In this document: in pieces, positions 1 through 64,000 of the stretch
How the letters are laid out: each line of letters begins with the position of its first letter
How positions within the stretch are numbered: position 1 is the first letter of the stretch
Translations under genes and position numbers: made by a program
From: an uncultured eubacterium 1-6
GTDB taxonomy: Bacteria > Bacillota > Clostridia > Lachnospirales > Lachnospiraceae
DNA: 64,000 bases
Direction: 5' to 3'
NCBI GenBank assembly: GCA_903789595.1
Contig: CAIFEZ010000009.1
Coordinates: forward strand, 1-64,000
The notes under the pieces: generated by a model
Databases searched by the model: none
What the model was told of the DNA's origin: nothing
Seen by the model: the letters and a program-made list of their open reading frames with translations, nothing else

Positions 1-52
1 CTTCTAACAGCCAGTAATGCTCAGGCAAAGGTGCTGTGAAATCGTTGCCTTG
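1..52 (-). repeat. Partial copy of a dispersed repeat (family R1)
   Basis: Read on the minus strand, this end of the window aligns with two copies at 13.5-13.7 kb. Shared blocks are GATTTC, then GAGCATTAC, then CTGTTAGAAG or CTGTTAAAAG. One minus-strand frame gives PLPEHYWLLE, close to HLSEHYRLLK in the 13.7 kb copy. It may be the end of a decayed coding repeat. The copy is cut by the window edge, so its full length is unknown. Confidence 0.5.
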
Positions 53-112
53 TCAATTGTGCGTGAACAGCAACCTGTGACTGTGTACCGCATGCATGCT
101 GTTCTTCAGCCG

Positions 113-595
113 TCATCCTGCGTACTTCTTCGTAAGCCCCAGCAGAAGATCCCGCTCCATCCGATACTGCTGCAGATGCAGCTCCAGGGCCGCGTCCGCT
201 TCCGCATCTGACGCACGGTCCGCTCTCCCTCCCGGCGTTTCCTCCGTCCGGGCCGCAGGATCTGCGGATCCCTGCGCCGCTGCACCCGTACCCGCCGTGG
301 ACGGTGCGCAGCATCCGCCGGCCGAATATCTTCTGAGATCCTCCACGACATCAGACACAGCGCGGCAGAACGGCGTCAGGCTGAGATTGGCGGAAGCGCC
401 CTTGAGGCTGTGAGCGATGCGGAATGCCTCTTTCCGGTCCCCGCGATCCAGCGCCGCCTCCAGTGACTGAAATTCAGGTGAATCCGCGAACTTCAGAATC
501 AGCATCCGATAGAATTCCTCGTCATTCATCACTCTCTGGATGCCTCCGTCCGTGTCCGCGCCCCAGTTTCTTAATTCTTCGATCAGCTTATCCAT
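113..595 (-). CDS. HPt phosphotransfer protein
   Basis: A 160-residue protein with a histidine phosphotransfer (HPt) domain in its first ~100 residues. The motif AHSLKGASANL at residues 61-71 places the phospho-accepting His at 62. HPt proteins pass phosphate between receiver domains in multistep phosphorelays in the cytoplasm. The C-terminal third is rich in Ala, Gly, Thr and charged residues and looks like a flexible tail. A GGGAGG ribosome site precedes the ATG. The gene lies 31 bp downstream of a degenerate hybrid kinase and in the same direction as an intact hybrid kinase, so it probably carries phosphate between their two receiver domains or on to a regulator outside the window. Confidence 0.85.
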   Translation of the reverse strand: MDKLIEELRNWGADTDGGIQRVMNDEEFYRMLILKFADSPEFQSLEAALDRGDRKEAFRIAHSLKGASANLSLTPFCRAVSDVVEDLRRYSAGGCCAPSTAGTGAAAQGSADPAARTEETPGGRADRASDAEADAALELHLQQYRMERDLLLGLTKKYAG

Positions 596-626
596 ACCGT
601 TTCCTCCCGCCGGACGGCGCCGCGCA

Positions 627-2231
627 TCAGCCCTGCTTTTTGCGGCTCATCACATCCGACATCACCATGATCAGACGCTCGGGCTCGATCGGCTTCACCA
701 GATGAGCATCCATTCCGGCATTAAAGCTCTCTTCGAAGTTCTCCCGGAAGGCATTTGCCGTCATTGCGACAATCGGGACCTGTGCCGCTCCCGGAATGTC
801 CCGCATGGCGCGAATCCGGCGCGCAGCCTCCAGGCCGTCCATGACCGGCATCAGGATGTCCATCAGAATCAGGTCGTAGCGGCCGTTCTCCCTGCGGAAC
901 AGATCTACGGCTTCCTGCCCGTTCTTTGCGCTGACAACCTCTATGTTCCTGCTGTACAGAATCTTCCGCACAATTTCCAGATTGATCTCATTGTCATCCA
1001 CCACCAGCACTCTCTTGCCGCTGAAATCAATCTCCTGAAAATCCGCGTGATCATCATACTGTTCCTCCGCAAGCGGAACGGTAAGTGTGACGGAGATCCG
1101 CGTCCCTCTCGAGGCGTCCGACTCGGCGGTGAGCGTATCGGTGCCCATCGCCCGCACATAGCTCTTCAGAATAATCAGATCGATATCCAGGGAACCGATA
1201 TGCGAATCGATCTTGCTCTTCAGATAATCATAGGGCTGAAACAGGACCTTCAGCCGCTCCTGGTCGATGACGATTCCACGGTCTCTCACCGAGAATTCCA
1301 GCGTAACCATCTCCTGGGTCCGGAACAGCTCTCTCACATCCAGGTCGATTCTCCCACCCTGAATCGTGTAATTGATCGCGCTCTGCAGAAGCTTGAGCTG
1401 AATCTGCTGCAGGCAGTGATGATCCGCCATGATCGTCAGATCTGACACGCTGTCGGTATTCATACGGAAGATCAGTCCCTTCTCATACATGGACGGAGCG
1501 ATCATGCGCTGAATCTCCTCAAAAAAAGGCCTGAGGTAGATCTCCTCCTCATTCAGGACAATCTCATTTCTCGAAATCCGGCGAAGATCCAGCACATCAT
1601 TGATGGTCTCGTTCATATAGGTGCCGGACATGGATACCTTGTGAAGGTAATCGTCGAAGGCGGTATTGCTTCCCAGATCCGACTCGGCGGCCCTTGTGAG
1701 GCCCATGATGGAGTAGAGCGGCGTGCGGACATTTCTGCTCAGAAGCGTCAGGAACGTGTTCTTCTCGTCACTTTCCTTGTCCGCCTTCTGCAGCGCCTTC
1801 TCAAGCTTCCGGATGTGTGCGCTGACATCATTGAAGCCACCGGTGGTATCCCGGATTCCCATGTAAATGATATCGCCGTCTCCCCGGAAGAAGGTGAACG
1901 CGCAGACGCGCAGGTGTCCTTCGCTGCCGTGCACAGTATTGTACACCTCATACACCGGATTCTCCTGCAGCCTTGCGGAGACATTCTCCAGCTTCAGCTC
2001 ATTCAGTGTCTTCATGGGATCCGCATCCGCCGATACATCGAGAATGTAGGTATAGATAATCTTCTCGAAATTAAACCGCATCCCGGTGCTGACTCTCCAG
2101 GCATCATCCCTTGCGGCAAGCGTCACGCCGTCGCCGGTCAGAAGATCAATCTTCAGAAAAACCTGATAAATATTCTCAAATATGCAATCAAAAAGATCCT
2201 GCTTTTCCTTATCTGTAATATCCGGATTCAT
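627..2231 (-). CDS. Hybrid kinase-like protein with degenerate kinase core and intact receiver
   Basis: A 534-residue protein: PAS-like sensor (about 15-135), coiled linker (135-160), HisKA-like (160-225), HATPase-like (230-385) and receiver (about 405-530). The receiver is intact, with VVDDNE and the phospho-acceptor in LMDILMP (Asp458). The kinase half is not: the H-box reads SRNVRTPL, with Arg166 where SHEIRTPL has His; the N-box has Ser284 and Asn287 in place of Asn and Lys; the G1 and G2 glycines are largely lost (DRGIVI, GSLDIDL). It should neither bind ATP normally nor autophosphorylate. Between an active hybrid kinase and an HPt gene, it more likely acts as a scaffold, sensor or phosphate acceptor. 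An AAGGGGG ribosome site supports the start. Confidence 0.85.
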   Translation of the reverse strand: MNPDITDKEKQDLFDCIFENIYQVFLKIDLLTGDGVTLAARDDAWRVSTGMRFNFEKIIYTYILDVSADADPMKTLNELKLENVSARLQENPVYEVYNTVHGSEGHLRVCAFTFFRGDGDIIYMGIRDTTGGFNDVSAHIRKLEKALQKADKESDEKNTFLTLLSRNVRTPLYSIMGLTRAAESDLGSNTAFDDYLHKVSMSGTYMNETINDVLDLRRISRNEIVLNEEEIYLRPFFEEIQRMIAPSMYEKGLIFRMNTDSVSDLTIMADHHCLQQIQLKLLQSAINYTIQGGRIDLDVRELFRTQEMVTLEFSVRDRGIVIDQERLKVLFQPYDYLKSKIDSHIGSLDIDLIILKSYVRAMGTDTLTAESDASRGTRISVTLTVPLAEEQYDDHADFQEIDFSGKRVLVVDDNEINLEIVRKILYSRNIEVVSAKNGQEAVDLFRRENGRYDLILMDILMPVMDGLEAARRIRAMRDIPGAAQVPIVAMTANAFRENFEESFNAGMDAHLVKPIEPERLIMVMSDVMSRKKQG

Positions 2232-2464
2232 ACTCGTCCCCCTTGCCCCGTAGCCGGTCTGTATGTGTCTCGGAAACCGCCGCCGGACGAAGCCGAAATG
2301 CCATGCTTCAAGATCCGCGGACGGTGAAGAGTCAACAGAGAATCCGACAAAAATTTGCCGGTCTCTGCGGGTTTTTCCGTTATCTTTTATATCTAAACTA
2401 TTATATCACACCAATAAATACGAAGTAAATCCGAAGCTTAAAACAGTTTTCTGATGCTGCTTCA

Positions 2465-4507
2465 TCAGGCCGGGTTTATCGTCTCGAGGAGCGTCGCGAA
2501 CAGTTTGTCCGCGTCCAGCGGCTTGGTGATGAAGGAATTCATGCCGCAGGAAATGGCCCGGTTGACGGATTCCTCGAAGATATCCGCGGACATCGCGATG
2601 ATCGGGATCTTCCTCAGATCTTCCCTGTCGGAGGAGCGGATTTTCTCCGCCGCCTCATAACCTCCCATGGTCGGCATCATCAGATCGAGAATCACGGCCG
2701 CATAACTGCCGGGCGATGATTTCTCCGCCATCTCCACGGCCTCTCTGCCGTTTCCCGCACAGTCCGTCTGAATGCCGGCGCGGCTCATCATCCGAAGCGC
2801 GATTTCACGGTTGATCTCATTGTCCTCCGCCAGCAGAATTCTCTTACCCTTCAGTGCGGAAAAATCGGGTCCGCCCCGTCCGTCACCGGAAAGGGCGCCC
2901 GGTCCCTCTTTTGCTCCTCCGTACTTCTCCTCCGGCCCCTCCTTCGGAAGCCCGAGCATCAGCGTTACCGTGAATACCGACCCGACGCCTTCCTCGCTGG
3001 AAACGGTGATTCCGCCTCCCATCTGCTCCGCCAGTGTCTTCGAGATCGAAAGGCCCAGACCGGTTCCGGAGCCGTACTTCGCCGGATCCCGGTTTTCCTG
3101 AATGAACGGCTGAAAGATCTTCTTCAGGAAATCCGGACTCATGCCGCAGCCGTTGTCAGAGACCACAATCTTCAGCTTTACTTTCTCTCCGGCTGCCTGA
3201 TCCGAGACCTCCACACGGACCGTCCCGCCTTCATCCGTGAACTTTACGGCGTTGTTCATCAGATTGATCAGAATCTGCTGCACCCGCATGCGGTCGCAGA
3301 TGACCTCGGGCAGCTGAACACCGCTGAAGTCGTATGCCAGCCGGACCCTCTTCCGGTCGGCAATGGGACGGATGATTGTGTCCGCGGCTGTATTGATATC
3401 CGCGAGCCTGGTCTGCTTCTCCGACAGACGGAACTTGCCGCTGTCGATTTTTCCGATATCCAGCACATCGTTGATGATCCCGAGCAGATACTGACCGGAC
3501 ATATTGATCTTGTGCAGACAGTCCACCGCCTCATCTACGTCCTTTGCCTTCATGCCGAGACTCGAAAGCCCGATGACGGCATTCATCGGCGTGCGCATCT
3601 CGTGGCTCATTCTGGACATGAACATGTTCAGATTCTCGTTGGTCTTTTTCTCCGCCTGAAGCGCATCCTTCAGCTCGTCTCCGAGCCGTTCGATCTGCTT
3701 TCTCTGATTGTAGTCCTCGGTCACATCGATGAAGCTTCCGACCAGGCCGATGATCGCGTCTCCGTCATAGATCGGCGCCTTGGTCGCCAGAATGTCCCGC
3801 TCCTCGCCGCGGATTCTGCACTTCCCGTGGACCAGAAGCGTGCTCTCGCCCCGCAGGACTCTCTCCTCATCTCTGCGGAACGGTTCCGGGTCCCGGTGCC
3901 ATCCCATCTCCTCATCGGTCTTGCCGATCAGAACCTCGTCCGATGGAAATCCGTAAAACTCCAGAAACGCGCGGTTGACGCCGACAAAGCGTCGGTCCGT
4001 ATCCTTCCAGAAGATACAGTCCTGTGTCGTCTCGAGGACCTTGTTCACCAGAAGCTTCCGCATCTTCTCGGCGGACGATTTCTCCCTCCTGCGCTCCCCG
4101 CTCGTATCCGCATCCGCCAGACTGCAGTACACAAGGATTCCCTGTTTTCCCAGATCTCTGCCGAAAATCACTGCCGGATACCACCGGTAATCCGTATCCT
4201 TCGTCCGTCTCAGCCGGACGCGGTAGACATATTTCTGATCTGTGAAGTTCTTCATTCCGGCAAGGAGATGATCGATCCGTTTCCGGTCGTCCGGATGCAT
4301 CCATCCGCACGCTTCCCGGACATCCTCCTCTCCGGCGAAGAAAGCCTCCACACTTTCCCGGCCGACCTGAAGAAAATCCAGCAACCTGTCCGTGACCGCC
4401 TCGCAGTATATTCTGTCCGGCTGCAGCCGGAGGATGAGCATCTGCTCCGGAATTTTCTCCATTTCCCTTCTGGTCTCATCCGAAAAAAATCTCGTCTGTT
4501 CTCCCAT
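2465..4507 (-). CDS. PAS-domain hybrid histidine kinase
   Basis: A 680-residue hybrid sensor kinase with no clear membrane segment. Two PAS-like regions (about 25-135 and 155-265) lead to a coiled linker, then HisKA with intact SHEMRTPMNAV (His about 302), HATPase with NLMNNAVKFT, DNGCGM and GTGLGLSIS, and a C-terminal receiver with AEDNEINRE and LDLMMP. All catalytic boxes are present, in contrast to the neighbour downstream. It should phosphorylate itself, then its receiver, then an HPt such as the one at 113-595. I chose the ATG at 4507, which follows GGGGTGG at good spacing; an in-frame GTG nine bases upstream is possible. Confidence 0.9.
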   Translation of the reverse strand: MGEQTRFFSDETRREMEKIPEQMLILRLQPDRIYCEAVTDRLLDFLQVGRESVEAFFAGEEDVREACGWMHPDDRKRIDHLLAGMKNFTDQKYVYRVRLRRTKDTDYRWYPAVIFGRDLGKQGILVYCSLADADTSGERRREKSSAEKMRKLLVNKVLETTQDCIFWKDTDRRFVGVNRAFLEFYGFPSDEVLIGKTDEEMGWHRDPEPFRRDEERVLRGESTLLVHGKCRIRGEERDILATKAPIYDGDAIIGLVGSFIDVTEDYNQRKQIERLGDELKDALQAEKKTNENLNMFMSRMSHEMRTPMNAVIGLSSLGMKAKDVDEAVDCLHKINMSGQYLLGIINDVLDIGKIDSGKFRLSEKQTRLADINTAADTIIRPIADRKRVRLAYDFSGVQLPEVICDRMRVQQILINLMNNAVKFTDEGGTVRVEVSDQAAGEKVKLKIVVSDNGCGMSPDFLKKIFQPFIQENRDPAKYGSGTGLGLSISKTLAEQMGGGITVSSEEGVGSVFTVTLMLGLPKEGPEEKYGGAKEGPGALSGDGRGGPDFSALKGKRILLAEDNEINREIALRMMSRAGIQTDCAGNGREAVEMAEKSSPGSYAAVILDLMMPTMGGYEAAEKIRSSDREDLRKIPIIAMSADIFEESVNRAISCGMNSFITKPLDADKLFATLLETINPA

Positions 4508-4579
4508 ATTTACCACCCCGCTGTTTTCACACTGCGGATCTGCTCCTGAAAAAACGCTGCCTGTCGTTGCAAAACCCTG

Positions 4580-4662
4580 CTATATGCTGACGCAGAACAC
4601 TGCTTACTGCATACTGCCGCAGAACACTGCTTGCTGTATACTGCCGCAGAATCTTCAGCGCC
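4580..4662. repeat. 27-bp tandem repeat, about 3 copies
   Basis: The block CGCAGAACACTGCTTACTGC recurs at 4591, 4618 and (shortened) 4645 with a 27-bp period. It fills most of the 228-bp gap between the M18 peptidase and the hybrid kinase. Many CTGC/GCAG elements could pair within it. No gene is visible here. Confidence 0.75.
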
Positions 4663-4744
4663 CGCTCTGCAGAATTTATTACAGCAGAATTTTTACTGCA
4701 GGATGCCGCAGCAGGCATAAAGCATCGAAAACACAGAGAAAGCG

Positions 4745-6091
4745 TCACCGGATTTCCGGCAGCTTCTCCTCGTAGAAATATTTCGAAAACAGTGCCAGAT
4801 ACTGAGGATCTCTGGCGCCCGCGGTCTCGTAAGCGGAATGCATGGCCAGCTGCGCCAGACCGATATCCACGGTATTCATCGATACCTGCGTATTGGAGAT
4901 GTTGCCGAGCGTCGAGCCGCCGCGCATATCCGACCGGTTCACGAATCCCTGACAGGGAATTTCGTGCGCCTCGCACAGACAGCGGAAAATTGCCTCGGAC
5001 ACACCGTCTGTCGTGTAAAGCTGGTTCGCGTGATTTTTGATGACGATTCCCTGATTCATGCGGGGACGCAGAACCGGGTCCGCCTTATCCGGAAAATTCG
5101 GATGCACCGCGTGCGCATTGTCCGCCGATACCATAAAGCTGTTCGCCAGTATCCGGTGATAATCCTCACGTCCCAGCCCGAGACCGTCCATAATCCGGTC
5201 GAGCGTGTCCTGAAGAAACGTGGATTCCGCGCCCTGCTTGCTTCTGCTTCCGGTCTCCTCGTTGTCGAAAACGCAGTGCATGCTGAGGATTCCCTCTCCG
5301 CATCCGACTTCCATCCCGGAATCCACAAACCCGAGAAAAGAGCTGTAACAGCATTCCAGGTCATCCAGCTTCGGACTCGAGATAAATTCCCGTTCCGCCC
5401 CCCACACCGACTGCGGCGTGCGGTTCACGAGAAAGAGATCCTCTCCGAGAATTTTTTCTCCTTTCTCCTCATTCACGCCCGCGGCATCCGCGATCAGCTT
5501 CCGGAATCCCTCCCTGTCTCCGTTCTGGCTGAAGAGCGGAAGCATATCCTTCTGCACATTATAGGAGGTGCCTTCATTGGCGTTCCGGTTCATGTGAATC
5601 GCCAGAGACGGAATCATCACAAGATCACGATCGATATTGACCAGTCTCTGCTCGATCCGGACCGCCGGTGATTTTTCCTTCTCCCCCGGCACAAGGACCA
5701 GCACCCGTCCCGCCACGGAAAGCGGACGGTCAAACCATGTGCCGCAGAGCATCCCGCCGTATTTTTCAATATTCAGCTTGATCTCATCCGCGTTCACGCA
5801 GATCTCCGGAGAGGGTTTCACCTTGAATGTCGGGGAATCGCTGTGACTCGCAATGATATGCAGACTCTGAATTCCGCCCTCCGACAGCCCCGGAAGCCGG
5901 AACGAGAGGATGGACGAGCTGTTCCGCGTCACAAAATACCTTCCGCCCGGCTTCAGATCCCAGCTCTGCTCCTCTCTCAGTTCTTCATAATCGTGCTGAA
6001 GAAGTTCGTCCTTCAGATTTTCAACAACATGGAAACAGCTCGGTGACCGCCGGATAAAGTCCAGCACGCGGTCAGACGCATGATCAAACAT
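4745..6091 (-). CDS. apeB: M18 family aminopeptidase
   Basis: A 448-residue metallo-aminopeptidase of family M18 (aspartyl aminopeptidase type), of usual length. These cytosolic two-zinc enzymes release N-terminal residues, often acidic, from peptides. Zinc-ligand motifs are visible: ASHSDSPTFKVKP near the N-terminus, FDNEETGSRS in the middle, and SADNAHAVHPN followed by GSTLGNIS in the C-terminal part. The ATG abuts the stop codon of the upstream membrane-protein gene, with AGAGGAAGAG inside that gene's end as ribosome site, so the two are probably co-transcribed and coupled. The exact peptide specificity cannot be read from sequence. Confidence 0.93.
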   Translation of the reverse strand: MFDHASDRVLDFIRRSPSCFHVVENLKDELLQHDYEELREEQSWDLKPGGRYFVTRNSSSILSFRLPGLSEGGIQSLHIIASHSDSPTFKVKPSPEICVNADEIKLNIEKYGGMLCGTWFDRPLSVAGRVLVLVPGEKEKSPAVRIEQRLVNIDRDLVMIPSLAIHMNRNANEGTSYNVQKDMLPLFSQNGDREGFRKLIADAAGVNEEKGEKILGEDLFLVNRTPQSVWGAEREFISSPKLDDLECCYSSFLGFVDSGMEVGCGEGILSMHCVFDNEETGSRSKQGAESTFLQDTLDRIMDGLGLGREDYHRILANSFMVSADNAHAVHPNFPDKADPVLRPRMNQGIVIKNHANQLYTTDGVSEAIFRCLCEAHEIPCQGFVNRSDMRGGSTLGNISNTQVSMNTVDIGLAQLAMHSAYETAGARDPQYLALFSKYFYEEKLPEIR

Positions 6092-7819
6092 TTACTCTTC
6101 CTCTTTCCTTCTCTGGTAATAATTCAGGTGCTTCGAACGCCCCATACGGGCGTCATGCGCGAGAGCATTCCGCTCCGTTTCATCCAGCTTGTATTCCGGA
6201 ACATGGATCTCATCCCCGGCAGGCTCCAGCTCCTCCGGATTCCGGATGATATGCGTGCCCTCATGCGGTTCCGTATTATCCGGTTCCGACCGTACATCTC
6301 CGGCATCCCTCTTGGCCGGATCTTCAGCCGCTTCACGATTCATTCCCGGATCATCTGCCGCCTTGCGATGATTTCCCGCATCATCTGCCTGAAAATCAGC
6401 CGCTTCGCGGCCTTCCCCCGGACGGACCTCCTGTCCGCGGCCGCTCCAAGGATGATAAACTTCCGTGTGAACTTCTCCTGTCGGATACGTCCCGTGAGCA
6501 TTCGATTTCGGATAACGGGCCGCGGAGTGAAGCATGTCCACATCCGACACCCCATAATTCATGTCCATCTGCCGCGCGTAATCATGACTCATGCCCATCT
6601 GCTGCATGTAATCATGATCCAGACCCATCCGCTGCGCGTAATTCAGATGTACCTCCGGATCCTGCCGATCATCGTAACTGCCATACCCGCGCGTATCCGG
6701 TCTCTCTCCCGCGCCTGTGCGCCGGGCATAATCCCCGCGGTCCGCTGCCGCCGCACGCTCCGCATAATTTCTGCGGTCCGCGGCCGCCGCACGCTCCGCA
6801 TAATTTCTACGGTCCGCTGCCGCCGCACGCTCCGCATAATTTCTACGATCCGCTGCCGCCGCACGCTCTGCATAATTTCTACGGTCCGCTGCCGCCGCGC
6901 GCTCCGCATAATTTCTACGGTCCGCAGCGGCCATACGCTCCGCATAATTCCTACGCTCTGTATCCGCACGATCCACTCCCGTTCTGCGGTCATACGACGC
7001 CTGCGCCTCGCGAAGCGCCGCCTCCCTGTCCGCATCGGAAGGAACGAAGAACCGCAGAAGCTTTGTCTTGTGCATGACGAAGATGCACAGATCCATGAAC
7101 AGGTGGGCAATCAGCGTGCTCACAATCACTCCGTTTGACTTCAGCAGAAAATCCACCTTAAACCCGTACCAGCAGACAACCGCTGAATAGCCCGCCATCA
7201 GTCCCAGAAGCGGAAGATTTCTCCAAAGCCCCGCGACGGTCTCCTTGAACCAGTCCCAGGTAAAATCGAAATACAGAAAACGGCCGGCTGCCAGCAGAAG
7301 AAAATACTGAATCAGCGTGTCGTAATTGTCGTCCCGATAGATCACCTTTATGTAAAGCAGGATCAGGATGATGTAGAAGGAACTCAGCAGCCGGATGCAG
7401 GCCTTCTGCTCCGACTTGATGTGTGTAAGCCGCACAAGCGCCACATCAAACCAGCTCGTCACGAGAACCGACAGCAGAATAAAGACCAGCAGCAGAATAT
7501 CCCTGTATTTGTACCAGTATTCCGACAGCGGCGACCAGTACGCATCCAGTTCATAGTAGACACTCAGGAACAGCAGCACGGCAGTGCTCGAGAACACCAT
7601 CTCGTAAAAGCTCTCGATCAGAGAAAAATGCGTTTTCCGGACGGCTTTCAGCGTACGCGTATCCATATTCGCAGCGTCCTTCCTTCCGTGGTAGCCGGTC
7701 TGGATGCGCGCCGCGACCAGAATGACGGCCAGAACCCCCGCCAGACACAGAAACGAAACCAGAAAAAAGGGTCCCGCATTCTTGAAATCAAAATAGTGCA
7801 ACAGGTAAAAAGAATTCAT
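6092..7819 (-). CDS. Membrane protein with a 12-residue tandem repeat
   Basis: A 575-residue protein I do not recognise. The first ~265 residues hold about eight hydrophobic segments, with a short charged loop near residues 40-60. The rest is hydrophilic and probably cytoplasmic. Just after the membrane part comes a tandem repeat of the 12-mer RNYAERAAAADR (about six copies), then a Tyr/Met-rich stretch (YMQQMGMSHDYARQMDMNYG) and an acidic tail ending in basic residues. The repeat would form an amphipathic Ala/Arg/Glu helix, perhaps a coiled coil. The gene runs into the M18 peptidase with no gap. The membrane part is ordinary in composition, so the tail looks like an added, fast-changing module. 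Confidence 0.8.
   Translation of the reverse strand: MNSFYLLHYFDFKNAGPFFLVSFLCLAGVLAVILVAARIQTGYHGRKDAANMDTRTLKAVRKTHFSLIESFYEMVFSSTAVLLFLSVYYELDAYWSPLSEYWYKYRDILLLVFILLSVLVTSWFDVALVRLTHIKSEQKACIRLLSSFYIILILLYIKVIYRDDNYDTLIQYFLLLAAGRFLYFDFTWDWFKETVAGLWRNLPLLGLMAGYSAVVCWYGFKVDFLLKSNGVIVSTLIAHLFMDLCIFVMHKTKLLRFFVPSDADREAALREAQASYDRRTGVDRADTERRNYAERMAAADRRNYAERAAAADRRNYAERAAAADRRNYAERAAAADRRNYAERAAAADRRNYAERAAAADRGDYARRTGAGERPDTRGYGSYDDRQDPEVHLNYAQRMGLDHDYMQQMGMSHDYARQMDMNYGVSDVDMLHSAARYPKSNAHGTYPTGEVHTEVYHPWSGRGQEVRPGEGREAADFQADDAGNHRKAADDPGMNREAAEDPAKRDAGDVRSEPDNTEPHEGTHIIRNPEELEPAGDEIHVPEYKLDETERNALAHDARMGRSKHLNYYQRRKEEE
6726..6960. repeat. 36-bp in-frame tandem repeat
   Basis: Six 36-bp units plus a partial seventh lie within the membrane-protein gene, each starting GCATAAT on the plus strand. 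Copies differ at a few positions, mostly silent. The unit is a multiple of three, so changes in copy number keep the reading frame. Confidence 0.95.
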
Positions 7820-7942
7820 GACAAACGCTTCCCTTCAAACAAACACTCACATGTTGAGCACTCATATGCCTTCAATATCCCCTGTATACCCCTTAACCAT
7901 TTCCCAAAAGCAACGACAGCATCTCCCGGGTCCGGATTCTCA

Positions 7943-7978
7943 CCGGATTTCATTCCGGATTTCGTTCAGGATTTCATC
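7943..7978. repeat. 12-bp tandem repeat, 3 copies
   Basis: CCGGATTTCATT, CCGGATTTCGTT and CAGGATTTCATC follow one another in the 209-bp spacer between the membrane-protein gene and the YkgJ-type gene. Only this short array was seen in the spacer. Confidence 0.7.
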
Positions 7979-8028
7979 CCCGAATCCGACATCACTGTAA
8001 TCGCCCCTCTCCCTCAGGAACCGCTATA

Positions 8029-8727
8029 TCACCGAAGCAGAGGAGCCAGTGCCTCCCGCGCCCTGCTCATCCTCTGTTCAAACTGCGCATAAAAATCTGT
8101 CCCGGCCTGATACGGCATCACATAGAAGATCTGGAGCACATACCGCGTCACCTGGTCCCGGCTCCGGTCCGTAAGCATGCCGAGCCTTGCGCTGAGATCC
8201 TTCAGAAAAAAATGCCATGTATTGATATACGCCTCGTACCGCTCCGTCTCCTCCTCCGGCACACCGATCCAGTCACGAACCTTCACCATGGAAGAGCCTC
8301 CCTTTGTGCACTCCCCCTTCTGCACAAAGTAACGAAAGCTCCGATCCTCGTCCCGATAATATCTCCCGAGCGGAAACAGACGGCAGAATCCCGGCCGGAT
8401 CTCATGAATCCCGCAGCGTCCGCTGCCGTCCAGAAACGGACACCCATCCTCCCGGGACGGATTCCCGTCGTCATGCTCCATGATATTCGGAAGAATCATC
8501 CCGTCCACGATGCGGATCTCGATTTCCTTTTCGATCATATCCTCAAAGCTTCTGCCAAGCCCGCAGGTCAGACGGTACATATCCAGCGGATCGAGAACAA
8601 TCGAATCTCCGGTCATGCGGCAGCAGTCCGAACACCCGAAGCAGTCTCCGCACCCGACCGGGGCCTCATCCTCCGCCCGGTAAAACCGGCCGTCCCAGAT
8701 ATCCTCAATAGCAACCTCACGGATCAT
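8029..8727 (-). CDS. YkgJ-type cysteine cluster protein
   Basis: A 232-residue protein of the YkgJ/CxxCxxCC family, thought to bind zinc or an iron-sulfur cluster. The Cys pattern is clear: CGDCFGCSDCC near residues 22-32, then CPFLDGSGRCGIHEIRP and FCRLFPLG around residues 95-120. The C-terminal half is helical and includes a short YVLQIFYVMPYQ stretch. The family's biochemical role is not established. An AGAGGAAGG ribosome site sits just before the ATG, and the DnaA-box cluster lies directly upstream in the promoter region, so its expression may be tied to that element. Confidence 0.85.
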   Translation of the reverse strand: MIREVAIEDIWDGRFYRAEDEAPVGCGDCFGCSDCCRMTGDSIVLDPLDMYRLTCGLGRSFEDMIEKEIEIRIVDGMILPNIMEHDDGNPSREDGCPFLDGSGRCGIHEIRPGFCRLFPLGRYYRDEDRSFRYFVQKGECTKGGSSMVKVRDWIGVPEEETERYEAYINTWHFFLKDLSARLGMLTDRSRDQVTRYVLQIFYVMPYQAGTDFYAQFEQRMSRAREALAPLLR

Positions 8728-8828
8728 ACTTTTCCTTCCTCTATATCAGCTTTATCTTCGCCGCTTCCAATGGATATAGATATCATTTTCCGCGTCGTTT
8801 TCACAGATCTGCCGGCGATTCATGTCGG

Positions 8829-8940
8829 GTTATCCACCTGATTTTGTATTTTTTCTGTGGATAAACGGAAATCCCTGTTCATAACTCGGGTATTTATCCA
8901 CAATGTCCACAAGTTATCCACAAAATGTGATCATTTTGTG
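8829..8940. promoter_or_regulatory. Cluster of DnaA boxes and a palindrome
   Basis: Two perfect TTATCCACA boxes lie on the plus strand (8894-8902 and 8914-8922) and one on the minus strand (TGTGGATAA, 8856-8864). A near match, TTATCCACC, is at 8830-8838, and a weaker one (ATGTCCACA) lies between the two perfect plus-strand boxes. The last box overlaps an inverted repeat, CACAAAATG-TGAT-CATTTTGTG (8919-8940). Box density this high is typical of origins or DnaA-titration or regulatory sites. No dnaA or dnaN gene is in the window. The cluster sits in the 237-bp gap between thrH and the YkgJ-type gene. Confidence 0.8.
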
Positions 8941-8964
8941 TTGAATGCCTGATCTCGCAGATGT

Positions 8965-9570
8965 TCAGTCCGCCATGGCCTTCCGGATCGCCTGCAGCAG
9001 ATCGCCGTATTCTTCAAAAGCCGGAATCTCCGGATGATCCGCCTTGATCTTCTCCGTGCTGCGGAACAGGAATCCGGCCTTGCTCGCCTGAATCATCCCC
9101 AGATCATTGTAGCTGTCGCCGCTCGCGATGGTGTCAAACCCGATGGACTGCAGAGCCTTCACGGTGGTCAGCTTCGACTGCTCGCAGCGCATGCGGAAGC
9201 CTGTGATTTCACCGTTCTCCGCGACATCCAGCGTGTTGCAGAACAGCGTGGGATTGCCAAGCTTTTTCATCAGAGGCGCCGCGAACTGCTCAAACGTATC
9301 CGAAATCAGAATGACCTGCGTAAAGGAACGCAGCTCATCCAGAAACGCGCGGGCGCCCTCCAGAGGATCGATCGTTGCGATAACGTCCTGTATTTCCTTA
9401 AGCCCCAGCCCGTGTTCCTTCAGAATTCCCAGTCTCCAGTTCATCAGCTTATTGTAATCCGGCTCATCCCGGGTCGTTCTCTTCAGCTCCGGAATCCCGC
9501 TCGCCTTCGAAAAAGCGATCCAGATCTCCGGTACCAGTACACCTTCTACATCAAGACAAGTAATATACAT
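8965..9570 (-). CDS. thrH: Phosphoserine phosphatase / homoserine phosphotransferase
   Basis: A 201-residue HAD-superfamily protein closely resembling Pseudomonas ThrH, which removes phosphate from phosphoserine and can pass it to homoserine. HAD motif I is CLDVEGVLVPE (nucleophile Asp7), motif II is LISDTF, and the motif IV region reads ASGDSYNDLGM. The segments IWIAFSKASGI and TTRDEPDYNKLMNWRL match the cap region of ThrH, and the length is normal. An AGGAG ribosome site supports the ATG. It likely works in serine or threonine metabolism in the cytosol. The gene stands alone here, with the DnaA-box cluster downstream. Confidence 0.88.
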   Translation of the reverse strand: MYITCLDVEGVLVPEIWIAFSKASGIPELKRTTRDEPDYNKLMNWRLGILKEHGLGLKEIQDVIATIDPLEGARAFLDELRSFTQVILISDTFEQFAAPLMKKLGNPTLFCNTLDVAENGEITGFRMRCEQSKLTTVKALQSIGFDTIASGDSYNDLGMIQASKAGFLFRSTEKIKADHPEIPAFEEYGDLLQAIRKAMAD

Positions 9571-9628
9571 TTTTCATTTTCTCCTGTTCTGCCGTGTGTC
9601 ATTTCTGATGCAAGAATGAATGAAAGTT

Positions 9629-11152
9629 TTATCCGAGTGAAAAATCAAGCAGGTCAAACTGCCCCTTCCCCTCATACGCCAGATACAGCGGAGCCGTCCC
9701 GGCCTCCTGTTCCCAGGAGGTGGTGTATTTTCTCCATTCTCCGCTTCCGCTCAGCTCGATTTCCGCGGACGCTTCTCCGCCGTCGTCCGTAATCACATAC
9801 AGAACGCCCTCTCCGCGACCCCGCATTGTGACGGTGATCGTGACCTCCTCGCCGTCAAACTGAAAATATTTGTAGCCGATGATTGTGTCGTTCCCGATCC
9901 GGCCCACATAGGTTTCCTGCTCCTTCCCCTTCGTCCCGGGGATGAAGTTGCACATGATCCGCGGCGCATGATAATTCATGACGGCATTCGATCCGTGGCG
10001 CATCCGCCCGTTTGTCAGGTTGCAGCAGATCGCTGCCGGGTAGGTGCCCTCCGCAGAAAGCGGTCCGCCGTTCAGGCCGCAGCTTGTCATCTCTGCCTGG
10101 CAGATCGTGCCGTCCTCCAGAATCTCGATCGGCTCCGCGCACCCCTGACGGCTGTAATCGCTCATATTCGTCAGCCTGTGATAGAAGACATACCACTGCC
10201 CGTTGATGTACTCGATGCCTCCGTGGTTCGTTCCCGTATGATTCAGCCTTCTGGACGGTTTCCGTCCGTCCAGATAGATGTCACCGTTGGAAATGATCGT
10301 TCCGCGGAACGTGAACCCGTGATCCGGGTATTCGCTCGTCGCATAACAGAGCTCGTGGTTCTGCCTCGAGGAATACACAAAGATATACATCTTTCGAAGT
10401 TCAGACTTTGCCTCCACCCGGTATTTTACCCGGCGGATCGAGCTTCCCTCGAAGAAGGGATGACCGCTCTTCACGAACTCGTCCGGGGCGATTTTCACCG
10501 GTTCCGTCCCTGCCGTGAGCATGTCGTCCTCCAGCACGACCGTGCACGCCCCGTCAATTTCTCCTCTTACCGCGCGGATCTCCTCCGACGTCCGTCCGAA
10601 CACGCTTTCCATGGTTTTCCGCGCCGCGGCGGGAGGCAGCCTGTGCTGAAATCCATAGTACGCGCCATAATACAGACGGATTACACCGTCGTCATTTATC
10701 ACCGCCGGATCAAAGCAGATATATTTCGTAAGCGGATTTCCGTCCCTGTCCCGCACGACGCCCAGATACTCGAAGTGTCCGTTCGGCTCATCCGACACCG
10801 CCACGCTGACCGGGTTGCTGTAGCCGCCTTTTCCACGGTAGCCGGCCATGCAGTAGTACAGATAATACCTGCCGTCATTGCCGCGGACACAGTCCGGCGC
10901 GTACATGTAGGCCATTTTCACGGCATCGTACAGCGGATCCTGCTTCGCGCTGTAGATGGTCCCCGCGCAGGTCCAGTTCCCGAGGTCATCCACGGGAGCC
11001 GACCAGCCGACATAATCGCGGGCGCAGAAGGTTGCCGCGTTCGCCCTGTCATGTGAGCCGAAGACGTACACACGGTCTCCGAACACATGCGGCTCCCCGT
11101 CCGCGACATATTCCTCCAGCGGTAAGTATGGGTTAAATGCCTGTTTCGTCAT
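9629..11152 (-). CDS. Glycoside hydrolase family 43 enzyme
   Basis: A 507-residue GH43-type enzyme, a five-bladed propeller acting on arabinose- or xylose-containing glycans. Expected acids are visible: DGEPHVF near the start (Asp18, candidate base), YICFDPAVI (pKa-setting Asp) and FFEGSSIRR (candidate acid Glu). The last ~130 residues look like a beta-sandwich accessory domain (GEVLYV-, SGEWRKYTT-like strands), as in the CBM6-like tails of some GH43 subfamilies. There is no signal peptide, so it should act on imported oligosaccharides. GGAG precedes the ATG. No transporter is adjacent, and the exact substrate cannot be assigned. Confidence 0.88.
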   Translation of the reverse strand: MTKQAFNPYLPLEEYVADGEPHVFGDRVYVFGSHDRANAATFCARDYVGWSAPVDDLGNWTCAGTIYSAKQDPLYDAVKMAYMYAPDCVRGNDGRYYLYYCMAGYRGKGGYSNPVSVAVSDEPNGHFEYLGVVRDRDGNPLTKYICFDPAVINDDGVIRLYYGAYYGFQHRLPPAAARKTMESVFGRTSEEIRAVRGEIDGACTVVLEDDMLTAGTEPVKIAPDEFVKSGHPFFEGSSIRRVKYRVEAKSELRKMYIFVYSSRQNHELCYATSEYPDHGFTFRGTIISNGDIYLDGRKPSRRLNHTGTNHGGIEYINGQWYVFYHRLTNMSDYSRQGCAEPIEILEDGTICQAEMTSCGLNGGPLSAEGTYPAAICCNLTNGRMRHGSNAVMNYHAPRIMCNFIPGTKGKEQETYVGRIGNDTIIGYKYFQFDGEEVTITVTMRGRGEGVLYVITDDGGEASAEIELSGSGEWRKYTTSWEQEAGTAPLYLAYEGKGQFDLLDFSLG

Positions 11153-11187
11153 TTTTTCTCCAATTCCAATAAAGTAACTGTCCTGTC

Positions 11188-11282
11188 ATGAACCGTGCCG
11201 CAAACTGAATAAGTCCCCGCATAGGTCAAGTTCCCGCGTCACAAAGCAAGCTGCTTCGCAGTGTCCGTGACGCGCAATGCAC
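11188..11282. repeat. Dispersed palindromic repeat, family R4 copy 1
   Basis: This spacer between GH43 and ilvN carries GTGCCGCAAACTGAATAAG, then GTTCCCGCGTCAC and AGCTGCTTCGCAG. Its reverse complement aligns with 61742-61795, and its first part also matches 42782-42801. Inverted CTGCTTCGCAG and CGTCAC/GTGACG elements would fold into hairpins. Confidence 0.65.
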
Positions 11283-11307
11283 CGGCCTTAAAGGACTGCA
11301 TTCATCC

Positions 11308-11781
11308 TCAGCCCTTCGACATCGCGATGACGCCGGTCCGCTGAAGCTCCAGGATTCCGAAGCTGCGGACCAGCTCAATGAACTCATTGATGGTATCCGG
11401 CTCGTCCGTAATAAGGATTACCATGTTCTTCGGCGATACGTGGCGGATCTTCGCGCCCATGACGCTGCAGATCTCAATCAGAGAAGAACGGTTGGTCTGC
11501 GAATAGGAGACCTTGATCAGCATGGTCTCCAGCTCGACGCACCTCGGCTCGTCCAGGCGGCGCACCTTGATGACGTCCACCTTCTTGTTCAAGTGCTTCT
11601 CGATCTGATCAATCGTCCTCTGATCTCCGGTAGACACGATCGTCATGCTGGAGACATCCTTACGCTCCGTCTCTCCCACGGCGAGACTGTCAATATTATA
11701 TCCTCTTCTGGCGAACAAACCGGAAATGCCGGAGAGTACGCCGTCCTTGTTCTCTACCAGTACGGAAAAAATACCTTTCAT
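11308..11781 (-). CDS. ilvN: Acetolactate synthase small (regulatory) subunit
   Basis: A 157-residue regulatory subunit of acetohydroxyacid synthase. It begins with an ACT domain (FSVLVENKDGVLSGISGLFARRGYNIDSL), the site of valine feedback in this family, and has a second ACT-like half with LIKVSYSQTNR and the conserved IKVRRL segment. It activates the catalytic subunit in the first common step of valine, leucine and isoleucine synthesis. It starts 14 bp after the ilvB stop with a GGAGG site, so the two form one transcript. I saw no T-box or leader peptide signature upstream of the pair. Confidence 0.96.
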   Translation of the reverse strand: MKGIFSVLVENKDGVLSGISGLFARRGYNIDSLAVGETERKDVSSMTIVSTGDQRTIDQIEKHLNKKVDVIKVRRLDEPRCVELETMLIKVSYSQTNRSSLIEICSVMGAKIRHVSPKNMVILITDEPDTINEFIELVRSFGILELQRTGVIAMSKG

Positions 11782-11795
11782 ATTTCGCGCCCTCC

Positions 11796-13418
11796 TTAGT
11801 TTGTATTATTTGCGGAGTCGATCTCGCAGACCATGATGCACGCCCCGGGACAAGCCAGGAATCTGTCAAGTTCACCGTCCAGGGTTTCATTGGAATCCGC
11901 GTAGAAATAGTCCATGTCATAGGCTTCCGCCAGCTTGTCGTAATGCGGATATTTGTGCAGCTCCACCCCGGAGTAGCGCTTGTGATATTTCTTCTCCTGA
12001 TGCTCGCGGACCAGTCCCAGATAGGTGTTGCGCATCACCAGAATTTTCACCGGAATCCTATTCACGGCAATGGTCCCCAGCTCGAACATCGACATCTGGA
12101 AATCGCCGTCGCCGCACACGGCCACTACCTGCCGGGACGGATCCACCAGCTTGGCGCCGATCGCCGCCGGAATCGAATATCCCATCGTTCCCATTCCTCC
12201 GGTCGTCAGGAAGCGTCCGTTCTTCATGATATAATTGTCCGCCGACCACAGCTGGTTCTGCCCGACATCGGCGATATAAATCGCGTCATCGTCCATTTTT
12301 TCCGAAAGATGCTGTACCAGCGTCATCGGATTCACCAGAGCGTCACTGAACTTCCGGTGGTCAACCGTGCTGTGCTTAATCTGCTCCAGCTGCTCCAGCC
12401 ACGCACTGGTATCCAGGTGAATATCCGAATCCAGAAGCGCCTGGAACACGAGGCGGACATCCGCAACAAGCGGAATCGTCGGTCCGAGGTTCTTGCCGAT
12501 CTCGGCAGAATCGATGTCGATGTGAATGATATTGACCTGTTTTTCCAGATTTTCCGGCTTAGGAACGGCGCGGTCGGCGATTCTCGCCCCGACGACGATC
12601 AGAAGGTCGCTGTTCGCCACCGCCCGGTTCGCGTACGGCTTTCCGTTGTTGCCCAGCATTCCGAAATACAGCGGATGCGCCTTCGGAAGGACGCCCATTC
12701 CCATCATGGTGTGCACCAGAGGAATCTGATTCTTCTCGCAGAACGCCCGCACCAGTTCCTCGCCGTTTCCGAGGATCACCCCGCCTCCCACGCAGATCAG
12801 CGGCTTTTTCGCCTTGTTGATGGCCGTCACCACCTTCGCCAGCTGCTGGGCGTTCACCTTTGTGTTCGGCTTGTAGCCGCGGAGATTCACCTCCTCGGGA
12901 TATGAAAATTCCCTCTTCAGCTCGGCGCTCTGTACATCACAGGGAATATCGATCAGGACAGGCCCCTTGCGCCCGGTGGACGCGATATAGAAAGCTTCCT
13001 TGAAGATACGCGGAATATCATCCGCATTCTTGACAAGGTAGCTGTATTTTACAAAAGATTCCGTGGCGCCTCTCATGTCGGCCTCCTGGAACACGTCTCT
13101 TCCCAGAAGAGCGCTGTTCACCTGGCCGGTGATCGCCACGATCGGAATGCTGTCCGCGTACGCGGTAGCCAGTGCCGTGATCAGATTCGTCGCTCCTGGA
13201 CCGGACGAGGTCACGCAGACCGCCGTCTTCCTGGAGACGCGGGCATAACCGCTCGCTTCATGACCGGCCGCCTGCTCCTGACGCACCAGAATGTGCTCAA
13301 TCGACGGCGCGTCATATAGTGCATCGTAAAAAGGCGCAATCGCGACTCCCGGAATTCCGAAAATCTTGGTAACGCCCTCTGCTTCCAGACACTTCACCAT
13401 TGCCTCTGCACCATTCAT
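11796..13418 (-). CDS. ilvB: Acetolactate synthase large (catalytic) subunit
   Basis: A 540-residue ThDP-dependent acetohydroxyacid synthase catalytic subunit. It joins two pyruvates, or pyruvate and 2-ketobutyrate, in branched-chain amino acid synthesis. Seen motifs: FGIPGVAIAPFYDAL, RQEQAAGHEASGYAR with the ThDP-activating Glu, SSGPGATNLITALA, the FAD-region ARIADRAV, and the Mg/ThDP motif CGDGDFQM with NTYLGLVREHQ. The ORF extends 17 codons further upstream, but the ATG at 13418 follows GGAGG at correct spacing and matches the family start. It is followed directly by ilvN. Confidence 0.96.
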   Translation of the reverse strand: MNGAEAMVKCLEAEGVTKIFGIPGVAIAPFYDALYDAPSIEHILVRQEQAAGHEASGYARVSRKTAVCVTSSGPGATNLITALATAYADSIPIVAITGQVNSALLGRDVFQEADMRGATESFVKYSYLVKNADDIPRIFKEAFYIASTGRKGPVLIDIPCDVQSAELKREFSYPEEVNLRGYKPNTKVNAQQLAKVVTAINKAKKPLICVGGGVILGNGEELVRAFCEKNQIPLVHTMMGMGVLPKAHPLYFGMLGNNGKPYANRAVANSDLLIVVGARIADRAVPKPENLEKQVNIIHIDIDSAEIGKNLGPTIPLVADVRLVFQALLDSDIHLDTSAWLEQLEQIKHSTVDHRKFSDALVNPMTLVQHLSEKMDDDAIYIADVGQNQLWSADNYIMKNGRFLTTGGMGTMGYSIPAAIGAKLVDPSRQVVAVCGDGDFQMSMFELGTIAVNRIPVKILVMRNTYLGLVREHQEKKYHKRYSGVELHKYPHYDKLAEAYDMDYFYADSNETLDGELDRFLACPGACIMVCEIDSANNTN

Positions 13419-13522
13419 TTTTTTTCCTCCAATCTTGTAAAAAACTAACTCACAGCGTCCGAAAGACATCGTCTGTCAGCCGGCCATCTGTGCGCCATTG
13501 CATTTTTACTATACTGTCCTGT

Positions 13523-13730
13523 GTCATGGACAGGGATTTCCTGTACCTGCCGTCATTCGCATACCGACTGTAACAAAGATGCATCCTGTCCATGAAGCTG
13601 CGGAACTCCTCAGGCGCAGAGCGCCTTCGTCAGACAGTCCTCGCTTTTTCATTTACGTCTGCTCACGGATTCATCTTTTAACAGTCGGTAATGCTCTGAC
13701 AAATGGTACAGGAAATCTCTGTCCTCGGAA
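13523..13730. repeat. Inverted pair of R1 repeats
   Basis: Two copies of a roughly 60-bp element face each other. The left copy (from about 13528, plus strand) and the right copy (about 13722 back to 13663, minus strand) share GACAGRGATTTCCTGTACC, ACCGACTGT and AAAGATG. Both read DRDFLY followed by YRL in their own sense frames. A third, partial copy is at 1-52. Together with the R2 copy they fill the 609-bp gap between ilvB and htrA, where no intact gene is visible. Confidence 0.7.
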
Positions 13731-13829
13731 ATCCGGGTTCTTGCACTCCGTGCCCCCATTTTAGCATCATTGACTCTGTTTGAAAACCATCGGACGGACA
13801 AAATGGATACCTGGTTTCCTTTCCGGAAC

Positions 13830-13932
13830 GCGGGCACAAACGAGATAAAACACGCTGTGCGAGTTTTATCTCGCTATCGCGACGCTCGCCGCACACGAAT
13901 CCTTCGCATTCGGCTGCGGCTCACGGTTCACG
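13830..13932 (-). repeat. Dispersed repeat, family R2 copy 1
   Basis: About 100 bp whose reverse complement matches 40213-40318 over nearly its whole length. It contains AGATAAAACACGCTG/GAGTTTTATCTCG inverted arms and a GTGAGCC-CAGCCGAATGCGAAG block. Both copies sit just downstream of genes and next to a terminator-like hairpin. Confidence 0.85.
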
Positions 13933-13933
13933 T

Positions 13934-13980
13934 AAAAAAAAGCCCCGGAATCCTCGCGAGAGGTTTCCGGAACTTTTTCC
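13934..13980 (-). terminator. Rho-independent terminator of htrA
   Basis: On the minus strand a GC-rich stem (GTTCCGGAAA ... ATTCCGGGGC) is followed by eight T. It lies about 50 bp past the htrA stop codon. Confidence 0.85.
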
Positions 13981-14027
13981 TGTACACATATCGTTCGAAA
14001 AAAACTCTATACTAATCTGGAACCGAT

Positions 14028-15518
14028 TCAGCCTCCGAACGGGAATCCGAATCCGTAGCTGAAGCCATTTCCGGAATCGCCTGCGCTTCCGGAACTGGAA
14101 TTGCTGTCGGAACTATCCGTGCTGTCGGAATCGGAGCTTCCCATCAAAGCCTCGATATCGCTCTTGCTTCCCAGGGTAACCTTCGCGGACGCCTTTGAAT
14201 AGCTTCCGTTATTCGATCTCTGGTAGGTGATGGTCACGGTGTCGCCCGATTTATGATATCTCAGCTGTGTCGTAAGGTCATCTGCCGTGGATACGGATGT
14301 TCCGTCAATGGCTGTGATGACGTCACCCTTCTGTAGTCCCGCCTTGGCCGCCGGACTGTCGTCCGGTACGCTTGTCAGGCAGATGCCTTCCGGCATGTTG
14401 TAGACCTGTGCATACTGATCGGTTACATCCGCAGTCGAAACGCCGAGATACCCTCTCTTGTCATCACTGTAGGTCGTCTTTGTGGTCTCCTTCATGAGGC
14501 TCTCCAGGATCGACTCCGCCTTAGCCGTTGGAATCGCGTAACCCATGTTGTCGACAGAGGCTTCCCCGTCCGAGGAAGAACTCTTTGCTTCATTGATGCC
14601 GACAAGCTCTCCCTTCATGTTCAGAAGAGCGCCGCCGGAATTGCCCGCGTTGATGGCCGCATCGGTCTGAATCAGGCCCGTGGACTTCGTCGTCGAGCTT
14701 CCGTCAGAGAAATTCAAATCACGGTTCAGCGCGCTAACATATCCGGAAGTCACAGACTGCCCGTATCCAAGCGCATTACCGATGGCGACAACCTGATCTC
14801 CAAGCTGTACATCGTCGGAATTGCCGATGGTGATCGCCTTGATCTGGCCGAGCGTGTCATCGCTCAGATCGCTCTTCTGCACCGCTACCAACGCCAGGTC
14901 ATTGTCCGAATCCGTACCTTTAATCTGTCCTTCTACGACGGAGTCGTCGGAGAAGCCGACCGAAATCGTCGTTGCGCCGTCGATGACATGATTATTGGTG
15001 GCGATCAGAACTTCCTTATCGGTAATCCCAACGATAACGCCCGTGCCCGCGCCCTGTACCTCATACTGCTGGGATCCGCCGAAAAAGCTCTGCATCTGCT
15101 CCACCGACATGGTAGAAATCGTCACCATGGAAGGCATTGCCTTTGCCGCAACCTCCGCAACGGTAAGCTCTCCGCTCGTGGAGGATGAGGACGATGTGCT
15201 GTCGCTTGTATTATCAGAATCCGATGCCTTCGTCAGCGTAGCGGTCTGTGTCGCAGCGGATGCCGAGCTTGAGGAGGAGCTTGTATTCAGTGCCGAAGCC
15301 CCGGCATTTACACCGTAGGTCACGGTCCCCGCGATCAGACCAAAGACCAGTGCGCTGGCGATGACGGTTCCCCATCTGCGTCCGCTGCCATTCTTCTTCG
15401 CCGCTCTTGCCAGTCTGCGGCGTTCCCTCCGGTTCGGTTTCTTATCATTATTTCCATTCTGCTGAAAATCGTTCTGTCCGTTGTTGTAATCAAAAGTATT
15501 GTTATTAAATTCACTCAT
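14028..15518 (-). CDS. htrA: HtrA/DegP-like serine protease with PDZ domain
   Basis: A 496-residue membrane-anchored quality-control protease. After ~45 polar and basic residues comes one membrane segment (about 50-75), a Ser/Thr-rich spacer, the trypsin-like domain and one PDZ domain (about 380-460). The triad is visible: His177 in TNNHVIDG, Asp207 in DNDLALV and Ser294 in NAGNSGGALL. The tail is Ser/Asp-rich and ends in GNGFSYGFGFPFGG. The active domain should face the cell exterior and degrade misfolded exported proteins. I chose the ATG at 15518 with AAGGGTG upstream; an in-frame TTG 33 bases earlier is less likely. Confidence 0.93.
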   Translation of the reverse strand: MSEFNNNTFDYNNGQNDFQQNGNNDKKPNRRERRRLARAAKKNGSGRRWGTVIASALVFGLIAGTVTYGVNAGASALNTSSSSSSASAATQTATLTKASDSDNTSDSTSSSSSTSGELTVAEVAAKAMPSMVTISTMSVEQMQSFFGGSQQYEVQGAGTGVIVGITDKEVLIATNNHVIDGATTISVGFSDDSVVEGQIKGTDSDNDLALVAVQKSDLSDDTLGQIKAITIGNSDDVQLGDQVVAIGNALGYGQSVTSGYVSALNRDLNFSDGSSTTKSTGLIQTDAAINAGNSGGALLNMKGELVGINEAKSSSSDGEASVDNMGYAIPTAKAESILESLMKETTKTTYSDDKRGYLGVSTADVTDQYAQVYNMPEGICLTSVPDDSPAAKAGLQKGDVITAIDGTSVSTADDLTTQLRYHKSGDTVTITYQRSNNGSYSKASAKVTLGSKSDIEALMGSSDSDSTDSSDSNSSSGSAGDSGNGFSYGFGFPFGG

Positions 15519-15700
15519 AAGATTCACCCTTTCACCAATCTCCGCCGACAAATCCGGGGAGTTTTCTTGAATTCCTTTTTTCTGTTTCGCCTATCGACGT
15601 TTCTTACTTGTTCCTTACGATGTATATAGTAACGAAACTCTGTGATCTAATTTTGTGAATTCTGTGTCTCATTTTTGATAAGAATGTGATGAAAGTGTGA

Positions 15701-16162
15701 TAGTATCAGCTCTTCGAAAACGCAAACAGACTCGTCGCACGCGAAGCGCGCGTAAGAGGCTGGATGCGATTTCGAAGGCAACAGGCATGAGCACGAAGGG
15801 ACGCGCATGCGGCACGAAAGTGCGAATGCCTGTTGCGACGCGGAAGCACGAAGTGCGCAGCGGCGCGTAGCTGATACTCTATACGTCACTGATATTCAGC
15901 TCTTCGAAAACGCAAACAGATCGCCTGCCGCGAAGCGCGCGTAAGAGGCTGGATGCGATTTCGAAGGCAACAGGCATGAGCACGAAGGGACGCGCATGCG
16001 GCACGAAAGTGCGAATGCCTGTTGCGACGCGGAAGCACGAAGTGCGCAGCGGCGCGTAGCTGATACTCTATACGTCACTGATATTCAGCTCTTCGAAAAC
16101 GCAAACAGATCGCCTGCCGCGAAGCGCGCGTAAGAGGCTGGATGCGATTTCGAAGGCAACAG
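15701..16162. repeat. 189-190-bp tandem repeat, about 2.4 copies
   Basis: Units start at about 15708, 15898 and 16087, each with AGCTCTTCGAAAACGCAAACAGA. The first two are nearly identical; the third stops after GCGATTTCGAAGGCAACAG, right at the end of the adjacent glycosyltransferase gene. Each full unit is bounded by AGTATCAGCT and AGCTGATACT, and inside it CAACAGGCAT pairs with ATGCCTGTTG. It would form a long branched hairpin. The 657-bp spacer upstream of htrA holds this array plus about 180 bp of promoter-side sequence with nothing else recognised. Confidence 0.92.
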
Positions 16163-16175
16163 CCTCTTTCTCTTT

Positions 16176-17246
16176 CTACCGGATTTGACCGACCGCAGCC
16201 CTTGTGTAATAACCGCTTCGCAGCTGTCCGGAAACCTCCTTTACATGCTCCAGAAGATCCCGATACTCCTCCTCTGTCATGGCATCCAGCGCCGGAGCGA
16301 TATCATCCAGCGATTCTACGGCAATCCCGCAGTGATGCTTCTCCACAAATTCCGCGATCGCCGCTTCTTTCCAGACAATGACCGGAAGACCGGTTGCCAG
16401 GTACAGGGATGTCTTGTGAGGATTGTTGATCCGAAGATACTCGCCGTAAATTCCGGAGCAGGTGTCCTTCGAGCTTCCGTCCCACACCAGACCGAAGCTT
16501 CCGGACAGAGCAAACGGAATCTCATCCGGGCGGAACGATCCCTGATAGTGGATGTTCGGCCTGTTCTGCTCCTGATATCCGATTCCGTACAGGTTGAACT
16601 CGCAGTCATCCGGAAGCTCCGAGATATACCCCACCTTGACCGGGTTCAGGCTTCCCGCAATCACAACCGGCCCGTCCTTCCTTACCTTTCCCGGATCGAG
16701 CTTTTCGCTCCCCGGAATCAGGTAATCGAAAATATTCAGATTGATCAGCTTCCCCGACGCATACCCCATGTTCACCAGCCGGTCGTGCATGAACCGATTA
16801 TGCACAATCATCTGGCTCGAAAGCTTCAGAATTCTGGTTTCCTCCGCGATGAGTTCCTTTTTCTTCCAGGATTTGATATCGTCCGCCTTGAAATACCGGA
16901 ACGCGTCCAGGTCATGGATCAGAAGCACGACCTTCACCTGTCTCTTCCGCGCTTTTTCAAACAGCTCGGACACCTTCAACGGATGCCGCAGAACCGGAAA
17001 CTGCACAATCACCGTGTCGCCGTCTCTCACCTCAGACAGCGCCTGCTTCCACGCGGCCCGAATCTTCAGATTGTCCCGGATCTTCTGCATCGCGGACCGC
17101 TTTTCGGATTTTTCATCCATCTCCAGAACAACCGGAAGCTCGATCTCCTGGATCCCCATGTCCTTCAGAACATCGTAGGCATCGTTGCGCGCTTTCGGCC
17201 CCGCGACATTTTTTCCATTTTGTGCTTCACGAATAAAACACAGCAT
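16176..17246 (-). CDS. Glycosyltransferase, galactofuranosyltransferase-like
   Basis: A 356-residue protein with a GT-B fold pattern resembling the beta-1,6-galactofuranosyltransferase-like family of Firmicutes glycan clusters. The N-terminal half has KVVLLIHDLDAFR and a MIVHNRFMHDRL segment; the C-terminal half has VVIAGSLNPVK, NLYGIGYQ, GLVWDGSS, and NPHKTSLYLATGLPVIVW with a following Ala/Glu pair as in donor-binding sites. It should add a sugar to a surface glycan on the cytoplasmic face. Its end touches the 189-bp repeat array. Donor and acceptor are not known; the galactofuranose link is a family resemblance only. Confidence 0.75.
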   Translation of the reverse strand: MLCFIREAQNGKNVAGPKARNDAYDVLKDMGIQEIELPVVLEMDEKSEKRSAMQKIRDNLKIRAAWKQALSEVRDGDTVIVQFPVLRHPLKVSELFEKARKRQVKVVLLIHDLDAFRYFKADDIKSWKKKELIAEETRILKLSSQMIVHNRFMHDRLVNMGYASGKLINLNIFDYLIPGSEKLDPGKVRKDGPVVIAGSLNPVKVGYISELPDDCEFNLYGIGYQEQNRPNIHYQGSFRPDEIPFALSGSFGLVWDGSSKDTCSGIYGEYLRINNPHKTSLYLATGLPVIVWKEAAIAEFVEKHHCGIAVESLDDIAPALDAMTEEEYRDLLEHVKEVSGQLRSGYYTRAAVGQIR

Positions 17247-17317
17247 CTTTCCTCTTCCTTTTCTATATTATTCATAGGTGCAATCGCAGAAGACAGACAT
17301 GTTCTCATGACACATTG

Positions 17318-18295
17318 CTACAGATACCTGTCAATCGTCTTCGATATATGAGCGGATGAAAACTCTCCCTGATAATGGTAGCCTTCCGCCATCGGCTCCC
17401 GGATCCAATCCGGGTCGATCTCCTCCGGCGAGGAGAAGATCTTCATCCTCTCCGGATCATAATAGGGAAGCTCCCGAACATTCGGATTGTTCGTCAGAAG
17501 CTTTCGATCCATCGTCACCGCCTCAAAATAGCGGATCGACTGTCTCGTCTGACCGGACTGAACCATCTCCAGAATGCAGTTTGACTCTCTGACCCTCCGC
17601 AGGACCTCCGCATATGGCAGGCGTCTGCCTTGCATGCCCTCCGGCATCTCCCCGGGATTGCCGCGAAAAAGAGTAAAGTCGCAGCGAAGCTTCTGCTCCC
17701 GGCATCTGCGGTAGATCTCATAGATCACCTGATCCCTCTGTTCTCCTTTATCCTTATGCATCCCCACAAAAAAAAGATCACTCGTGACCGGAAGGTTTTC
17801 CTGCAGAACAGGAAAATCCGAATAATAGGTCAGCCCGAGATACTGAAAACCGAATTCCCGGCAGTCATCCAGGTCATAGGAGAGCACCAGATTCCAATTC
17901 ACGCTCTTCAACGATTCTCTGATATAACGGATGCAGAACGAGTGCGCATGCATGGAATCCATAATGATGAGCACCTTCGGTACCTGAGGAAAATCCCGGT
18001 CCAGCTTCTCCCAGAATTCCTTCTTCATGCACATGATGACATCCGAGATAAACACGAACCTCGAATCCGCCCCGACTACCGGCTTCAGCTTCCCGGTGTC
18101 AAACCAGATCCCCTTAGCCGGAAGACGGAGATATCTCTCCAGCTTGTTGCTCAGATGAACCTTCCGGATCTGATACAACGGAGTCCGGATCCGGTCGTTC
18201 ATATGATATACATAGGTGGACGGCAGACGGAACCAGTCGCTGAGATAGTCTGAAAAGCTGTCGTCCTTGATAAAAATGATATCCTTCACACTCAT
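17318..18295 (-). CDS. Putative glycosyltransferase-like protein, unknown specificity
   Basis: A 325-residue soluble protein between a glycosyltransferase and a LicD gene. I recognise no precise family. It has Rossmann-like stretches (VPKVLIIMDSMHAHSF, WNLVLSYDLDDCREFGFQYLGL, DLFFVGMHKDKGEQR) and a C-terminal region (VRESNCILEMVQSGQTRQSIR, YFEAVTMDRKLLTNNPNVR) that resembles the donor side of GT-B or CgeB-like proteins. The segment LFFVGMHKDKGEQR fits the start of the second Rossmann domain in such proteins. Only a weak GCGGGA ribosome site is seen, 27 bp after the LicD stop, so translation may be coupled. Likely role: surface glycan assembly. Confidence 0.65.
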   Translation of the reverse strand: MSVKDIIFIKDDSFSDYLSDWFRLPSTYVYHMNDRIRTPLYQIRKVHLSNKLERYLRLPAKGIWFDTGKLKPVVGADSRFVFISDVIMCMKKEFWEKLDRDFPQVPKVLIIMDSMHAHSFCIRYIRESLKSVNWNLVLSYDLDDCREFGFQYLGLTYYSDFPVLQENLPVTSDLFFVGMHKDKGEQRDQVIYEIYRRCREQKLRCDFTLFRGNPGEMPEGMQGRRLPYAEVLRRVRESNCILEMVQSGQTRQSIRYFEAVTMDRKLLTNNPNVRELPYYDPERMKIFSSPEEIDPDWIREPMAEGYHYQGEFSSAHISKTIDRYL

Positions 18296-18305
18296 TTCCC
18301 GCTTA

Positions 18306-18361
18306 CAGTCTCCTCATCCCTCTCACAGTCCTCTCATCCTGCTCAAAGTCCCCTCATCCTT
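18306..18361. repeat. 20-bp tandem repeat across the licD stop codon
   Basis: Units CAGTCTCCTCATCCCTCTCA, CAGTCCTCTCATCCTGCTCA and a shorter AAGTCCCCTCATCCTT span the end of the LicD gene and the start of the next gap. A change in copy number would alter the LicD C-terminus. Confidence 0.7.
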
Positions 18362-19354
18362 CGGCGCCGCCTTTGCTCCGCTTCCGTCCGGTCCGTCCGC
18401 AGGCGTTCCCATTGCCGCGTTCCCATTCACAGCTCCCGCAGCTGCTGCTTCGCCTCCGAAATCGAGCTCCATGATCGCGTGCTGCTCATGCTTTCCCTCC
18501 GGCGGAATGACCATGTAGTCGTCACCATAAAGGCCCCGCATGTAGGTATCATAGTCCCGCGCCACCCTTACCTCAATGTCCTCAAAGGGCATCCGCACCG
18601 TCTCGCAAAGCACCTCTCTCGGATACATCTCCCCGAAGAAATGCTTTCTTCCCGAAGGAACCGTCACATATTTCGAGCGATCATTTCGGCAGATCCCGTA
18701 CTGGCGCGCCGTCATCCGGGTCACCTTGTCCAGAGACATCCACCGGAAGAAACGCCCGAACCGGTCCTTCTTGCGGAAAGCCGCCGCGACCTCCGGCGCG
18801 TCCCTCAGATAAGGCTCCAGAAAAGGCATGTCATGCGTCGTCTTCCGGCAGGTCAGTATGTAGCCCGCGACAAGCGAAAAGATTCCCTGAAACTTTCGAA
18901 GAACCGGATTATCATACGTATTTTCGATGACGAAAAGATCAATGCCAATCCCGGGATTTTCCTTGGAAAGTTCATTATAGGAACGATACACCGTCCCCTT
19001 CTTCGTGATGGTCGCGTTCGACTGTCCGTGGTCATGGGTCTTCTCCGGCGTGTTCAGGCAATATCTCTCTCCCAGCTCACGGTCAAAAACCTCCATCAGA
19101 CGGTTATAATCCCTTCTGGGAATATTGATATCCACGTCATCGTCCCACGGAATAAAGCCGTGGTGACGCACCGCGCCGAGGCACGAGCCTCCGCCCATGC
19201 AGTAATTCAGATGATACCGGTCCGCCACATCCACAAAATCCTTCAGGATTCCAAGCGTGGTCTGCTGCATCCTGTGCAGCTTCTCGTCGTCAAGGGTGAC
19301 CAGATCATCCCTGGAAAACCCGGTTTTGAATAGATTTCTGTTGTCTTTCGCCAT
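18323..19354 (-). CDS. LicD family protein (phosphorylcholine/phospho-sugar transferase)
   Basis: A 343-residue LicD-family protein. Founding members move phosphorylcholine onto surface glycans; many relatives have other nucleotidyl- or phospho-transfer roles. The signature is clear near residues 45-70: NYCMGGGSCLGAVRHHG followed by PWDDDVDI with the metal-binding acids and PRRDYNRLM. Further family blocks are GIGIDLFVIEN and a C-terminal YDTYMRGLYGDDYM. After that comes an unusual ~40-residue Ala/Gly-rich tail that ends inside a 20-bp repeat. The ATG at 19354 has AGAGG upstream; the ORF start 30 bases earlier has none. It belongs with the neighbouring glycan genes. Confidence 0.88.
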   Translation of the reverse strand: MAKDNRNLFKTGFSRDDLVTLDDEKLHRMQQTTLGILKDFVDVADRYHLNYCMGGGSCLGAVRHHGFIPWDDDVDINIPRRDYNRLMEVFDRELGERYCLNTPEKTHDHGQSNATITKKGTVYRSYNELSKENPGIGIDLFVIENTYDNPVLRKFQGIFSLVAGYILTCRKTTHDMPFLEPYLRDAPEVAAAFRKKDRFGRFFRWMSLDKVTRMTARQYGICRNDRSKYVTVPSGRKHFFGEMYPREVLCETVRMPFEDIEVRVARDYDTYMRGLYGDDYMVIPPEGKHEQHAIMELDFGGEAAAAGAVNGNAAMGTPADGPDGSGAKAAPKDEGTLSRMRGL

Positions 19355-19489
19355 AACCAACCTCTGTTTACTCCGATGGGCCATTCGCTAACGATAAATA
19401 TCCTGTGCCGACAAGCCCTCAAAATCATACGATAGAAATCGTTCCAAGTATATCATACTTCCCGAAGCCTGCAAATCCGGAACTGCCTG

Positions 19490-19536
19490 TACAAACAACA
19501 GCCAGACAGGACCGAATGCCTGTCTGGCTGTTAAAA
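19490..19536 (-). terminator. Hairpin terminator downstream of the NlpC/P60 gene
   Basis: A perfect 12-bp stem, CAGCCAGACAGG / CCTGTCTGGCTG with an 8-base loop, followed on the minus strand by TTGTTTGT. It lies about 100 bp past the hydrolase stop and before licD. Confidence 0.75.
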
Positions 19537-19631
19537 AATACTCCACTCGAAATAGACATCTCTCCGGATCTTCATGCTCCGAAAAGTACAATACATAAAG
19601 GATAGAAAGCGACGGTACGCGAATCGTTAAA

Positions 19632-21065
19632 TCAAGAAACGAATCTGCGAATCGTAACGATCGGCTCAAATGCCGGATTGCTCTGGGTAATGATTCCGAG
19701 AGACTCATCCGCCGCATGAACGATCATGTTGTTGCCGATATAAATGGAGGTATGGCTTCCGTAGTTAATGACGTCGCCGGGCTGCATCTCACTGTAAGAT
19801 ACGGCAATACCCTCATTCGCCTGTGTATAGGTGGTACGGCTCAAGGAAATGCCAAAATGCGCGTATACCTGCTGAACGAATCCGGAGCAGTCGCAGCCAT
19901 TCGTCAATGAGGTTCCGCCCCATACATACGGGTTGCCCACGAACTGAAGTGCATAATTTGCAACCGCCTGACCGCTGATTCCGCTTGTCACAGATCCTGT
20001 CGAGGAAGCACCGGAAGAAGCATCCGCCGAAGGTGCGGAGCTGTCGCTGCCTGCAGAGGAAGCGCTGTCATAAGAAGTGTTGCTCTCTGCAGCAGTTGTA
20101 TCGGTGTAAGAATCGTTCGTTCCCGCAGAGGATCCGCTTCCACTGTCCGCCGCAGATGCATCTGTCGTCTGAGAAGCTGCCTGCTGCGCTGCCGCCTGCT
20201 GTGCTGCTGCCTGCTGCTCCGCTGCCTGACGAGCCGCAGCCTCTTCTGCAGCCTTCTTCTGTGCTTCCTGCTCTGCCTTCGCGTTCTGAGCCGCCTCCTT
20301 CTGAGACTGAAGCTCAGAAATCTGTGCGTTCTGTTCCTGAATCAAAGCGTAGTACTCATTCGCCTTGCTCTGCGCATCCGAAAGAAGGGCATCTACATCC
20401 TCTCCTCGCGCCTCAGCGTCTGCCTTCAGGCTCTCCAGATTGTCCTTGGCTCCCTCCAGCTCCTGCTTGGATGCTTCCAGAGAAGACTTCTGTGCAGTCT
20501 CCTGTGCCTTCAGATTCTTTACCTTGGTCACAGTTTCCGTGTATGTCTCCAGCTCTTCCCTGTCGTAATTATAGAGAGACTTTGTATTATCTACATTGTC
20601 AAGTCCCTCCGAAAGGCTGAGACTGCCGATCATAACACTTGCCCATCCGCTGTCTCCGCCCTGCTCGTAGAGGTACTGGATTCTCTTCTTCATGGCCTGA
20701 TACTGTGTATCCTGATCCTGCTCTGCCTTCTCGAGATCGGCCGACGTCTTCTTAAGCTCCTTCGTCTTCTGCTCGATCTGATCATCCATCGAAGAGATGG
20801 AAGCCATCGTGATGACGATCTCCTGATCATATCCACTGATCTCGTCCAGGATCTTCTGCTTGTCGGACTCCATGCCGGAGATCGAATTCTGTATGTCTGC
20901 AAGATTCTGATTTGTCTCTGCCTGCTGGTTCTGCAGATCACTGATCGCGTTATTCGCGTTCTGAATCTGAGTGTCGAAATCATCTGCACTTACAGGCAAC
21001 GGCTGTGCGCCAAGCATGGCGACTGCAACTCCAATTGTAAGTAAACGCTTAAATCTGACCTTCAA
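19632..21065 (-). CDS. Secreted coiled-coil NlpC/P60 peptidoglycan hydrolase
   Basis: A 477-residue secreted cell wall hydrolase in the style of CwlO/PcsB. A signal peptide (residues 1-27, cut after PVSA) is followed by a long coiled coil (about 30-280, with Gln-rich heptads), an Ala/Gln then Ser/Asp/Thr linker, and a C-terminal NlpC/P60 domain from about 370. The catalytic Cys is 393 in CDCSGFV and the His is 438 in SHTSIYIG. Such enzymes cut peptide stems during growth or division and are often controlled by FtsEX through the coiled coil; no ftsEX is in view. Translation starts at a TTG, with GGAGG eight bases upstream. Confidence 0.93.
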   Translation of the reverse strand: MKVRFKRLLTIGVAVAMLGAQPLPVSADDFDTQIQNANNAISDLQNQQAETNQNLADIQNSISGMESDKQKILDEISGYDQEIVITMASISSMDDQIEQKTKELKKTSADLEKAEQDQDTQYQAMKKRIQYLYEQGGDSGWASVMIGSLSLSEGLDNVDNTKSLYNYDREELETYTETVTKVKNLKAQETAQKSSLEASKQELEGAKDNLESLKADAEARGEDVDALLSDAQSKANEYYALIQEQNAQISELQSQKEAAQNAKAEQEAQKKAAEEAAARQAAEQQAAAQQAAAQQAASQTTDASAADSGSGSSAGTNDSYTDTTAAESNTSYDSASSAGSDSSAPSADASSGASSTGSVTSGISGQAVANYALQFVGNPYVWGGTSLTNGCDCSGFVQQVYAHFGISLSRTTYTQANEGIAVSYSEMQPGDVINYGSHTSIYIGNNMIVHAADESLGIITQSNPAFEPIVTIRRFVS

Positions 21066-21141
21066 AAAATAACCTCCCTGCGCTTAAAACTTCAGGCGCA
21101 TTTTTGTAATCTTCTTGTTACACTTTTTGTAATCTTTTACA

Positions 21142-21170
21142 ATATTATCACAGGCCAAAAAAAAATGCAA
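21142..21170 (-). promoter_or_regulatory. Sigma-A promoter for the NlpC/P60 gene
   Basis: On the minus strand, TTGCAT (21170-21165), a 17-bp spacer and TAATAT (21147-21142). The ~70-nt leader has two AGATTACAAAAA direct repeats. It shares the 391-bp divergent spacer with the wecB promoter; nothing else was recognised in that spacer. Confidence 0.7.
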
Positions 21171-21377
21171 CGGACTAATACGCGTTTTTTACAATTTTGT
21201 TACAAAGTCTCGTTTCTCAGTCTTCGTTCCCTTTCCATTTTCTTTGGCAGCGCACCGCTTTTCTCCCGCTCATTCGATATGGCGTTGCTGCTCCCACCCC
21301 ATTCTATACCGCAAAGATTTTCGTGGCGCATGAACTGATCACGAAAAACTGTGCCTGCCGTTCCCCGGAATTTGTCC

Positions 21378-21406
21378 GTGACAAATTTCACAAAGTGATT
21401 TATAAT
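21378..21406 (+). promoter_or_regulatory. Sigma-A promoter for wecB
   Basis: GTGACA (21378-21383), a 17-bp spacer and a perfect TATAAT (21401-21406), about 50 bp ahead of the wecB ATG. Confidence 0.75.
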
Positions 21407-21456
21407 ATCCATATATGTGAGAAAAAGTTTCATATTTTATAAGGAGCTCAATACTT

Positions 21457-22572
21457 ATGAAGAAGGTCATGCTGGTTTTCGGTACCCGTCCGGAAGCGAT
21501 CAAGATGTGTCCGGTCGTGAAGGAACTGAAGACACGCAGTGAATTTCAGACAATCGTCTGTGTCACCGGCCAGCATCGGGAAATGCTCGATCAGGTACTG
21601 TCGATCTTTCACGTTACACCCGATTACGACCTCTCCATCATGAAGCCCGGACAGACCTTATTTGACATCACAATCTCTATCCTGGACCGGTTTCGTTCGG
21701 TTCTTGAAAAGGAAAAGCCCGATGTCGTATTGGTTCACGGAGACACCAGCACTGCTTTCGCCGCGTCTCTCGCCTGCTTCTATCTGCGGATTCCGACAGG
21801 CCATGTAGAGGCCGGCCTCCGCACTTATGATCTGTACTCGCCTTACCCGGAGGAATACAACCGTCAGGCAATCGACATCTCCGCGGATCTCCTCTTTGCC
21901 CCTACCGAACTTGCCAGACAGCATCTTCTCAATGAGCAGAAGGATGCTTCCAGAATATATGTAACCGGCAACACCGCTATCGACGCGCTTCAGACCACGG
22001 TCCGCTCCGAGTATTCACATCCGGAGCTCGATTGGGCGAAGGGCTCGCGGCTGATTCTGATCACTGCCCACCGCCGGGAGAACCTCGGCGAACCCATGCG
22101 GCACATGTTCCGCGCCATTCTGCGAGTCATCAACGAGCACCCCGATGTGAAGGCCATTTACCCGATTCATATGAATCCGGTTGTCCGCGCCGCTGCGGAT
22201 GAGATTCTCGGCGACTGCGACCGAATCCATCTGATCGAGCCGCTCGATGTACTCGATTTCCACAACTTTATGGACGCATCTTATCTGATTCTCACCGATT
22301 CCGGCGGGATCCAGGAGGAAGCGCCGTCCCTTGGGAAACCGGTTCTCGTCATGCGCGACACGACAGAACGCCCCGAAGGCATCGAAGCCGGAACATTGAA
22401 GCTCACCGGCACGGATGAGGGCACCATCTACCGCGAATTCAGCCGTCTTCTCTCTGATCCGAAGGAATACGAGGCCATGAGCAGCGCATCCAACCCATAC
22501 GGAGATGGCCATGCAAGCGAGCGCATCGCCGACATTCTGACAGATTTTCTCTCGAAGCGTTCGCGTGGATAA
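21457..22572 (+). CDS. wecB: UDP-N-acetylglucosamine 2-epimerase (non-hydrolysing)
   Basis: A 371-residue enzyme that interconverts UDP-GlcNAc and UDP-ManNAc in the cytosol. Family marks: FGTRPEAIKM at the start, VLVHGDTSTAFA, HVEAGLRTYD, LITAHRRENLG, and the C-terminal DSGGIQEEAPSLGKPVLV then RDTTERPE. The length is typical. AAGGAG sits nine bases before the ATG, behind a clear promoter. ManNAc is a common sugar of secondary wall polymers in SLH-bearing bacteria, so the gene may supply the polymer implied by the pyruvyl transferase at 44.9 kb. That link is inference, since the two are 22 kb apart. Confidence 0.96.
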   Translation: MKKVMLVFGTRPEAIKMCPVVKELKTRSEFQTIVCVTGQHREMLDQVLSIFHVTPDYDLSIMKPGQTLFDITISILDRFRSVLEKEKPDVVLVHGDTSTAFAASLACFYLRIPTGHVEAGLRTYDLYSPYPEEYNRQAIDISADLLFAPTELARQHLLNEQKDASRIYVTGNTAIDALQTTVRSEYSHPELDWAKGSRLILITAHRRENLGEPMRHMFRAILRVINEHPDVKAIYPIHMNPVVRAAADEILGDCDRIHLIEPLDVLDFHNFMDASYLILTDSGGIQEEAPSLGKPVLVMRDTTERPEGIEAGTLKLTGTDEGTIYREFSRLLSDPKEYEAMSSASNPYGDGHASERIADILTDFLSKRSRG

Positions 22573-22622
22573 ATCCAATCTGGCAGCATGCAGGAATGAA
22601 ATCATTTCTGTATCTATATAAC

Positions 22623-22659
22623 ACCCAACGGGTACAAGGCAGCTTGTACTCAACTGGGT
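22623..22659. other. Intergenic hairpin
   Basis: ACCCA-ACG-GGTACAAG, a GCAG loop and CTTGTACT-CAAC-TGGGT pair into an interrupted stem just ahead of the wecB terminator. It could be RNA structure in the wecB 3' end; its function is unknown. Confidence 0.5.
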
Positions 22660-22675
22660 ATTCTCCCCTAACCTT

Positions 22676-22716
22676 GAGGGCCCGGCATGAAAATGCCGGG
22701 CCCTCTCTTTTTCCTC
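22676..22716 (+). terminator. Strong Rho-independent terminator of wecB
   Basis: A 13-bp perfect stem, GAGGGCCCGGCAT / ATGCCGGGCCCTC, with a GAAA tetraloop and a following CTCTTTTTCC tract. Confidence 0.93.
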
Positions 22717-22796
22717 TCTTTTCTATTCTTTTCGTTTATATTCTTTTCTTTTCTATTCTTTTCTTTTCTATTCTTTTCTATTCTTTTCTGTAAATT
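22706..22796. repeat. Polypyrimidine microsatellite
   Basis: About 90 bp of almost pure C/T on the plus strand, built from CTATTCTTTT and TTCTTTT units of irregular 5- and 10-bp period. It lies between the wecB terminator and the convergent flippase gene. No gene was seen in the remainder of the 283-bp spacer. Confidence 0.85.
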
Positions 22797-22855
22797 AAAA
22801 ACTAAAACGCAGACAGACAAGCAGCCGCGAGATGTGCGAAAAGAGACTGGCTGCG

Positions 22856-24391
22856 TCATTTTTTCCCTAACTTCAACTTCCGCCTCACCGTCTTTTGCAC
22901 CAGATCTGTAAGATAATGATACTCCTCCGTTCTCCCGTAAACCAGCCAGTAGGCCCCAAGGGTTACTACAATGCTCAGAACCCCGCGAACGACAAGGCCG
23001 ACCCAGGATACGGCAGGCACGCCGAGCGGAACCCGCAGCATAAAGAAGGAACAGCCCGCGCTGATTCCCAGACAGATCAGGTAATTCAGATAGAACGAAA
23101 TCGGAGACTTTCCGAATCCCTTCGTATACAGAAGCCATGGATCATACCAGGTAATCGTCACCACACGGCTGATGATCGAACCGAGAAAAACCCCCGCCAG
23201 GCCGACCTGCTTCACCAGAATGATCGAGATAATCAGGTTGAGGACCGCATTCGCCACCGCCCGGTATTTGCCCTGGACAAAGACGCCGCTTGCCTGTCGA
23301 TAAATATTCGTCGTCAGCTGCATGTAATTCGTGGCAAAATTCAGTACGATAATGATCAGCACCGTCTCGTCGAGCAGGTAGTCTCTGCCGAGCCACAGGA
23401 TGATAAAGGGCTGGAACAGCACCATGAAACAGACCGCGCAGACCGCCACCAGCATGTTGTTCAAAAGGTTCAGACAGCGGAAAGTATATTCATTGTGCTC
23501 CTTGCTGTCCAGCACATATTTATTCCCGAGACTCGCCGTAACCGCGTTGAACGCCTCCGACAGAACGGTCTGAATCGTCTGGATCACCAAATAGTAGTTG
23601 TTGTAAATACCGACCATCACGACGCTGATGAAGGAAGAAATGATCAGATTGTCCGTCGCGGACCCAACCGCGGTGCTCACCTTGTACAGCGCCATCGCGT
23701 AGATCCGGGAAAAAAGGGTCTTCTTCTCCTTCGGCTCCAGAGCAGGTGCCTTCTGCCGCAGATACGGATACTTCCGGTCCACGATCATCGAAATCACGGC
23801 ATTGATCAGGATGTTGCTGAAGATGCTTGTGATCGTATAGGCCAGAAAGGAACGCCACACCACAAGGATCACGATCTGCACCACATTCATCAGAATCTGG
23901 CAGATATACGTCACAACATCGGAGATATACTTCTTCTGGTCCGCGTCCAGTAAGGTCGCCTTGTAGGCAAAAAACAGATAGGACACGACCGTCTGTATCA
24001 GGTACAGAAGATAATATTCGTAGATATTGACCTTGTCCGTCACCCCGGTCATCAGATTCGGAAGGAACGGAAGCAGGCAGAGCCCCGCAAAGAAAATCAC
24101 CGTGCCGATGACCCGGTACGCCTTCTTGTAAAAATTCATATAGGCGCAGATCAGCGGCTGATTGTTCTCCGCCAGAGGCTTATAAAGACTGAACGTAACC
24201 GCCGAAGCAAATCCCAGCTCCGAAATGCTCAGGAGCGACAGGATATTGGTGTACAGGCTGGAAATACCAAGAAACTCCTTGCCCAGCGTATAGACAAAAA
24301 CCGTGCGACACACAAATCGAAGCAGATTATTCAAAAGCTGCCCCGCAATCGAGGTTCCAACATTCCGCGCCGCATTCTTCTTACGATCCAT
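22856..24391 (-). CDS. Polysaccharide flippase (Wzx/MATE-like exporter)
   Basis: A 511-residue membrane protein with about 12-14 hydrophobic segments, of the polysaccharide biosynthesis/MOP exporter superfamily. Typical marks are a basic start (MDRKKNAARN), then GTSIAGQLLNNLLRFVCRTVF, GISSLYTNILSLLSISELG and later SLGNKYV and GLAGVFLGSIIS. Such proteins flip lipid-linked oligosaccharides across the cytoplasmic membrane for outside polymerisation. The ORF is open 42 codons further upstream, but the ATG at 24391 has GGAG seven bases ahead and matches the family start. It is convergent with wecB. A Wzy-like polymerase lies at 54.5 kb. Confidence 0.9.
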   Translation of the reverse strand: MDRKKNAARNVGTSIAGQLLNNLLRFVCRTVFVYTLGKEFLGISSLYTNILSLLSISELGFASAVTFSLYKPLAENNQPLICAYMNFYKKAYRVIGTVIFFAGLCLLPFLPNLMTGVTDKVNIYEYYLLYLIQTVVSYLFFAYKATLLDADQKKYISDVVTYICQILMNVVQIVILVVWRSFLAYTITSIFSNILINAVISMIVDRKYPYLRQKAPALEPKEKKTLFSRIYAMALYKVSTAVGSATDNLIISSFISVVMVGIYNNYYLVIQTIQTVLSEAFNAVTASLGNKYVLDSKEHNEYTFRCLNLLNNMLVAVCAVCFMVLFQPFIILWLGRDYLLDETVLIIIVLNFATNYMQLTTNIYRQASGVFVQGKYRAVANAVLNLIISIILVKQVGLAGVFLGSIISRVVTITWYDPWLLYTKGFGKSPISFYLNYLICLGISAGCSFFMLRVPLGVPAVSWVGLVVRGVLSIVVTLGAYWLVYGRTEEYHYLTDLVQKTVRRKLKLGKK

Positions 24392-24576
24392 TAGCAATCT
24401 CCATAATACGATTTCCGGATGGTGCCGCAGAAGCGAAGCTGCCATCTCAAACTGTCTGTCTATCTTAACCTTACACCTGATAAATGTCAATTTGCCCCGG
24501 CAAGCTTCGTCTGCCATTTACTCAGAGCGTTATCTTCTCGCGACCAACGCAATACAGACAATGCCCAGGAGACAGC

Positions 24577-24595
24577 TGTGTCAAAATCTGTGTCA
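24577..24595. promoter_or_regulatory. TGTGTCA direct repeat
   Basis: Two TGTGTCA heptamers 12 bp apart, in the 539-bp divergent spacer between the flippase and the integrase. Similar pairs occur 138-139 bp ahead of two SLH genes. No other feature was recognised in this spacer. Confidence 0.45.
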
Positions 24596-24930
24596 GATCA
24601 CGCCCGAAAATACGCCCCGAATCGCCTTGTAACATTTTAAAATTGCCCCGTAATTCCTCCTGATGGACGGGAAAAATCTGCCGTGCATTTTCTCTTTCTA
24701 CCTCCGGTTTCCGGCGATGCAGCTCTTCTGATCTTCTGAGGCAGCGGAGCCAAACGAAAACAAGCATACTGTCTGGAAATGGTATTCTCATAAAACAACG
24801 GTACGGCGTTATGATAAGCAGACGAGATAAACCGCACTTCACCCTGAAAAACGCTTTGCTCTAAAAAACGCTTTGCTCTGAATTGCAGCTTTGTATTTGT
24901 AGGAATAATGAGAAAGAAGAGGACAAAGTC

Positions 24931-26076
24931 ATGACAAACCAGAAAAAATTACCGAAGGGAATCACCTACCGAAAGGATGGACGCTACATGTGGCGCTTTT
25001 CACACAACAGACGCACCTACTGCGGCTATGCCACTCATCTGGCAGATGCCGAGAAGGCCCTTCTAGACGCTCGCTATCGTGTGGAAAACGGAATCTATGG
25101 AAAGGAAGGAAGCCATACGATGGACGAATGGTTTGCCATTTGGCTCGACACCTTCAAGGCATCTCTTAAGGAAAGCACCCGCATCAAATACCGGCAGATG
25201 TATACCTGTCACATTCAGAGCGACCTCGGCCGGATGCGTCTTCGGAAAATCACGCCGGAGCTCCTTCAGGATCTGCTCAACCGCGTCAGTCAAAAGGGCC
25301 TCACCGCCGCAAGCGTCAACGCCGTGCGTTCCATGCTCTGCGACCTCTTTGATACCGCATGCAAGCACCAGATCATTCGCGCCAATCCCATGGATCTCGT
25401 TCACCTTCCCTTGTGCAAAAGAAACCAAATGCAGAAATCCGCCTTCACCGAACCAGAGCTTGCCGAATTCATCCGACGCGCCGAGTCCTCCCGATATTGG
25501 AACATCTATCACCTCTCGATTCTGACAGGCTTTCGAATCGGAGAAATTCTCGGACTCCAGTGGAAGGACATTGATTACGAACAGGAAACCATCTGCGTGC
25601 GCCACACCCTCTCCTACCGTTCGGGAAAAGGCTTTTATCTGGAATCTCCCAAGAGCGAGACCAGCAGGCGCATCATCCCGCTCCTCCCGGAATGCGTCGG
25701 CATCCTGCGCCGGCAGGCCGAGCTCCTCCATTTCCAGAAAGAAGCGAATCCCGGTTACACCGTTCCCGCAGGATTCGAAGATCTCTGCTTTCTCACGGCA
25801 ACCGGAAAGCCCATCTTCGCCTCCGACATCGATAAAAGCATGCAGAAAATCATCGACGGCATGCGCCGCGATGGATGGCTTGACCCCGGAAAGCGATACA
25901 CCTTTCACTCCTTCCGGCACACCTTCGCCACAAACTGCACCAGAAAAGGAATGCATATGAAGACTCTGTCCACGATTCTCGGGCACTCTTCCATTCGAAT
26001 CACCATGGACATCTACACCCACATAGGCCTCGAGGACGAGCGGGAGGAGCTTCAGCGGATCTTCCAGGTTTCCTGA
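24931..26076 (+). CDS. Tyrosine recombinase / integrase
   Basis: A 381-residue site-specific recombinase of the Tn916/phage integrase type. An N-terminal AP2-like DNA-binding part (YRKDGRYMWRFSHNRRTYCG), a SAM-like core-binding domain (about 60-165) and the catalytic domain are present. All active residues are visible: Arg202 in TGFRIGE, Lys near 241, His326 and Arg329 in HSFRHTFA, His352 in GHSS and Tyr362 in MDIYTH. It should therefore be active. The ATG follows AGAGGACA; the ORF's upstream TTG is less likely. No excisionase, relaxase or phage gene is adjacent, so it is a lone integrase, perhaps left from an element or acting on a local site. Confidence 0.92.
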   Translation: MTNQKKLPKGITYRKDGRYMWRFSHNRRTYCGYATHLADAEKALLDARYRVENGIYGKEGSHTMDEWFAIWLDTFKASLKESTRIKYRQMYTCHIQSDLGRMRLRKITPELLQDLLNRVSQKGLTAASVNAVRSMLCDLFDTACKHQIIRANPMDLVHLPLCKRNQMQKSAFTEPELAEFIRRAESSRYWNIYHLSILTGFRIGEILGLQWKDIDYEQETICVRHTLSYRSGKGFYLESPKSETSRRIIPLLPECVGILRRQAELLHFQKEANPGYTVPAGFEDLCFLTATGKPIFASDIDKSMQKIIDGMRRDGWLDPGKRYTFHSFRHTFATNCTRKGMHMKTLSTILGHSSIRITMDIYTHIGLEDEREELQRIFQVS

Positions 26077-26284
26077 CCGATTCCCGGCGCCGGATTCTGA
26101 CGTAAGTACACCGCTTTCTTTCGCCAAGATCGTCTTCCAATTCCCGCCGCCGGGTCTTGATGGAGTTGCAGAAAAGATGTAAAGTAATAGTGAATTTTAT
26201 ATACAATACTACTTGTATTCACGCGGTTTCCCTCCTGTGTAAATGCACGCCGGAAAGCCGTCCACCATACATGAGGGTTTGAAA

Positions 26285-29200
26285 ATGCTCGACAAACAGC
26301 AATATCATTCTTTCTATGACAAGCTCGATTTCGGAATCTGCCTCATCACCGCGGACGATGCCGAGACCATCCTATTTGTAAATACCGGTATCCTGAAGCT
26401 CTACAACTGCCCCGATGAAGAAAGCTTTCTCCACCTCACCGGAGGAACCTTCCAGGGCATGAAGGCAGACGACGAAGGCAAAACGCCTTCTCTGTCGGTC
26501 ATCCTGGGGAACATACAGGACAGCTCGTCCTTTTTTTACTCCTTCCGGACGCTGCAGGGTCACTTCCGCATGGCGGAATCCATGATTCAACGCACCACGC
26601 TGAATGGTTCCCCGGTATATCTTCTGCAAATCCTCTCGTCCGAAAAGATGGCTCACGTCCTCAAATCCGACGGTTTGACGGGCCTGCTCGGCAGAAACGA
26701 TTTCTATAAGACTGCGTTGGAGCTATCCGACAAGAACAAGCAGCGCCACACTTTATCAGACTTTTGTCCGGTATACTTCAACATCACCAACTTCCGCGAA
26801 TATAACCGGAGCTTCGGAATCCACGCCGGAGACCGGCTCCTGCGCAAGGTTTCGGACACACTCATCGAAGCCTTTCCCGGACAGCTCCTCGGCCATCTGT
26901 CCGCCGACTCCTTTGCCGCCATTCTGGAGAGAGAAGGCCTTACCGAGCAGCTGGAGTCTGTCTGCGAGAAAATCAATTCCTATATCAATAACCACAACAT
27001 CCTTCTGAAATGCGGAATCGTATATACGCCGGAAAGCGCAGACCGCAACTGGCTGCTGAATGCCTTCGACCGCGCCAAGATCGCCTGCCTCTCCATCAAG
27101 AACGATGTCACACGATCCTGTGCCGTCTACAACGACGACATGGGCAAGCAGCTGGAGAACCGCCTCTTTGTCATTCAGCACATTGATGAGGCGCTGGATG
27201 CCGGCGATATCCGTGTCTACTATCAGCCGGTCGTCCGCACCCTTTCCGGAAAACTCTGCGGCTTTGAGGCGCTCGCACGCTGGGAGGATCCGCAAAGAGG
27301 TCTCCTCGGTCCGGATATTTTCGTTCCCGTACTCGAAGAATCACGCCTCATCGACCGCCTCGACGCCTATATCATACAGGAAAGCGGACGGATGCTGCAT
27401 GAACGCCTCTCCCGCGGACTCCCCGTCGTACCGATATCCGTCAACCTGTCAAAGCTGGATTTTGACCTGATGGATCCGCTGTCGATTCTCGAGAACACAG
27501 TCGCAAGGTACAACATTTCCCGGGAATACTTTCACATCGAGATCACCGAATCTGTCATGGTGTGGCAGCGCCAGAATCTGAAACGTATCCTTCACGACTT
27601 TCACGAAGCCGGATACGAGGTCTGGCTGGATGATTTCGGAAGCGATTACTCTTCCCTGAACACCCTGCACAATTACTCCTTCGACGAGCTCAAGATCGAC
27701 ATGGAATTTTTCCGGAACTTTGACGACAAGAGCCGGAAAATCATCACCAGCATCGTGACCATGGCGAAATCTCTGGGCATGTACACACTCGCAGAGGGCG
27801 TTGAGAACAAGGAACAGCTTCACTTCCTCCGGGAGATCGGCTGCGGAAAAATCCAGGGCTACTATTTCGGACGTCCCCTTCCCTATCAGGAAACGCTGTC
27901 CTCCTGTCGAGGCAAAAATCTGTTCATGGAGACACCCGCCGAGCATCAGATGTACAATGACGCCGATCTGGTCGACGTCGCCTGCGCCAGCCCCGTTGCG
28001 CTTCTTCACGTTACCCCGGGAAATCTCTCCCTTCTGACGGCTAACCGCGCATATCTCCGTGAATTGAGCACGGTAGGAACGGATAACATAAAGGATGCCA
28101 ACCATAACCTTAACCTGCCAAGCTACCCGCTGAAGTTCCGATACCTTTCATTCATCCAAAAGGTTTATGAAAAAGCCGCAAGCAGCATGACCTACGTAGA
28201 TGACGGTCAGTATATGCAGCTTAACGCAGAAAAAATAGCCGGAAGACCCGATGATTGGATCGCAAGGCTCTCCCTTAGAAATATACGTCCGGTTCAGGAA
28301 ATGACAGAAGACCAGAGAATGGACAACATTTTCCGCAATCTCATCCTTCTCTATGACGGACTGTACTACCTCAACATGAAACGCGACCACATCGAGGTTC
28401 TGGAGTGCGCACACCCGAAGATCCAGCCGAGACAGATTTTTCCAGACATCCGCTCCTCCTTCCGGAAATTCGCCGACGAACTCATTCATCCCGCGGACAG
28501 CGAACGCTTTCTAAGCTTCATCAGCCCAGACCACCTCTATCTTCACGCGGAACAGTCCGGCCGCTCCGAAGCGTCCGACCTCTTCCGCGTCAGGCACGAG
28601 GACGATTCCTGGCGCTGGACTGTTTTTCACGCTCTGATCCTTCCGAAGTCGCCTTCCAGGGACATCCTCCTTGTCGAACGGGAGGACATCTGGGAGCGCC
28701 ATATCAGCCGAAGCTGGCTGCTTCCCACTTTTCTGGAAAGCTTCGGTCTTGCCGGATTTTCCGCCAAGATGGGCGAAAAACACCAGGATCAGAACAACCT
28801 TCTCTTTTATGAGTCCAATGCCAACGACGCAATCATGGCAGGTCTTGAAGAATCCGACCCGTCTGTCGGTATTCAGAAAACCATGTCCGTAATCGCGGAG
28901 AACCTGGGCGCCGACCGTTTCCTGATCTTCGAAAATTCCGGAAGCGACGCCGTCTCCTGCACCTACGAATGGCACAGGAGAGATCTGCCGGCCCTGAAGA
29001 GCCCGGTCAGCAGTCTTGCAATCGGAGATATCACGGCGCTGTATCAGATTTTCCGGAATCATCAGGTCGCAAAAATCTCGGATTACTCCGCATTCCTGCG
29101 CAATCATCCGGATTTTCACCTGCCGATCCCGGATATCCGCAACATCGTGTCCGGACAATTAAAGATTGCAGAACAGCCCGCCGGATTCACGATGGTGATC

Positions 29201-29776
29201 AACTCCTCCGACAAAACCTTCCGGACGGCAAGCCTTGTTTTGTCTACCCTCACGAGCTTCCTGTCCGCTATGGTCCGCAACCGCAACACCATGATAGAGG
29301 TCGAAGAACAGGGGTGGCGCGATCCCCTGACAGGAGCACTCAACCGAAGGGGACTCGACGACTTTATGGCAGCATACCACGGAACCGGTTATCTTGCCCT
29401 CTTCTCCGCTGACATCAACAACCTCAAACAGACCAACGACACCAACGGCCACCACGCCGGAGATATGCTGATCCGTAACGCCGCCGAGATCCTGATCAAC
29501 TACTCCGACAGAAACCACACCTTCCGTATGGGAGGCGATGAATTCCTCGTCATACGTGAAGATATGGATGAAAAGCAGGCTGCGGAATATCTCGCCGAAA
29601 TCCGGTCTGTCATGCGCGCCTCAGGCATCGATATCGCGATCGGAACCTACATCCACAAGGGACCCGTCGAAAGCCCCGATCCGCTGCTCAACCGCGCAGA
29701 CGCCGCCATGTACCAGAACAAGGCCAGAAGTCACAACTGCAGAAACAACACTGGAGGCGAGAACCACAGACGATAA
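26285..29776 (+). CDS. Multi-domain c-di-GMP protein (degenerate GGDEF, EAL, GGDEF)
   Basis: A 1,163-residue cytosolic signalling protein. Order: PAS-like sensor (1-120), a first GGDEF fold with SADSF at about 203 instead of GGDEF, an EAL domain with intact FEALARW (about 326), VNLSKLDF, ITES, LDDFGSDYSSL (about 448), LKID, EGVE and QGYYFGRP, then sensor regions (PAS-like near 600-760, GAF-like near 800-960) and a C-terminal GGDEF domain with MGGDEFL at about 1082. It can probably both make and break c-di-GMP, with the first GGDEF acting as a regulatory or GTP-sensing module. The ATG at 26285 has GAGGG upstream; the ORF start 42 bases earlier lacks a site. Confidence 0.92.
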   Translation: MLDKQQYHSFYDKLDFGICLITADDAETILFVNTGILKLYNCPDEESFLHLTGGTFQGMKADDEGKTPSLSVILGNIQDSSSFFYSFRTLQGHFRMAESMIQRTTLNGSPVYLLQILSSEKMAHVLKSDGLTGLLGRNDFYKTALELSDKNKQRHTLSDFCPVYFNITNFREYNRSFGIHAGDRLLRKVSDTLIEAFPGQLLGHLSADSFAAILEREGLTEQLESVCEKINSYINNHNILLKCGIVYTPESADRNWLLNAFDRAKIACLSIKNDVTRSCAVYNDDMGKQLENRLFVIQHIDEALDAGDIRVYYQPVVRTLSGKLCGFEALARWEDPQRGLLGPDIFVPVLEESRLIDRLDAYIIQESGRMLHERLSRGLPVVPISVNLSKLDFDLMDPLSILENTVARYNISREYFHIEITESVMVWQRQNLKRILHDFHEAGYEVWLDDFGSDYSSLNTLHNYSFDELKIDMEFFRNFDDKSRKIITSIVTMAKSLGMYTLAEGVENKEQLHFLREIGCGKIQGYYFGRPLPYQETLSSCRGKNLFMETPAEHQMYNDADLVDVACASPVALLHVTPGNLSLLTANRAYLRELSTVGTDNIKDANHNLNLPSYPLKFRYLSFIQKVYEKAASSMTYVDDGQYMQLNAEKIAGRPDDWIARLSLRNIRPVQEMTEDQRMDNIFRNLILLYDGLYYLNMKRDHIEVLECAHPKIQPRQIFPDIRSSFRKFADELIHPADSERFLSFISPDHLYLHAEQSGRSEASDLFRVRHEDDSWRWTVFHALILPKSPSRDILLVEREDIWERHISRSWLLPTFLESFGLAGFSAKMGEKHQDQNNLLFYESNANDAIMAGLEESDPSVGIQKTMSVIAENLGADRFLIFENSGSDAVSCTYEWHRRDLPALKSPVSSLAIGDITALYQIFRNHQVAKISDYSAFLRNHPDFHLPIPDIRNIVSGQLKIAEQPAGFTMVINSSDKTFRTASLVLSTLTSFLSAMVRNRNTMIEVEEQGWRDPLTGALNRRGLDDFMAAYHGTGYLALFSADINNLKQTNDTNGHHAGDMLIRNAAEILINYSDRNHTFRMGGDEFLVIREDMDEKQAAEYLAEIRSVMRASGIDIAIGTYIHKGPVESPDPLLNRADAAMYQNKARSHNCRNNTGGENHRR

Positions 29777-29850
29777 ACGTTGTTACCTGATGTACGGCAA
29801 GGTACTGGTACCTTGAAAAATCCAGCAAACGGCAAAACGCCGGTGCCTTG

Positions 29851-29890
29851 AAAAAAGCAGCTGCCATTTCCGGCAGCTGCTTTTTGTTCG
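29851..29890 (+). terminator. Terminator of the GGDEF/EAL gene
   Basis: Stem AGCAGCTGCC / GGCAGCTGCT with A-run before and T-run after, so it may work in both directions between the convergent c-di-GMP gene and the GH91 gene. Confidence 0.92.
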
Positions 29891-29962
29891 TTCTGTTTTT
29901 CGTTCTGTTGTTCGGATCTGATTTTATCCGGACAGGCGTCCCGAAAAGATACGATTTGTTAC

Positions 29963-31306
29963 TTATTCCGGTATGGCCCGAAACGTATTTTGGGACTTAT
30001 CGATATCCACTTCCCCTTCTCTTGCCGAGTCCAGAATGATATTCCCGGATGATGTCGCATCGACTCGGATCAACACCGCTTCCATCGGTTTGGTCTTCAG
30101 CAGCAGGGCATTCACCTGCGCTCCAAAACAGGAATCACTCTCCCTTACACTTTCTGCATGCCCGTCATCCTTTGTCATGACAAGCATATGATTGTTCGCG
30201 ATATAGTTGTCATCACCGCCCGTAATGTGAAGAACGACGGGCTTAACGTCGCGATTCGGCTTTAGGCTGTCTTTCTCAATATTCTCCGATATATGATTCG
30301 AAATAAAGGAATTATGACTCCCGTCTATGACCACAAGGCCCAGCAGATCATCCTCTCCATTATCATACTGCTTCATCGGATCCCAGGGCTCATTGTCTCT
30401 GAGAAAATGATTGGAGGATACAAGATTTTCCGAAGATCCCTCCTCCAGTCTCAGTATTCCCGGGTAAAACGAATGGAATCGGTTTCCAGAGATCGAAGAG
30501 CGCTGAACATACGAGAAATGCAGACTGCTCTTTCCCCTTGGAAATACATTGTTTGCCGTGACAAGAAGTCCTCCGAAATTTTCAGCAAAGATAGAATAGC
30601 CGTTATAGCCTGCCCCAATCAGATTGTCCGTAATTTTGGATGCCTGTCCAAATCTTCGAAGTTCGATGCAATTTCCACATTCCGCGATGAAATTATCATG
30701 TATCGAAAGCGCATCCGAATCATACATCACGATTCCATGTTCACAGTACACAATTCCCATTTCGTTAATTTTGAACGAGTCATTCGCACTGACCGCATAG
30801 ATTCCTGTCTTGCCATTCCTGTATGAATTTTCAGCGTCGTTATTCTCGTTTCCGGTAAAATGCAGACCGTCTATGCAGAAGTTCTGAAATTCAACCGCGC
30901 TTATTCTGGGATTTCCCTCACGTCTGATGAGAAACGCGGCCCCCTCTTCCTCCGTTCCATCCGCCGATCCCGCAAGATCATTGATGATCCTGCTGCCGCC
31001 CGGCCACAGTTCCCAGAGAGCAGGGACCTCCTCTTCTGGCACATTAAACCGGATGCTTGAGGATTCAAAGCCATGCCCGGTACCAAAGATTTTCAGAAAA
31101 CTGATATCGATAACGACCTGTGTGCGCAGATGATAATCTCCTGACGGTATGAAAATCGCCGCTCCCGGCTTCCCCCCGTCATCCTCGTCTCGTTCTGTCT
31201 GCTTCTCTTTGATATCCCGGATAATATCATTCATAACGGCCCCGATATCCTCATAGGGGTTACCCGTCTTCCATTTTGTAACATCATAGAAAAAACTCGT
31301 CTTCAT
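29963..31306 (-). CDS. GH91 enzyme: DFA III hydrolase or inulin fructotransferase
   Basis: A 447-residue right-handed beta-helix protein strongly resembling GH91 inulin fructotransferases and the related difructose-anhydride III hydrolases. Matching blocks: GNPYEDIGAV, PSGDYHLRTQV, FGTGHGFESSSIRFNVPEE, NFCIDGLHF, NGKTGI, SANDSF and CGNCIELR. The proposed catalytic pair, Asp and Glu 11 apart, is Asp204 and Glu215 (SIHDNFIAECGNCIEL). There is no signal peptide, unlike secreted inulin-degrading members, and numbering is near that of the intracellular hydrolase. As the last gene of an ABC importer/GH32 operon it more likely opens imported DFA III to inulobiose than attacks outside inulin. Confidence 0.88.
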   Translation of the reverse strand: MKTSFFYDVTKWKTGNPYEDIGAVMNDIIRDIKEKQTERDEDDGGKPGAAIFIPSGDYHLRTQVVIDISFLKIFGTGHGFESSSIRFNVPEEEVPALWELWPGGSRIINDLAGSADGTEEEGAAFLIRREGNPRISAVEFQNFCIDGLHFTGNENNDAENSYRNGKTGIYAVSANDSFKINEMGIVYCEHGIVMYDSDALSIHDNFIAECGNCIELRRFGQASKITDNLIGAGYNGYSIFAENFGGLLVTANNVFPRGKSSLHFSYVQRSSISGNRFHSFYPGILRLEEGSSENLVSSNHFLRDNEPWDPMKQYDNGEDDLLGLVVIDGSHNSFISNHISENIEKDSLKPNRDVKPVVLHITGGDDNYIANNHMLVMTKDDGHAESVRESDSCFGAQVNALLLKTKPMEAVLIRVDATSSGNIILDSAREGEVDIDKSQNTFRAIPE

Positions 31307-31321
31307 CTCTCGTTCCCTTAA

Positions 31322-32821
31322 TCATTCTCCCAAGGTCTGATCAAAACAGCTCTGCATGCCATATGATTCAAAATTCCTGATTACAAAGCTGCCGCCCTCG
31401 GCTCTTATGAAAATATCCCGCTGATCTTCCCCGGCGAAAACATTATTTGAATGGTTATTCGTGTAATGGTCTGTGAAAATTTCAATGGAGCATCGATCTG
31501 AAAAGATATCCACATCCATTTGTGTCTGATTGTGAAGCTTCATTACGCTTCTCGAAATCCCCCGGCTCCATCCATCCGCATGATTCCGGTTCACAGACAG
31601 TTCATTTCGCAGAAAATCAAACCGGCAAACGGTCTTCCGCCCGTTTCCGGCCCGGAGTTCCAGCTCAAGCACATCGCCGTCAGAATGTTCCAGATCAATG
31701 AGGAACTTCATCTCATAGCTGATTCCATCACCCGCTCTCAGCCGCGTTCGATCCTCCGAAACCGAAATCTGCCGGAACGCACACGCATCCTTTCTCAGAG
31801 ATTCCAGCTCTCTGATTGGCTTGAACTGAAGCGACCCATCCTCCCAAAATCCCACTTCTCTCGGAAGATTAAAGAAGCCGCACCAGCCCTCCTTAAACGT
31901 CGGTCCCCAGTCCTTCCATTTTGGCATCCACTGCCATTCATTTGCCCATCCGACGACAATTCTTCTTCCGTCGGGAGCCAGGAAGGACTGCGGCGCGTAG
32001 TAGTCCAGACCCCAGTCCATTTCCCGGGCCGTCTGCGATTCTAATTTACCCGTCTTGTAGTCGAATGCCCCGGTCATATAAACAGAGGTGTGATCACCCG
32101 CTCCGACCGGGGAAAAGGTCAGTACGTGCCTCCCTCCGATCGAATAGAAATCCGGGCATTCCCACATACTTCCCAACTCGCCTCTGCTGGCAGCAATCTC
32201 ATTGATCCATTTCCATTCCTTAAGATTTTCTGAGGAAAAAAGCAGCGCTTTCCCGCGTCCATTCTGACTTGCTCCCGTTACCATGTAGAATGTTCCATCG
32301 TGATTCCACACCTTAGGATCTCTGAATTCACTCGGATTGATCCCCTCCGGAGCCTCAAGAACCGGATTTCCCTCGTATTTCAAAAAGTGGACACCATCTT
32401 CACTGTATGCGATACTTTGCGTCTGACGGATTCCTTTTCCCTGATCAGAAACAGACGTATAAATAAGCCAAAGCTTCCCCTCATACACAACCGCGCTCCC
32501 CGAAAAACATCCGCCATCCGGGTGATCATCATAGCTCTCACTCGGCGCCAGTGCCGGAGGAAGGTAAGTCCAATGCAGCAGGTCCCGGCTCACCGCATGC
32601 CCCCAGTACATGCTCCCCCAAAAGGGAGCATATGGATTGAACTGGAAGAAAAAATGATATTCTCCCTTGTAGAAAATCAGCCCGTTCGGATCATTCATCC
32701 AGCCGGTCTCAGGCATAAAATGATAGCATTGCCTCATGCGCCCTTTGCTGACATGATTTTTGGTCCGCGCTGTCTCCTCAAGAGCTCTGCTTATTTTTGA
32801 TGTCATCAATTCGTTACTCAT
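31322..32821 (-). CDS. GH32 beta-fructofuranosidase
   Basis: A 499-residue family GH32 enzyme that releases fructose from sucrose, inulobiose or short fructans. The three acidic motifs are intact: WMNDPNG with nucleophile Asp44, FRDPK with Asp168, and WECPDFY with acid Glu221. The five-bladed propeller is followed by a beta-sandwich (from about 360). There is no signal peptide, so cleavage is cytosolic. It lies between the permeases and the GH91 gene with a 15-bp gap to the latter. The likely pathway is GH91 opening of a cyclic fructose dimer, then GH32 cleavage to free fructose. Activity on sucrose cannot be excluded. Confidence 0.95.
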   Translation of the reverse strand: MSNELMTSKISRALEETARTKNHVSKGRMRQCYHFMPETGWMNDPNGLIFYKGEYHFFFQFNPYAPFWGSMYWGHAVSRDLLHWTYLPPALAPSESYDDHPDGGCFSGSAVVYEGKLWLIYTSVSDQGKGIRQTQSIAYSEDGVHFLKYEGNPVLEAPEGINPSEFRDPKVWNHDGTFYMVTGASQNGRGKALLFSSENLKEWKWINEIAASRGELGSMWECPDFYSIGGRHVLTFSPVGAGDHTSVYMTGAFDYKTGKLESQTAREMDWGLDYYAPQSFLAPDGRRIVVGWANEWQWMPKWKDWGPTFKEGWCGFFNLPREVGFWEDGSLQFKPIRELESLRKDACAFRQISVSEDRTRLRAGDGISYEMKFLIDLEHSDGDVLELELRAGNGRKTVCRFDFLRNELSVNRNHADGWSRGISRSVMKLHNQTQMDVDIFSDRCSIEIFTDHYTNNHSNNVFAGEDQRDIFIRAEGGSFVIRNFESYGMQSCFDQTLGE

Positions 32822-32911
32822 AAACTCTCCATAATCATTTCTTTACCACACCTGATTCCGAAAATCATCCCTTTACTGCAGCCATTCCATTGCTGCACCG
32901 GATCCCGGGAA

Positions 32912-33739
32912 TCATCCCTTTACCGCGCCGGCAGTCATACCTCTGATGATAAACTTCTGTGCAAACATTGAGATGATCATCACAGGGAAGCTGAACAAGA
33001 AGGCACCCGCGCACATCGGTCCCAGATCAAGACTGTATGCCGAAAGGAAGCCCGCAAGGCCAACCGTAAAGGTTTTTGCGTTTGTGCTTGTCAGAAGCAG
33101 GGCTACAAGGAAATCGTTCCACGCGAGGAAAAGCGTGAAGATAAATGCAGTAGCCAGCCCCGGCGCCGCAATCGGAAGGATAACCCGCGTAAATGTCTGT
33201 AAGCTGCTAGCTCCGTCCACATAGGCCGCCTCATCCAGCGAACTCGGAATGCCTTCATAAAAGCTCAGCATCGTCCACATCACAAACGGCATATTAATTG
33301 CGGCATATACAATGATCAACGCAAGTCTCGTATCATACAGTCCTATATTCACAATGATCTCATAAATCGGAACCGTAATGCAGGACGTAGGTATCATCTT
33401 CAGACACAAGATCAGGATGACAAGAAACTGAGAGATCTTGTAACCCGAACGCTGGATCGCATATGCTGCCATGGATCCCAGGATAACCGCAATCAGCGTA
33501 CTCACTACCGCAGTCACAAGGCTGTTCAGCATATATCCCCCGGTATTCATCCTCGAAAACAGATCCACGAAATTCTCAACCGAGAAGGTTTTGGGGAAGA
33601 AGGAAGGCGGAACCGCAATGACTTCCGATCCCTTCCGAAACGAGCAGGATATCACATACAAATACGGAAACAACCAGAACAACGTGAACAATGCCGAGAT
33701 AATAATAATGGCCGTATTTCTTGCCGATTTCTTTTCCAT
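32912..33739 (-). CDS. ABC sugar importer permease, MalG-like
   Basis: A 275-residue inner-membrane permease of the carbohydrate uptake family CUT1 with six predicted helices. The EAA loop reads YEGIPSSLDEAAYVDGASSLQTF with conserved EAA and G. It partners the MalF-like permease encoded just upstream and the lipoprotein at 34.7-36.0 kb. No ATPase is encoded in the operon, as is common for CUT1 systems sharing an MsmK-type ATPase. I chose the ATG at 33739, which follows GAGGTG; an ATG seven codons upstream lacks a ribosome site. Confidence 0.93.
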   Translation of the reverse strand: MEKKSARNTAIIIISALFTLFWLFPYLYVISCSFRKGSEVIAVPPSFFPKTFSVENFVDLFSRMNTGGYMLNSLVTAVVSTLIAVILGSMAAYAIQRSGYKISQFLVILILCLKMIPTSCITVPIYEIIVNIGLYDTRLALIIVYAAINMPFVMWTMLSFYEGIPSSLDEAAYVDGASSLQTFTRVILPIAAPGLATAFIFTLFLAWNDFLVALLLTSTNAKTFTVGLAGFLSAYSLDLGPMCAGAFLFSFPVMIISMFAQKFIIRGMTAGAVKG

Positions 33740-33766
33740 AGTAAATCTTTCACCTCGCATCGCTTT

Positions 33767-34648
33767 TTAAGCTTTTTTCTTGGGATTCCACAGGCTTTGC
33801 ATAAAGACCAGTGTGAACACTACCAGTACCGCAATAAAAATAATCGCCATTGCGCTTGCATATCCCGTATTGTTATATTTCACAAGCTGTTTATAGATAA
33901 TAATACTGATTGTTTCGGAAGAACTGTTCGGACCGCCCTGTGTCATCGCCCAGATAATGTCGAACGTCTTCGCCGCATCAATGATTCTAACCGAAAGCGC
34001 TGTCAGCAGAACCGGCTTAATCCCCGGCAATTTGATATAGAAGATCTCCTGAAGCGCATTGGCGCCATCAATCCGCGATGCCTCTGTAACCGCGCTGTCC
34101 AGTCCCTGAAGTCCCGCCAGAATCATAAGCATCATAAAGGGCGTCGTAAGCCAGATATCCGCAATACAGCAGGCAAACAGCGACCATCTCGGGTCTGCCA
34201 GCCAGAGAATGTCACTCGTACTCTTTAGTATTCCGATACGCACCAGTATTTCATTCACGATACCGAAGTTCGAGCTGAGCATGAGCTTCCAAATGAGACC
34301 TGCCACCAGAGGAGCGATCATAAGAGGCGTCATCATCAAAGACCGGATAATCTTGCTGCCCTTATAATTTGACTCGAACAACAAAGCAAAAATAAATCCC
34401 AGAACAGTTTCGATGCTTACCGCGACCAGAATATATATGATTGTATTCTTGAGCTGCAGCCCCATGCCTCCGGTGCTAAAGGCTTTGATATAATTATCCA
34501 ATCCAATAAACGTTCTGGAACCCGTGATACCGACCTTGCAGAAACTGTCTACCGCCATCTTGATAATCGGATAGATAAGAAACATCCCCATAAAAACTGC
34601 TCCAGGCAGGAAAAACAGCAGCAGGGTTTTTTTAGAAATCAATCTCAT
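33767..34648 (-). CDS. ABC sugar importer permease, MalF-like
   Basis: A 293-residue CUT1 permease with six predicted membrane segments. The N-terminus is FFLPGAVFMGMFLIYPIIKM and the EAA motif lies in LQGLDSAVTEASRIDGANALQ. It forms the other half of the channel with the next gene and should accept the sugar from the SBP encoded upstream. A stem-loop in the gap after the SBP gene (34664-34690) probably lowers its expression relative to the binding protein. Its stop is 27 bp ahead of the chosen start of the next permease. Confidence 0.93.
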   Translation of the reverse strand: MRLISKKTLLLFFLPGAVFMGMFLIYPIIKMAVDSFCKVGITGSRTFIGLDNYIKAFSTGGMGLQLKNTIIYILVAVSIETVLGFIFALLFESNYKGSKIIRSLMMTPLMIAPLVAGLIWKLMLSSNFGIVNEILVRIGILKSTSDILWLADPRWSLFACCIADIWLTTPFMMLMILAGLQGLDSAVTEASRIDGANALQEIFYIKLPGIKPVLLTALSVRIIDAAKTFDIIWAMTQGGPNSSSETISIIIYKQLVKYNNTGYASAMAIIFIAVLVVFTLVFMQSLWNPKKKA

Positions 34649-34663
34649 AGCCTTAATTCCTCA

Positions 34664-34690
34664 AATGCGGGAGCATAACACTCCCGCACA
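34664..34690 (-). promoter_or_regulatory. Intercistronic stem-loop after the SBP gene
   Basis: TGCGGGAG and CTCCCGCA form an 8-bp stem with a 7-base loop and no T-run. Such loops often protect the binding-protein mRNA or partly stop transcription, giving more SBP than permease. Confidence 0.65.
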
Positions 34691-34727
34691 CACATTCTGC
34701 ATTTACTTTTACAAAAACCGGATATAT

Positions 34728-36011
34728 TTACGCACCGGTTCCAATTTCTTCGATCTGCGTCTTGGCATCTTCCAGCGTCTTGTCGATATCCGCCCCGCTC
34801 AGAGCAGATTCCACGACACCGGTAAGTACCTCTTCAATCTGTGACCATGTCGTTACCATAGGTCTCGGCTGAGAGTACGGGGATTCCAGCGTTGTCAGAA
34901 CCGCACTGGTGTGCTCATCTCCGGCAATTTTAGCTGCATCTTCATAAACCGATTTTCTCGCCGCAATCTTAAGTGTCTGATCCATATAATCGGCATTATG
35001 ATCATACATGAACTTCACATACTCAAGAGCCTTTTCCTTATTCGGAGAATTCTTCATCACACACTCATACCAGGGGCCCGTCGTCGCACCGACTCCGGCG
35101 CTTCCGGCGATCATGGGCGCACAGCCAACCTTATCAGCGCCGAGTGCCTTGACAGCCGCCGGGTATTCATGGCTCCAGTTAAGCTGCATAGCAACTTTCC
35201 CGTTCGTGAAGAGCTCCTGAGACTCTGTCGCAGCCGTTGCAAGAGAATCATTCGGCGTGTAATCCGCATTGGCGTTCTCTACCATGAACTTCAAAGCATC
35301 TGCATACGCTTTGTCTGTAATGTTGCATTTGCCGTCCTTATCGAACACCAGCCCCTTGGCTCCCGCCTGGCAGGCGAAATCAAGGAAGGAACAAACCGCA
35401 TCCGAACCGCTTCCGAAAACGGTAGTTCCATACATGTCACTGGTAGCTACCGATTTTGCCACATTCTGATATTCTTCCCAGGTCTTCGGAACCTTATCTT
35501 CCGGAATAAGATCCTTCCTGTAAATAAGAACCTTGCAGTTCACCCACATAGGATATCCGAGAAGATTTCCATCAACGGTTCCCGAATCCTCCAAAGTCGG
35601 GAGAAAATCGCTAGTGTCCGCATTCTTAAGAGGTTCGATGGCATCCGCGAAGGCAGCGAGCCAGACAAAATCAAGGCACGCAACATCGTGAGCCGCCTGG
35701 CCGGACTTTATTTCCGTAGAGATTTTGTCATACATTCCGGTATATGCCACCGCGTCAATATTGACTTTACACCCGCTCTCCTTCTGGAATTCCGAAGCGG
35801 TACTCTTGGCAAGCGCCTCCGCAGGAGATCCGCTCTCAACAAGGACCGTGATGCTGTCTCCGGAATCACTATTTGATTCCGCCTTCACATCGCCAGAGGA
35901 TGTCTTGTTCTCTCCGGATGACGTGCCGGTGGATCCGCATCCCGCAAGTCCCGCAACCATGCCGGCTGCCAGTGTAACAGATAACAACATGTTGACGATT
36001 TTCTTTTTCAT
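34728..36011 (-). CDS. Sugar ABC transporter substrate-binding lipoprotein
   Basis: A 427-residue extracellular sugar-binding lipoprotein. The lipobox LAGC places the lipid-bearing Cys at 25, followed by a Ser/Thr/Gly linker and a family 1 SBP fold (SASEFQKESGCKVNIDAVAYTGM, DVACLDFVWLAAFADA, AMQLNWSHEYPAAVKAL). It is the first structural gene of the operon and sets the transported substrate, here probably DFA III or a fructo-oligosaccharide given the GH91 and GH32 genes. The ORF extends 71 codons upstream, but the ATG at 36011 has GAGGAGG in place and starts the signal peptide; the promoter and operator lie inside the longer ORF. Confidence 0.94.
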   Translation of the reverse strand: MKKKIVNMLLSVTLAAGMVAGLAGCGSTGTSSGENKTSSGDVKAESNSDSGDSITVLVESGSPAEALAKSTASEFQKESGCKVNIDAVAYTGMYDKISTEIKSGQAAHDVACLDFVWLAAFADAIEPLKNADTSDFLPTLEDSGTVDGNLLGYPMWVNCKVLIYRKDLIPEDKVPKTWEEYQNVAKSVATSDMYGTTVFGSGSDAVCSFLDFACQAGAKGLVFDKDGKCNITDKAYADALKFMVENANADYTPNDSLATAATESQELFTNGKVAMQLNWSHEYPAAVKALGADKVGCAPMIAGSAGVGATTGPWYECVMKNSPNKEKALEYVKFMYDHNADYMDQTLKIAARKSVYEDAAKIAGDEHTSAVLTTLESPYSQPRPMVTTWSQIEEVLTGVVESALSGADIDKTLEDAKTQIEEIGTGA

Positions 36012-36079
36012 ACCTTCCTCCTCGTTCTGGCGGTTCCTTTTCCGATTCCCGGGCTTCAGAATCCGAACCTGTCCGCTTG

Positions 36080-36097
36080 TGTGGAACGCGTTCCACA
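36080..36097. promoter_or_regulatory. LacI-type operator
   Basis: A perfect 18-bp palindrome, TGTGGAACGCGTTCCACA, centred about 25 bp after the predicted transcription start and just before the SBP gene. It is the natural target for the adjacent LacI regulator. It differs from a CcpA cre site in having GC rather than CG at the exact centre. Confidence 0.8.
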
Positions 36098-36119
36098 TCC
36101 GCTTAAAAAAGATATTAAT

Positions 36120-36148
36120 ATCATATATCCGATTGGGTAATATGTCAA
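36120..36148 (-). promoter_or_regulatory. Sigma-A promoter of the fructan operon
   Basis: On the minus strand a perfect TTGACA (36148-36143), a 17-bp spacer and TATGAT (36125-36120). The operator lies downstream of the predicted start, a good position for a roadblock. Confidence 0.88.
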
Positions 36149-36259
36149 TAATTCTCCTGTATGCGAATGTCGTTTTAGCATTATTCACGAGAATCGCATC
36201 CGTATTTTGTGCGCAATTACTCATTCCATCGTGTGTGATTTAAATTTTCATGAAAAAAA

Positions 36260-37243
36260 TCACGGTAAAGTTGTGCTGCGCTTTCTCAATGTCGCTTTCA
36301 GGACTATTTTCATCTGTTCCGGATCCTTCCCCGCGATAAGAGCGGTAATTGTCTTCGCCGCTTCCCTCGCAAGGAGTTCTATAGGCTGAACCACCGCCGT
36401 CACCTTGGGCTCGACAATATCGGTAATATATGTCCCATCATATGCGACGATTTTCACATCTTCGGGAATTCTCTTGTTCTGCTTCAGACATCGGTTCATG
36501 CACTCTATCGCAATGCGGTCAACCGCGAACACACCATCAAAAGCAAACCCGGATTGCATCGCCTTATCTACGGCTTCGATGTAATACTCAGAATCCATCC
36601 TGTCCCAGGCAAGGTCATAGCAATATGTTCGTATATTGTTCTCATCCATGATTCTCTGGAACTCCGAGTGACGATCATAATAAGGGGTATCGATATCTCC
36701 CGCGCCCCTGAAGTGAAGAACATTCCTGCATCCATTCTCGATCAGAAGCTCCGCCGCCATCCTTCCTCCTTCGCGATGGTCTACGGTAACCACCGGAATA
36801 TTATCGCCAAGGTATCTGTCTACGGCCACTACCGGCTTCTTTATCGTTGAATAATATTGCTCTCCAAGCGATGAAACACATGATACAACGCCATCTACAA
36901 TGTGCCTCTTCAGCATGTCAAGATATTCCGCCTCCGCGCCGGAATTCTTCGCGGTATTACACAGCATGACCTTAAAGCCATCCACATATAATTCTTCCTC
37001 GATGCTATCAATAAATTCGGCAAAAAAAGGATTCGACACATTGGGCACCAGCACAGCGATGATGCCGGATTTTTTTCTGTACAGGTTTCTTGCAAGCTCA
37101 TTCGGCGTATAATCAAGAGCTTTCATCGCCGCCTGTATCTTCTCTCTGGATTCCTCCGACACATAACCGCTTCCATTGATCATCCTGGAAACCGTTCCCA
37201 CTCCTACTCCTGCGTATTTCGCAACATCTTTTATCCCTGCCAC
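36260..37243 (-). CDS. LacI family transcriptional regulator
   Basis: A 327-residue LacI/GalR regulator. The N-terminal helix-turn-helix reads IKDVAKYAGVGVGTVSRMING, then a hinge helix (TPNELARNLYRKKSG) and a periplasmic-binding-like effector domain (IIAVLVPNVSNPFFAEF, GVVSCVSS, VDHREGGRMAAELLIENG). It lies directly upstream of the fructan operon in the same direction, with a perfect palindrome in the operon's leader. It likely represses the operon until a fructose-containing ligand binds. The effector cannot be named from sequence. Confidence 0.93.
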   Translation of the reverse strand: MAGIKDVAKYAGVGVGTVSRMINGSGYVSEESREKIQAAMKALDYTPNELARNLYRKKSGIIAVLVPNVSNPFFAEFIDSIEEELYVDGFKVMLCNTAKNSGAEAEYLDMLKRHIVDGVVSCVSSLGEQYYSTIKKPVVAVDRYLGDNIPVVTVDHREGGRMAAELLIENGCRNVLHFRGAGDIDTPYYDRHSEFQRIMDENNIRTYCYDLAWDRMDSEYYIEAVDKAMQSGFAFDGVFAVDRIAIECMNRCLKQNKRIPEDVKIVAYDGTYITDIVEPKVTAVVQPIELLAREAAKTITALIAGKDPEQMKIVLKATLRKRSTTLP

Positions 37244-37365
37244 GACAGATTCTCCATTCTATATATCGGTAATAAAGTATGCTATCAGGATACCACAATT
37301 CACTCTCAAAGGTAATCAATTAGCAATTATGATTTCCAACGGAGAACTACGGGCGACAGAAATGC

Positions 37366-37383
37366 TGTGTCATTCTTGTGTCA
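37366..37383 (+). promoter_or_regulatory. TGTGTCA direct repeat upstream of SLH gene 1
   Basis: Two TGTGTCA heptamers with an 11-bp period, starting 139 bp before the ATG. A pair with the same period starts 138 bp before the second SLH gene. The spacing and conserved place suggest a binding site. Confidence 0.5.
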
Positions 37384-37434
37384 GGGCTCTCCTTTCCGAG
37401 AGAAAACCTACCGGAATTGCCGAATAGAGGCGGC

Positions 37435-37504
37435 GCATACTTAAGTAAAGAGCATACTTAATGCTACATTATATTATTTTAACTTAGGTTAGGAGGAATA
37501 ACAA
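37435..37504 (+). promoter_or_regulatory. Shared SLH leader, copy 1
   Basis: Holds a GCATACTTA direct repeat, the dyad TAATGCTACATTA (37459-37471), a TATATT candidate -10 and AGGAGG before the ATG. From GTAAAGAG to the ATG it differs from copy 2 at one base and matches copy 3. No good -35 is seen, so promoter placement is open. Confidence 0.75.
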
Positions 37505-40147
37505 ATGGCAAGAAACAAATTCTTAAAGCGTATGGCTGTTACGGCTCTTGCTGCATCCATGACATTTGGTGCCGTACCGGCTATGGCAATCCCTGCGCTG
37601 GCTGCTACTACCTCAACGGTTACTGTCGAAAGCGCCTCTGATCATCTCGGAGTTGGTACCGACGTGCAGAATGCACTTAACGCTATGGCAACCGTTACAT
37701 CGGCAACTACCAAAGACGATATTATTAAGGCAATCAAAGCATCTACGCAGTTTAGCGGATACAATGTAGATGCTACCATCACAAGTGCGACTCCTTCCGG
37801 CTATTATGATGATGGTCAGCCGCACACAGATTATCATAATTATGGAAAAATCACAGGAACTGTAACCCTGAGCAATCCGGCAAATACTACTCCTGATAGT
37901 CAGGGAACAACAACTTACAACTTCGTACTGGATGAGAATGCTTACACAGCTGACGAGATGATCGCACTTGCTGAGCATTACATTCAGAAGTATTTTGATG
38001 AAGTAAAGCCGTTTGCCGCAACCGATAAAACCGTTGAGGGTAAACCGGGCGATGAAATCAAAGATGTGACCATGGTTTCCATGGCTCAGGCTGCACTTCA
38101 GCATTATGGTATTGTTGAATCTATTACAGTCGATAAGGCTGAGAATACTACCGCTCCGGTTAATGACGACAAGAACAATACGATGACATTTACTTCTGAC
38201 ATCACAGTTTCCGCAGGTGGAAAGACTGATACCCATAAATATACTGCTACAAGAGATCGTGCTCTTCATTATCTGACCACAGCATTTGCCGGCGCGGTTA
38301 AGAAGTATCTTGAAGACCCCAGCACTAAGTTTGCAAATGATGTCGATGCCGAGAAACTCGCAAGCGTTATCAACAACCTCAGATTCTGGGCCATCAATGC
38401 TGATGTTAATGTTAATGATGATGGCACTATTACTATTAATATCGACGATAATAATGATGGTGGCAAAGGCATTGGGTCAGCGGACAGCCAGAGAGGCAAC
38501 ATACATGGAGATGACATCTATGTTAAGAACTTTAATGGCAAGAAATTTGTTGAATGTCTCAATTCTGCAGGTCTGAATAGCTCAGATTATGCACAGCTGA
38601 AGCATATCTCTATTTCTGCAACCGACATTAAGATCGGCGAAGCAAACAAGAAGCTTGCAAAGCATGGTGTAACCGGACATGTATCAGTTGACTTCCAGCT
38701 TAAGGAAGACGGATACAATGACGATCAGGTATTTACTGCCGACCTCAATCTGAAGCAGTCTGCCGACGAGATGCTCACAGAGATGACCGATGAGATGACT
38801 AGACTGTTTAATGCAGGCGAGACAGATTCACTCATCTCGACAATTCAGAGCAGCGTTCAGGATTATGCGTCTGCTCCGGAGTTACTTCCTGGTACAGATG
38901 AAAAGAGTTACACACCGGATGACACTCTTGGTGGTGTTACAGCTGATGATTTTGTCGGAACACTTTGGACCAATGCTCGTCAGAAGTTAGTTAATGATGC
39001 ATATAACAATTCACCTCTTTCTGATGATAATGTTTTTTATGCTATTAATACAGCTTATTTCAGTGATTATGTGAAACCTACCACGAAAGCGGACGGCAGC
39101 ATCAAGGTCAACGCAACTGTACGGGTTGAGAATCCTTGGTATGCTACTTATGATGGCACAATGACACCGGATGAGCAGTATGTGACCAAAGATGTTACAT
39201 TTACTGTAACGATTCCGAAGCTTAAGACAGTTGCCGCAACTGATATTGAGCTTGCAAACGCACGTACTCTTTACATTGTAAGAGGATATGATGGAAATCT
39301 CTCTCAAACAGATACAACAAGTCTGAAACTTGCTGAGTCTACACATCAGATGTTTTATGCGAAGCCGGCTACGGCAAATGATATTGTTTGGTCTTCCAGC
39401 GATCCTTCCGTTGCAACAGTTGATGAGAACGGAACGGTTACGGCTGTCAAGGGCGGTACTGCTGTCATCACAGCTTCCAGTGCTACAAACCCGAAGATCA
39501 ATGATACCATTACGATCAACGTTAAAGAGACATATAACGGATTCGTTGATGTAGCTGATCCGAGTGCATATTACTTCACTCCTGTTTACTGGGCAAAGGA
39601 TGAGGGTGTTACCTCAGGTACGTCAAAAACCACATTCAGCCCGAGCAGTGACGTTAAGAGAGGCGACATGATCGCATGGCTCTACAGATATGCGGGTTCA
39701 CCGGAAGTCAGCACATCAGACAAATTTACTGATGTGAAGGCTAGTGATTATTATGCTAAGGCAGTTGCATGGGCAACATCTAAGGGCATCACATATGGTA
39801 CAAGTGATACCACATTCAGCCCGAACAGAGCAGTTACAAGATCAGAGATGGTCACCTTCCTGTACAGATATTCTCAGGCTGTCGGCAAGACAGACGGCGA
39901 GAGCGGAAAGTCTGACTTCACTGATGTAGCAAGCAACAAGTTCTATGCGGCAGCTGTTGCATGGGGCGCAAAGAACGGTGTTGTTGCGGGCTATGCGGAT
40001 GGAACATTCAGACCGGAAGCAACCTGCACAAGAGCAGATGGTGTAACCTTCATCTACAGAGCGGTTTCTCATACAAAGGGATTAGAGGATGATAATCTCC
40101 TTAAAAAGACAAAGAACTTTGGAGTAGAAGGCAGAGAGAACAATTAA
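37505..40147 (+). CDS. SLH-domain surface protein 1
   Basis: An 880-residue secreted protein. A signal peptide (1 to about 33, ending ALAA) starts the chain. The central region is Asp/Asn/Thr-rich and unlike any family I know. A Big2-like Ig domain follows (about 590-675, WSSSDPSVATVDENGTVTAVKG), then three SLH domains (about 678-865: FVDVADPSAYYF, FTDVKASDYYA, FTDVASNKFYA). SLH domains bind pyruvylated wall polymers, so it sits on the cell surface, perhaps as an S-layer. It is a close paralogue of the gene at 47.5 kb, from which it differs by an Asp/Asn-rich insert near residues 295-322. Base composition is more AT-rich than in neighbours. Confidence 0.93.
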   Translation: MARNKFLKRMAVTALAASMTFGAVPAMAIPALAATTSTVTVESASDHLGVGTDVQNALNAMATVTSATTKDDIIKAIKASTQFSGYNVDATITSATPSGYYDDGQPHTDYHNYGKITGTVTLSNPANTTPDSQGTTTYNFVLDENAYTADEMIALAEHYIQKYFDEVKPFAATDKTVEGKPGDEIKDVTMVSMAQAALQHYGIVESITVDKAENTTAPVNDDKNNTMTFTSDITVSAGGKTDTHKYTATRDRALHYLTTAFAGAVKKYLEDPSTKFANDVDAEKLASVINNLRFWAINADVNVNDDGTITINIDDNNDGGKGIGSADSQRGNIHGDDIYVKNFNGKKFVECLNSAGLNSSDYAQLKHISISATDIKIGEANKKLAKHGVTGHVSVDFQLKEDGYNDDQVFTADLNLKQSADEMLTEMTDEMTRLFNAGETDSLISTIQSSVQDYASAPELLPGTDEKSYTPDDTLGGVTADDFVGTLWTNARQKLVNDAYNNSPLSDDNVFYAINTAYFSDYVKPTTKADGSIKVNATVRVENPWYATYDGTMTPDEQYVTKDVTFTVTIPKLKTVAATDIELANARTLYIVRGYDGNLSQTDTTSLKLAESTHQMFYAKPATANDIVWSSSDPSVATVDENGTVTAVKGGTAVITASSATNPKINDTITINVKETYNGFVDVADPSAYYFTPVYWAKDEGVTSGTSKTTFSPSSDVKRGDMIAWLYRYAGSPEVSTSDKFTDVKASDYYAKAVAWATSKGITYGTSDTTFSPNRAVTRSEMVTFLYRYSQAVGKTDGESGKSDFTDVASNKFYAAAVAWGAKNGVVAGYADGTFRPEATCTRADGVTFIYRAVSHTKGLEDDNLLKKTKNFGVEGRENN

Positions 40148-40174
40148 TATCTGTAATATAAGCGTCAATTAATA

Positions 40175-40216
40175 GGTGCCAGATCATTCCCGTTGGAGTG
40201 ATCTGGCATTTATTTA
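40175..40216 (+). terminator. Terminator of SLH gene 1
   Basis: Stem TGCCAGATCA / TGATCTGGCA followed by TTTATTTA. The second SLH gene has a near-identical stem with three more base pairs. Confidence 0.85.
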
Positions 40217-40318
40217 CGCGAACAGTGAGCCCCAGCCGAATGCGAAGTATTCGTGTGCGGCGAGCGTCGCGATAACGAGATAAAACTCGCGCAGCGTGTT
40301 TTATCTCGTTTATGTGTA
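40213..40318 (+). repeat. Dispersed repeat, family R2 copy 2
   Basis: Reverse-complement match of 13830-13932, including CAGCCGAATGCGAAG, ATTCGTGTGCGGCGAGCGTC and the GAGATAAAACTCG/TTTTATCTCG arms. It starts right at the T-run of the SLH1 terminator. The rest of the 319-bp spacer up to 40466 showed nothing recognisable. Confidence 0.85.
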
Positions 40319-40466
40319 TCTGGAGCCAATGGACACAGCCAAAGAAATTCAAATGTAAATTTACCGGCATTTCACTTTCTCATGGCACTATCGGCCGTTC
40401 TGTGTTAAGCTCAGACAAGTGGAACTATTGTCTGCATAAATAGATTAACGATTACGAACACACGCG

Positions 40467-41597
40467 ATGATGGATAAATACAGGAAACGCCAATCGGGGA
40501 TAGAATGCTTAAAGCTCTTCGCCATTGCGATGATAATCCTCTCTCATATTGTACAGTGTATGACACAGCCGACGGAATATGCCGGTAATCAGCCCTATCT
40601 GCTCTCGATCTCCGCCCCTACAACGTCGGCTTCCACATTCGTTCTGGCTCTGCTTTTTCATCTGGGTTCTCTGGGAAATGACATCTTTTTCCTTTCGTCC
40701 GCATGGTTTCTTCCGGACATCAGGACATGGAAGAAGGAGAAGTGGATGAGGCTTTTTCTTCAGACCTGGGTGATTTCTGTACTCTGCCTTCTTGCTGTTC
40801 TGCTCATCCGTCTCGGCCAGGTACCGGGGAAGCTTATTCTGCACAGTATCTTTCCAAACCTTTTCACCAATACCTGGTATATCACCGCTTATCTGCTGTT
40901 TTATCCGCTGGCCCCGCTACTGAATTTTCTCACTGAAAATATGGGCAGAAGGAGACATTTTCAGTTGGCTGCGGTTATGGCATGGCTGTACCTGGTTTGT
41001 GAGTTTTTCGTAAAGGGAGCGTTCTTCTCCTCGAAAATAGTCCAGTGGATTGCGATTTACCTGCTGCTTTCCTATCTCAAAAAGTACAGACGTTCATGGA
41101 TGGATGATCGGAACTTGAATCTGAAGTGCCTGTCGGTCGGAATGGCTGGATTTCTATTGCTTCCGGCTATTTCCAATGCTATTGGTCTGTTAACCGGCAG
41201 AGAAACCAATCTCTTATATTGGGTAAGCAACGCAAATCCGTTTCTGGTACTGATCGCAATTGCTTCTGTAAATCTTGTCAGAAGAAACGAAAATTTTCAC
41301 AGCGGAATGATCAATTATATGTCCAGTCTGTCTCTGACGGTCTATCTTCTTCAGAGCAATCTGATGTTCAAGACATATTACCGTACAGGTCTGGTGCGGT
41401 TTTTCTATAATCACTTCGGATTTGAGCACGCTGTTCTGGTCAAAGCCATTCTGATGGCGGGGATTGTTTTTCTTGCTTCCTTCATCGGAGCAATTCTGTA
41501 TGACAGGATACTTTCTCCATTGGTCGGGCATCTCAGTTCGCAGACTTTGAAATGCATTCGACGTATCTGCAGCAGGGCGGAAACGCGCTTTCTCTAA
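40467..41597 (+). CDS. Acyltransferase family 3 membrane protein
   Basis: A 376-residue integral membrane protein with about ten predicted helices. It starts SGIECLKLFAIAMIILSH, the usual opening of acyltransferase-3 proteins, which move acetyl or other acyl groups onto exported glycans. Other fitting segments are NDIFFLSSAWFL and FTNTWYITAYLLFYPLAPLLN. The usual His at the end of helix 1 is present (ILSHIV). No good ribosome site is seen before the tandem ATGATG start. It opens a run of glycan genes between two SLH genes and may acylate the wall polymer. Confidence 0.85.
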   Translation: MMDKYRKRQSGIECLKLFAIAMIILSHIVQCMTQPTEYAGNQPYLLSISAPTTSASTFVLALLFHLGSLGNDIFFLSSAWFLPDIRTWKKEKWMRLFLQTWVISVLCLLAVLLIRLGQVPGKLILHSIFPNLFTNTWYITAYLLFYPLAPLLNFLTENMGRRRHFQLAAVMAWLYLVCEFFVKGAFFSSKIVQWIAIYLLLSYLKKYRRSWMDDRNLNLKCLSVGMAGFLLLPAISNAIGLLTGRETNLLYWVSNANPFLVLIAIASVNLVRRNENFHSGMINYMSSLSLTVYLLQSNLMFKTYYRTGLVRFFYNHFGFEHAVLVKAILMAGIVFLASFIGAILYDRILSPLVGHLSSQTLKCIRRICSRAETRFL

Positions 41598-41735
41598 TCA
41601 GAAACGTGCTTTTTCTAAAAGGATGGGCCCATCTGTTCTCGCTCGTTGAAATTTTCCAGGGTGGTGGTTCTGCCTTGCACACCTTTTTTTCTATGTTATA
41701 CTTGAGAGATGTTAATGACTCAGTGAGGATGGAAT

Positions 41736-42734
41736 ATGAGCAGGGATTGTGCGGTATCGGTTATTGTACCTGTGTACAACGTGGAAAAATATGTTCGCAG
41801 GTGTCTGGATTCTCTGACCGGTCAGACTTGTTCGGATATCGAAATCATCGTGGTAAATGACGGTTCCACCGACCGTTCCGGTCAAATTGCCGAAGAGGCG
41901 GCGGGCAGGGATGCGAGAATCCGTGTGGTTACGAAGCAGAATGGCGGATTGAGTTCTTCCAGGAATGCAGTGATTGAGGAAAGCCGGGGCAGATATCTGG
42001 CGTTTGTAGACGGGGATGACTGGGTGGAACCGGATTTTGTCGGGCATATGCTGAAGGCGGCGGAGGACGGCAGGGCGGATATCTGCATCTGCAACATGAA
42101 ATATGTAAACGAAGACGGCTCATGCAGAAAACGCACCCCGCACATTGATATTCCGGATTCTGCGGACCGGGCGAAGGCCCTTTCGGACATGTTTAACGGA
42201 TACCGCTTCAAATTCCATACGCCGAATAAGCTTTATCGGCGGAATCTGTTCACGGATTACGGCATCCGCTTTCCGGAGGGAAAGCTGTATGAAGACGCTT
42301 ACACAACCTATCGTGTCTTTGCGAAGGCGGAGCGTTTCGTGTATCTCCCCGAGTATCTGTATAATTATCAGCAGCAGCGGTCCGGAAGTATTCTGGCGTC
42401 GGCCTTCAGCAAGCGGCGGTACGATATTTACGGCGCGCTGACGGCGATGGAGAAGGACATCGTGAGGGAGGCACCGGAGTTATGGAATGCCTTCGATCAC
42501 TGTGTCGTTATCAATATTCTGTCGCTGGCGAATTACCTCCTGCCGGTTTATCAGAGAATCGATCGGGCGGATCTTCAGGAGTTTCGGGACCGGACGAATC
42601 AGCTGGAGCAGACACTTCTCCACTCGAAGGTTTCTGCAAACCCGATGATCCTGCGCAGCGAGAAGATGCGCTATTATCTGCTGAACCGGAACCTCGGACT
42701 GTATCTCAGCATTTTACGTAAATTCAAGAAGTGA
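41736..42734 (+). CDS. Family 2 glycosyltransferase (a)
   Basis: A 332-residue GT2 enzyme with a GT-A fold. The N-terminus is VSVIVPVYNVEKYVRRCLDS, with DIEIIVVNDGSTDRSG for nucleotide binding, LSSSRNAVIEESRGRYLAFVDGDDW with the DxD metal motif, and KLYEDAYTTYRVF as the likely base region. It is cytosolic or peripheral and uses a nucleotide sugar to extend a glycan. GAGGAT precedes the ATG. Neighbouring genes suggest the surface polymer as acceptor. The exact sugar is unknown. Confidence 0.93.
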   Translation: MSRDCAVSVIVPVYNVEKYVRRCLDSLTGQTCSDIEIIVVNDGSTDRSGQIAEEAAGRDARIRVVTKQNGGLSSSRNAVIEESRGRYLAFVDGDDWVEPDFVGHMLKAAEDGRADICICNMKYVNEDGSCRKRTPHIDIPDSADRAKALSDMFNGYRFKFHTPNKLYRRNLFTDYGIRFPEGKLYEDAYTTYRVFAKAERFVYLPEYLYNYQQQRSGSILASAFSKRRYDIYGALTAMEKDIVREAPELWNAFDHCVVINILSLANYLLPVYQRIDRADLQEFRDRTNQLEQTLLHSKVSANPMILRSEKMRYYLLNRNLGLYLSILRKFKK

Positions 42735-42774
42735 CAGGGTCCTCCATCTCAATTTATATATAGTAAACGGCCAT

Positions 42775-42835
42775 ACGATACATTGTGCCGCAAACTGTAT
42801 AAGCCGCAGATTGCGCCACAGACTATATCAGTATC
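42775..42835. repeat. Dispersed palindromic repeat, family R4 copy 2
   Basis: TGTGCCGCAAACTGTATAAG here matches 11190-11209 closely and, reversed, 61773-61792 (CTTATACAGTATGTGGTGC). A second arm, GCGCCACAGACTATAT, could pair with it. It fills the gap between the two GT2 genes. Confidence 0.55.
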
Positions 42836-42871
42836 AGCGTCACATTCCATAGAAAATAAGGATGAATGGTA

Positions 42872-43717
42872 ATGAAAATATCAATAGTCATGCCTGTGTA
42901 TAACGGCGAGAGATACCTTGCCGGAGCAATCCGCAGTATTCTGGAGCAGACATACCGGGATTTTGAGTTAATCATTGTGAACGATGCATCCACCGACGGT
43001 TCGCTGAAAATTGCGGAAGAGTATGCCGCCAGGGACAGCCGGATCCGGGTGTATACCAATGAACAGAATCAAAAGCTTCCCCGCAGTCTGAACATTGGCT
43101 TTTCGCACTGCACGGGAGAATTATACACCTGGACCTCGGATGATAATCTTCTCCTCCCAGCGTTTTGTGAAGAGATGCACCGCGCCTTTATCGAGCATCC
43201 GGAGGCAGATGTCGTATTCGCTCGCATGAACAACATGGATGAAAACGGCCGGGTATTCGGTACTACGCAGGAACCGGGAGAGCTGAACAACATCTATATC
43301 CGGAATATTGTGGCCGCCTGCTTCATGTACCGGAGCAAGGTCCAGGAGGAGCTCGGCGGGTATGATGAGACAAAATTTCTGGTCGAAGACTATGATTTCT
43401 GGCTCCGGGCATATGAAAGGTTTCAGTTTTATTATCTGCCTGAGATTCTGTACTCCTACCGTTACCATGAGTCAAGTCTCACCTCTCGCAGATGGAAAGA
43501 TATCAAGCTCAGATCTGCGCTGCTTCTGGAAGAGATCGAGGCCAGAACGACGGATCCCTGTGCGCTGGAGAAGATCCAGACCGGGCTGTCCCGCTATTAT
43601 CAGGCGCTGTCTCACTACTATTTCCAGCAGGTGCGTGCCGCCGGAAATTCCGCGGACTGCAGGCAGCTGCTGAAGGATCGTGGCAGAAAGTTCGTTTCTG
43701 AGCTGGTCAAACGATAA
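42872..43717 (+). CDS. Family 2 glycosyltransferase (b)
   Basis: A 281-residue GT2 enzyme. Visible marks are ISIVMPVYNGERYLAGAI, FELIIVNDASTDGSL, the variant metal motif WTSDDN, and VEDYDFWLRAYERF as a likely catalytic region. It resembles short rhamnosyl- or hexosyl-transferases of capsule clusters. AGGAT lies eight bases before the ATG at 42872; an ATG six bases earlier is in frame. It follows the R4 repeat and leads into the next transferase. Confidence 0.92.
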   Translation: MKISIVMPVYNGERYLAGAIRSILEQTYRDFELIIVNDASTDGSLKIAEEYAARDSRIRVYTNEQNQKLPRSLNIGFSHCTGELYTWTSDDNLLLPAFCEEMHRAFIEHPEADVVFARMNNMDENGRVFGTTQEPGELNNIYIRNIVAACFMYRSKVQEELGGYDETKFLVEDYDFWLRAYERFQFYYLPEILYSYRYHESSLTSRRWKDIKLRSALLLEEIEARTTDPCALEKIQTGLSRYYQALSHYYFQQVRAAGNSADCRQLLKDRGRKFVSELVKR

Positions 43718-43800
43718 TGTGCCGGACCATGGTTCCGGAAACAAACCGTTCAGAACTTAGGTTGACCGCATCAGATCTGATGCAAAGGAGAAAATTCAGC

Positions 43801-44949
43801 ATGCAAAAACAGGTCGTATATTTCTGCTTTCAGAATATCGAAAAAAAACCGCCGTGTCTTTCTGAAGTGCTGCAGCTTCGTGACCGCGGATATCATATCG
43901 TACTGGTCACACCGGATTACGGCAGGGACTATCTGAATCGGATTCAGCAGCTCGGCGTGGACTGCCTTCCGTATACGCTTTACAAGAGCAGAAATCTCCT
44001 TCTGCAGAAGACCCGGAACTATTTTTCCTATAAAAAGCTGTGGGAAAAGGTCAGAAATGAAATCTGGAATGACGATACCATTCTGTGGGTAGGGACCGAA
44101 GAAAGCCTCATGAAGCATCGCCATTTCCTGAAGAATTTTCACCCTCTGGTTGCGAATGCTCTGGAATACTATGAGGACGAATGGTGGACCTCACGCATTC
44201 CGGAATTCCGGAAGATGGTTGATATCTGGACCGCCTGTGAACCGCACCGCGCCATCCTGATGGAAAGGCAGTGGGGCCTCGAAAAGCTTCCCCATGTGCT
44301 TCGGAACAAACCGTACGATCATCCCAGAAAGCGGTGTATGAAGCCTTCCACGCCTGAGATGGAGGCTCTGATTCAGCAGATCCGCGGCAAAAAAACGCTC
44401 CTCTATCAGGGAGCAATCACGGCGGACCGTGATCTGAGCACTCTGGCGGATATCCTGAAGCGCGCGGACAGCGATTACTACCTTACGCTGTCCGGTCCGG
44501 TGGAGGGAGACGCCCTTGAAAAGGTCCGCGGCAGGTATGACAGAGTGATCTATCTCGGCAACATCCCCTACGCGTATTTCCTAGAAGTTACTTCTTACGC
44601 ACATATCGCAGTGGCCTTCTATAACGACACAAGTCTGAATAACCGTTACTGCGCGCCGAATAAAATCTACGAATATTCCGGCTTCGGGATTCCGATGCTG
44701 TGCAACGACATCCCCGGACTCACCAGTACCGTCGGAGAATCCGGCGCGGGAATCTGCGTCGATTTCTCAGATCCGGACGCCGTCATCCGGGCATTGCATG
44801 AAATGGACAGCGAGTATGACCGGTTCAGCAGGAACGCAGCGAGATTTTACGATGAAACGGACAACGGTCCGTCCATGGATGCGGTCCTGAAGGAGGCTTT
44901 TCTCCTGACGCCGTCATCCGGCAGAGACAGGAACAGGAATTCGAAATGA
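43801..44949 (+). CDS. GT4-like glycosyltransferase (a)
   Basis: A 382-residue GT-B protein. The N-terminal domain carries VYFCFQNIEKKPPCLSEVLQ and HIVLVTPDYG; the C-terminal domain has TLLYQGAITADRDLSTLAD, VIYLGNIPYAYFLE and the donor-site stretch APNKIYEYSGFGIPMLC. Order and motifs fit retaining family 4 glycosyltransferases. The ORF opens 28 codons earlier, but AAGGAG precedes the ATG at 43801. Its stop overlaps the pyruvyl transferase start by four bases (ATGA), so the two are translationally coupled and probably act on the same polymer. Confidence 0.88.
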   Translation: MQKQVVYFCFQNIEKKPPCLSEVLQLRDRGYHIVLVTPDYGRDYLNRIQQLGVDCLPYTLYKSRNLLLQKTRNYFSYKKLWEKVRNEIWNDDTILWVGTEESLMKHRHFLKNFHPLVANALEYYEDEWWTSRIPEFRKMVDIWTACEPHRAILMERQWGLEKLPHVLRNKPYDHPRKRCMKPSTPEMEALIQQIRGKKTLLYQGAITADRDLSTLADILKRADSDYYLTLSGPVEGDALEKVRGRYDRVIYLGNIPYAYFLEVTSYAHIAVAFYNDTSLNNRYCAPNKIYEYSGFGIPMLCNDIPGLTSTVGESGAGICVDFSDPDAVIRALHEMDSEYDRFSRNAARFYDETDNGPSMDAVLKEAFLLTPSSGRDRNRNSK

Positions 44950-46097
44950 AAATCAGTGTGATCGCGTTTTATTATGAATGGAATCTGGGAGACGCCGTGA
45001 TCGGAGACTGCGTGAAGGATCGCCTTCAGAGAGCGTTTCCGGAGGCGGAGGTTGGCCTTGTGGACCTCTTCGGAAGAACGGCGTTCCCGAAACGGGAACT
45101 ACTGCCGATGGAACGTTACCGGGCTTTGAAGAAGAGACAGCGCCTCCGGTTCTTCTGCGAGAAATATACCCCGCTGAAGAAAGAGACCTCTCATGAGGAA
45201 TACGTATTCCATAAGATTCTTCCGGAACTGAAAAGAGCGGCAGACACAGACTGCGACGCTGTGGTTTTTGCCGGCGGACAGATCTTTGCGGATACGCTGG
45301 CGTCAGCTGTGGCCTACCTCACATCGCAGTTCACACAGAGAAATATTCCGGTATATTTTGTCTCCTGCGGCGCGGGAGCCATGGAGAGCCGAAAGCTGCG
45401 CCAGGAAATGAGAACGGTTATGCATCATCCGATGGTACGTCTGGTGACCGTCCGAGATCATCCGGACCTGATCAGCGAAAGATTTCAGGTGCATGCCGTT
45501 CAGACCTGGGACCAGGGCCTGTGGGCATCCGAAACGTACCCGATTCACCCGTCAAAGAACGGAAAGATCGGCCTTGGCATCATGTATCCGTTTGATATAC
45601 CGGAGCACCGGATCCGCGGATTTTATCTGAATATGATCGCATTTCTCGAGCAAAATCATATCGACTGGTGCGGATTCACAAACGGAAGCGACATGGATGA
45701 AGTCTTTGCGCGGGAAATTCTTCAGACGGCTGCACAGAAATGGCCTTCCTGCATGCAGAAGCTGCTGCCCTGTCCGGAAAATCCCGCACAGCTCACAGAA
45801 CAGATCGCCTCGTTCCGGGGAATCATCTCCCTGCGGCTGCACAGTCACATCATCAGCGCGGCCTTTCATGTACCGGCAATCGGGATCAACTGGGACGACA
45901 AGGTCCGGGACTTCTACAGTCTGTGTGGATTGCCCGAACGATGCGTGTCCGCCGCAGAGCATCCGGAGAAGATCTGGCAGATCTTCGGCCAGGCAGAGAG
46001 GGAAGGATGGCCGGTTTCCATGATTCAGGAGAAAAGAGCCGAAACTCTGCGGATCCTCACGGACAAAATGCGGAAGGATCTGCCGGCCCTTTCATGA
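44946..46097 (+). CDS. Polysaccharide pyruvyl transferase family protein
   Basis: A 383-residue member of the pyruvyl transferase superfamily, which transfers pyruvate from PEP to form a ketal on a sugar. Marks: WNLGDAVIGD near the start, VVFAGGQIFAD, YFVSCGAGAMES, LVTVRDHPDL and the C-terminal LRLHSHIISAAFHVPAIGI. SLH proteins are held by pyruvylated ManNAc in secondary wall polymers made by CsaB-type members. Lying between two SLH genes, this enzyme is a good candidate for that role, although the superfamily also has other activities. It overlaps the upstream transferase by four bases. Confidence 0.88.
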   Translation: MKISVIAFYYEWNLGDAVIGDCVKDRLQRAFPEAEVGLVDLFGRTAFPKRELLPMERYRALKKRQRLRFFCEKYTPLKKETSHEEYVFHKILPELKRAADTDCDAVVFAGGQIFADTLASAVAYLTSQFTQRNIPVYFVSCGAGAMESRKLRQEMRTVMHHPMVRLVTVRDHPDLISERFQVHAVQTWDQGLWASETYPIHPSKNGKIGLGIMYPFDIPEHRIRGFYLNMIAFLEQNHIDWCGFTNGSDMDEVFAREILQTAAQKWPSCMQKLLPCPENPAQLTEQIASFRGIISLRLHSHIISAAFHVPAIGINWDDKVRDFYSLCGLPERCVSAAEHPEKIWQIFGQAEREGWPVSMIQEKRAETLRILTDKMRKDLPALS

Positions 46098-46206
46098 AGC
46101 ATATATGATGCGGAGATGCAGAGGCCGTTTGCAGGCCCGCAGCATCCGTTTATCTCGCTGGCTTTACGTCTCCGGTTAAACTGTCGATTTAATATTTGCA
46201 GTATTT

Positions 46207-47298
46207 TCATGTCTGCTTTTGTGTCTGTACGTCCGTTCCGGGTTCACAGATGCTTCTCCTCCACATTGCAGAAATCTTCCGGTAGAAGTGTTTCTCGTCA
46301 AAATCTGCTTCAATGGTATCTCGCGCATTCCGGCTGTATTTGCGCCACATTTCCTCGTGACTCGTCAGATCCGACAGCGCCCTGACCAGCGCGTCGATGT
46401 CCCCCGGCGAAACCAGAATTCCATTCTTGCCGTTTCTGACACAAGCCGGAATGTCCCCGACTGTCGTACTGATCACCGGAAGCCCGAAGCTCATTGCTTC
46501 CAGTATCGCGATCGGCAGGCCCTCATTATAGGAGGGCAGAGCAAGAATCTGAGAGGACTCCAGCAGTTCTCTTTTTTTCTCCCCGTCAATCCATCCGGGA
46601 AAATCTGTCCGATCCGCAATTCCGAGCTCCTGTGCCAGTTTTTTCAGGCTTTCTTCCTCCGGACCGCTTCCGGCCAGAACGAGCCGCCACTTTTCCGGCT
46701 TTGCGATGGCAAATGCACGAAGGAGATCCTCCACTCCCTTTCTTCGAATCAGAACTCCCAGAAATAAAATCCGGTTCCCGGTGTCGTTCAGATCTGTAAT
46801 CCTGTCCGGCAGTTCCACGGCATTGTGCACGATTTCCACAGGCACACCGGGACAGATAGACTGAATGCTGTCCCTGTAATGCTCACCAAGCACTACGACA
46901 GACCGGCAGTTTCCAAGAAACTCACGAACCTGTCCCTGCTTTTCCGGACGCAGAGAACGATACCAGTCTTCAAATTCAGAGCCGTGCAGGTGCATCACAA
47001 AAGGAACGTGAAATCGAAGCGCGATCCTCTGCAGCGCACGCGCCCGGACAAAACTGCCTCTGTAAGACATATGGACATAGACCAGATCCGGCCGGTCTTT
47101 CCGCATCATTCCGGTCATTCTGCAGCATGCCTCCGCAAAGACAGCCGCCTTCGCAGCCGGATTCCGATCCGTATAAGTCGGAATAAACCGAAGCTCAATC
47201 CCCTCTTTCCGCCAGTCATTCTTCAGAATCTGCTGAATCACACTCGTAATCCCGCCCTTCACATCTCCGCGGTTTCCCATCATCAGCACCTTTAACAT
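46207..47298 (-). CDS. GT4 family glycosyltransferase (b)
   Basis: A 363-residue retaining glycosyltransferase. The start KVLMMGNRGDVKGGITSVI holds the glycine-rich loop, followed by YVHMSYRGSFVRARAL and MHLHGSEF. The donor domain shows RILFLGVLIRRKGVEDLL, LVLAGSGPEE, and the EX7E motif region LPSYNEGLPIAILEAMSFGLPVIS. It should use a nucleotide-activated sugar. AAGGGG is ten bases ahead of the ATG at 47298; a start three codons upstream would sit too close to it. The gene points toward the pyruvyl transferase gene, against the rest of the cluster. Confidence 0.94.
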   Translation of the reverse strand: MLKVLMMGNRGDVKGGITSVIQQILKNDWRKEGIELRFIPTYTDRNPAAKAAVFAEACCRMTGMMRKDRPDLVYVHMSYRGSFVRARALQRIALRFHVPFVMHLHGSEFEDWYRSLRPEKQGQVREFLGNCRSVVVLGEHYRDSIQSICPGVPVEIVHNAVELPDRITDLNDTGNRILFLGVLIRRKGVEDLLRAFAIAKPEKWRLVLAGSGPEEESLKKLAQELGIADRTDFPGWIDGEKKRELLESSQILALPSYNEGLPIAILEAMSFGLPVISTTVGDIPACVRNGKNGILVSPGDIDALVRALSDLTSHEEMWRKYSRNARDTIEADFDEKHFYRKISAMWRRSICEPGTDVQTQKQT

Positions 47299-47408
47299 AT
47301 CTTCCATACCCCTTCCCTATGCTTTCGCGACACCAAAACTCCATGGCAGTTCTTCCGCTGTTTTGACCGAAAATCGCTGTTCCTAGTTACATGTCCGAGC
47401 AGAAAATC

Positions 47409-47426
47409 TGTGTCAAAATTGTGTCA
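47409..47426 (+). promoter_or_regulatory. TGTGTCA direct repeat upstream of SLH gene 2
   Basis: TGTGTCA AAAT TGTGTCA, 11-bp period, 138 bp before the ATG. Same place and period as the pair ahead of SLH gene 1, although the sequence around it differs. Confidence 0.5.
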
Positions 47427-47485
47427 CGTATCAATCATCCACATCAAGAATGCCCCGTTTTACGGAAGAATCCGTCTTCCTCTCG

Positions 47486-47546
47486 AGTAAAGAGGATACT
47501 TAATGCTACATTATATTATTTTAACTTAGGTTAGGAGGAATAACAA
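47486..47546 (+). promoter_or_regulatory. Shared SLH leader, copy 2
   Basis: From GTAAAGAGGATAC to the ATG it matches copy 1 with one change (G for C in AGAGSATAC). The dyad TAATGCTACATTA is at 47501-47513 and AGGAGG precedes the ATG. Confidence 0.75.
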
Positions 47547-50114
47547 ATGGCAAGAAACAAATTCTTAAAGCGTATGGCTGTTACGGCTCTTGCTGCATCC
47601 ATGACATTTGGTGCCGTACCGGCTATGGCAATCCCTGCGCTGGCTGCTTCAACAGTTGCTGTTGCAAGTGCGGATGATCATCTCGGAGTCAGTGCCGGCA
47701 TTCAGGCTGCACTTGATGGAATGACAGGCGTTACTTCTGCGACTACTGCAGATGCTATTAAGACAGCAGTTGCGGCAGCATTCCCCGGCTACAATGTACA
47801 GGTTGACAACGTAAAAGCAACAGGTTCCAGCTATTATGATGATGGTCAGCACACAGATTATCATAATTATGGAACAATCACAGGAACCGTAACACTGAGC
47901 AGCCCGACTAATAGTGCTACTCCTGACAGCCAGAAGACCACAACCTATAACTTCGTTCTGGATGAGAATGCATACACAGCTGACGAGAAAATCGCACTTG
48001 CTCAGCATTACATTCAGAAGTATTTTGATGAAGTAAAGCCGTTTGCTGCAAACGATGAAAAAATTGATAATGAAAATGGTGTAATCGAAGGCGATGAGAT
48101 CAAAGATGTAACAATGGTTTCCATGGCTCAGGCTGCACTTGCTCATTATAATATTGCAGAATACAATAATGGTTCGATTAAAGTTGTTAGCGCTGCGAAT
48201 ACTTCTGCACCGGTTAATGACGATAAGAACAATACCATGACATTTACTTCTGATATCACGATTTCTGCAGATGGAAAGAAGGATACCCATAAATATACTG
48301 CTACAAGAGATCGTGCGCTTCATTATCTGACCACAAGATTTGCGGCTGCAGTAAAGAAATATCTCCAGGACCCTGGCACTACGTTTGCAAATGATGTCGA
48401 TGCTGAGAAACTTGCAAGTGTCATCAATAACCTCAGATTCTGGCTTGCCAATGGCAAGGGCGTTGGCTCAGCGGATCCGCAGAGAGCCAACACAAATGAA
48501 GATGATATCTATGTGAATAACTTTAATGGTAATCAGTTTATTTATTACCTTGATCAGGCTGGACTGCATAGCAATGATTATGCTCAGCTGAAGCACATCG
48601 CTATCTCCGCAGGCGACATTAAGATCGGAGAAGCGAACAAGAAGCTCGCAAAGCATGGCGAAACCGGACATGTATCAGTTGACTTCCAGCTTAAGGAAGA
48701 TGGATACAATGACGATCATGTATTCACCGTTGACCTCAATCTGAAGCAGTCCGCTAATGAGATGCTCACAGAGATGACTGATGAGATGACCAGACTGTTT
48801 AAGGAAGGCGAAACGACAAAAGATCTCGTTTCGACAATTCAGAGCAGTGTTGATGACTATGCGTCTGCTCCGAAATTAGACAAGGGTGCTGATGAAAAGA
48901 GTTACACAGCGGATGACACTCTTGGCAATGTTACAGCAGATCAGTTTGCAACCGCACTTTTCAATAAGGCTGGCGAGAAACTGGTTAATGATGCTTATAA
49001 CCATTCGCCGCTTTCTGATGATAATGTTGAGTATGATTGGGATGGAGCTCAAAAAGCTAGCTACAGTGATTATGTAGAGCCGACCACGAAGGCAGACGGA
49101 AGTATCAAGGTAAATGCAACTGTACGCGTAGAGAATCCTTGGTACGCTACTTATGACGGCACAATGACACCGGATGAGCAGTATGTGACCAAAGATGTTA
49201 CCTTTACTGTCGCTATTCCGAAGCTGAAAACAGTTGCTGCAGCTGATATCGAGCTTGCAAATGCACGTACCCTCTACATTGTTAGAGGATACAATGGCCA
49301 GCTGTCTACACCAGCTGCAACAACCCTGAAACTTGCTCAGTCTACACATCAGATGCTTTATGTAAAGCCGGCTACGGCAAATGATATTGTATGGACTTCC
49401 AGCGATCCTTCCGTTGCAACAGTTGATGAGAACGGAACAGTTACGGCTGTCAAGGGCGGAAAAGTCGTTATCACAGCTTCCAGTGCTACAAACCCGAAGA
49501 TCAACGATACCATCACAATTTACGTTAAGGAAACTTATAATGGATTTGTTGATGTAACTAATCCGAGTGCATATTACTTTGATCCTGTTTATTGGGCAAA
49601 GGATAACAAGATTACCGCAGGAACGACAGAGACCACGTTCAGCCCGAGCAGTACCGTTAAGAGAGGCGATATGATCGCATGGCTCTACAGATATGCGGGT
49701 TCACCGGAAGTCAGCACATCAACCAAATTTGCTGATGTAAAGGCTAGCGATTATTATGCTAAGGCAGTTGCATGGGCAACAGCAAACGGCATCACATATG
49801 GTACAAGTGATACCACATTCAGCCCGAACAAAGCAGTTACCAGAGCAGAGATGATCAGCTTCCTGTACAGATATTCTCAGGCTGTTGGTAAGACAGATAG
49901 CGAGAGCGGAAAGTCCGACTTCACTGATGTAGCAAGCAACAAGTACTATGCACCGGCAGTTGCATGGGGCGTAAAGAACGATGTTGTTGCAGGCTATGCG
50001 GATGGAACATTCAAACCGGATGCTACTTGCACAAGAGCGGAAGGTGTATCCTTCATCTACAGAGCAGTTAATCACACAAAGGGATTAAAGGATGACAATC
50101 TTCTTCAGAAATAA
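47547..50114 (+). CDS. SLH-domain surface protein 2
   Basis: An 855-residue secreted protein, paralogous to surface protein 1 over its whole length. The signal peptide region is identical. The central part shares long blocks with protein 1 (DDGQHTDYHNYG, FVLDENAYTAD, HYIQKYFDEVKPFAA) but lacks its Asp/Asn-rich insert. A Big2-like domain precedes three C-terminal SLH domains (from about 665: FVDVTNPSAYYF, FADVKASDYYA, FTDVASNKYYA). It should be attached to the wall by the SLH domains. Differences are scattered through the body, while the first ~35 codons are the same even at silent sites. Confidence 0.93.
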   Translation: MARNKFLKRMAVTALAASMTFGAVPAMAIPALAASTVAVASADDHLGVSAGIQAALDGMTGVTSATTADAIKTAVAAAFPGYNVQVDNVKATGSSYYDDGQHTDYHNYGTITGTVTLSSPTNSATPDSQKTTTYNFVLDENAYTADEKIALAQHYIQKYFDEVKPFAANDEKIDNENGVIEGDEIKDVTMVSMAQAALAHYNIAEYNNGSIKVVSAANTSAPVNDDKNNTMTFTSDITISADGKKDTHKYTATRDRALHYLTTRFAAAVKKYLQDPGTTFANDVDAEKLASVINNLRFWLANGKGVGSADPQRANTNEDDIYVNNFNGNQFIYYLDQAGLHSNDYAQLKHIAISAGDIKIGEANKKLAKHGETGHVSVDFQLKEDGYNDDHVFTVDLNLKQSANEMLTEMTDEMTRLFKEGETTKDLVSTIQSSVDDYASAPKLDKGADEKSYTADDTLGNVTADQFATALFNKAGEKLVNDAYNHSPLSDDNVEYDWDGAQKASYSDYVEPTTKADGSIKVNATVRVENPWYATYDGTMTPDEQYVTKDVTFTVAIPKLKTVAAADIELANARTLYIVRGYNGQLSTPAATTLKLAQSTHQMLYVKPATANDIVWTSSDPSVATVDENGTVTAVKGGKVVITASSATNPKINDTITIYVKETYNGFVDVTNPSAYYFDPVYWAKDNKITAGTTETTFSPSSTVKRGDMIAWLYRYAGSPEVSTSTKFADVKASDYYAKAVAWATANGITYGTSDTTFSPNKAVTRAEMISFLYRYSQAVGKTDSESGKSDFTDVASNKYYAPAVAWGVKNDVVAGYADGTFKPDATCTRAEGVSFIYRAVNHTKGLKDDNLLQK

Positions 50115-50163
50115 TCTTTGTGAAGATAATGCAGCTAGATTATAAAATATAAAGCTCAATTAA

Positions 50164-50210
50164 TGGGTGCCAGATCATTCCTTTGGGAAGGATCTGGCAC
50201 CCATTCTTTT
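50164..50210 (+). terminator. Terminator of SLH gene 2
   Basis: Stem GGGTGCCAGATC / GATCTGGCACCC followed by ATTCTTTT. Confidence 0.92.
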
Positions 50211-50266
50211 AGATGTGAGAACAATTGGAAATTTGAAAATGTCCGCCCTTGCTCAATAGTCAAAAG

Positions 50267-50307
50267 CCAAAAAACTCGAACAAGCAATAATTACTACTTG
50301 TTCGAGT
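50267..50307 (-). terminator. Terminator of SLH gene 3
   Basis: Stem ACTCGAACAAG / CTTGTTCGAGT; on the minus strand it is followed by TTTTTTGG. It lies 34 bp past the third SLH stop. Confidence 0.9.
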
Positions 50308-50340
50308 CATCTAGATTATAACTTGATCATCAATTAAGTG

Positions 50341-52764
50341 TTATGCCCAATTAATAGAAGTAAAATATCTATCAATAAATGCGGCAGCCTGACCTCTTGT
50401 TACTTTATCATTCGGTGCAAAAGTATTAGATGTCTTTCCTGCTGTGATCTTCTTTTCAGAAGCCCAATTAACGGCATTTGCATAATAAGCTCCAGATTTC
50501 ACATCATCAAACTTCTGAATTGTGTAGTCATCACCGATTGTAGTTTTCTGGTTTGCAAATCTAGCAATTAATGTCACAGCATCTGCACGGGTGATTGTCT
50601 CGCTCGGGCTGAATGTGGAAGCAGATGTACCACTTGTTATATTGTTATTAACAGCCCAAGCAATCGCCTCTGCATAATAATCCTTTGAGGAAACATCTGT
50701 AAATTTATCAGAAGCATCTTCTGCATTGACAGTTCCTGTAACTTTATGAGCAGCTTTTGCTGCACGGTACAGAAGAGTAATGAAGTCTCCACGTGTTACG
50801 TTCTTCTCAGGTGAATATGTGGAAGCGGACGTACCACTTACAACGTTTTTAGATGCAAGATTATATACCGATGCAAAGTAGAATGCCTTATCATCTGTAA
50901 CATCTGAATAAAGTTTGCTAAGTTTTACTTCAACGGAGTCAGTTCCAAGTTTGTTGTCTCTAGCATCATAAAGAGTCGCTGTTAATGTGCCTTCAATGTC
51001 TTTCCAGTTACTGCCATCACCATTAACGATCTGGATTTTATCTCCTGCATTCAACGTAATCGTTGCAGACTTGTCGTTGTCAGTTGCAGCAATCTTTTCT
51101 GTACCATTTACTTTAACAATTGCCTTATCAAGCTTTGTTGCGCCCTTCCAAGAAAGTACTACATGAGCTGTATTAGCCCCATCCGGTGTAAGATCCGGTG
51201 TGATCGTTGCTGATCCCTTAGCATCAATATCATCACCGAGACTGATTCCTGTTGCATTTTTAGTCTTAAGTGCCGGAATAGTGATGCTTGTATTTGTAAT
51301 AGCTGTTCCAAGCGGATCACACTTCGTTGTATCTGTCTTGGATGTCGCTTCATGAGTCTTGTAGAGCTGAACGGAAATAGCGACAGAACCATCTGCGCCC
51401 TTAGTCGCCGGATTATAGGTGACAGTTGCAATATATGGCTTTGCTGCATAAAGTTCAGAAGCGATCGTTGCACTTCCGCCAAGCTTATCTGCTAAGGCTT
51501 TATCAATTGCATCAGTTACAACCTTCTCAACTTCTTCCTGCGTAGGAGCGATAGTTGCACCCGCTGCCTGGAAATCAGTCGCTTTCAGATTGTTAATAGC
51601 CGTCTGAACTGCATTTGTTGCCTCAGTCTGGATATCTGTTGCACTGTGTTCAATTGTAAAAGAGTAGGTGTCTTTGTCGGTGGTTGAACCAGCTGTAAGA
51701 GTAACGACAAGTTTTGCAGTGCCATCAGCTGCGTGTGTAGCCGCTGTAGCATTCACAAATTCCACACCAGATACGGTTACATCTGTAGCTTTAATGCCTG
51801 CATTAGTTAATGCAGTATTAAGAGCTGTCTTCAAGACATCAGGATCTGCGCCAGTAATTTTTCCGTTTGTAACAGTGAATTGCTGATTCGTCAATGTTGT
51901 ATCAGCAAGAACTTTCTTTGCATCATCAATTGTTGCAGCTGTGGTAGTTCTTGAAATGTAAACAGTAGCCACGGCATTTTCAGTCGCTGTGGTTGCTGTT
52001 GAGCCGGTACCGGTCGTACTGGTGAGCGGAACAGTTACTGTAACCGTGCCCTCATTATCGTCTGTCGGCTGAGATTTAATCTCAGTAGTGATTTTACCGA
52101 TGGTGACAGCGTTAAGGATCGTCTCAAGTGTAGAACCTGCTGGTGCCGCAGCTTTCAGTTCATTCAGCTTATCCTGAACCGGAGCCGCAGATACGGAGTT
52201 TGCATCTTTGAATGTAAATCCAGGTTTAGTAGCCGCTACTTCAAGTCCCTGTGTATAATAATCAGCTGCGACAGCGGCCTTATCAGCGTCCGTGTATTTG
52301 CCACAGTTCAGCGTAAACTTAACGCCGTCAAGAGTAGCAGATGCTTTTACCGGATTGTCCTGATCTCCAGTTGTGGAATTTTCATATTCCATAATAGATG
52401 CTTCCGCACTGATGGTAGGAGCGACTACGCCACCATTTTCGTATTTTGCGGTTTCTGTAGTAATATTTTCGACAGAAACACTATATGTTTTAGTGCCGTC
52501 CTGGTTTTTAAGTGCAGTCACCAAGGCTTTCTGAATATCATCAGCAGTACTCTTTGTGGAGATTGAAGTTGTGTCAAGGCTGGTCACTGCATTGCTGAAA
52601 GCAGTGAAGAGTGTGTTTACATTCGAATCAGTACTGTTCGGATTCTCAGAAGTAACCTTCTGATCAGCAAAGACATTCATAGCGACAGCCGGTACGGTTC
52701 CAAATGTCATGGATGCAGCAAGAGCCGTAACAGCCATACGCTTTAAGAATTTGTTTCTTGCCAT
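50341..52764 (-). CDS. SLH-domain surface protein 3
   Basis: An 807-residue secreted protein whose first ~23 residues match surface proteins 1 and 2, while the rest is unrelated or very distant. The middle is Thr/Ala/Lys-rich and appears to contain repeated units of about 90-110 residues with DIQKALVTALKNQ- and VLKTALNTALTNAGI-like segments. Three SLH domains close the chain (from about 620: YSDVTDDKAFYF, FTDVSSKDYYAEAI, FDDVKSGAYYANAV). It should be wall-bound. It faces SLH gene 2 tail to tail, each with its own terminator. Composition is AT-rich compared with the glycan genes. Confidence 0.92.
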   Translation of the reverse strand: MARNKFLKRMAVTALAASMTFGTVPAVAMNVFADQKVTSENPNSTDSNVNTLFTAFSNAVTSLDTTSISTKSTADDIQKALVTALKNQDGTKTYSVSVENITTETAKYENGGVVAPTISAEASIMEYENSTTGDQDNPVKASATLDGVKFTLNCGKYTDADKAAVAADYYTQGLEVAATKPGFTFKDANSVSAAPVQDKLNELKAAAPAGSTLETILNAVTIGKITTEIKSQPTDDNEGTVTVTVPLTSTTGTGSTATTATENAVATVYISRTTTAATIDDAKKVLADTTLTNQQFTVTNGKITGADPDVLKTALNTALTNAGIKATDVTVSGVEFVNATAATHAADGTAKLVVTLTAGSTTDKDTYSFTIEHSATDIQTEATNAVQTAINNLKATDFQAAGATIAPTQEEVEKVVTDAIDKALADKLGGSATIASELYAAKPYIATVTYNPATKGADGSVAISVQLYKTHEATSKTDTTKCDPLGTAITNTSITIPALKTKNATGISLGDDIDAKGSATITPDLTPDGANTAHVVLSWKGATKLDKAIVKVNGTEKIAATDNDKSATITLNAGDKIQIVNGDGSNWKDIEGTLTATLYDARDNKLGTDSVEVKLSKLYSDVTDDKAFYFASVYNLASKNVVSGTSASTYSPEKNVTRGDFITLLYRAAKAAHKVTGTVNAEDASDKFTDVSSKDYYAEAIAWAVNNNITSGTSASTFSPSETITRADAVTLIARFANQKTTIGDDYTIQKFDDVKSGAYYANAVNWASEKKITAGKTSNTFAPNDKVTRGQAAAFIDRYFTSINWA

Positions 52765-52825
52765 TTGTTATTCCTCCTAACCTAAGTTAAAATAATATAA
52801 TGTAGCATTAAGTATGCTCTTTACT
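52765..52825 (-). promoter_or_regulatory. Shared SLH leader, copy 3
   Basis: Reverse orientation. The dyad (here TAATGTAGCATTA, 52798-52810), the TATATT region and AGGAGG match copies 1 and 2. The TGTGTCA pair of copies 1 and 2 is absent upstream. The rest of the 306-bp spacer to 53070 is AT-rich with no other feature seen. Confidence 0.75.
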
Positions 52826-53070
52826 TTACTATCATAAATATCCGTGAAAGTATTACCAAATTTTTAATTCTTGATTTGTATTTTTTTAACAAAACATTCA
52901 AAATCTGTTGCATTCTGATGCCGTTATTCGTGGTTTTCGGCTGTTTTCGCTTCTTTTTTTACGTCTTTCGAGGTGATTAAATTCAGTATTTGCTGGCTTT
53001 TGACTGTTTTTCCGTCGATATCTTGCGGAATTTTCCATCTCTGAAATTATGTCATTTTCTTTATTATTTT

Positions 53071-53586
53071 TTACAATCTTCTACTTCCGCTGTCATTTTT
53101 CTTAATGATTTCTGACTGGAGGTAATTATCAATATCGCTGATGAAGCGGTCTGTGTTGGAACGATACTCCGAAAATGTTTTCTGTTCTGCCTGTGCAAGT
53201 GCCTCTCCGAGGTCATCTACATTCATGCACGGCTGAATGAGGTTCTGTTCTCCGAATTCCCGTACGATTTCCTTCTGATGGTCGTCGACGTGTTCCTGCC
53301 AGGCGGACTGTCTGGGGACGGCGATGACGGTCTTGTGCTGTTTGACCGCAGTGATGATGGCTCCGGTGCCGCCGTGGGTGATGACGATGTCCGCCTGCTT
53401 CATTTTTTCCTTGAATTCTGTTCCGTCCAGAAATTTCTGATACGTAAAATGGAGCGGCACATAATCGCTGTATCCTGTCTGGGCGAAGACCTCTTCGGTG
53501 ATCGTGCCCGCGGCGATGAGACTGTCGATTTTTTCCAGAAGACGATTGAACTGGAACTTCTGGGATCCGAGGGTTACAAATATCAT
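53071..53586 (-). CDS. pssE: Alg13/PssE-like glycosyltransferase catalytic subunit
   Basis: A 171-residue protein matching the catalytic half of two-part GT28-type transferases (Alg13; PssE/Cps14G in bacteria). Marks: MIFVTLGSQKFQFNRLL at the start, FAQTGYSDYVP, and ADIVITHGGTGAIITAV with the donor-binding glycines, then AVPRQSAWQEHVDDHQ. It should join the membrane-bound PssD-like partner encoded 18 bp upstream to add the second sugar of a lipid-linked repeat unit. Donor sugar is unknown (galactose in the Cps14 example). Confidence 0.92.
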   Translation of the reverse strand: MIFVTLGSQKFQFNRLLEKIDSLIAAGTITEEVFAQTGYSDYVPLHFTYQKFLDGTEFKEKMKQADIVITHGGTGAIITAVKQHKTVIAVPRQSAWQEHVDDHQKEIVREFGEQNLIQPCMNVDDLGEALAQAEQKTFSEYRSNTDRFISDIDNYLQSEIIKKNDSGSRRL

Positions 53587-53604
53587 CTGATTTCCTCCCG
53601 CTGC

Positions 53605-54084
53605 TCAGTAAATGCCGCCGACATATCTTCCGTCGGGATATACCTGCCGAAGTGCCTTCCACTGGATGTAAAAACGGTCTGCGTATTTGTACAGGAAATG
53701 TCCAGTCTCCGTGCCTGAGCTGACCTTGGCGTAGGACTCGATGTAGATCAGTTTTTTCCTATGTAGTTTGGCGATCAGGCAGATGGGAATCATGGCGAGT
53801 ACCCCGGTGCAGATCACAACATCCGGTTTTTCCCTCTGATAGATTCTGAGAGAATCAAAGGCGTTCAGGAGCATCCGGAAGGGAAAGCTCTTTTCCTTGC
53901 GGTTCACCTGACGCAGGTAGTAGATCTTCTCACCTCCGGTGTCAGGCAGATAATCTGTCCGCTCCGTCATCACGAAGCTATCGTATTTGTCCATCAGCGG
54001 CTTCAGCCGCATGAGCTGCTCGAAGTGACCGCCTGAGGACGCGGCAAAACAGATTTTCAGTCTGTGGTCTTTTGTATCTGTCAT
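53605..54084 (-). CDS. pssD: Alg14/PssD-like membrane anchor subunit
   Basis: A 159-residue partner of the Alg13-like subunit. The start LKICFAASSGGHFEQLMRLKPL and the later VVICTGVLAMIPICLIAKLHRKKLIYIES fit Alg14/PssD proteins, which recruit the catalytic subunit to the membrane and shape the acceptor site. It is followed after 18 bp by pssE. A 25-bp tandem repeat lies directly upstream in the divergent spacer toward the polymerase gene. Confidence 0.92.
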   Translation of the reverse strand: MTDTKDHRLKICFAASSGGHFEQLMRLKPLMDKYDSFVMTERTDYLPDTGGEKIYYLRQVNRKEKSFPFRMLLNAFDSLRIYQREKPDVVICTGVLAMIPICLIAKLHRKKLIYIESYAKVSSGTETGHFLYKYADRFYIQWKALRQVYPDGRYVGGIY

Positions 54085-54111
54085 TTTCTTCTTCCTTATT
54101 ATATAATGTCC

Positions 54112-54203
54112 TGCAATGTCATATCATGTGTTGCCCTGCACTGTCATATCAGCTGATGCTCTGCACTGTTATATCAGGTGATGCCATGCACTGTCATCGG
54201 CTG
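54112..54203. repeat. 25-bp tandem repeat, about 3.5 copies
   Basis: TGCACTGTCATATCAGCTGATG-type units start at 54112, 54137, 54162 and 54187. They lie 28 bp ahead of pssD in the 370-bp divergent spacer, where they could affect its promoter. No gene was seen in the remaining spacer to 54454. Confidence 0.85.
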
Positions 54204-54454
54204 TGCGGCAGTACCCGGAACATTGCCGCAGGTTCGCGCTTAGATGTGTACATTGTAGCACAGTTTGTACACGATAAGTCTATGATAATACAGAAAGGTT
54301 TCAGCAGCGTTTGGGAAGCATTTGTCATTTGGCATTTCCTTGCGCCTGCATTTGACTTTTCCTTTTGCGGATCCGTCAAAGATGGTACAATTGACATGGT
54401 TCTGCTGTGCTGCGGGCCGTTGATAAATCTGTTCCCTGAAAGGAAAGAAAGAAT

Positions 54455-55852
54455 TTGTATAACCATATGGAGTATGTTTCTTCTTCCGGTTGCTGCCGGA
54501 GAGTATCGATCGGTCTTCGACATTTTGCGAAAAAATATTTTTCGGCTGCTTTTTATGTGTATCTTGCCTTTATCGTCTTCAAGTCCATGCTGACCGCGAC
54601 CATGATCCGGGTGGACTGGTGGAGCGGGCGTGTGGAAAGTATCCTTCAGCTGGCAGCACTGGTGATGGTGATATGGAAGGCGGCTTCGGATGATGTCTGG
54701 ACGGCACGGGAGCGAATTCTGGCCGCTTTTCTGTGCGGGAGTCTTCTGCTGTCGTGGCATTCTTATTCCTACGCATTCATCTATGAGCTGGCGGTACTGA
54801 TTTTTCTCGCACACGGCATGGAATTCCGGAAAATTCTGACGGTGCACCTGGCTGTCTCCATTGCAGTCACGCTCGCGGCTGTTATTCTGGCGCTTTCCGG
54901 GCAGATCGAGAATCTGACCTACTACCAGGAGGCGCACAATTACCGCGCGCGAATGGCCTTCGGCTTCGTTTATCCGACAGATTTCTGTGCGCACCTGTTC
55001 TTCATGGCTCTGAGCTATGTATGGCTCCGGCTTCGAAGGATCCGCTGGATCGAAATTGCGGCGATTGCTGCCCTTGGAATTTTTACATGGGTAGGATGTG
55101 ATGCGCGTACCACGGCACTGCTTTTCGCAATCCTTGTGCTCTATCTCGGAATCATGAAGCTCCGCTTACGCAAGGGGCCGTACGGTAAATACGCAGGAAC
55201 AGGAAAATCTTCCCGGCCTACACTTCCCGGCGCTCACATGAATAAGACCGGAATATCTACCGAGGAGGTGGATTCTGAATCAGAATCGCAGACCAGGCGG
55301 AAGCCTTCTGAACGCCGTACCGAAGCCGCCGTACTACCCCGGATTCGCGAGTGGATCGACCGGCTGATCGTCCTGTCTGCTCCGATCTTCGCCGCTATGA
55401 TGATTCTGATGTCCCGCTTCTACTCCGAATCCTCCGGATTCCTGCGGCTTGTGAACAAAGTGCTGAATAACCGTCTCTACTACGGGCATATCGGTTTTGA
55501 GCGTTATCATGTGCGTCTGTGGGCCCAGAAGGTCGAGATGCGGGGCGCTGGAAGAGCCGTCACGCATTCTGCTGAATATTTCTTTCTGGACAGCTCTTAT
55601 GTGAATATTCTGCTCCGGCTTGGTCTCGCCGTCCTGGCTGCGGTGCTGCTCATTCTGGTTATCACCGCGAACCGTGAGAGGAAGACAGGCGATCATCTGA
55701 AGCTCTTTCTGCTGTTTTTGATCATCATAGCCTGTGTCATCGAGCACCACCTGATCGAGATACAGACGAATCCGTTCCTGCTCCTGGTGCTGGCCTGCGA
55801 TAGCGGAAGGAGAGATGATTTTCGGATTTCCCGCGCGGGGACCGAAGTATAA
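54455..55852 (+). CDS. Putative polysaccharide polymerase (Wzy-like)
   Basis: A 465-residue membrane protein with about ten hydrophobic segments and a larger, charged loop at about 245-300. Although Wzy proteins vary greatly, the topology, the segment YRARMAFGFVYPTDFCAHLFFMA and the late YVNILLRLGL fit O-antigen/capsule polymerases, which join flipped repeat units outside the membrane. Its genomic place opposite PssD/PssE supports this. The frame opens at a TTG with AAGGA ten bases upstream; the next ATG is 54467. The charged loop between helices is unusually long and hydrophilic. Confidence 0.75.
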   Translation: MYNHMEYVSSSGCCRRVSIGLRHFAKKYFSAAFYVYLAFIVFKSMLTATMIRVDWWSGRVESILQLAALVMVIWKAASDDVWTARERILAAFLCGSLLLSWHSYSYAFIYELAVLIFLAHGMEFRKILTVHLAVSIAVTLAAVILALSGQIENLTYYQEAHNYRARMAFGFVYPTDFCAHLFFMALSYVWLRLRRIRWIEIAAIAALGIFTWVGCDARTTALLFAILVLYLGIMKLRLRKGPYGKYAGTGKSSRPTLPGAHMNKTGISTEEVDSESESQTRRKPSERRTEAAVLPRIREWIDRLIVLSAPIFAAMMILMSRFYSESSGFLRLVNKVLNNRLYYGHIGFERYHVRLWAQKVEMRGAGRAVTHSAEYFFLDSSYVNILLRLGLAVLAAVLLILVITANRERKTGDHLKLFLLFLIIIACVIEHHLIEIQTNPFLLLVLACDSGRRDDFRISRAGTEV

Positions 55853-56034
55853 ATCTATCCGATATCTACAAATTTTCCAGGAAAAGTTTATAAAGCATGC
55901 ACAAATAATCAGTCATATACTTTCTTGCCCAAATGATACAATAGATATATAGCAGATCGAAGCTTCTGTCTGTGCTGACCGGAGATCATCGCTTCGAAGA
56001 CGCTGCAGATATGCTTCCGGAGAAAGGAGCAGAA

Positions 56035-56211
56035 ATGTGCGAAGTATTAGATGCTGTTGAAAACAGAGGAATTCAAAAAGGCAAAATTGAAATCTTGTAT
56101 TTCACGCTTCATTATTCTCCTCAACAGATTGCCGATCAACTTCATATGCCGATCAGCGCTGTTCAGGATATTATAGACAAGCTTTCTCCTTCCGACGAAG
56201 GCCAAGAATAA
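56035..56211 (+). CDS. Small protein, possible remnant of an Rpn/PD-(D/E)XK family gene
   Basis: A 58-residue ORF starting MCEVLDAVENRGIQKGKIE. That opening resembles the C-terminal end of Rpn-family (PD-(D/E)XK nuclease, transposase-like) proteins, which usually have MCE...ENRG..(E/K)G repeats. The rest (LHYSPQQIADQLHMPISAVQDII) looks like a helix-turn-helix. The nuclease domain is missing. AAAGGAG sits five bases before the ATG, so it may still be translated. An in-frame GTG lies 63 bases upstream. I read it as a shrunken or leftover gene, but a small DNA-binding protein is possible. Confidence 0.5.
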   Translation: MCEVLDAVENRGIQKGKIEILYFTLHYSPQQIADQLHMPISAVQDIIDKLSPSDEGQE

Positions 56212-56227
56212 TCGCTGATATTGATAA

Positions 56228-56273
56228 GACCTCGCAGTCGCACCTTGTAACAGTGCGTCCTGCGAGGCCTTTC
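56228..56273 (+). terminator. Hairpin after the small ORF
   Basis: CCTCGCAG-CGCAC with a CTTGTAACA loop and GTGCG-CTGCGAGG form a long stem. The T-run is weak. It separates the small ORF from the convergent lrgB. Confidence 0.65.
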
Positions 56274-56373
56274 ACCAATGATTATTTCTGATTTGACGGC
56301 GTGCCGGGTAAGCTTTGACGTTATTTCGAGTCTGATCAAAAATTGATGAGATGATGTATATGAAACACTATGA

Positions 56374-57066
56374 TCAGCCCAGCATTGCAAAGAAGCTTGC
56401 AAGTATGACAGTCATCAGACCGGACACAACGATGGCAAGGGAGCTCATGGCTCCTTCGATCTCTCCCATCTGCATGGCCTTTGCGGTACCGATGGCGTGT
56501 GCGGAGGTCCCGCACATCAGTCCTCTCGCGATTGGGCTCTTGATGCTGAGAAGCTTGCTCATTCCTACCGCAATGACGTTTCCGATGATACCGGTGACAA
56601 TGATGACTGCGACGGAGATTGTCACAACTCCTCCCAGTTCTTCAGATACACCCATTCCGATCGCGGTTGTGATGGACTTCGGAAGCAGGGTGACATAGTC
56701 TGCATGTGAAAGCCGGAACAGTTTGCTCATGATCAGAACCGATCCCATGGAGGTGAGGCATCCCGCAAGCACTCCAATCAGGATCGCCCGGAAGTTCTTT
56801 TTTAACAGGGCCATCTGCTTGTACAGCGGAATTGCCAGGCAAACCGTCGCCGGTGTAAGCAGGTAGCTCAGGTATTTCGCGCTGTCATTATAGCTCTTGT
56901 AATCCACCTTACACACGAGCAGAATCACAATTGTCAGTGCAATGGAGATCAGAAGCGGATTCATGATGTCGAGCTTCGTCTTGTCATGAAGCCATACGCC
57001 GAATCCGCAAGTGACCAGACTGATTACGAAACCGATGGTAGCAGAACACAGCATTACGTTATTCAT
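56374..57066 (-). CDS. lrgB: LrgB/CidB family membrane protein
   Basis: A 230-residue membrane protein with six to eight helices of the LrgB family. Marks: LLTPATVCLAIPLYKQ near residue 70, LPKSITTAIGMGVSEELGG and GTSAHAIGTAKAMQMGE near the C-terminus. These proteins work with LrgA/CidA in murein hydrolase control, programmed lysis, or transport of pyruvate or glycolate in various species. It lies 95 bp after lrgA in the same direction, with an AGGGAG site. Which of the roles applies cannot be told here. Confidence 0.95.
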   Translation of the reverse strand: MNNVMLCSATIGFVISLVTCGFGVWLHDKTKLDIMNPLLISIALTIVILLVCKVDYKSYNDSAKYLSYLLTPATVCLAIPLYKQMALLKKNFRAILIGVLAGCLTSMGSVLIMSKLFRLSHADYVTLLPKSITTAIGMGVSEELGGVVTISVAVIIVTGIIGNVIAVGMSKLLSIKSPIARGLMCGTSAHAIGTAKAMQMGEIEGAMSSLAIVVSGLMTVILASFFAMLG

Positions 57067-57161
57067 TTCTATTCTTTCTCCCTGTTCTTTTGCAAATTAA
57101 AGGCCAAAACAAAGGAAACCAGCAAAGAAATCTCATGAAGACGATTCCCGTATACGCTTTC

Positions 57162-57698
57162 TCATTCCTTCGTCATAAAGCGGTCTCTCTCAGCCCTCCG
57201 GCTCAGTTCCTCGCCGAGTCTGGACGGTTTTTCAGATTTCTCTTCCTTCACCAGCTCCTTTGCGGCTTCTTTTCTGGTGACATCCTCCTGCAGGGATTCA
57301 ATCCGGCCGAGGTCCTCACTGATTTCATCATCCAGCTCCTTCTCTTCTCCGGTCTCTGTTCCCTTCACCAGAGCATCGGTCACCTTTCCGGTCACCCCCA
57401 TAACGAGGAAGGTACTCACAATGGTGATGACGAGAATCGGGATAATGATGGGCTGCAGATCCGGCCATGCTGTGATCAGGCCTACGCCCGCCGGAATAAA
57501 CATCATCGGCATAACATCTACCAGGAAGGTTGCCGTTTCATCTACATCCGGAAGCTTGACGATGTGTGTCATCAGCAAAATGAGCATGATCACGAGGCCG
57601 TAGATGCTGGCCGGAAACGGAAGCGGAAGAAAATGATTCAGGAGTTCTCCGACGCAGGACACTGCCAGAATAATCGCAAACTGTTTCATGTACTTCAT
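57162..57698 (-). CDS. lrgA: LrgA/CidA family protein with charged C-terminal tail
   Basis: A 178-residue protein. The first ~115 residues are a typical holin-like LrgA/CidA domain with four membrane segments (LLNHFLPLPFPASIYGLVIML, LVDVMPMMFIPAGVGLI, IIPILVITIVSTFLVMGVTGKVT). The remaining ~60 residues are an acidic and basic helix-rich tail, roughly half as long again as usual family members. It pairs with lrgB downstream. The tail ends RRAERDRFMTKE and could act as a cytoplasmic coiled coil or partner-binding arm. GGGG precedes the ATG at moderate spacing. Confidence 0.93.
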   Translation of the reverse strand: MKYMKQFAIILAVSCVGELLNHFLPLPFPASIYGLVIMLILLMTHIVKLPDVDETATFLVDVMPMMFIPAGVGLITAWPDLQPIIIPILVITIVSTFLVMGVTGKVTDALVKGTETGEEKELDDEISEDLGRIESLQEDVTRKEAAKELVKEEKSEKPSRLGEELSRRAERDRFMTKE

Positions 57699-57908
57699 GA
57701 CTGTTTTTTCCCCTTTGTGCTGCGATAGCTGTTTTGTGGTAAATATCTTTTACATAATAGGAGATCACTCAGAAAATAACTCGTCAGAATCTGCCTTCAA
57801 GTAGTTGTTTTTTCAGATTTTCTCTCACGCGGACGTTATCCATGCTATACTGTGTGCGGGCTGAGCTCGGTGATCGCAAAGATAGATTTCGCCGGTCCAG
57901 ACATCACA

Positions 57909-58058
57909 TAAACAGATTCCGCAAATACAGATCTTACGAATGCAGATCCTACAAATGCAGATCCTATAAATGCAGATCCTACGTATGCAGATCTTACAAA
58001 TACAGGTCTTATAAATGCAGATCTTACGAATACAGATCTCACAAATACTACTGCCGCA
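57909..58058. repeat. 15-bp tandem repeat, about nine copies
   Basis: Degenerate units of ATGCAGATCCTACAA run through the spacer upstream of the HisJ-like gene. Being a multiple of three, they keep long ORFs open on both strands (RSYKC on plus; ICKICI on minus). I judge those ORFs not to be real genes. The rest of the 421-bp spacer (57699-58119) holds only the likely divergent promoters, not resolved here. Confidence 0.9.
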
Positions 58059-58119
58059 AATCATGGATTTTTGCAATAGATAATCCGCATTGGCCCGCAC
58101 AGAAAGGAGAGCCCGACTC

Positions 58120-58935
58120 ATGTATTTCACAGACTATCACACTCACACCTGTTTTTCCTTTGACGGTGCTCCCCACGCGACTATAGACGCCATGTGCCGT
58201 GCGGCGATGGACCGGGGCATTTCGGAGCTCGCCATTACCGACCACATGGATATTTTTCACCTGCAGAAGTACAGTTATATTCTGGACTGCAGCCGCCTGT
58301 ATCCTGAGCTGCTTGCCGCGAAGGGTCGGTATGAAGGAAAACTGAAGGTTATCATCGGCGCCGAACTGGGACAGCCGATGGCAAATCCGAAGGAAGGCTG
58401 GAGGTTCCTTTCAGATCATCCGGAGCTTGATTTTGTCATCGGATCAGTGCACCAGATGGAAAATGATCTTGACGTCTATTATTATAATTTTCGTAAGCAT
58501 GACCCGGTTCAGGTCTATGATCACTACCTGGATCTTCTCACGGAATACGCCGCGGACTTTGATTATGATGTCATCGGCCACATCACATATCCGCTCCGGT
58601 ATATGGCAGAATCCGGCTTTGCTGTGAATATCGGACAATTTCTGGATAAAATTGAAAATCTGTACCGCATCATCATCCGAAGAGACCGGGGGATCGAGCT
58701 GAATCTGTCAGGCTTCCGCCAGTCCATGCAGACCACCATGCCGACGCCTATGCTTCTGAAGCTTTACCGCGAATGCGGGGGCAGGATTCTCACGCTCGGA
58801 ACCGATGCGCACCGGCCTGAGGATGTCGGGGCATTTCTCCGAGCCGGACAGGATATCGCCTACGAATGCGGCTTCCGGGAACTGACGACCTTTGAGAAAC
58901 GGACTCCGTCTTTTCACAGAATCATGTGCGGCTGA
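58120..58935 (+). CDS. PHP-domain histidinol-phosphatase, HisJ-like
   Basis: A 271-residue PHP-superfamily phosphoesterase of the HisJ type. Metal-binding motifs are in order: YHTHTCFSFDG at the start, ELAITDHMD, EIIIGAELG-like VIIGAELGQP, VIGSVHQME, GHITYP and GTDAHRPEDVG at the end. HisJ hydrolyses histidinol phosphate in histidine synthesis; some relatives act on other phosphates. AAAGGAG lies nine bases before the ATG at 58120; the longer frame is not needed. No other his gene is near, so the exact substrate is open. Confidence 0.9.
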   Translation: MYFTDYHTHTCFSFDGAPHATIDAMCRAAMDRGISELAITDHMDIFHLQKYSYILDCSRLYPELLAAKGRYEGKLKVIIGAELGQPMANPKEGWRFLSDHPELDFVIGSVHQMENDLDVYYYNFRKHDPVQVYDHYLDLLTEYAADFDYDVIGHITYPLRYMAESGFAVNIGQFLDKIENLYRIIIRRDRGIELNLSGFRQSMQTTMPTPMLLKLYRECGGRILTLGTDAHRPEDVGAFLRAGQDIAYECGFRELTTFEKRTPSFHRIMCG

Positions 58936-59053
58936 CGTTCAGATTGCGGCATCTGTCGCCGCAGCTTGATCTTCCTGCGAATTTTTAAGCTTTCCCCGAC
59001 TGCACCGTGGCCGCACGCAGCCCGCTTTTCTTATGCTTTTCCTGTAAATATAA

Positions 59054-59086
59054 TAAAGGCATCGGATACAATGTCCGGTGCCTTTA
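59054..59086. terminator. Bidirectional hairpin between convergent genes
   Basis: AAAGGCATCGGATA / TGTCCGGTGCCTTT with a short loop; AT-rich flanks on both sides. It serves the HisJ-like gene and the thymidylate synthase-like gene. Confidence 0.7.
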
Positions 59087-59114
59087 CAGCAGTGAAAAAC
59101 CGCTCTGAATCTCA

Positions 59115-59900
59115 TCAATTGCGCTTCAATTCTTCAACCTTCTGTGCGATTACAGTCTTTGCCTCTTCCATCATCTCATCCCAGCCGTCCTCGTAATCAA
59201 AGGTCACTTCGTCCGGGTCATCCTCTTCGATAGACTTCCGGATACGCTTCACATATCCCTCCAGAAGCTCGAAGTCTCTGTCATAGCAGTGAAAGCTGTT
59301 CGCACGGTGTGTGTAGCTTCCCACGCCGACGCCCAGCTCATCCGCGATCATCTTCTGCAGCATGATCAGTGCAAATGCATTCATGTAAGCGGCTTTACAG
59401 GCATCATTGGATCGGAACAGGACCTTGCAGCAAAGCCTTCCCTCCCGGATGAAATACTGAATGTGCTGCAGGCACGCCGGATCATCGCTCCCCATATCCG
59501 CCTGCTTGTCTCTCACCGTCATGACCGCGCGGCGGCTTCCGGGATTTCTCTTAAGCTCGCTCACGATAAACGGAATCTGGTCCGCATACCTCTGGTGGTA
59601 GGTATAGACCCAGTTTCCTTTCTCCACCTCGAAATCCAGGATACCGTAAAGCATCTCCTGACGGTACTGCTCCAGCTCCGTTGGCCCGCCGATAAAGCAC
59701 TTGGAGATCATCGGCTCGCTGAGCGGCTCCGCCACACACATGGTCATGGAAAGCTCCTTCTGCCGGCAGTTCCAGTCCGGGCAGTCGTTCACGCGCCCGC
59801 ACTCGTCCAGAGCCAGCAGCGCCTTGTGATAAGCCTCCGGAAGATTCCTCCCGTAAACCATCTTCTCGTCCATATCAAAATCATATAACGAATCGGTCAT
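59115..59900 (-). CDS. Thymidylate synthase-like protein
   Basis: A 261-residue protein with the thymidylate synthase fold, by motif: NPGSRRAVMTV (dUMP-phosphate Arg pair), DPACLQHIQYFI (catalytic Cys as in PPCH), KVLFRSNDACKAAYMNAFA (RSxD and the base-selecting Asn), and SFHCYDR (His-x-Tyr). Length matches ThyA. The family's N-terminal RTGTGT motif is not seen, and the Cys motif lacks its usual following His, so it is a divergent branch: a true ThyA, or a pyrimidine hydroxymethylase of the dCMP/CMP type. Asn rather than Asp favours a uracil base. The ATG at 59900 has AAGGAAGG ahead; the ORF's 54-residue extension is probably not translated. Confidence 0.75.
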   Translation of the reverse strand: MTDSLYDFDMDEKMVYGRNLPEAYHKALLALDECGRVNDCPDWNCRQKELSMTMCVAEPLSEPMISKCFIGGPTELEQYRQEMLYGILDFEVEKGNWVYTYHQRYADQIPFIVSELKRNPGSRRAVMTVRDKQADMGSDDPACLQHIQYFIREGRLCCKVLFRSNDACKAAYMNAFALIMLQKMIADELGVGVGSYTHRANSFHCYDRDFELLEGYVKRIRKSIEEDDPDEVTFDYEDGWDEMMEEAKTVIAQKVEELKRN

Positions 59901-60067
59901 CTGTCCTTCCTTTCTCAAGCATGACAATTGACATGCACCTGTATGATAAAATTGTCTCCCGCAAATTGCTTTCTGCAATCCGACAATTTCCCGCCGCGAA
60001 ATATCATTCTGCTCCTGTTTCGTGATTCTATGTATTTCTGCGAAAAGCATATCCGCTTCCATCCTGC

Positions 60068-60457
60068 TCAGGTCACATAAAGGCCGCAGGGCGTGCGGTC
60101 CGTGAGATGATCCAGAGGCATCTTCGTCACCCTGCCCGCGTCCGGGGGGATGCAGTATGTGGTGAAGAAATGGTTCATGCTGTACAGAACCTCCTCATCC
60201 GTGAAATTTCCCACTGTGTCTCTGATCTCAGACAGGTTCTCATGAAGCTCTGAGGGCGTCATGTTCAGAAAATCATCGTACGCAAAATCAGCCCCGAAGT
60301 ACTCCTGCAGCTTCCATGGCTTGGATGGAAAATTCCAGTCATAGCGGAAGATGCCGAAGAACTTGATCCATACCTTTCCGTTCTGGTCCGGGTAGATCGA
60401 ATAATACAGCGCATCTCTCGCTTCTTTCGGATTGTCAAAAAGCTTCTCCTCACACAT
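60068..60457 (-). CDS. Hypothetical protein with a structured leader
   Basis: A 129-residue protein that I do not recognise. It is acidic, rich in aromatic residues (YYSIYPDQNGKVWIKFFGIFRYDW, with LQEYFGADFAYDDF later), and has no membrane segment or signal peptide. AAGGA lies eight bases before the ATG. It is followed at 168 bp by the thymidylate synthase-like gene in the same direction. Its leader has a textbook promoter, a 13-bp dyad shared with the SLH genes and a terminator-like hairpin, which suggests tight control. Confidence 0.7.
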   Translation of the reverse strand: MCEEKLFDNPKEARDALYYSIYPDQNGKVWIKFFGIFRYDWNFPSKPWKLQEYFGADFAYDDFLNMTPSELHENLSEIRDTVGNFTDEEVLYSMNHFFTTYCIPPDAGRVTKMPLDHLTDRTPCGLYVT

Positions 60458-60473
60458 GCTTCCGAATCCTTGT

Positions 60474-60508
60474 AAAAAAAGACCGCCAGCCCCACGACGA
60501 CTGACGGT
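60474..60508 (-). terminator. Terminator-like hairpin in the 5' leader (possible attenuator)
   Basis: On the minus strand, ACCGTCAG ... CTGGCGGT pair (one G-U) and are followed by seven T, then the ribosome site of the gene at 60068-60457. It lies between that gene's promoter and its start codon. Confidence 0.75.
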
Positions 60509-60515
60509 TATTCTT

Positions 60516-60528
60516 TAATGCTACATTA
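60516..60528. promoter_or_regulatory. 13-bp dyad identical to the SLH leader dyad
   Basis: TAATG-CTA-CATTA, the same 13 bases as in the three SLH leaders, placed at about +1 to +13 of the predicted transcript. A protein bound here would block transcription. Confidence 0.6.
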
Positions 60529-60535
60529 TTCTTAT

Positions 60536-60564
60536 ATTATAAGCAGTTTAATCAGCACGGTCAA
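60536..60564 (-). promoter_or_regulatory. Sigma-A promoter of the hypothetical gene
   Basis: Minus strand: TTGACC (60564-60559), 17-bp spacer, perfect TATAAT (60541-60536). Confidence 0.88.
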
Positions 60565-60700
60565 GTCACCCACCGGAAACAGTTTTACTGAAATTTGAAG
60601 AAATTTTAGTGCACTTTTTTGTGCGATTTTGTTTTCCGCGAACCCGGATTACCTGTACGAAAGAATTTGACACAAGGAATCCATCTGTAAATACGGCCCC

Positions 60701-61552
60701 TTACGGTTCCACAAAAGCAAGCACTCCGATCAGTCCGGGGCCAGTGTTCACCGCAAGTGACGCGTTGATCTGGCCGAAATAAATCAGTTCTCCCTGAGGG
60801 ATCCGCTCCCTGAGCATCTCCACCGTACGCTTTCCCTCTTCTTCATCGTTTCCGTGAAGAACCGCCAGCCAGCACTTCCTGTCTCCCACGGTCTTCGCGA
60901 CTTCATCGATCACTCTCTGCTTTCCTTTTCTGGCTCCGCGGATCTTTGCCACGGTATAGTAGACTCCATCCGGGTCGCAGGCAATGATCGGCTTCATATG
61001 AAGCACATTGGCAATCATGAAGGCGACATTCCCGATACGTCCGCCCTTCTTCAGATAATCCAGGGTGTCCATATAGAACATCAGATGAGAGTCCTCGCGC
61101 TTCTCCTCCATCCTTCTGCAGATCTCATCGAACGGAACTCCCTCCTGCACAAGCTTCGCCGCATACACCGCGTACACGCCGCTGCCGAACGAAATATCCT
61201 TGGTGTTGTACACATAAGTCGTCAGACCTTCCACCTCGCCGGCGACCATTTTCACATTGTTGACCGTTCCGCTCAGGTGATCGGAGATATTCACCGAGAT
61301 ACAATGTGTGTATCCCTCATCTCTCAGCTTCACCAGAAAATCCAGAATCTCTCCCGGAGACGGCATGGACGTAGTCGGAATTTCATCCGGAAACCGCTCA
61401 TATATAACCCTGGGTTCGATGTCTACGCCATCCTCGTACTCCCCCTCCGGATAAATCACATGAACAGGCAGAACCCGGATGTTGTACTTCTCCTGCAAAT
61501 CCCTGCCGACATCACAGCAAGAATCCGCCATTACAATAATCTTCTCCTGCAT
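60701..61552 (-). CDS. DegV family fatty-acid binding protein
   Basis: A 283-residue DegV-family (FakB-like) protein. It starts IIVMADSCCDVGRDLQEKYNI and has VLPVHVIYPEG, TTSMPSPGEILDFL (the fatty-acid carboxylate loop with Ser), VNISDHLSGTVNN, and LDYLKKGGRIG later, all typical. FakB proteins hold a fatty acid for phosphorylation by FakA, feeding exogenous fatty acids into phospholipid. No fakA is seen nearby. GGGAG precedes the ATG. Length is normal. Confidence 0.95.
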   Translation of the reverse strand: MQEKIIVMADSCCDVGRDLQEKYNIRVLPVHVIYPEGEYEDGVDIEPRVIYERFPDEIPTTSMPSPGEILDFLVKLRDEGYTHCISVNISDHLSGTVNNVKMVAGEVEGLTTYVYNTKDISFGSGVYAVYAAKLVQEGVPFDEICRRMEEKREDSHLMFYMDTLDYLKKGGRIGNVAFMIANVLHMKPIIACDPDGVYYTVAKIRGARKGKQRVIDEVAKTVGDRKCWLAVLHGNDEEEGKRTVEMLRERIPQGELIYFGQINASLAVNTGPGLIGVLAFVEP

Positions 61553-61712
61553 TCGTCACTCCCTGCAGCCGCTCCGCGGCCGCGAATCGAGGCTTTCGCA
61601 CCATTCCCCTGCACAAAAGCATACTTCGTGTTGACCCTATATTAGTTTTTTTAATACCGCTTGTCAAGTTTTTCAAAAACCGATTTCCCGGTTCTCTTGA
61701 CTCAGAAAAAAT

Positions 61713-61795
61713 AATCACATATACTGTATAAAGCCGTCGGGAGCTGCGAAGCAGCTTAAGTGACGCGCGAACTTATACAGTATGTGGTGCTGTTT
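61713..61795. repeat. Dispersed palindromic repeat, family R4 copy 3
   Basis: CATATACTGTATAA and TTATACAGTATGTG form outer arms around AGCTGCGAAGCAGCTT and GTGACGCGCGAAC. The second half matches 11190-11280 reversed. It occupies the middle of the 302-bp divergent spacer between degV and the DUF1836 gene; nothing else was recognised there. Confidence 0.75.
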
Positions 61796-61854
61796 ATAGC
61801 ATTGAGGTACAGTATAAGTCCAGCCGCAGTTTATATGTTATTTTGTACCGAGAG

Positions 61855-62424
61855 ATGAAACAGATGCCAGCCACACGCGAAGAACAGATTGCAGAAAGTC
61901 TGAACAGTTTTCAGATGCCTGCCTACACGGAGATTCCGAATGTCGGACTCTATCTGAAGCAGGTGGTCGCATATATCAATGATTTTCTGGACCCGATTCG
62001 CGACGATCCGCTGACCGTGTCCATGGTCAGCAATTACGTGAAGCACAAGCTGATTCCGAATCCGATTCACAAGATGTACTACCGTGAGCAGATTGCCCTT
62101 CTCTTCTTTATTGCGGTTACCAAGTGTGTCCTCTCGCTGGAAGAGATCCGCTTTCTTCTTGCAATTCAGGAGAAGAGCTATGACACGGAATACTCTTACG
62201 AGCAATTCCGCCGGAAAATGGAAGAGGCGCTGCACCATATGACCGGCGTCCAGGACAAAATCCCGCCCGCATCGAGCGATGACTCCGAGGGGCATATTCT
62301 GCTCCGCAATACGGTCATCACGATTTCTCACAAAATCTATATGGATCGCTACTTTTACTACGCACAGCTGGCGGAAAACAAGGAATCCGAATCGGGTGCC
62401 GAGAAAAAGGGCGCGGAGAAGTAG
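61855..62424 (+). CDS. DUF1836 family protein
   Basis: A 189-residue protein of family DUF1836, common in Clostridia and of unknown function. The conserved run is visible: IPNVGLYLKQVVAYIND, the DPLTVSMVSNYVKHKLIPNP segment that looks like a MerR-type winged helix, then YYREQIALLFFIAVTKCVLSLEEI. It may be a DNA-binding regulator. Start choice is unclear: ATG at 61855 or 61864, or a TTG at 61843, with only weak GAGAG upstream. A terminator stem overlaps the stop codon region. Confidence 0.88.
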   Translation: MKQMPATREEQIAESLNSFQMPAYTEIPNVGLYLKQVVAYINDFLDPIRDDPLTVSMVSNYVKHKLIPNPIHKMYYREQIALLFFIAVTKCVLSLEEIRFLLAIQEKSYDTEYSYEQFRRKMEEALHHMTGVQDKIPPASSDDSEGHILLRNTVITISHKIYMDRYFYYAQLAENKESESGAEKKGAEK

Positions 62425-62457
62425 TCTCTCTCCGCGCCCTTTCAGGTATCTCTTTTT
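62404..62457 (+). terminator. Terminator of the DUF1836 gene
   Basis: A perfect 14-bp stem, AAAGGGCGCGGAGA / TCTCCGCGCCCTTT, its left arm inside the end of the gene, followed by TCTCTTTTT. Confidence 0.9.
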
Positions 62458-62513
62458 CAGGTTTCTTTGTCATTCATTCTCTTTCAGGCATCACGTATAC
62501 AGCAGCAGTTCTG

Positions 62514-64000
62514 TCAGTCATCCTGTGTTCCGGGATCGTCCTGAAGTGCGTCGTATCCATGCTCGCCGGTACGGATTTTGACCACATCCTCCACATCGTA
62601 CAGGAAAATCTTTCCGTCTCCGTATCTGCCGGTATACAGCACCTTCTGAACGGTGTTGATCAGCTCCTCAGAGGATACCTTGCAGATGACGACATCCAGC
62701 TTGATCTTCGGCAGAAGTCTTGTCTCCACCGGTACGCCCCGGAAATACATAGAGTGTCCTTTCTGCATACCGTGTCCGAAGACGTTGGTAACCGTCATTC
62801 CGGTAATTCCGATATTCTCCAGCGCATCTTCCAGCTCCGCGAACCGCGTCTGATTGGCGACAATCGATACCTTCGTGATCTTTGCGCCCGCTCTTTCCAC
62901 TCTTGTGACCGGTACCGCTTCCTGGATGCTCGCCTCCGCGCCGGCCGCTTTCTTCAGATCTCCTGTCGTGCTGCCGCCGATGGTCGCCGCAATCTTTCCG
63001 TTTCCGGATCTTCTTTCATCATCGTCGTCAATCTCCGTATTGAAAGCGGTGGCCGTCGCAGGTGCGAAATCCGGGTAAGCCACGTTTCCATGCTCGCCGA
63101 TATCCAGTCCCTGAAGCTCTTCCTCTTTTGTGACACGGATTCCGATGGTGTGCTTCAGGATCTGCCATACCGCAAAGGAGGCGAAAAAGCTGAATGCACC
63201 TACCGCAATGATTCCGATCAGTTCTATTCCCAGCAGACGGAATCCGCCGCCGTAGAACAGTCCGTTTTCTGTGGAGAGAGTCGTCACTCCCTTGCAGGAG
63301 AACAGGCCGACCGCCACCGTTCCGAGAACGCCGTTGCACAGGTGAACCGCGCACGCTCCGACCGGATCGTCAATATGAAGCTTATCGAAAAAGCCTACCG
63401 CAAATACCACGACGACGCCGGCGATCGCACCGATGATCATGGAAGCCCCCACCGTCACATACGCGCAGCTTGCGGTAATTCCCACGAGTCCCGCCAGGCA
63501 TCCGTTCACAGTCATGCCGAGATCCGGCTTGCCGATCACGATCCACGCCGTAATCGTAGAAGTCAGAACCGCCATGATGGCGGATGAGTTCGTCGTCATG
63601 AGAATGTGCATGACATCAGACGGATTCTGGAAGGTCATGGTAGAACCCGGGTTGAAGCCGAACCATCCGAGCCAGAGCACGAACAGTCCGATAACCGCCA
63701 GAGACATGTTGTGTCCGGGAATTGCCCTCGGCTTGCCGTTTTTGTCGTATTTTCCGATACGGGGTCCGAGGATCAGAGCGCCGCTGAGCGCCGACCAGCC
63801 GCCGAGGGAATGCACTACGGTGTCGCCGGCGAAATCCTTGAATCCGATCTGCGCGAGCCAGCCGCCGCCCCAGATCCAGTGTCCGATGACCGGGTAGATC
63901 AGCAGTGTCAGGATAAAGGAAAAAATAATGAAGGACACATATTTTACCCTCTCCGCCACGGCACCGGATACGATCGTCGCCGCCGTTCCGCAGAATACAA
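62514..64000 (-). CDS. Ammonium transporter fused to a PII domain (partial)
   Basis: The 3' part (about 495 codons) of an Amt-type ammonium channel; the frame runs open past the window end. Visible Amt parts include [42 protein letters not shown] and [11 protein letters not shown]. After the last helix (about residue 275 of the visible ORF) and a linker, a GlnB/GlnK-like PII domain follows: [37 protein letters not shown] (T-loop start), [13 protein letters not shown] and [19 protein letters not shown]. Such fusions let nitrogen status gate ammonium uptake directly. The T-loop uridylylation Tyr is not in its usual place; a Tyr follows in SMYFRG. Confidence 0.94.

Follow-up and report, generated by a model that had tools for sequence, protein, structure and literature searches.

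Inversion of the slpA/slpB segment of Lactobacillus acidophilus was reportedly described by Boot et al. in 1996. An excerpt of one account describes how a chromosomal inversion switches the S-layer of this species and how slpB is expressed in the mouse ileum (PMC7858073), and part of another gives the slp segment a length of 6 kb and slpB no promoter (PMC6015585). For the sap system of Campylobacter fetus, an extract of PMC3887049 presents several surface-array genes served by a single promoter and an invertible segment, and the title of Dworkin and Blaser 1996, given in the reference list of PMC4902306, places the promoter itself on that segment. In mycoplasmas, the Vpma/Xer1 switch works by site-specific inversion through a tyrosine recombinase, according to the abstract of PMC5634654. 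Among the open-licence literature searched, no switch of this kind was found reported for Lachnospiraceae or for SLH proteins of the rumen, and no description of an SLH-protein switch with a third gene and a TGTGTCA element.

How does the present locus compare with these systems? In the window, which is the whole 64,000-nucleotide stretch that was analysed, three genes for SLH-domain proteins open with the same 126-bp block, or cassette, which comprises a leader with an AGGAGG ribosome site and the first 22 codons and ends inside the signal peptide (Table 1). It is likely that these genes form an S-layer-type expression switch that works by DNA inversion around one promoter, like slpA/slpB of L. 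acidophilus. As in the excerpts on that species, one invertible segment (6 kb long there and 5.3 kb in the window) carries two S-layer-type genes, of which one has a promoter and the other none that was found, and inversion swaps the expressed gene; for the window, both the single promoter and the swap are predictions. The window differs in that its proteins belong to another family, with SLH domains, that a third gene is inverted relative to the expression site, and that a TGTGTCA pair stands at the silent flanks; moreover, inversion is seen here only between species. The sap system, to judge from the extracts cited, also combines several surface genes, a single promoter (predicted here) and an invertible segment, but there the promoter turns, whereas in the window the promoter would stay outside while the genes turn; the protein family differs as well. 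The section on Vpma/Xer1 offers a further likeness, as recombination between repeats is proposed here, too, to decide which surface gene is expressed. Unlike in that system, no recombinase gene stands beside the SLH genes; the single tyrosine recombinase gene of the window lies 11 kb away from cassette 1.

Table 1. Positions of the cassettes, SLH genes and associated elements in the window.
Feature	Position	Strand	Remarks
Cassette 1	37444..37569	+	Opens SLH gene 1: leader, ribosome site, 22 codons
Cassette 2	47486..47611	+	One leader base differs
Cassette 3	52700..52825	-	Inverted relative to cassettes 1 and 2
SLH gene 1	37505..40147	+	880 aa, Big_2 and SLH domains; flank without recognisable promoter
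SLH gene 2	47547..50114	+	855 aa, body 2; flank without recognisable promoter
SLH gene 3	50341..52764	-	807 aa, body 3; promoter-linked copy in the G000 assembly
Terminator-like hairpin, downstream of gene 3	50273..50308	-	Terminator-like sites in the region are no commoner than in shuffles
Predicted sigma-A-type promoter TTGGTA-17-TATGAT, flank B	52831..52859	-	Hexamers unchanged in G004 and G010
TGTGTCA-N4-TGTGTCA, flank 1	37366..37383	+	Element upstream of cassette 1
TGTGTCA-N4-TGTGTCA, flank A	47409..47426	+	Element upstream of cassette 2
TGTGTCA-N5-TGTGTCA	24577..24595	+	Between flippase and tyrosine recombinase genes; link to the switch speculative
Tyrosine recombinase gene	24883..26076	+	Product related to Tn1549 Int; any part in the switch speculative
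Segment turned against its flanks in G004 and G010	47486..52825		5.3 kb; draft assemblies
Segment invertible between cassettes 1 and 3	37444..52825		15.4 kb; from layout and inference, inversion not seen

Cassette 3 matches cassette 1 at all 126 bp, and cassette 2 differs by the single leader base that the initial annotation had noticed between copies 1 and 2. Identity continues for 34 codons between genes 1 and 2 and for 22 in gene 3, and the near-identical leader and signal-peptide cassette described in that annotation is thus confirmed at 126 bp and 22-34 codons. Cassettes 1 and 2 point rightward and cassette 3 leftward, forming inverted repeats; at least two S-layer-type genes therefore have an identical 5' block in inverted orientation. 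The DNA upstream of the cassette differs among all three flanks of the window. A 32-base core of the leader has three matches in the window at up to three mismatches, against none expected from 100 shuffles. No fourth full cassette was found in the window's own draft genome (G000; 3.66 Mb, 66 contigs searched), where the remaining three matches are 15-25 bp long. Nor was the cassette found in 20 stretches with other SLH genes, eight of them in G000 and five and seven, respectively, in the related genomes G004 and G010. In G010, four of these stretches (L139, L142, L143 and L145) have in common a repeat of 66-104 bp with 88-97% identity that is unlike the cassette. The intergenic stretch 60366-60570 of the window, also present in G004, contains a near match to the cassette leader and an 89-bp exact run to G004, and is probably a promoter read in the opposite direction.

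SLH domains are found in all three proteins and Big_2 domains in proteins 1 and 2, which are 77% identical. The body of protein 3 had been called unrelated, which holds for its middle part (about 80-450), where BLASTP gives no match to protein 1, but not for its C-terminal part, in which positions 452-799 align with 525-852 of protein 1 at 34% identity. When profiles of proteins 1 and 3, each from a small alignment, are compared, the match spans almost the full length (Prob 100, E 3.3e-42); this score is probably carried by the common signal peptide and SLH end. Predicted protein structures, with mean pLDDT of 43.6 and 51.0, were too poor for a structure search. The SLH proteins of the window presumably form an S-layer. 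Effective codon numbers are 40.2-41.7 for the three SLH genes, against 44.3-53.9 for others (18 genes examined). Thus, the strongest codon bias is found in all three, the two that are predicted to be silent included, as would be expected if each is at times highly expressed.

A survey of the genus gave some match at E<=0.1 in seven of 16 genomes, the cassette itself being present only in G000, G004 and G010. These represent three species, among which the cassette is 99-100% identical over 126 bp, while the aligned DNA outside it is 82% identical between G000 and either relative. Four-fold sites differ by 33-40% in neighbouring genes (seven comparisons, from which the EAL-GGDEF row of G010 was dropped as out of frame, and in which both rows with body 1 of G010 rest on a contig that ends inside the gene) and by 32-33% in body 2; the 11 four-fold sites of the cassette are all unchanged between species. 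A cassette diverging at the same rate as the bodies, which the initial annotation had named as the outcome contrary to its view, is therefore not what is seen (99-100% identity beside four-fold differences of 32-40% in neighbour genes and body 2). No aligned block of 126 columns outside the cassette is fully identical, the best having 125 matches. Blocks with at least 123 of 126 do occur (100 of 25,084 for G004 and 12 of 21,971 for G010), so the conservation of the cassette is rare rather than unique.

Outside the genus survey, a scan of genome contigs with a 25-base core, in a collection that may omit the window's own genome, yielded six stretches, all in assemblies UBA4343 and hRUG896, where RUG presumably stands for rumen genomes. 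In a family search of 397 genomes, with the best two candidates per genome scored, the cassette has only short matches outside its own genome (up to about 54 bp), mostly around the ribosome site, and G004 and G010 are absent from the results. Body 2 has no match at E<=1e-60 outside its own genome among the best two candidates of each of the 397 genomes.

Upstream of the cassette, conservation extends into flank B, the DNA to the right of 52,825, as a 113-bp exact run to G010, and is much weaker at flanks A and 1. Promoter-like hexamers occur at flank B in the three species, and none of note at the six other flanks, which points to a single promoter. It is predicted to end 5 bp from the cassette in G000 and 10 bp from it in G004 and G010. 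The 100 bp upstream have a G+C content of 21-25% at flank B, compared with 41-51% at the six other flanks. By matrix score, 1.4% of 120-bp stretches drawn at random from the window do as well as the flank B site, and 16-53% do as well as the best sites of the six other flanks. In a plain consensus scan the B site is one of 37 that the region contains, where shuffles lead one to expect 28.6, so that the argument for the promoter rests on conservation and position. Both the single promoter and the silence of the other copies are thus predictions.

In the proposed switch, flank B would be the single fixed expression site that supplies the promoter, and the cassette, which begins near the transcription start and reaches into the signal peptide, would serve as the crossover zone. 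The inverted orientation of the cassettes makes inversion possible, and with a single recognisable promoter an inversion would act as a switch. Recombination of cassette 3 at B with the oppositely oriented cassette 2 (or 1) would flip 5.3 kb (or 15.4 kb) and put another SLH body behind the promoter, while the former body would fall silent. The likely route is reciprocal recombination between the B cassette and an inverted silent cassette, presumably of the general (RecA-type) kind, for which about 127 identical bases would suffice. Exchange with B would keep the cassettes alike, and selection for high expression would hold the B promoter, leader and signal peptide nearly constant between species. 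Switching would take place within a population, with surface variation as its presumed benefit.

Could the same conservation have arisen without a switch? Promoter, leader and signal peptide would then be conserved for strong expression, the genes would be duplicates, and the inversion would be a rare evolutionary rearrangement between repeats. The run of conservation past the cassette into the B promoter agrees with this explanation, and so does the decay of silent copies at flank A in two of the three species: the gene there is truncated in G004, and in G010 its frame breaks right after the cassette, possibly through a fault of assembly. The gene at flank B has an open frame in each of the three species, within the reach of the contigs, which favours the switch. 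What such constraint does not explain is the near-identity of cassettes at flanks that have no recognisable promoter, or the codon bias of the copies there, and it is an unlikely account of the locus, if one with an appreciable chance. The constraint on the leader that had been suggested initially finds support in the conservation of the site-B promoter region, leader and signal peptide; its RNA form does not, the predicted fold being ordinary (z = -0.83). RNA structure as the cause of cassette conservation was rejected, as 40 of 200 shuffles folded equally well, and no known RNA family was found in the leader at gathering thresholds. Elsewhere in the window, two tandem Clostridiales-1 RNAs lie at 15704-16064, and a third, partial one near 16086-16160 is suggested by BLAST to a stretch of G004 (L052).

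Flanks A and 1 could have regulated promoters of another type. TGTGTCA-N4-TGTGTCA stands 59-60 bp upstream of the cassette at all six non-B flanks of the three species, with one mismatch in two of the six pairs, and at none of the three B flanks. With up to one mismatch, the pair has two matches in G004 and two in G010, all in non-B flanks (control, one), four in G000, of which two lie elsewhere and have one mismatch, and eight, none exact, in the remaining 13 genomes of the genus. The element may be the box of a regulator or an arm site for a recombinase. The only other close TGTGTCA pair in the window, with N5 spacing, is matched by a pair at the same place in G004; its distance to the flippase start is about 60 bp and that to the recombinase frame more than 280 bp, which makes a link to the recombinase weak. 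Direct repeats of 11 bp are typical of winged-helix response regulators. That period, the fixed distance of the element in all six non-B flanks and the similar pair near the flippase gene favour an arrangement in which the three genes have differently regulated promoters, TGTGTCA being a regulator's box for A and 1, and inversion only reassigns bodies. Between element and cassette, however, there is no noteworthy -10-like hexamer, and flanks A and 1 are otherwise poorly conserved; separate promoters are decidedly unlikely.

The inversion proposed for the switch can be followed between species. In G000, flank A is joined through a cassette to body 2, which converges with body 3, followed by a cassette and flank B. 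In G004, flank B leads into the cassette and body 2, and flank A into a 64-bp leader (95%) and a remnant of body 3. In G010, the cassette that follows flank A opens into body 3, which converges with body 2; the body-2 contig stops inside the cassette, and a separate contig starts inside the cassette and runs on into flank B, so that the join of flank B to body 2 is by exclusion. As the draft assemblies stand, the convergent genes 2 and 3 with their spacer thus appear turned as one block against the flanks in G000 relative to G004 and G010, and both orientations of the segment exist between species. The modular exchange of bodies raised in the initial annotation is supported in that the same two bodies stand behind swapped flanks in related species. 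The repeats and their orientation are read directly from the sequence, and the swapped flank-body joins between species are observed in draft assemblies.

Every one of these joins crosses repeats of about 127 identical bases, and the orientation in G000 (or in both relatives) might be a misjoin across the repeat. A misjoin in G000 alone would leave no inversion. The length of the repeats and the breaks of the G010 contigs within the cassette speak for such an artefact; against it, ambiguity is least in G004, where a single full cassette leaves the join of B to body 2 little in doubt, and the two relatives agree. An artefact is very unlikely.

The third locus, flank 1, lies downstream of an EAL-GGDEF gene in G000, G004 and G010, and the identity of its body to protein 2 amounts to 70% in G010 and to 32% in G004. 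In G004 the cassette at flank 1 is broken by a scaffold gap, and the SLH gene there has its own signal peptide. Positions 7596-7669 (minus strand) of L052 contain the cassette start, the gap and a second copy of the first 14 bases (GTAAAGAGCATACT), after which comes the SLH gene, whose leader and signal peptide are its own.

Which recombinase might act at the cassettes? The window has one tyrosine recombinase gene, whose product matches PDB 6emy (E 5.6e-31), which we take to be Tn1549 Int. In G004 the gene occupies the corresponding position (84% protein identity of the product); in G010 it is missing from that position. A scan of neighbouring ORFs found no recombinase gene adjacent to the repeats, and contig C9 has no resolvase. 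A limited regular expression detected no TGTGTCA pairs at seven other integrase stretches or in the rest of contig C9, and the integrase stretch of C10 lacks one as well; C7 contains a pair with a single mismatch, and C32 a pair in a form outside the limited expression. That a domesticated Tn1549-like recombinase runs the switch, with the TGTGTCA pairs beside silent cassettes as its arm-type sites, is highly improbable. Such an enzyme would favour recombination of a silent site (with arms) with the expression site (without arms), and not between two directly repeated silent sites; arms at silent sites only would thus allow flipping without a 10-kb deletion. Another tyrosine recombinase stretch (L127; G000 contig C10, 97155-98536) adjoins another SLH gene. 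As to inversion of the Xer/dif type, a candidate dif-like site in the cassette matches 15 of 22 arm bases of the consensus, as do equally good sites in 43 of 500 shuffles, and no dif was found in the genome with the pattern used.

Non-reciprocal gene conversion would copy a silent body to the site of expression, the cassette providing the homology upstream. It has on its side the common 5' homology, the one recognisable promoter and a leader variant that is peculiar to two of the three cassette copies of G004, but a copied body should stay at its source, whereas the bodies swapped places as a block, and genes 2 and 3 have on their 3' side a common stretch of just 59 nt at 75% identity, which leaves this explanation scarcely credible. 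The recent gene conversion suggested at first is not demonstrated alone, with the G004 leader variant as a hint of it.

If the proposed inversion switch is real, the Lachnospiraceae include a commensal that switches its coat by turning over a segment of its DNA, and the role of surface variation against phages, protozoa and host antibodies could be tested beyond pathogens and lactobacilli. Identical leader-plus-signal cassettes in inverted orientation with one promoter would be a mark by which such switches can be recognised in draft genomes. An element found only beside silent copies would offer a handle on how silent and active copies are distinguished.

Two further features of the region concern its wider organisation. 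Between the EAL-GGDEF gene and SLH gene 1, the window carries a 7-kb sugar-use block (29963-37243; GH32, ABC transporter, LacI) that is missing from the same place in G004 and G010. A palindromic intergenic repeat of about 74 bp, at 13837-13911 and 40238-40311, is 97-99% identical to four places in L052 of G004 and far more conserved than the surrounding DNA.
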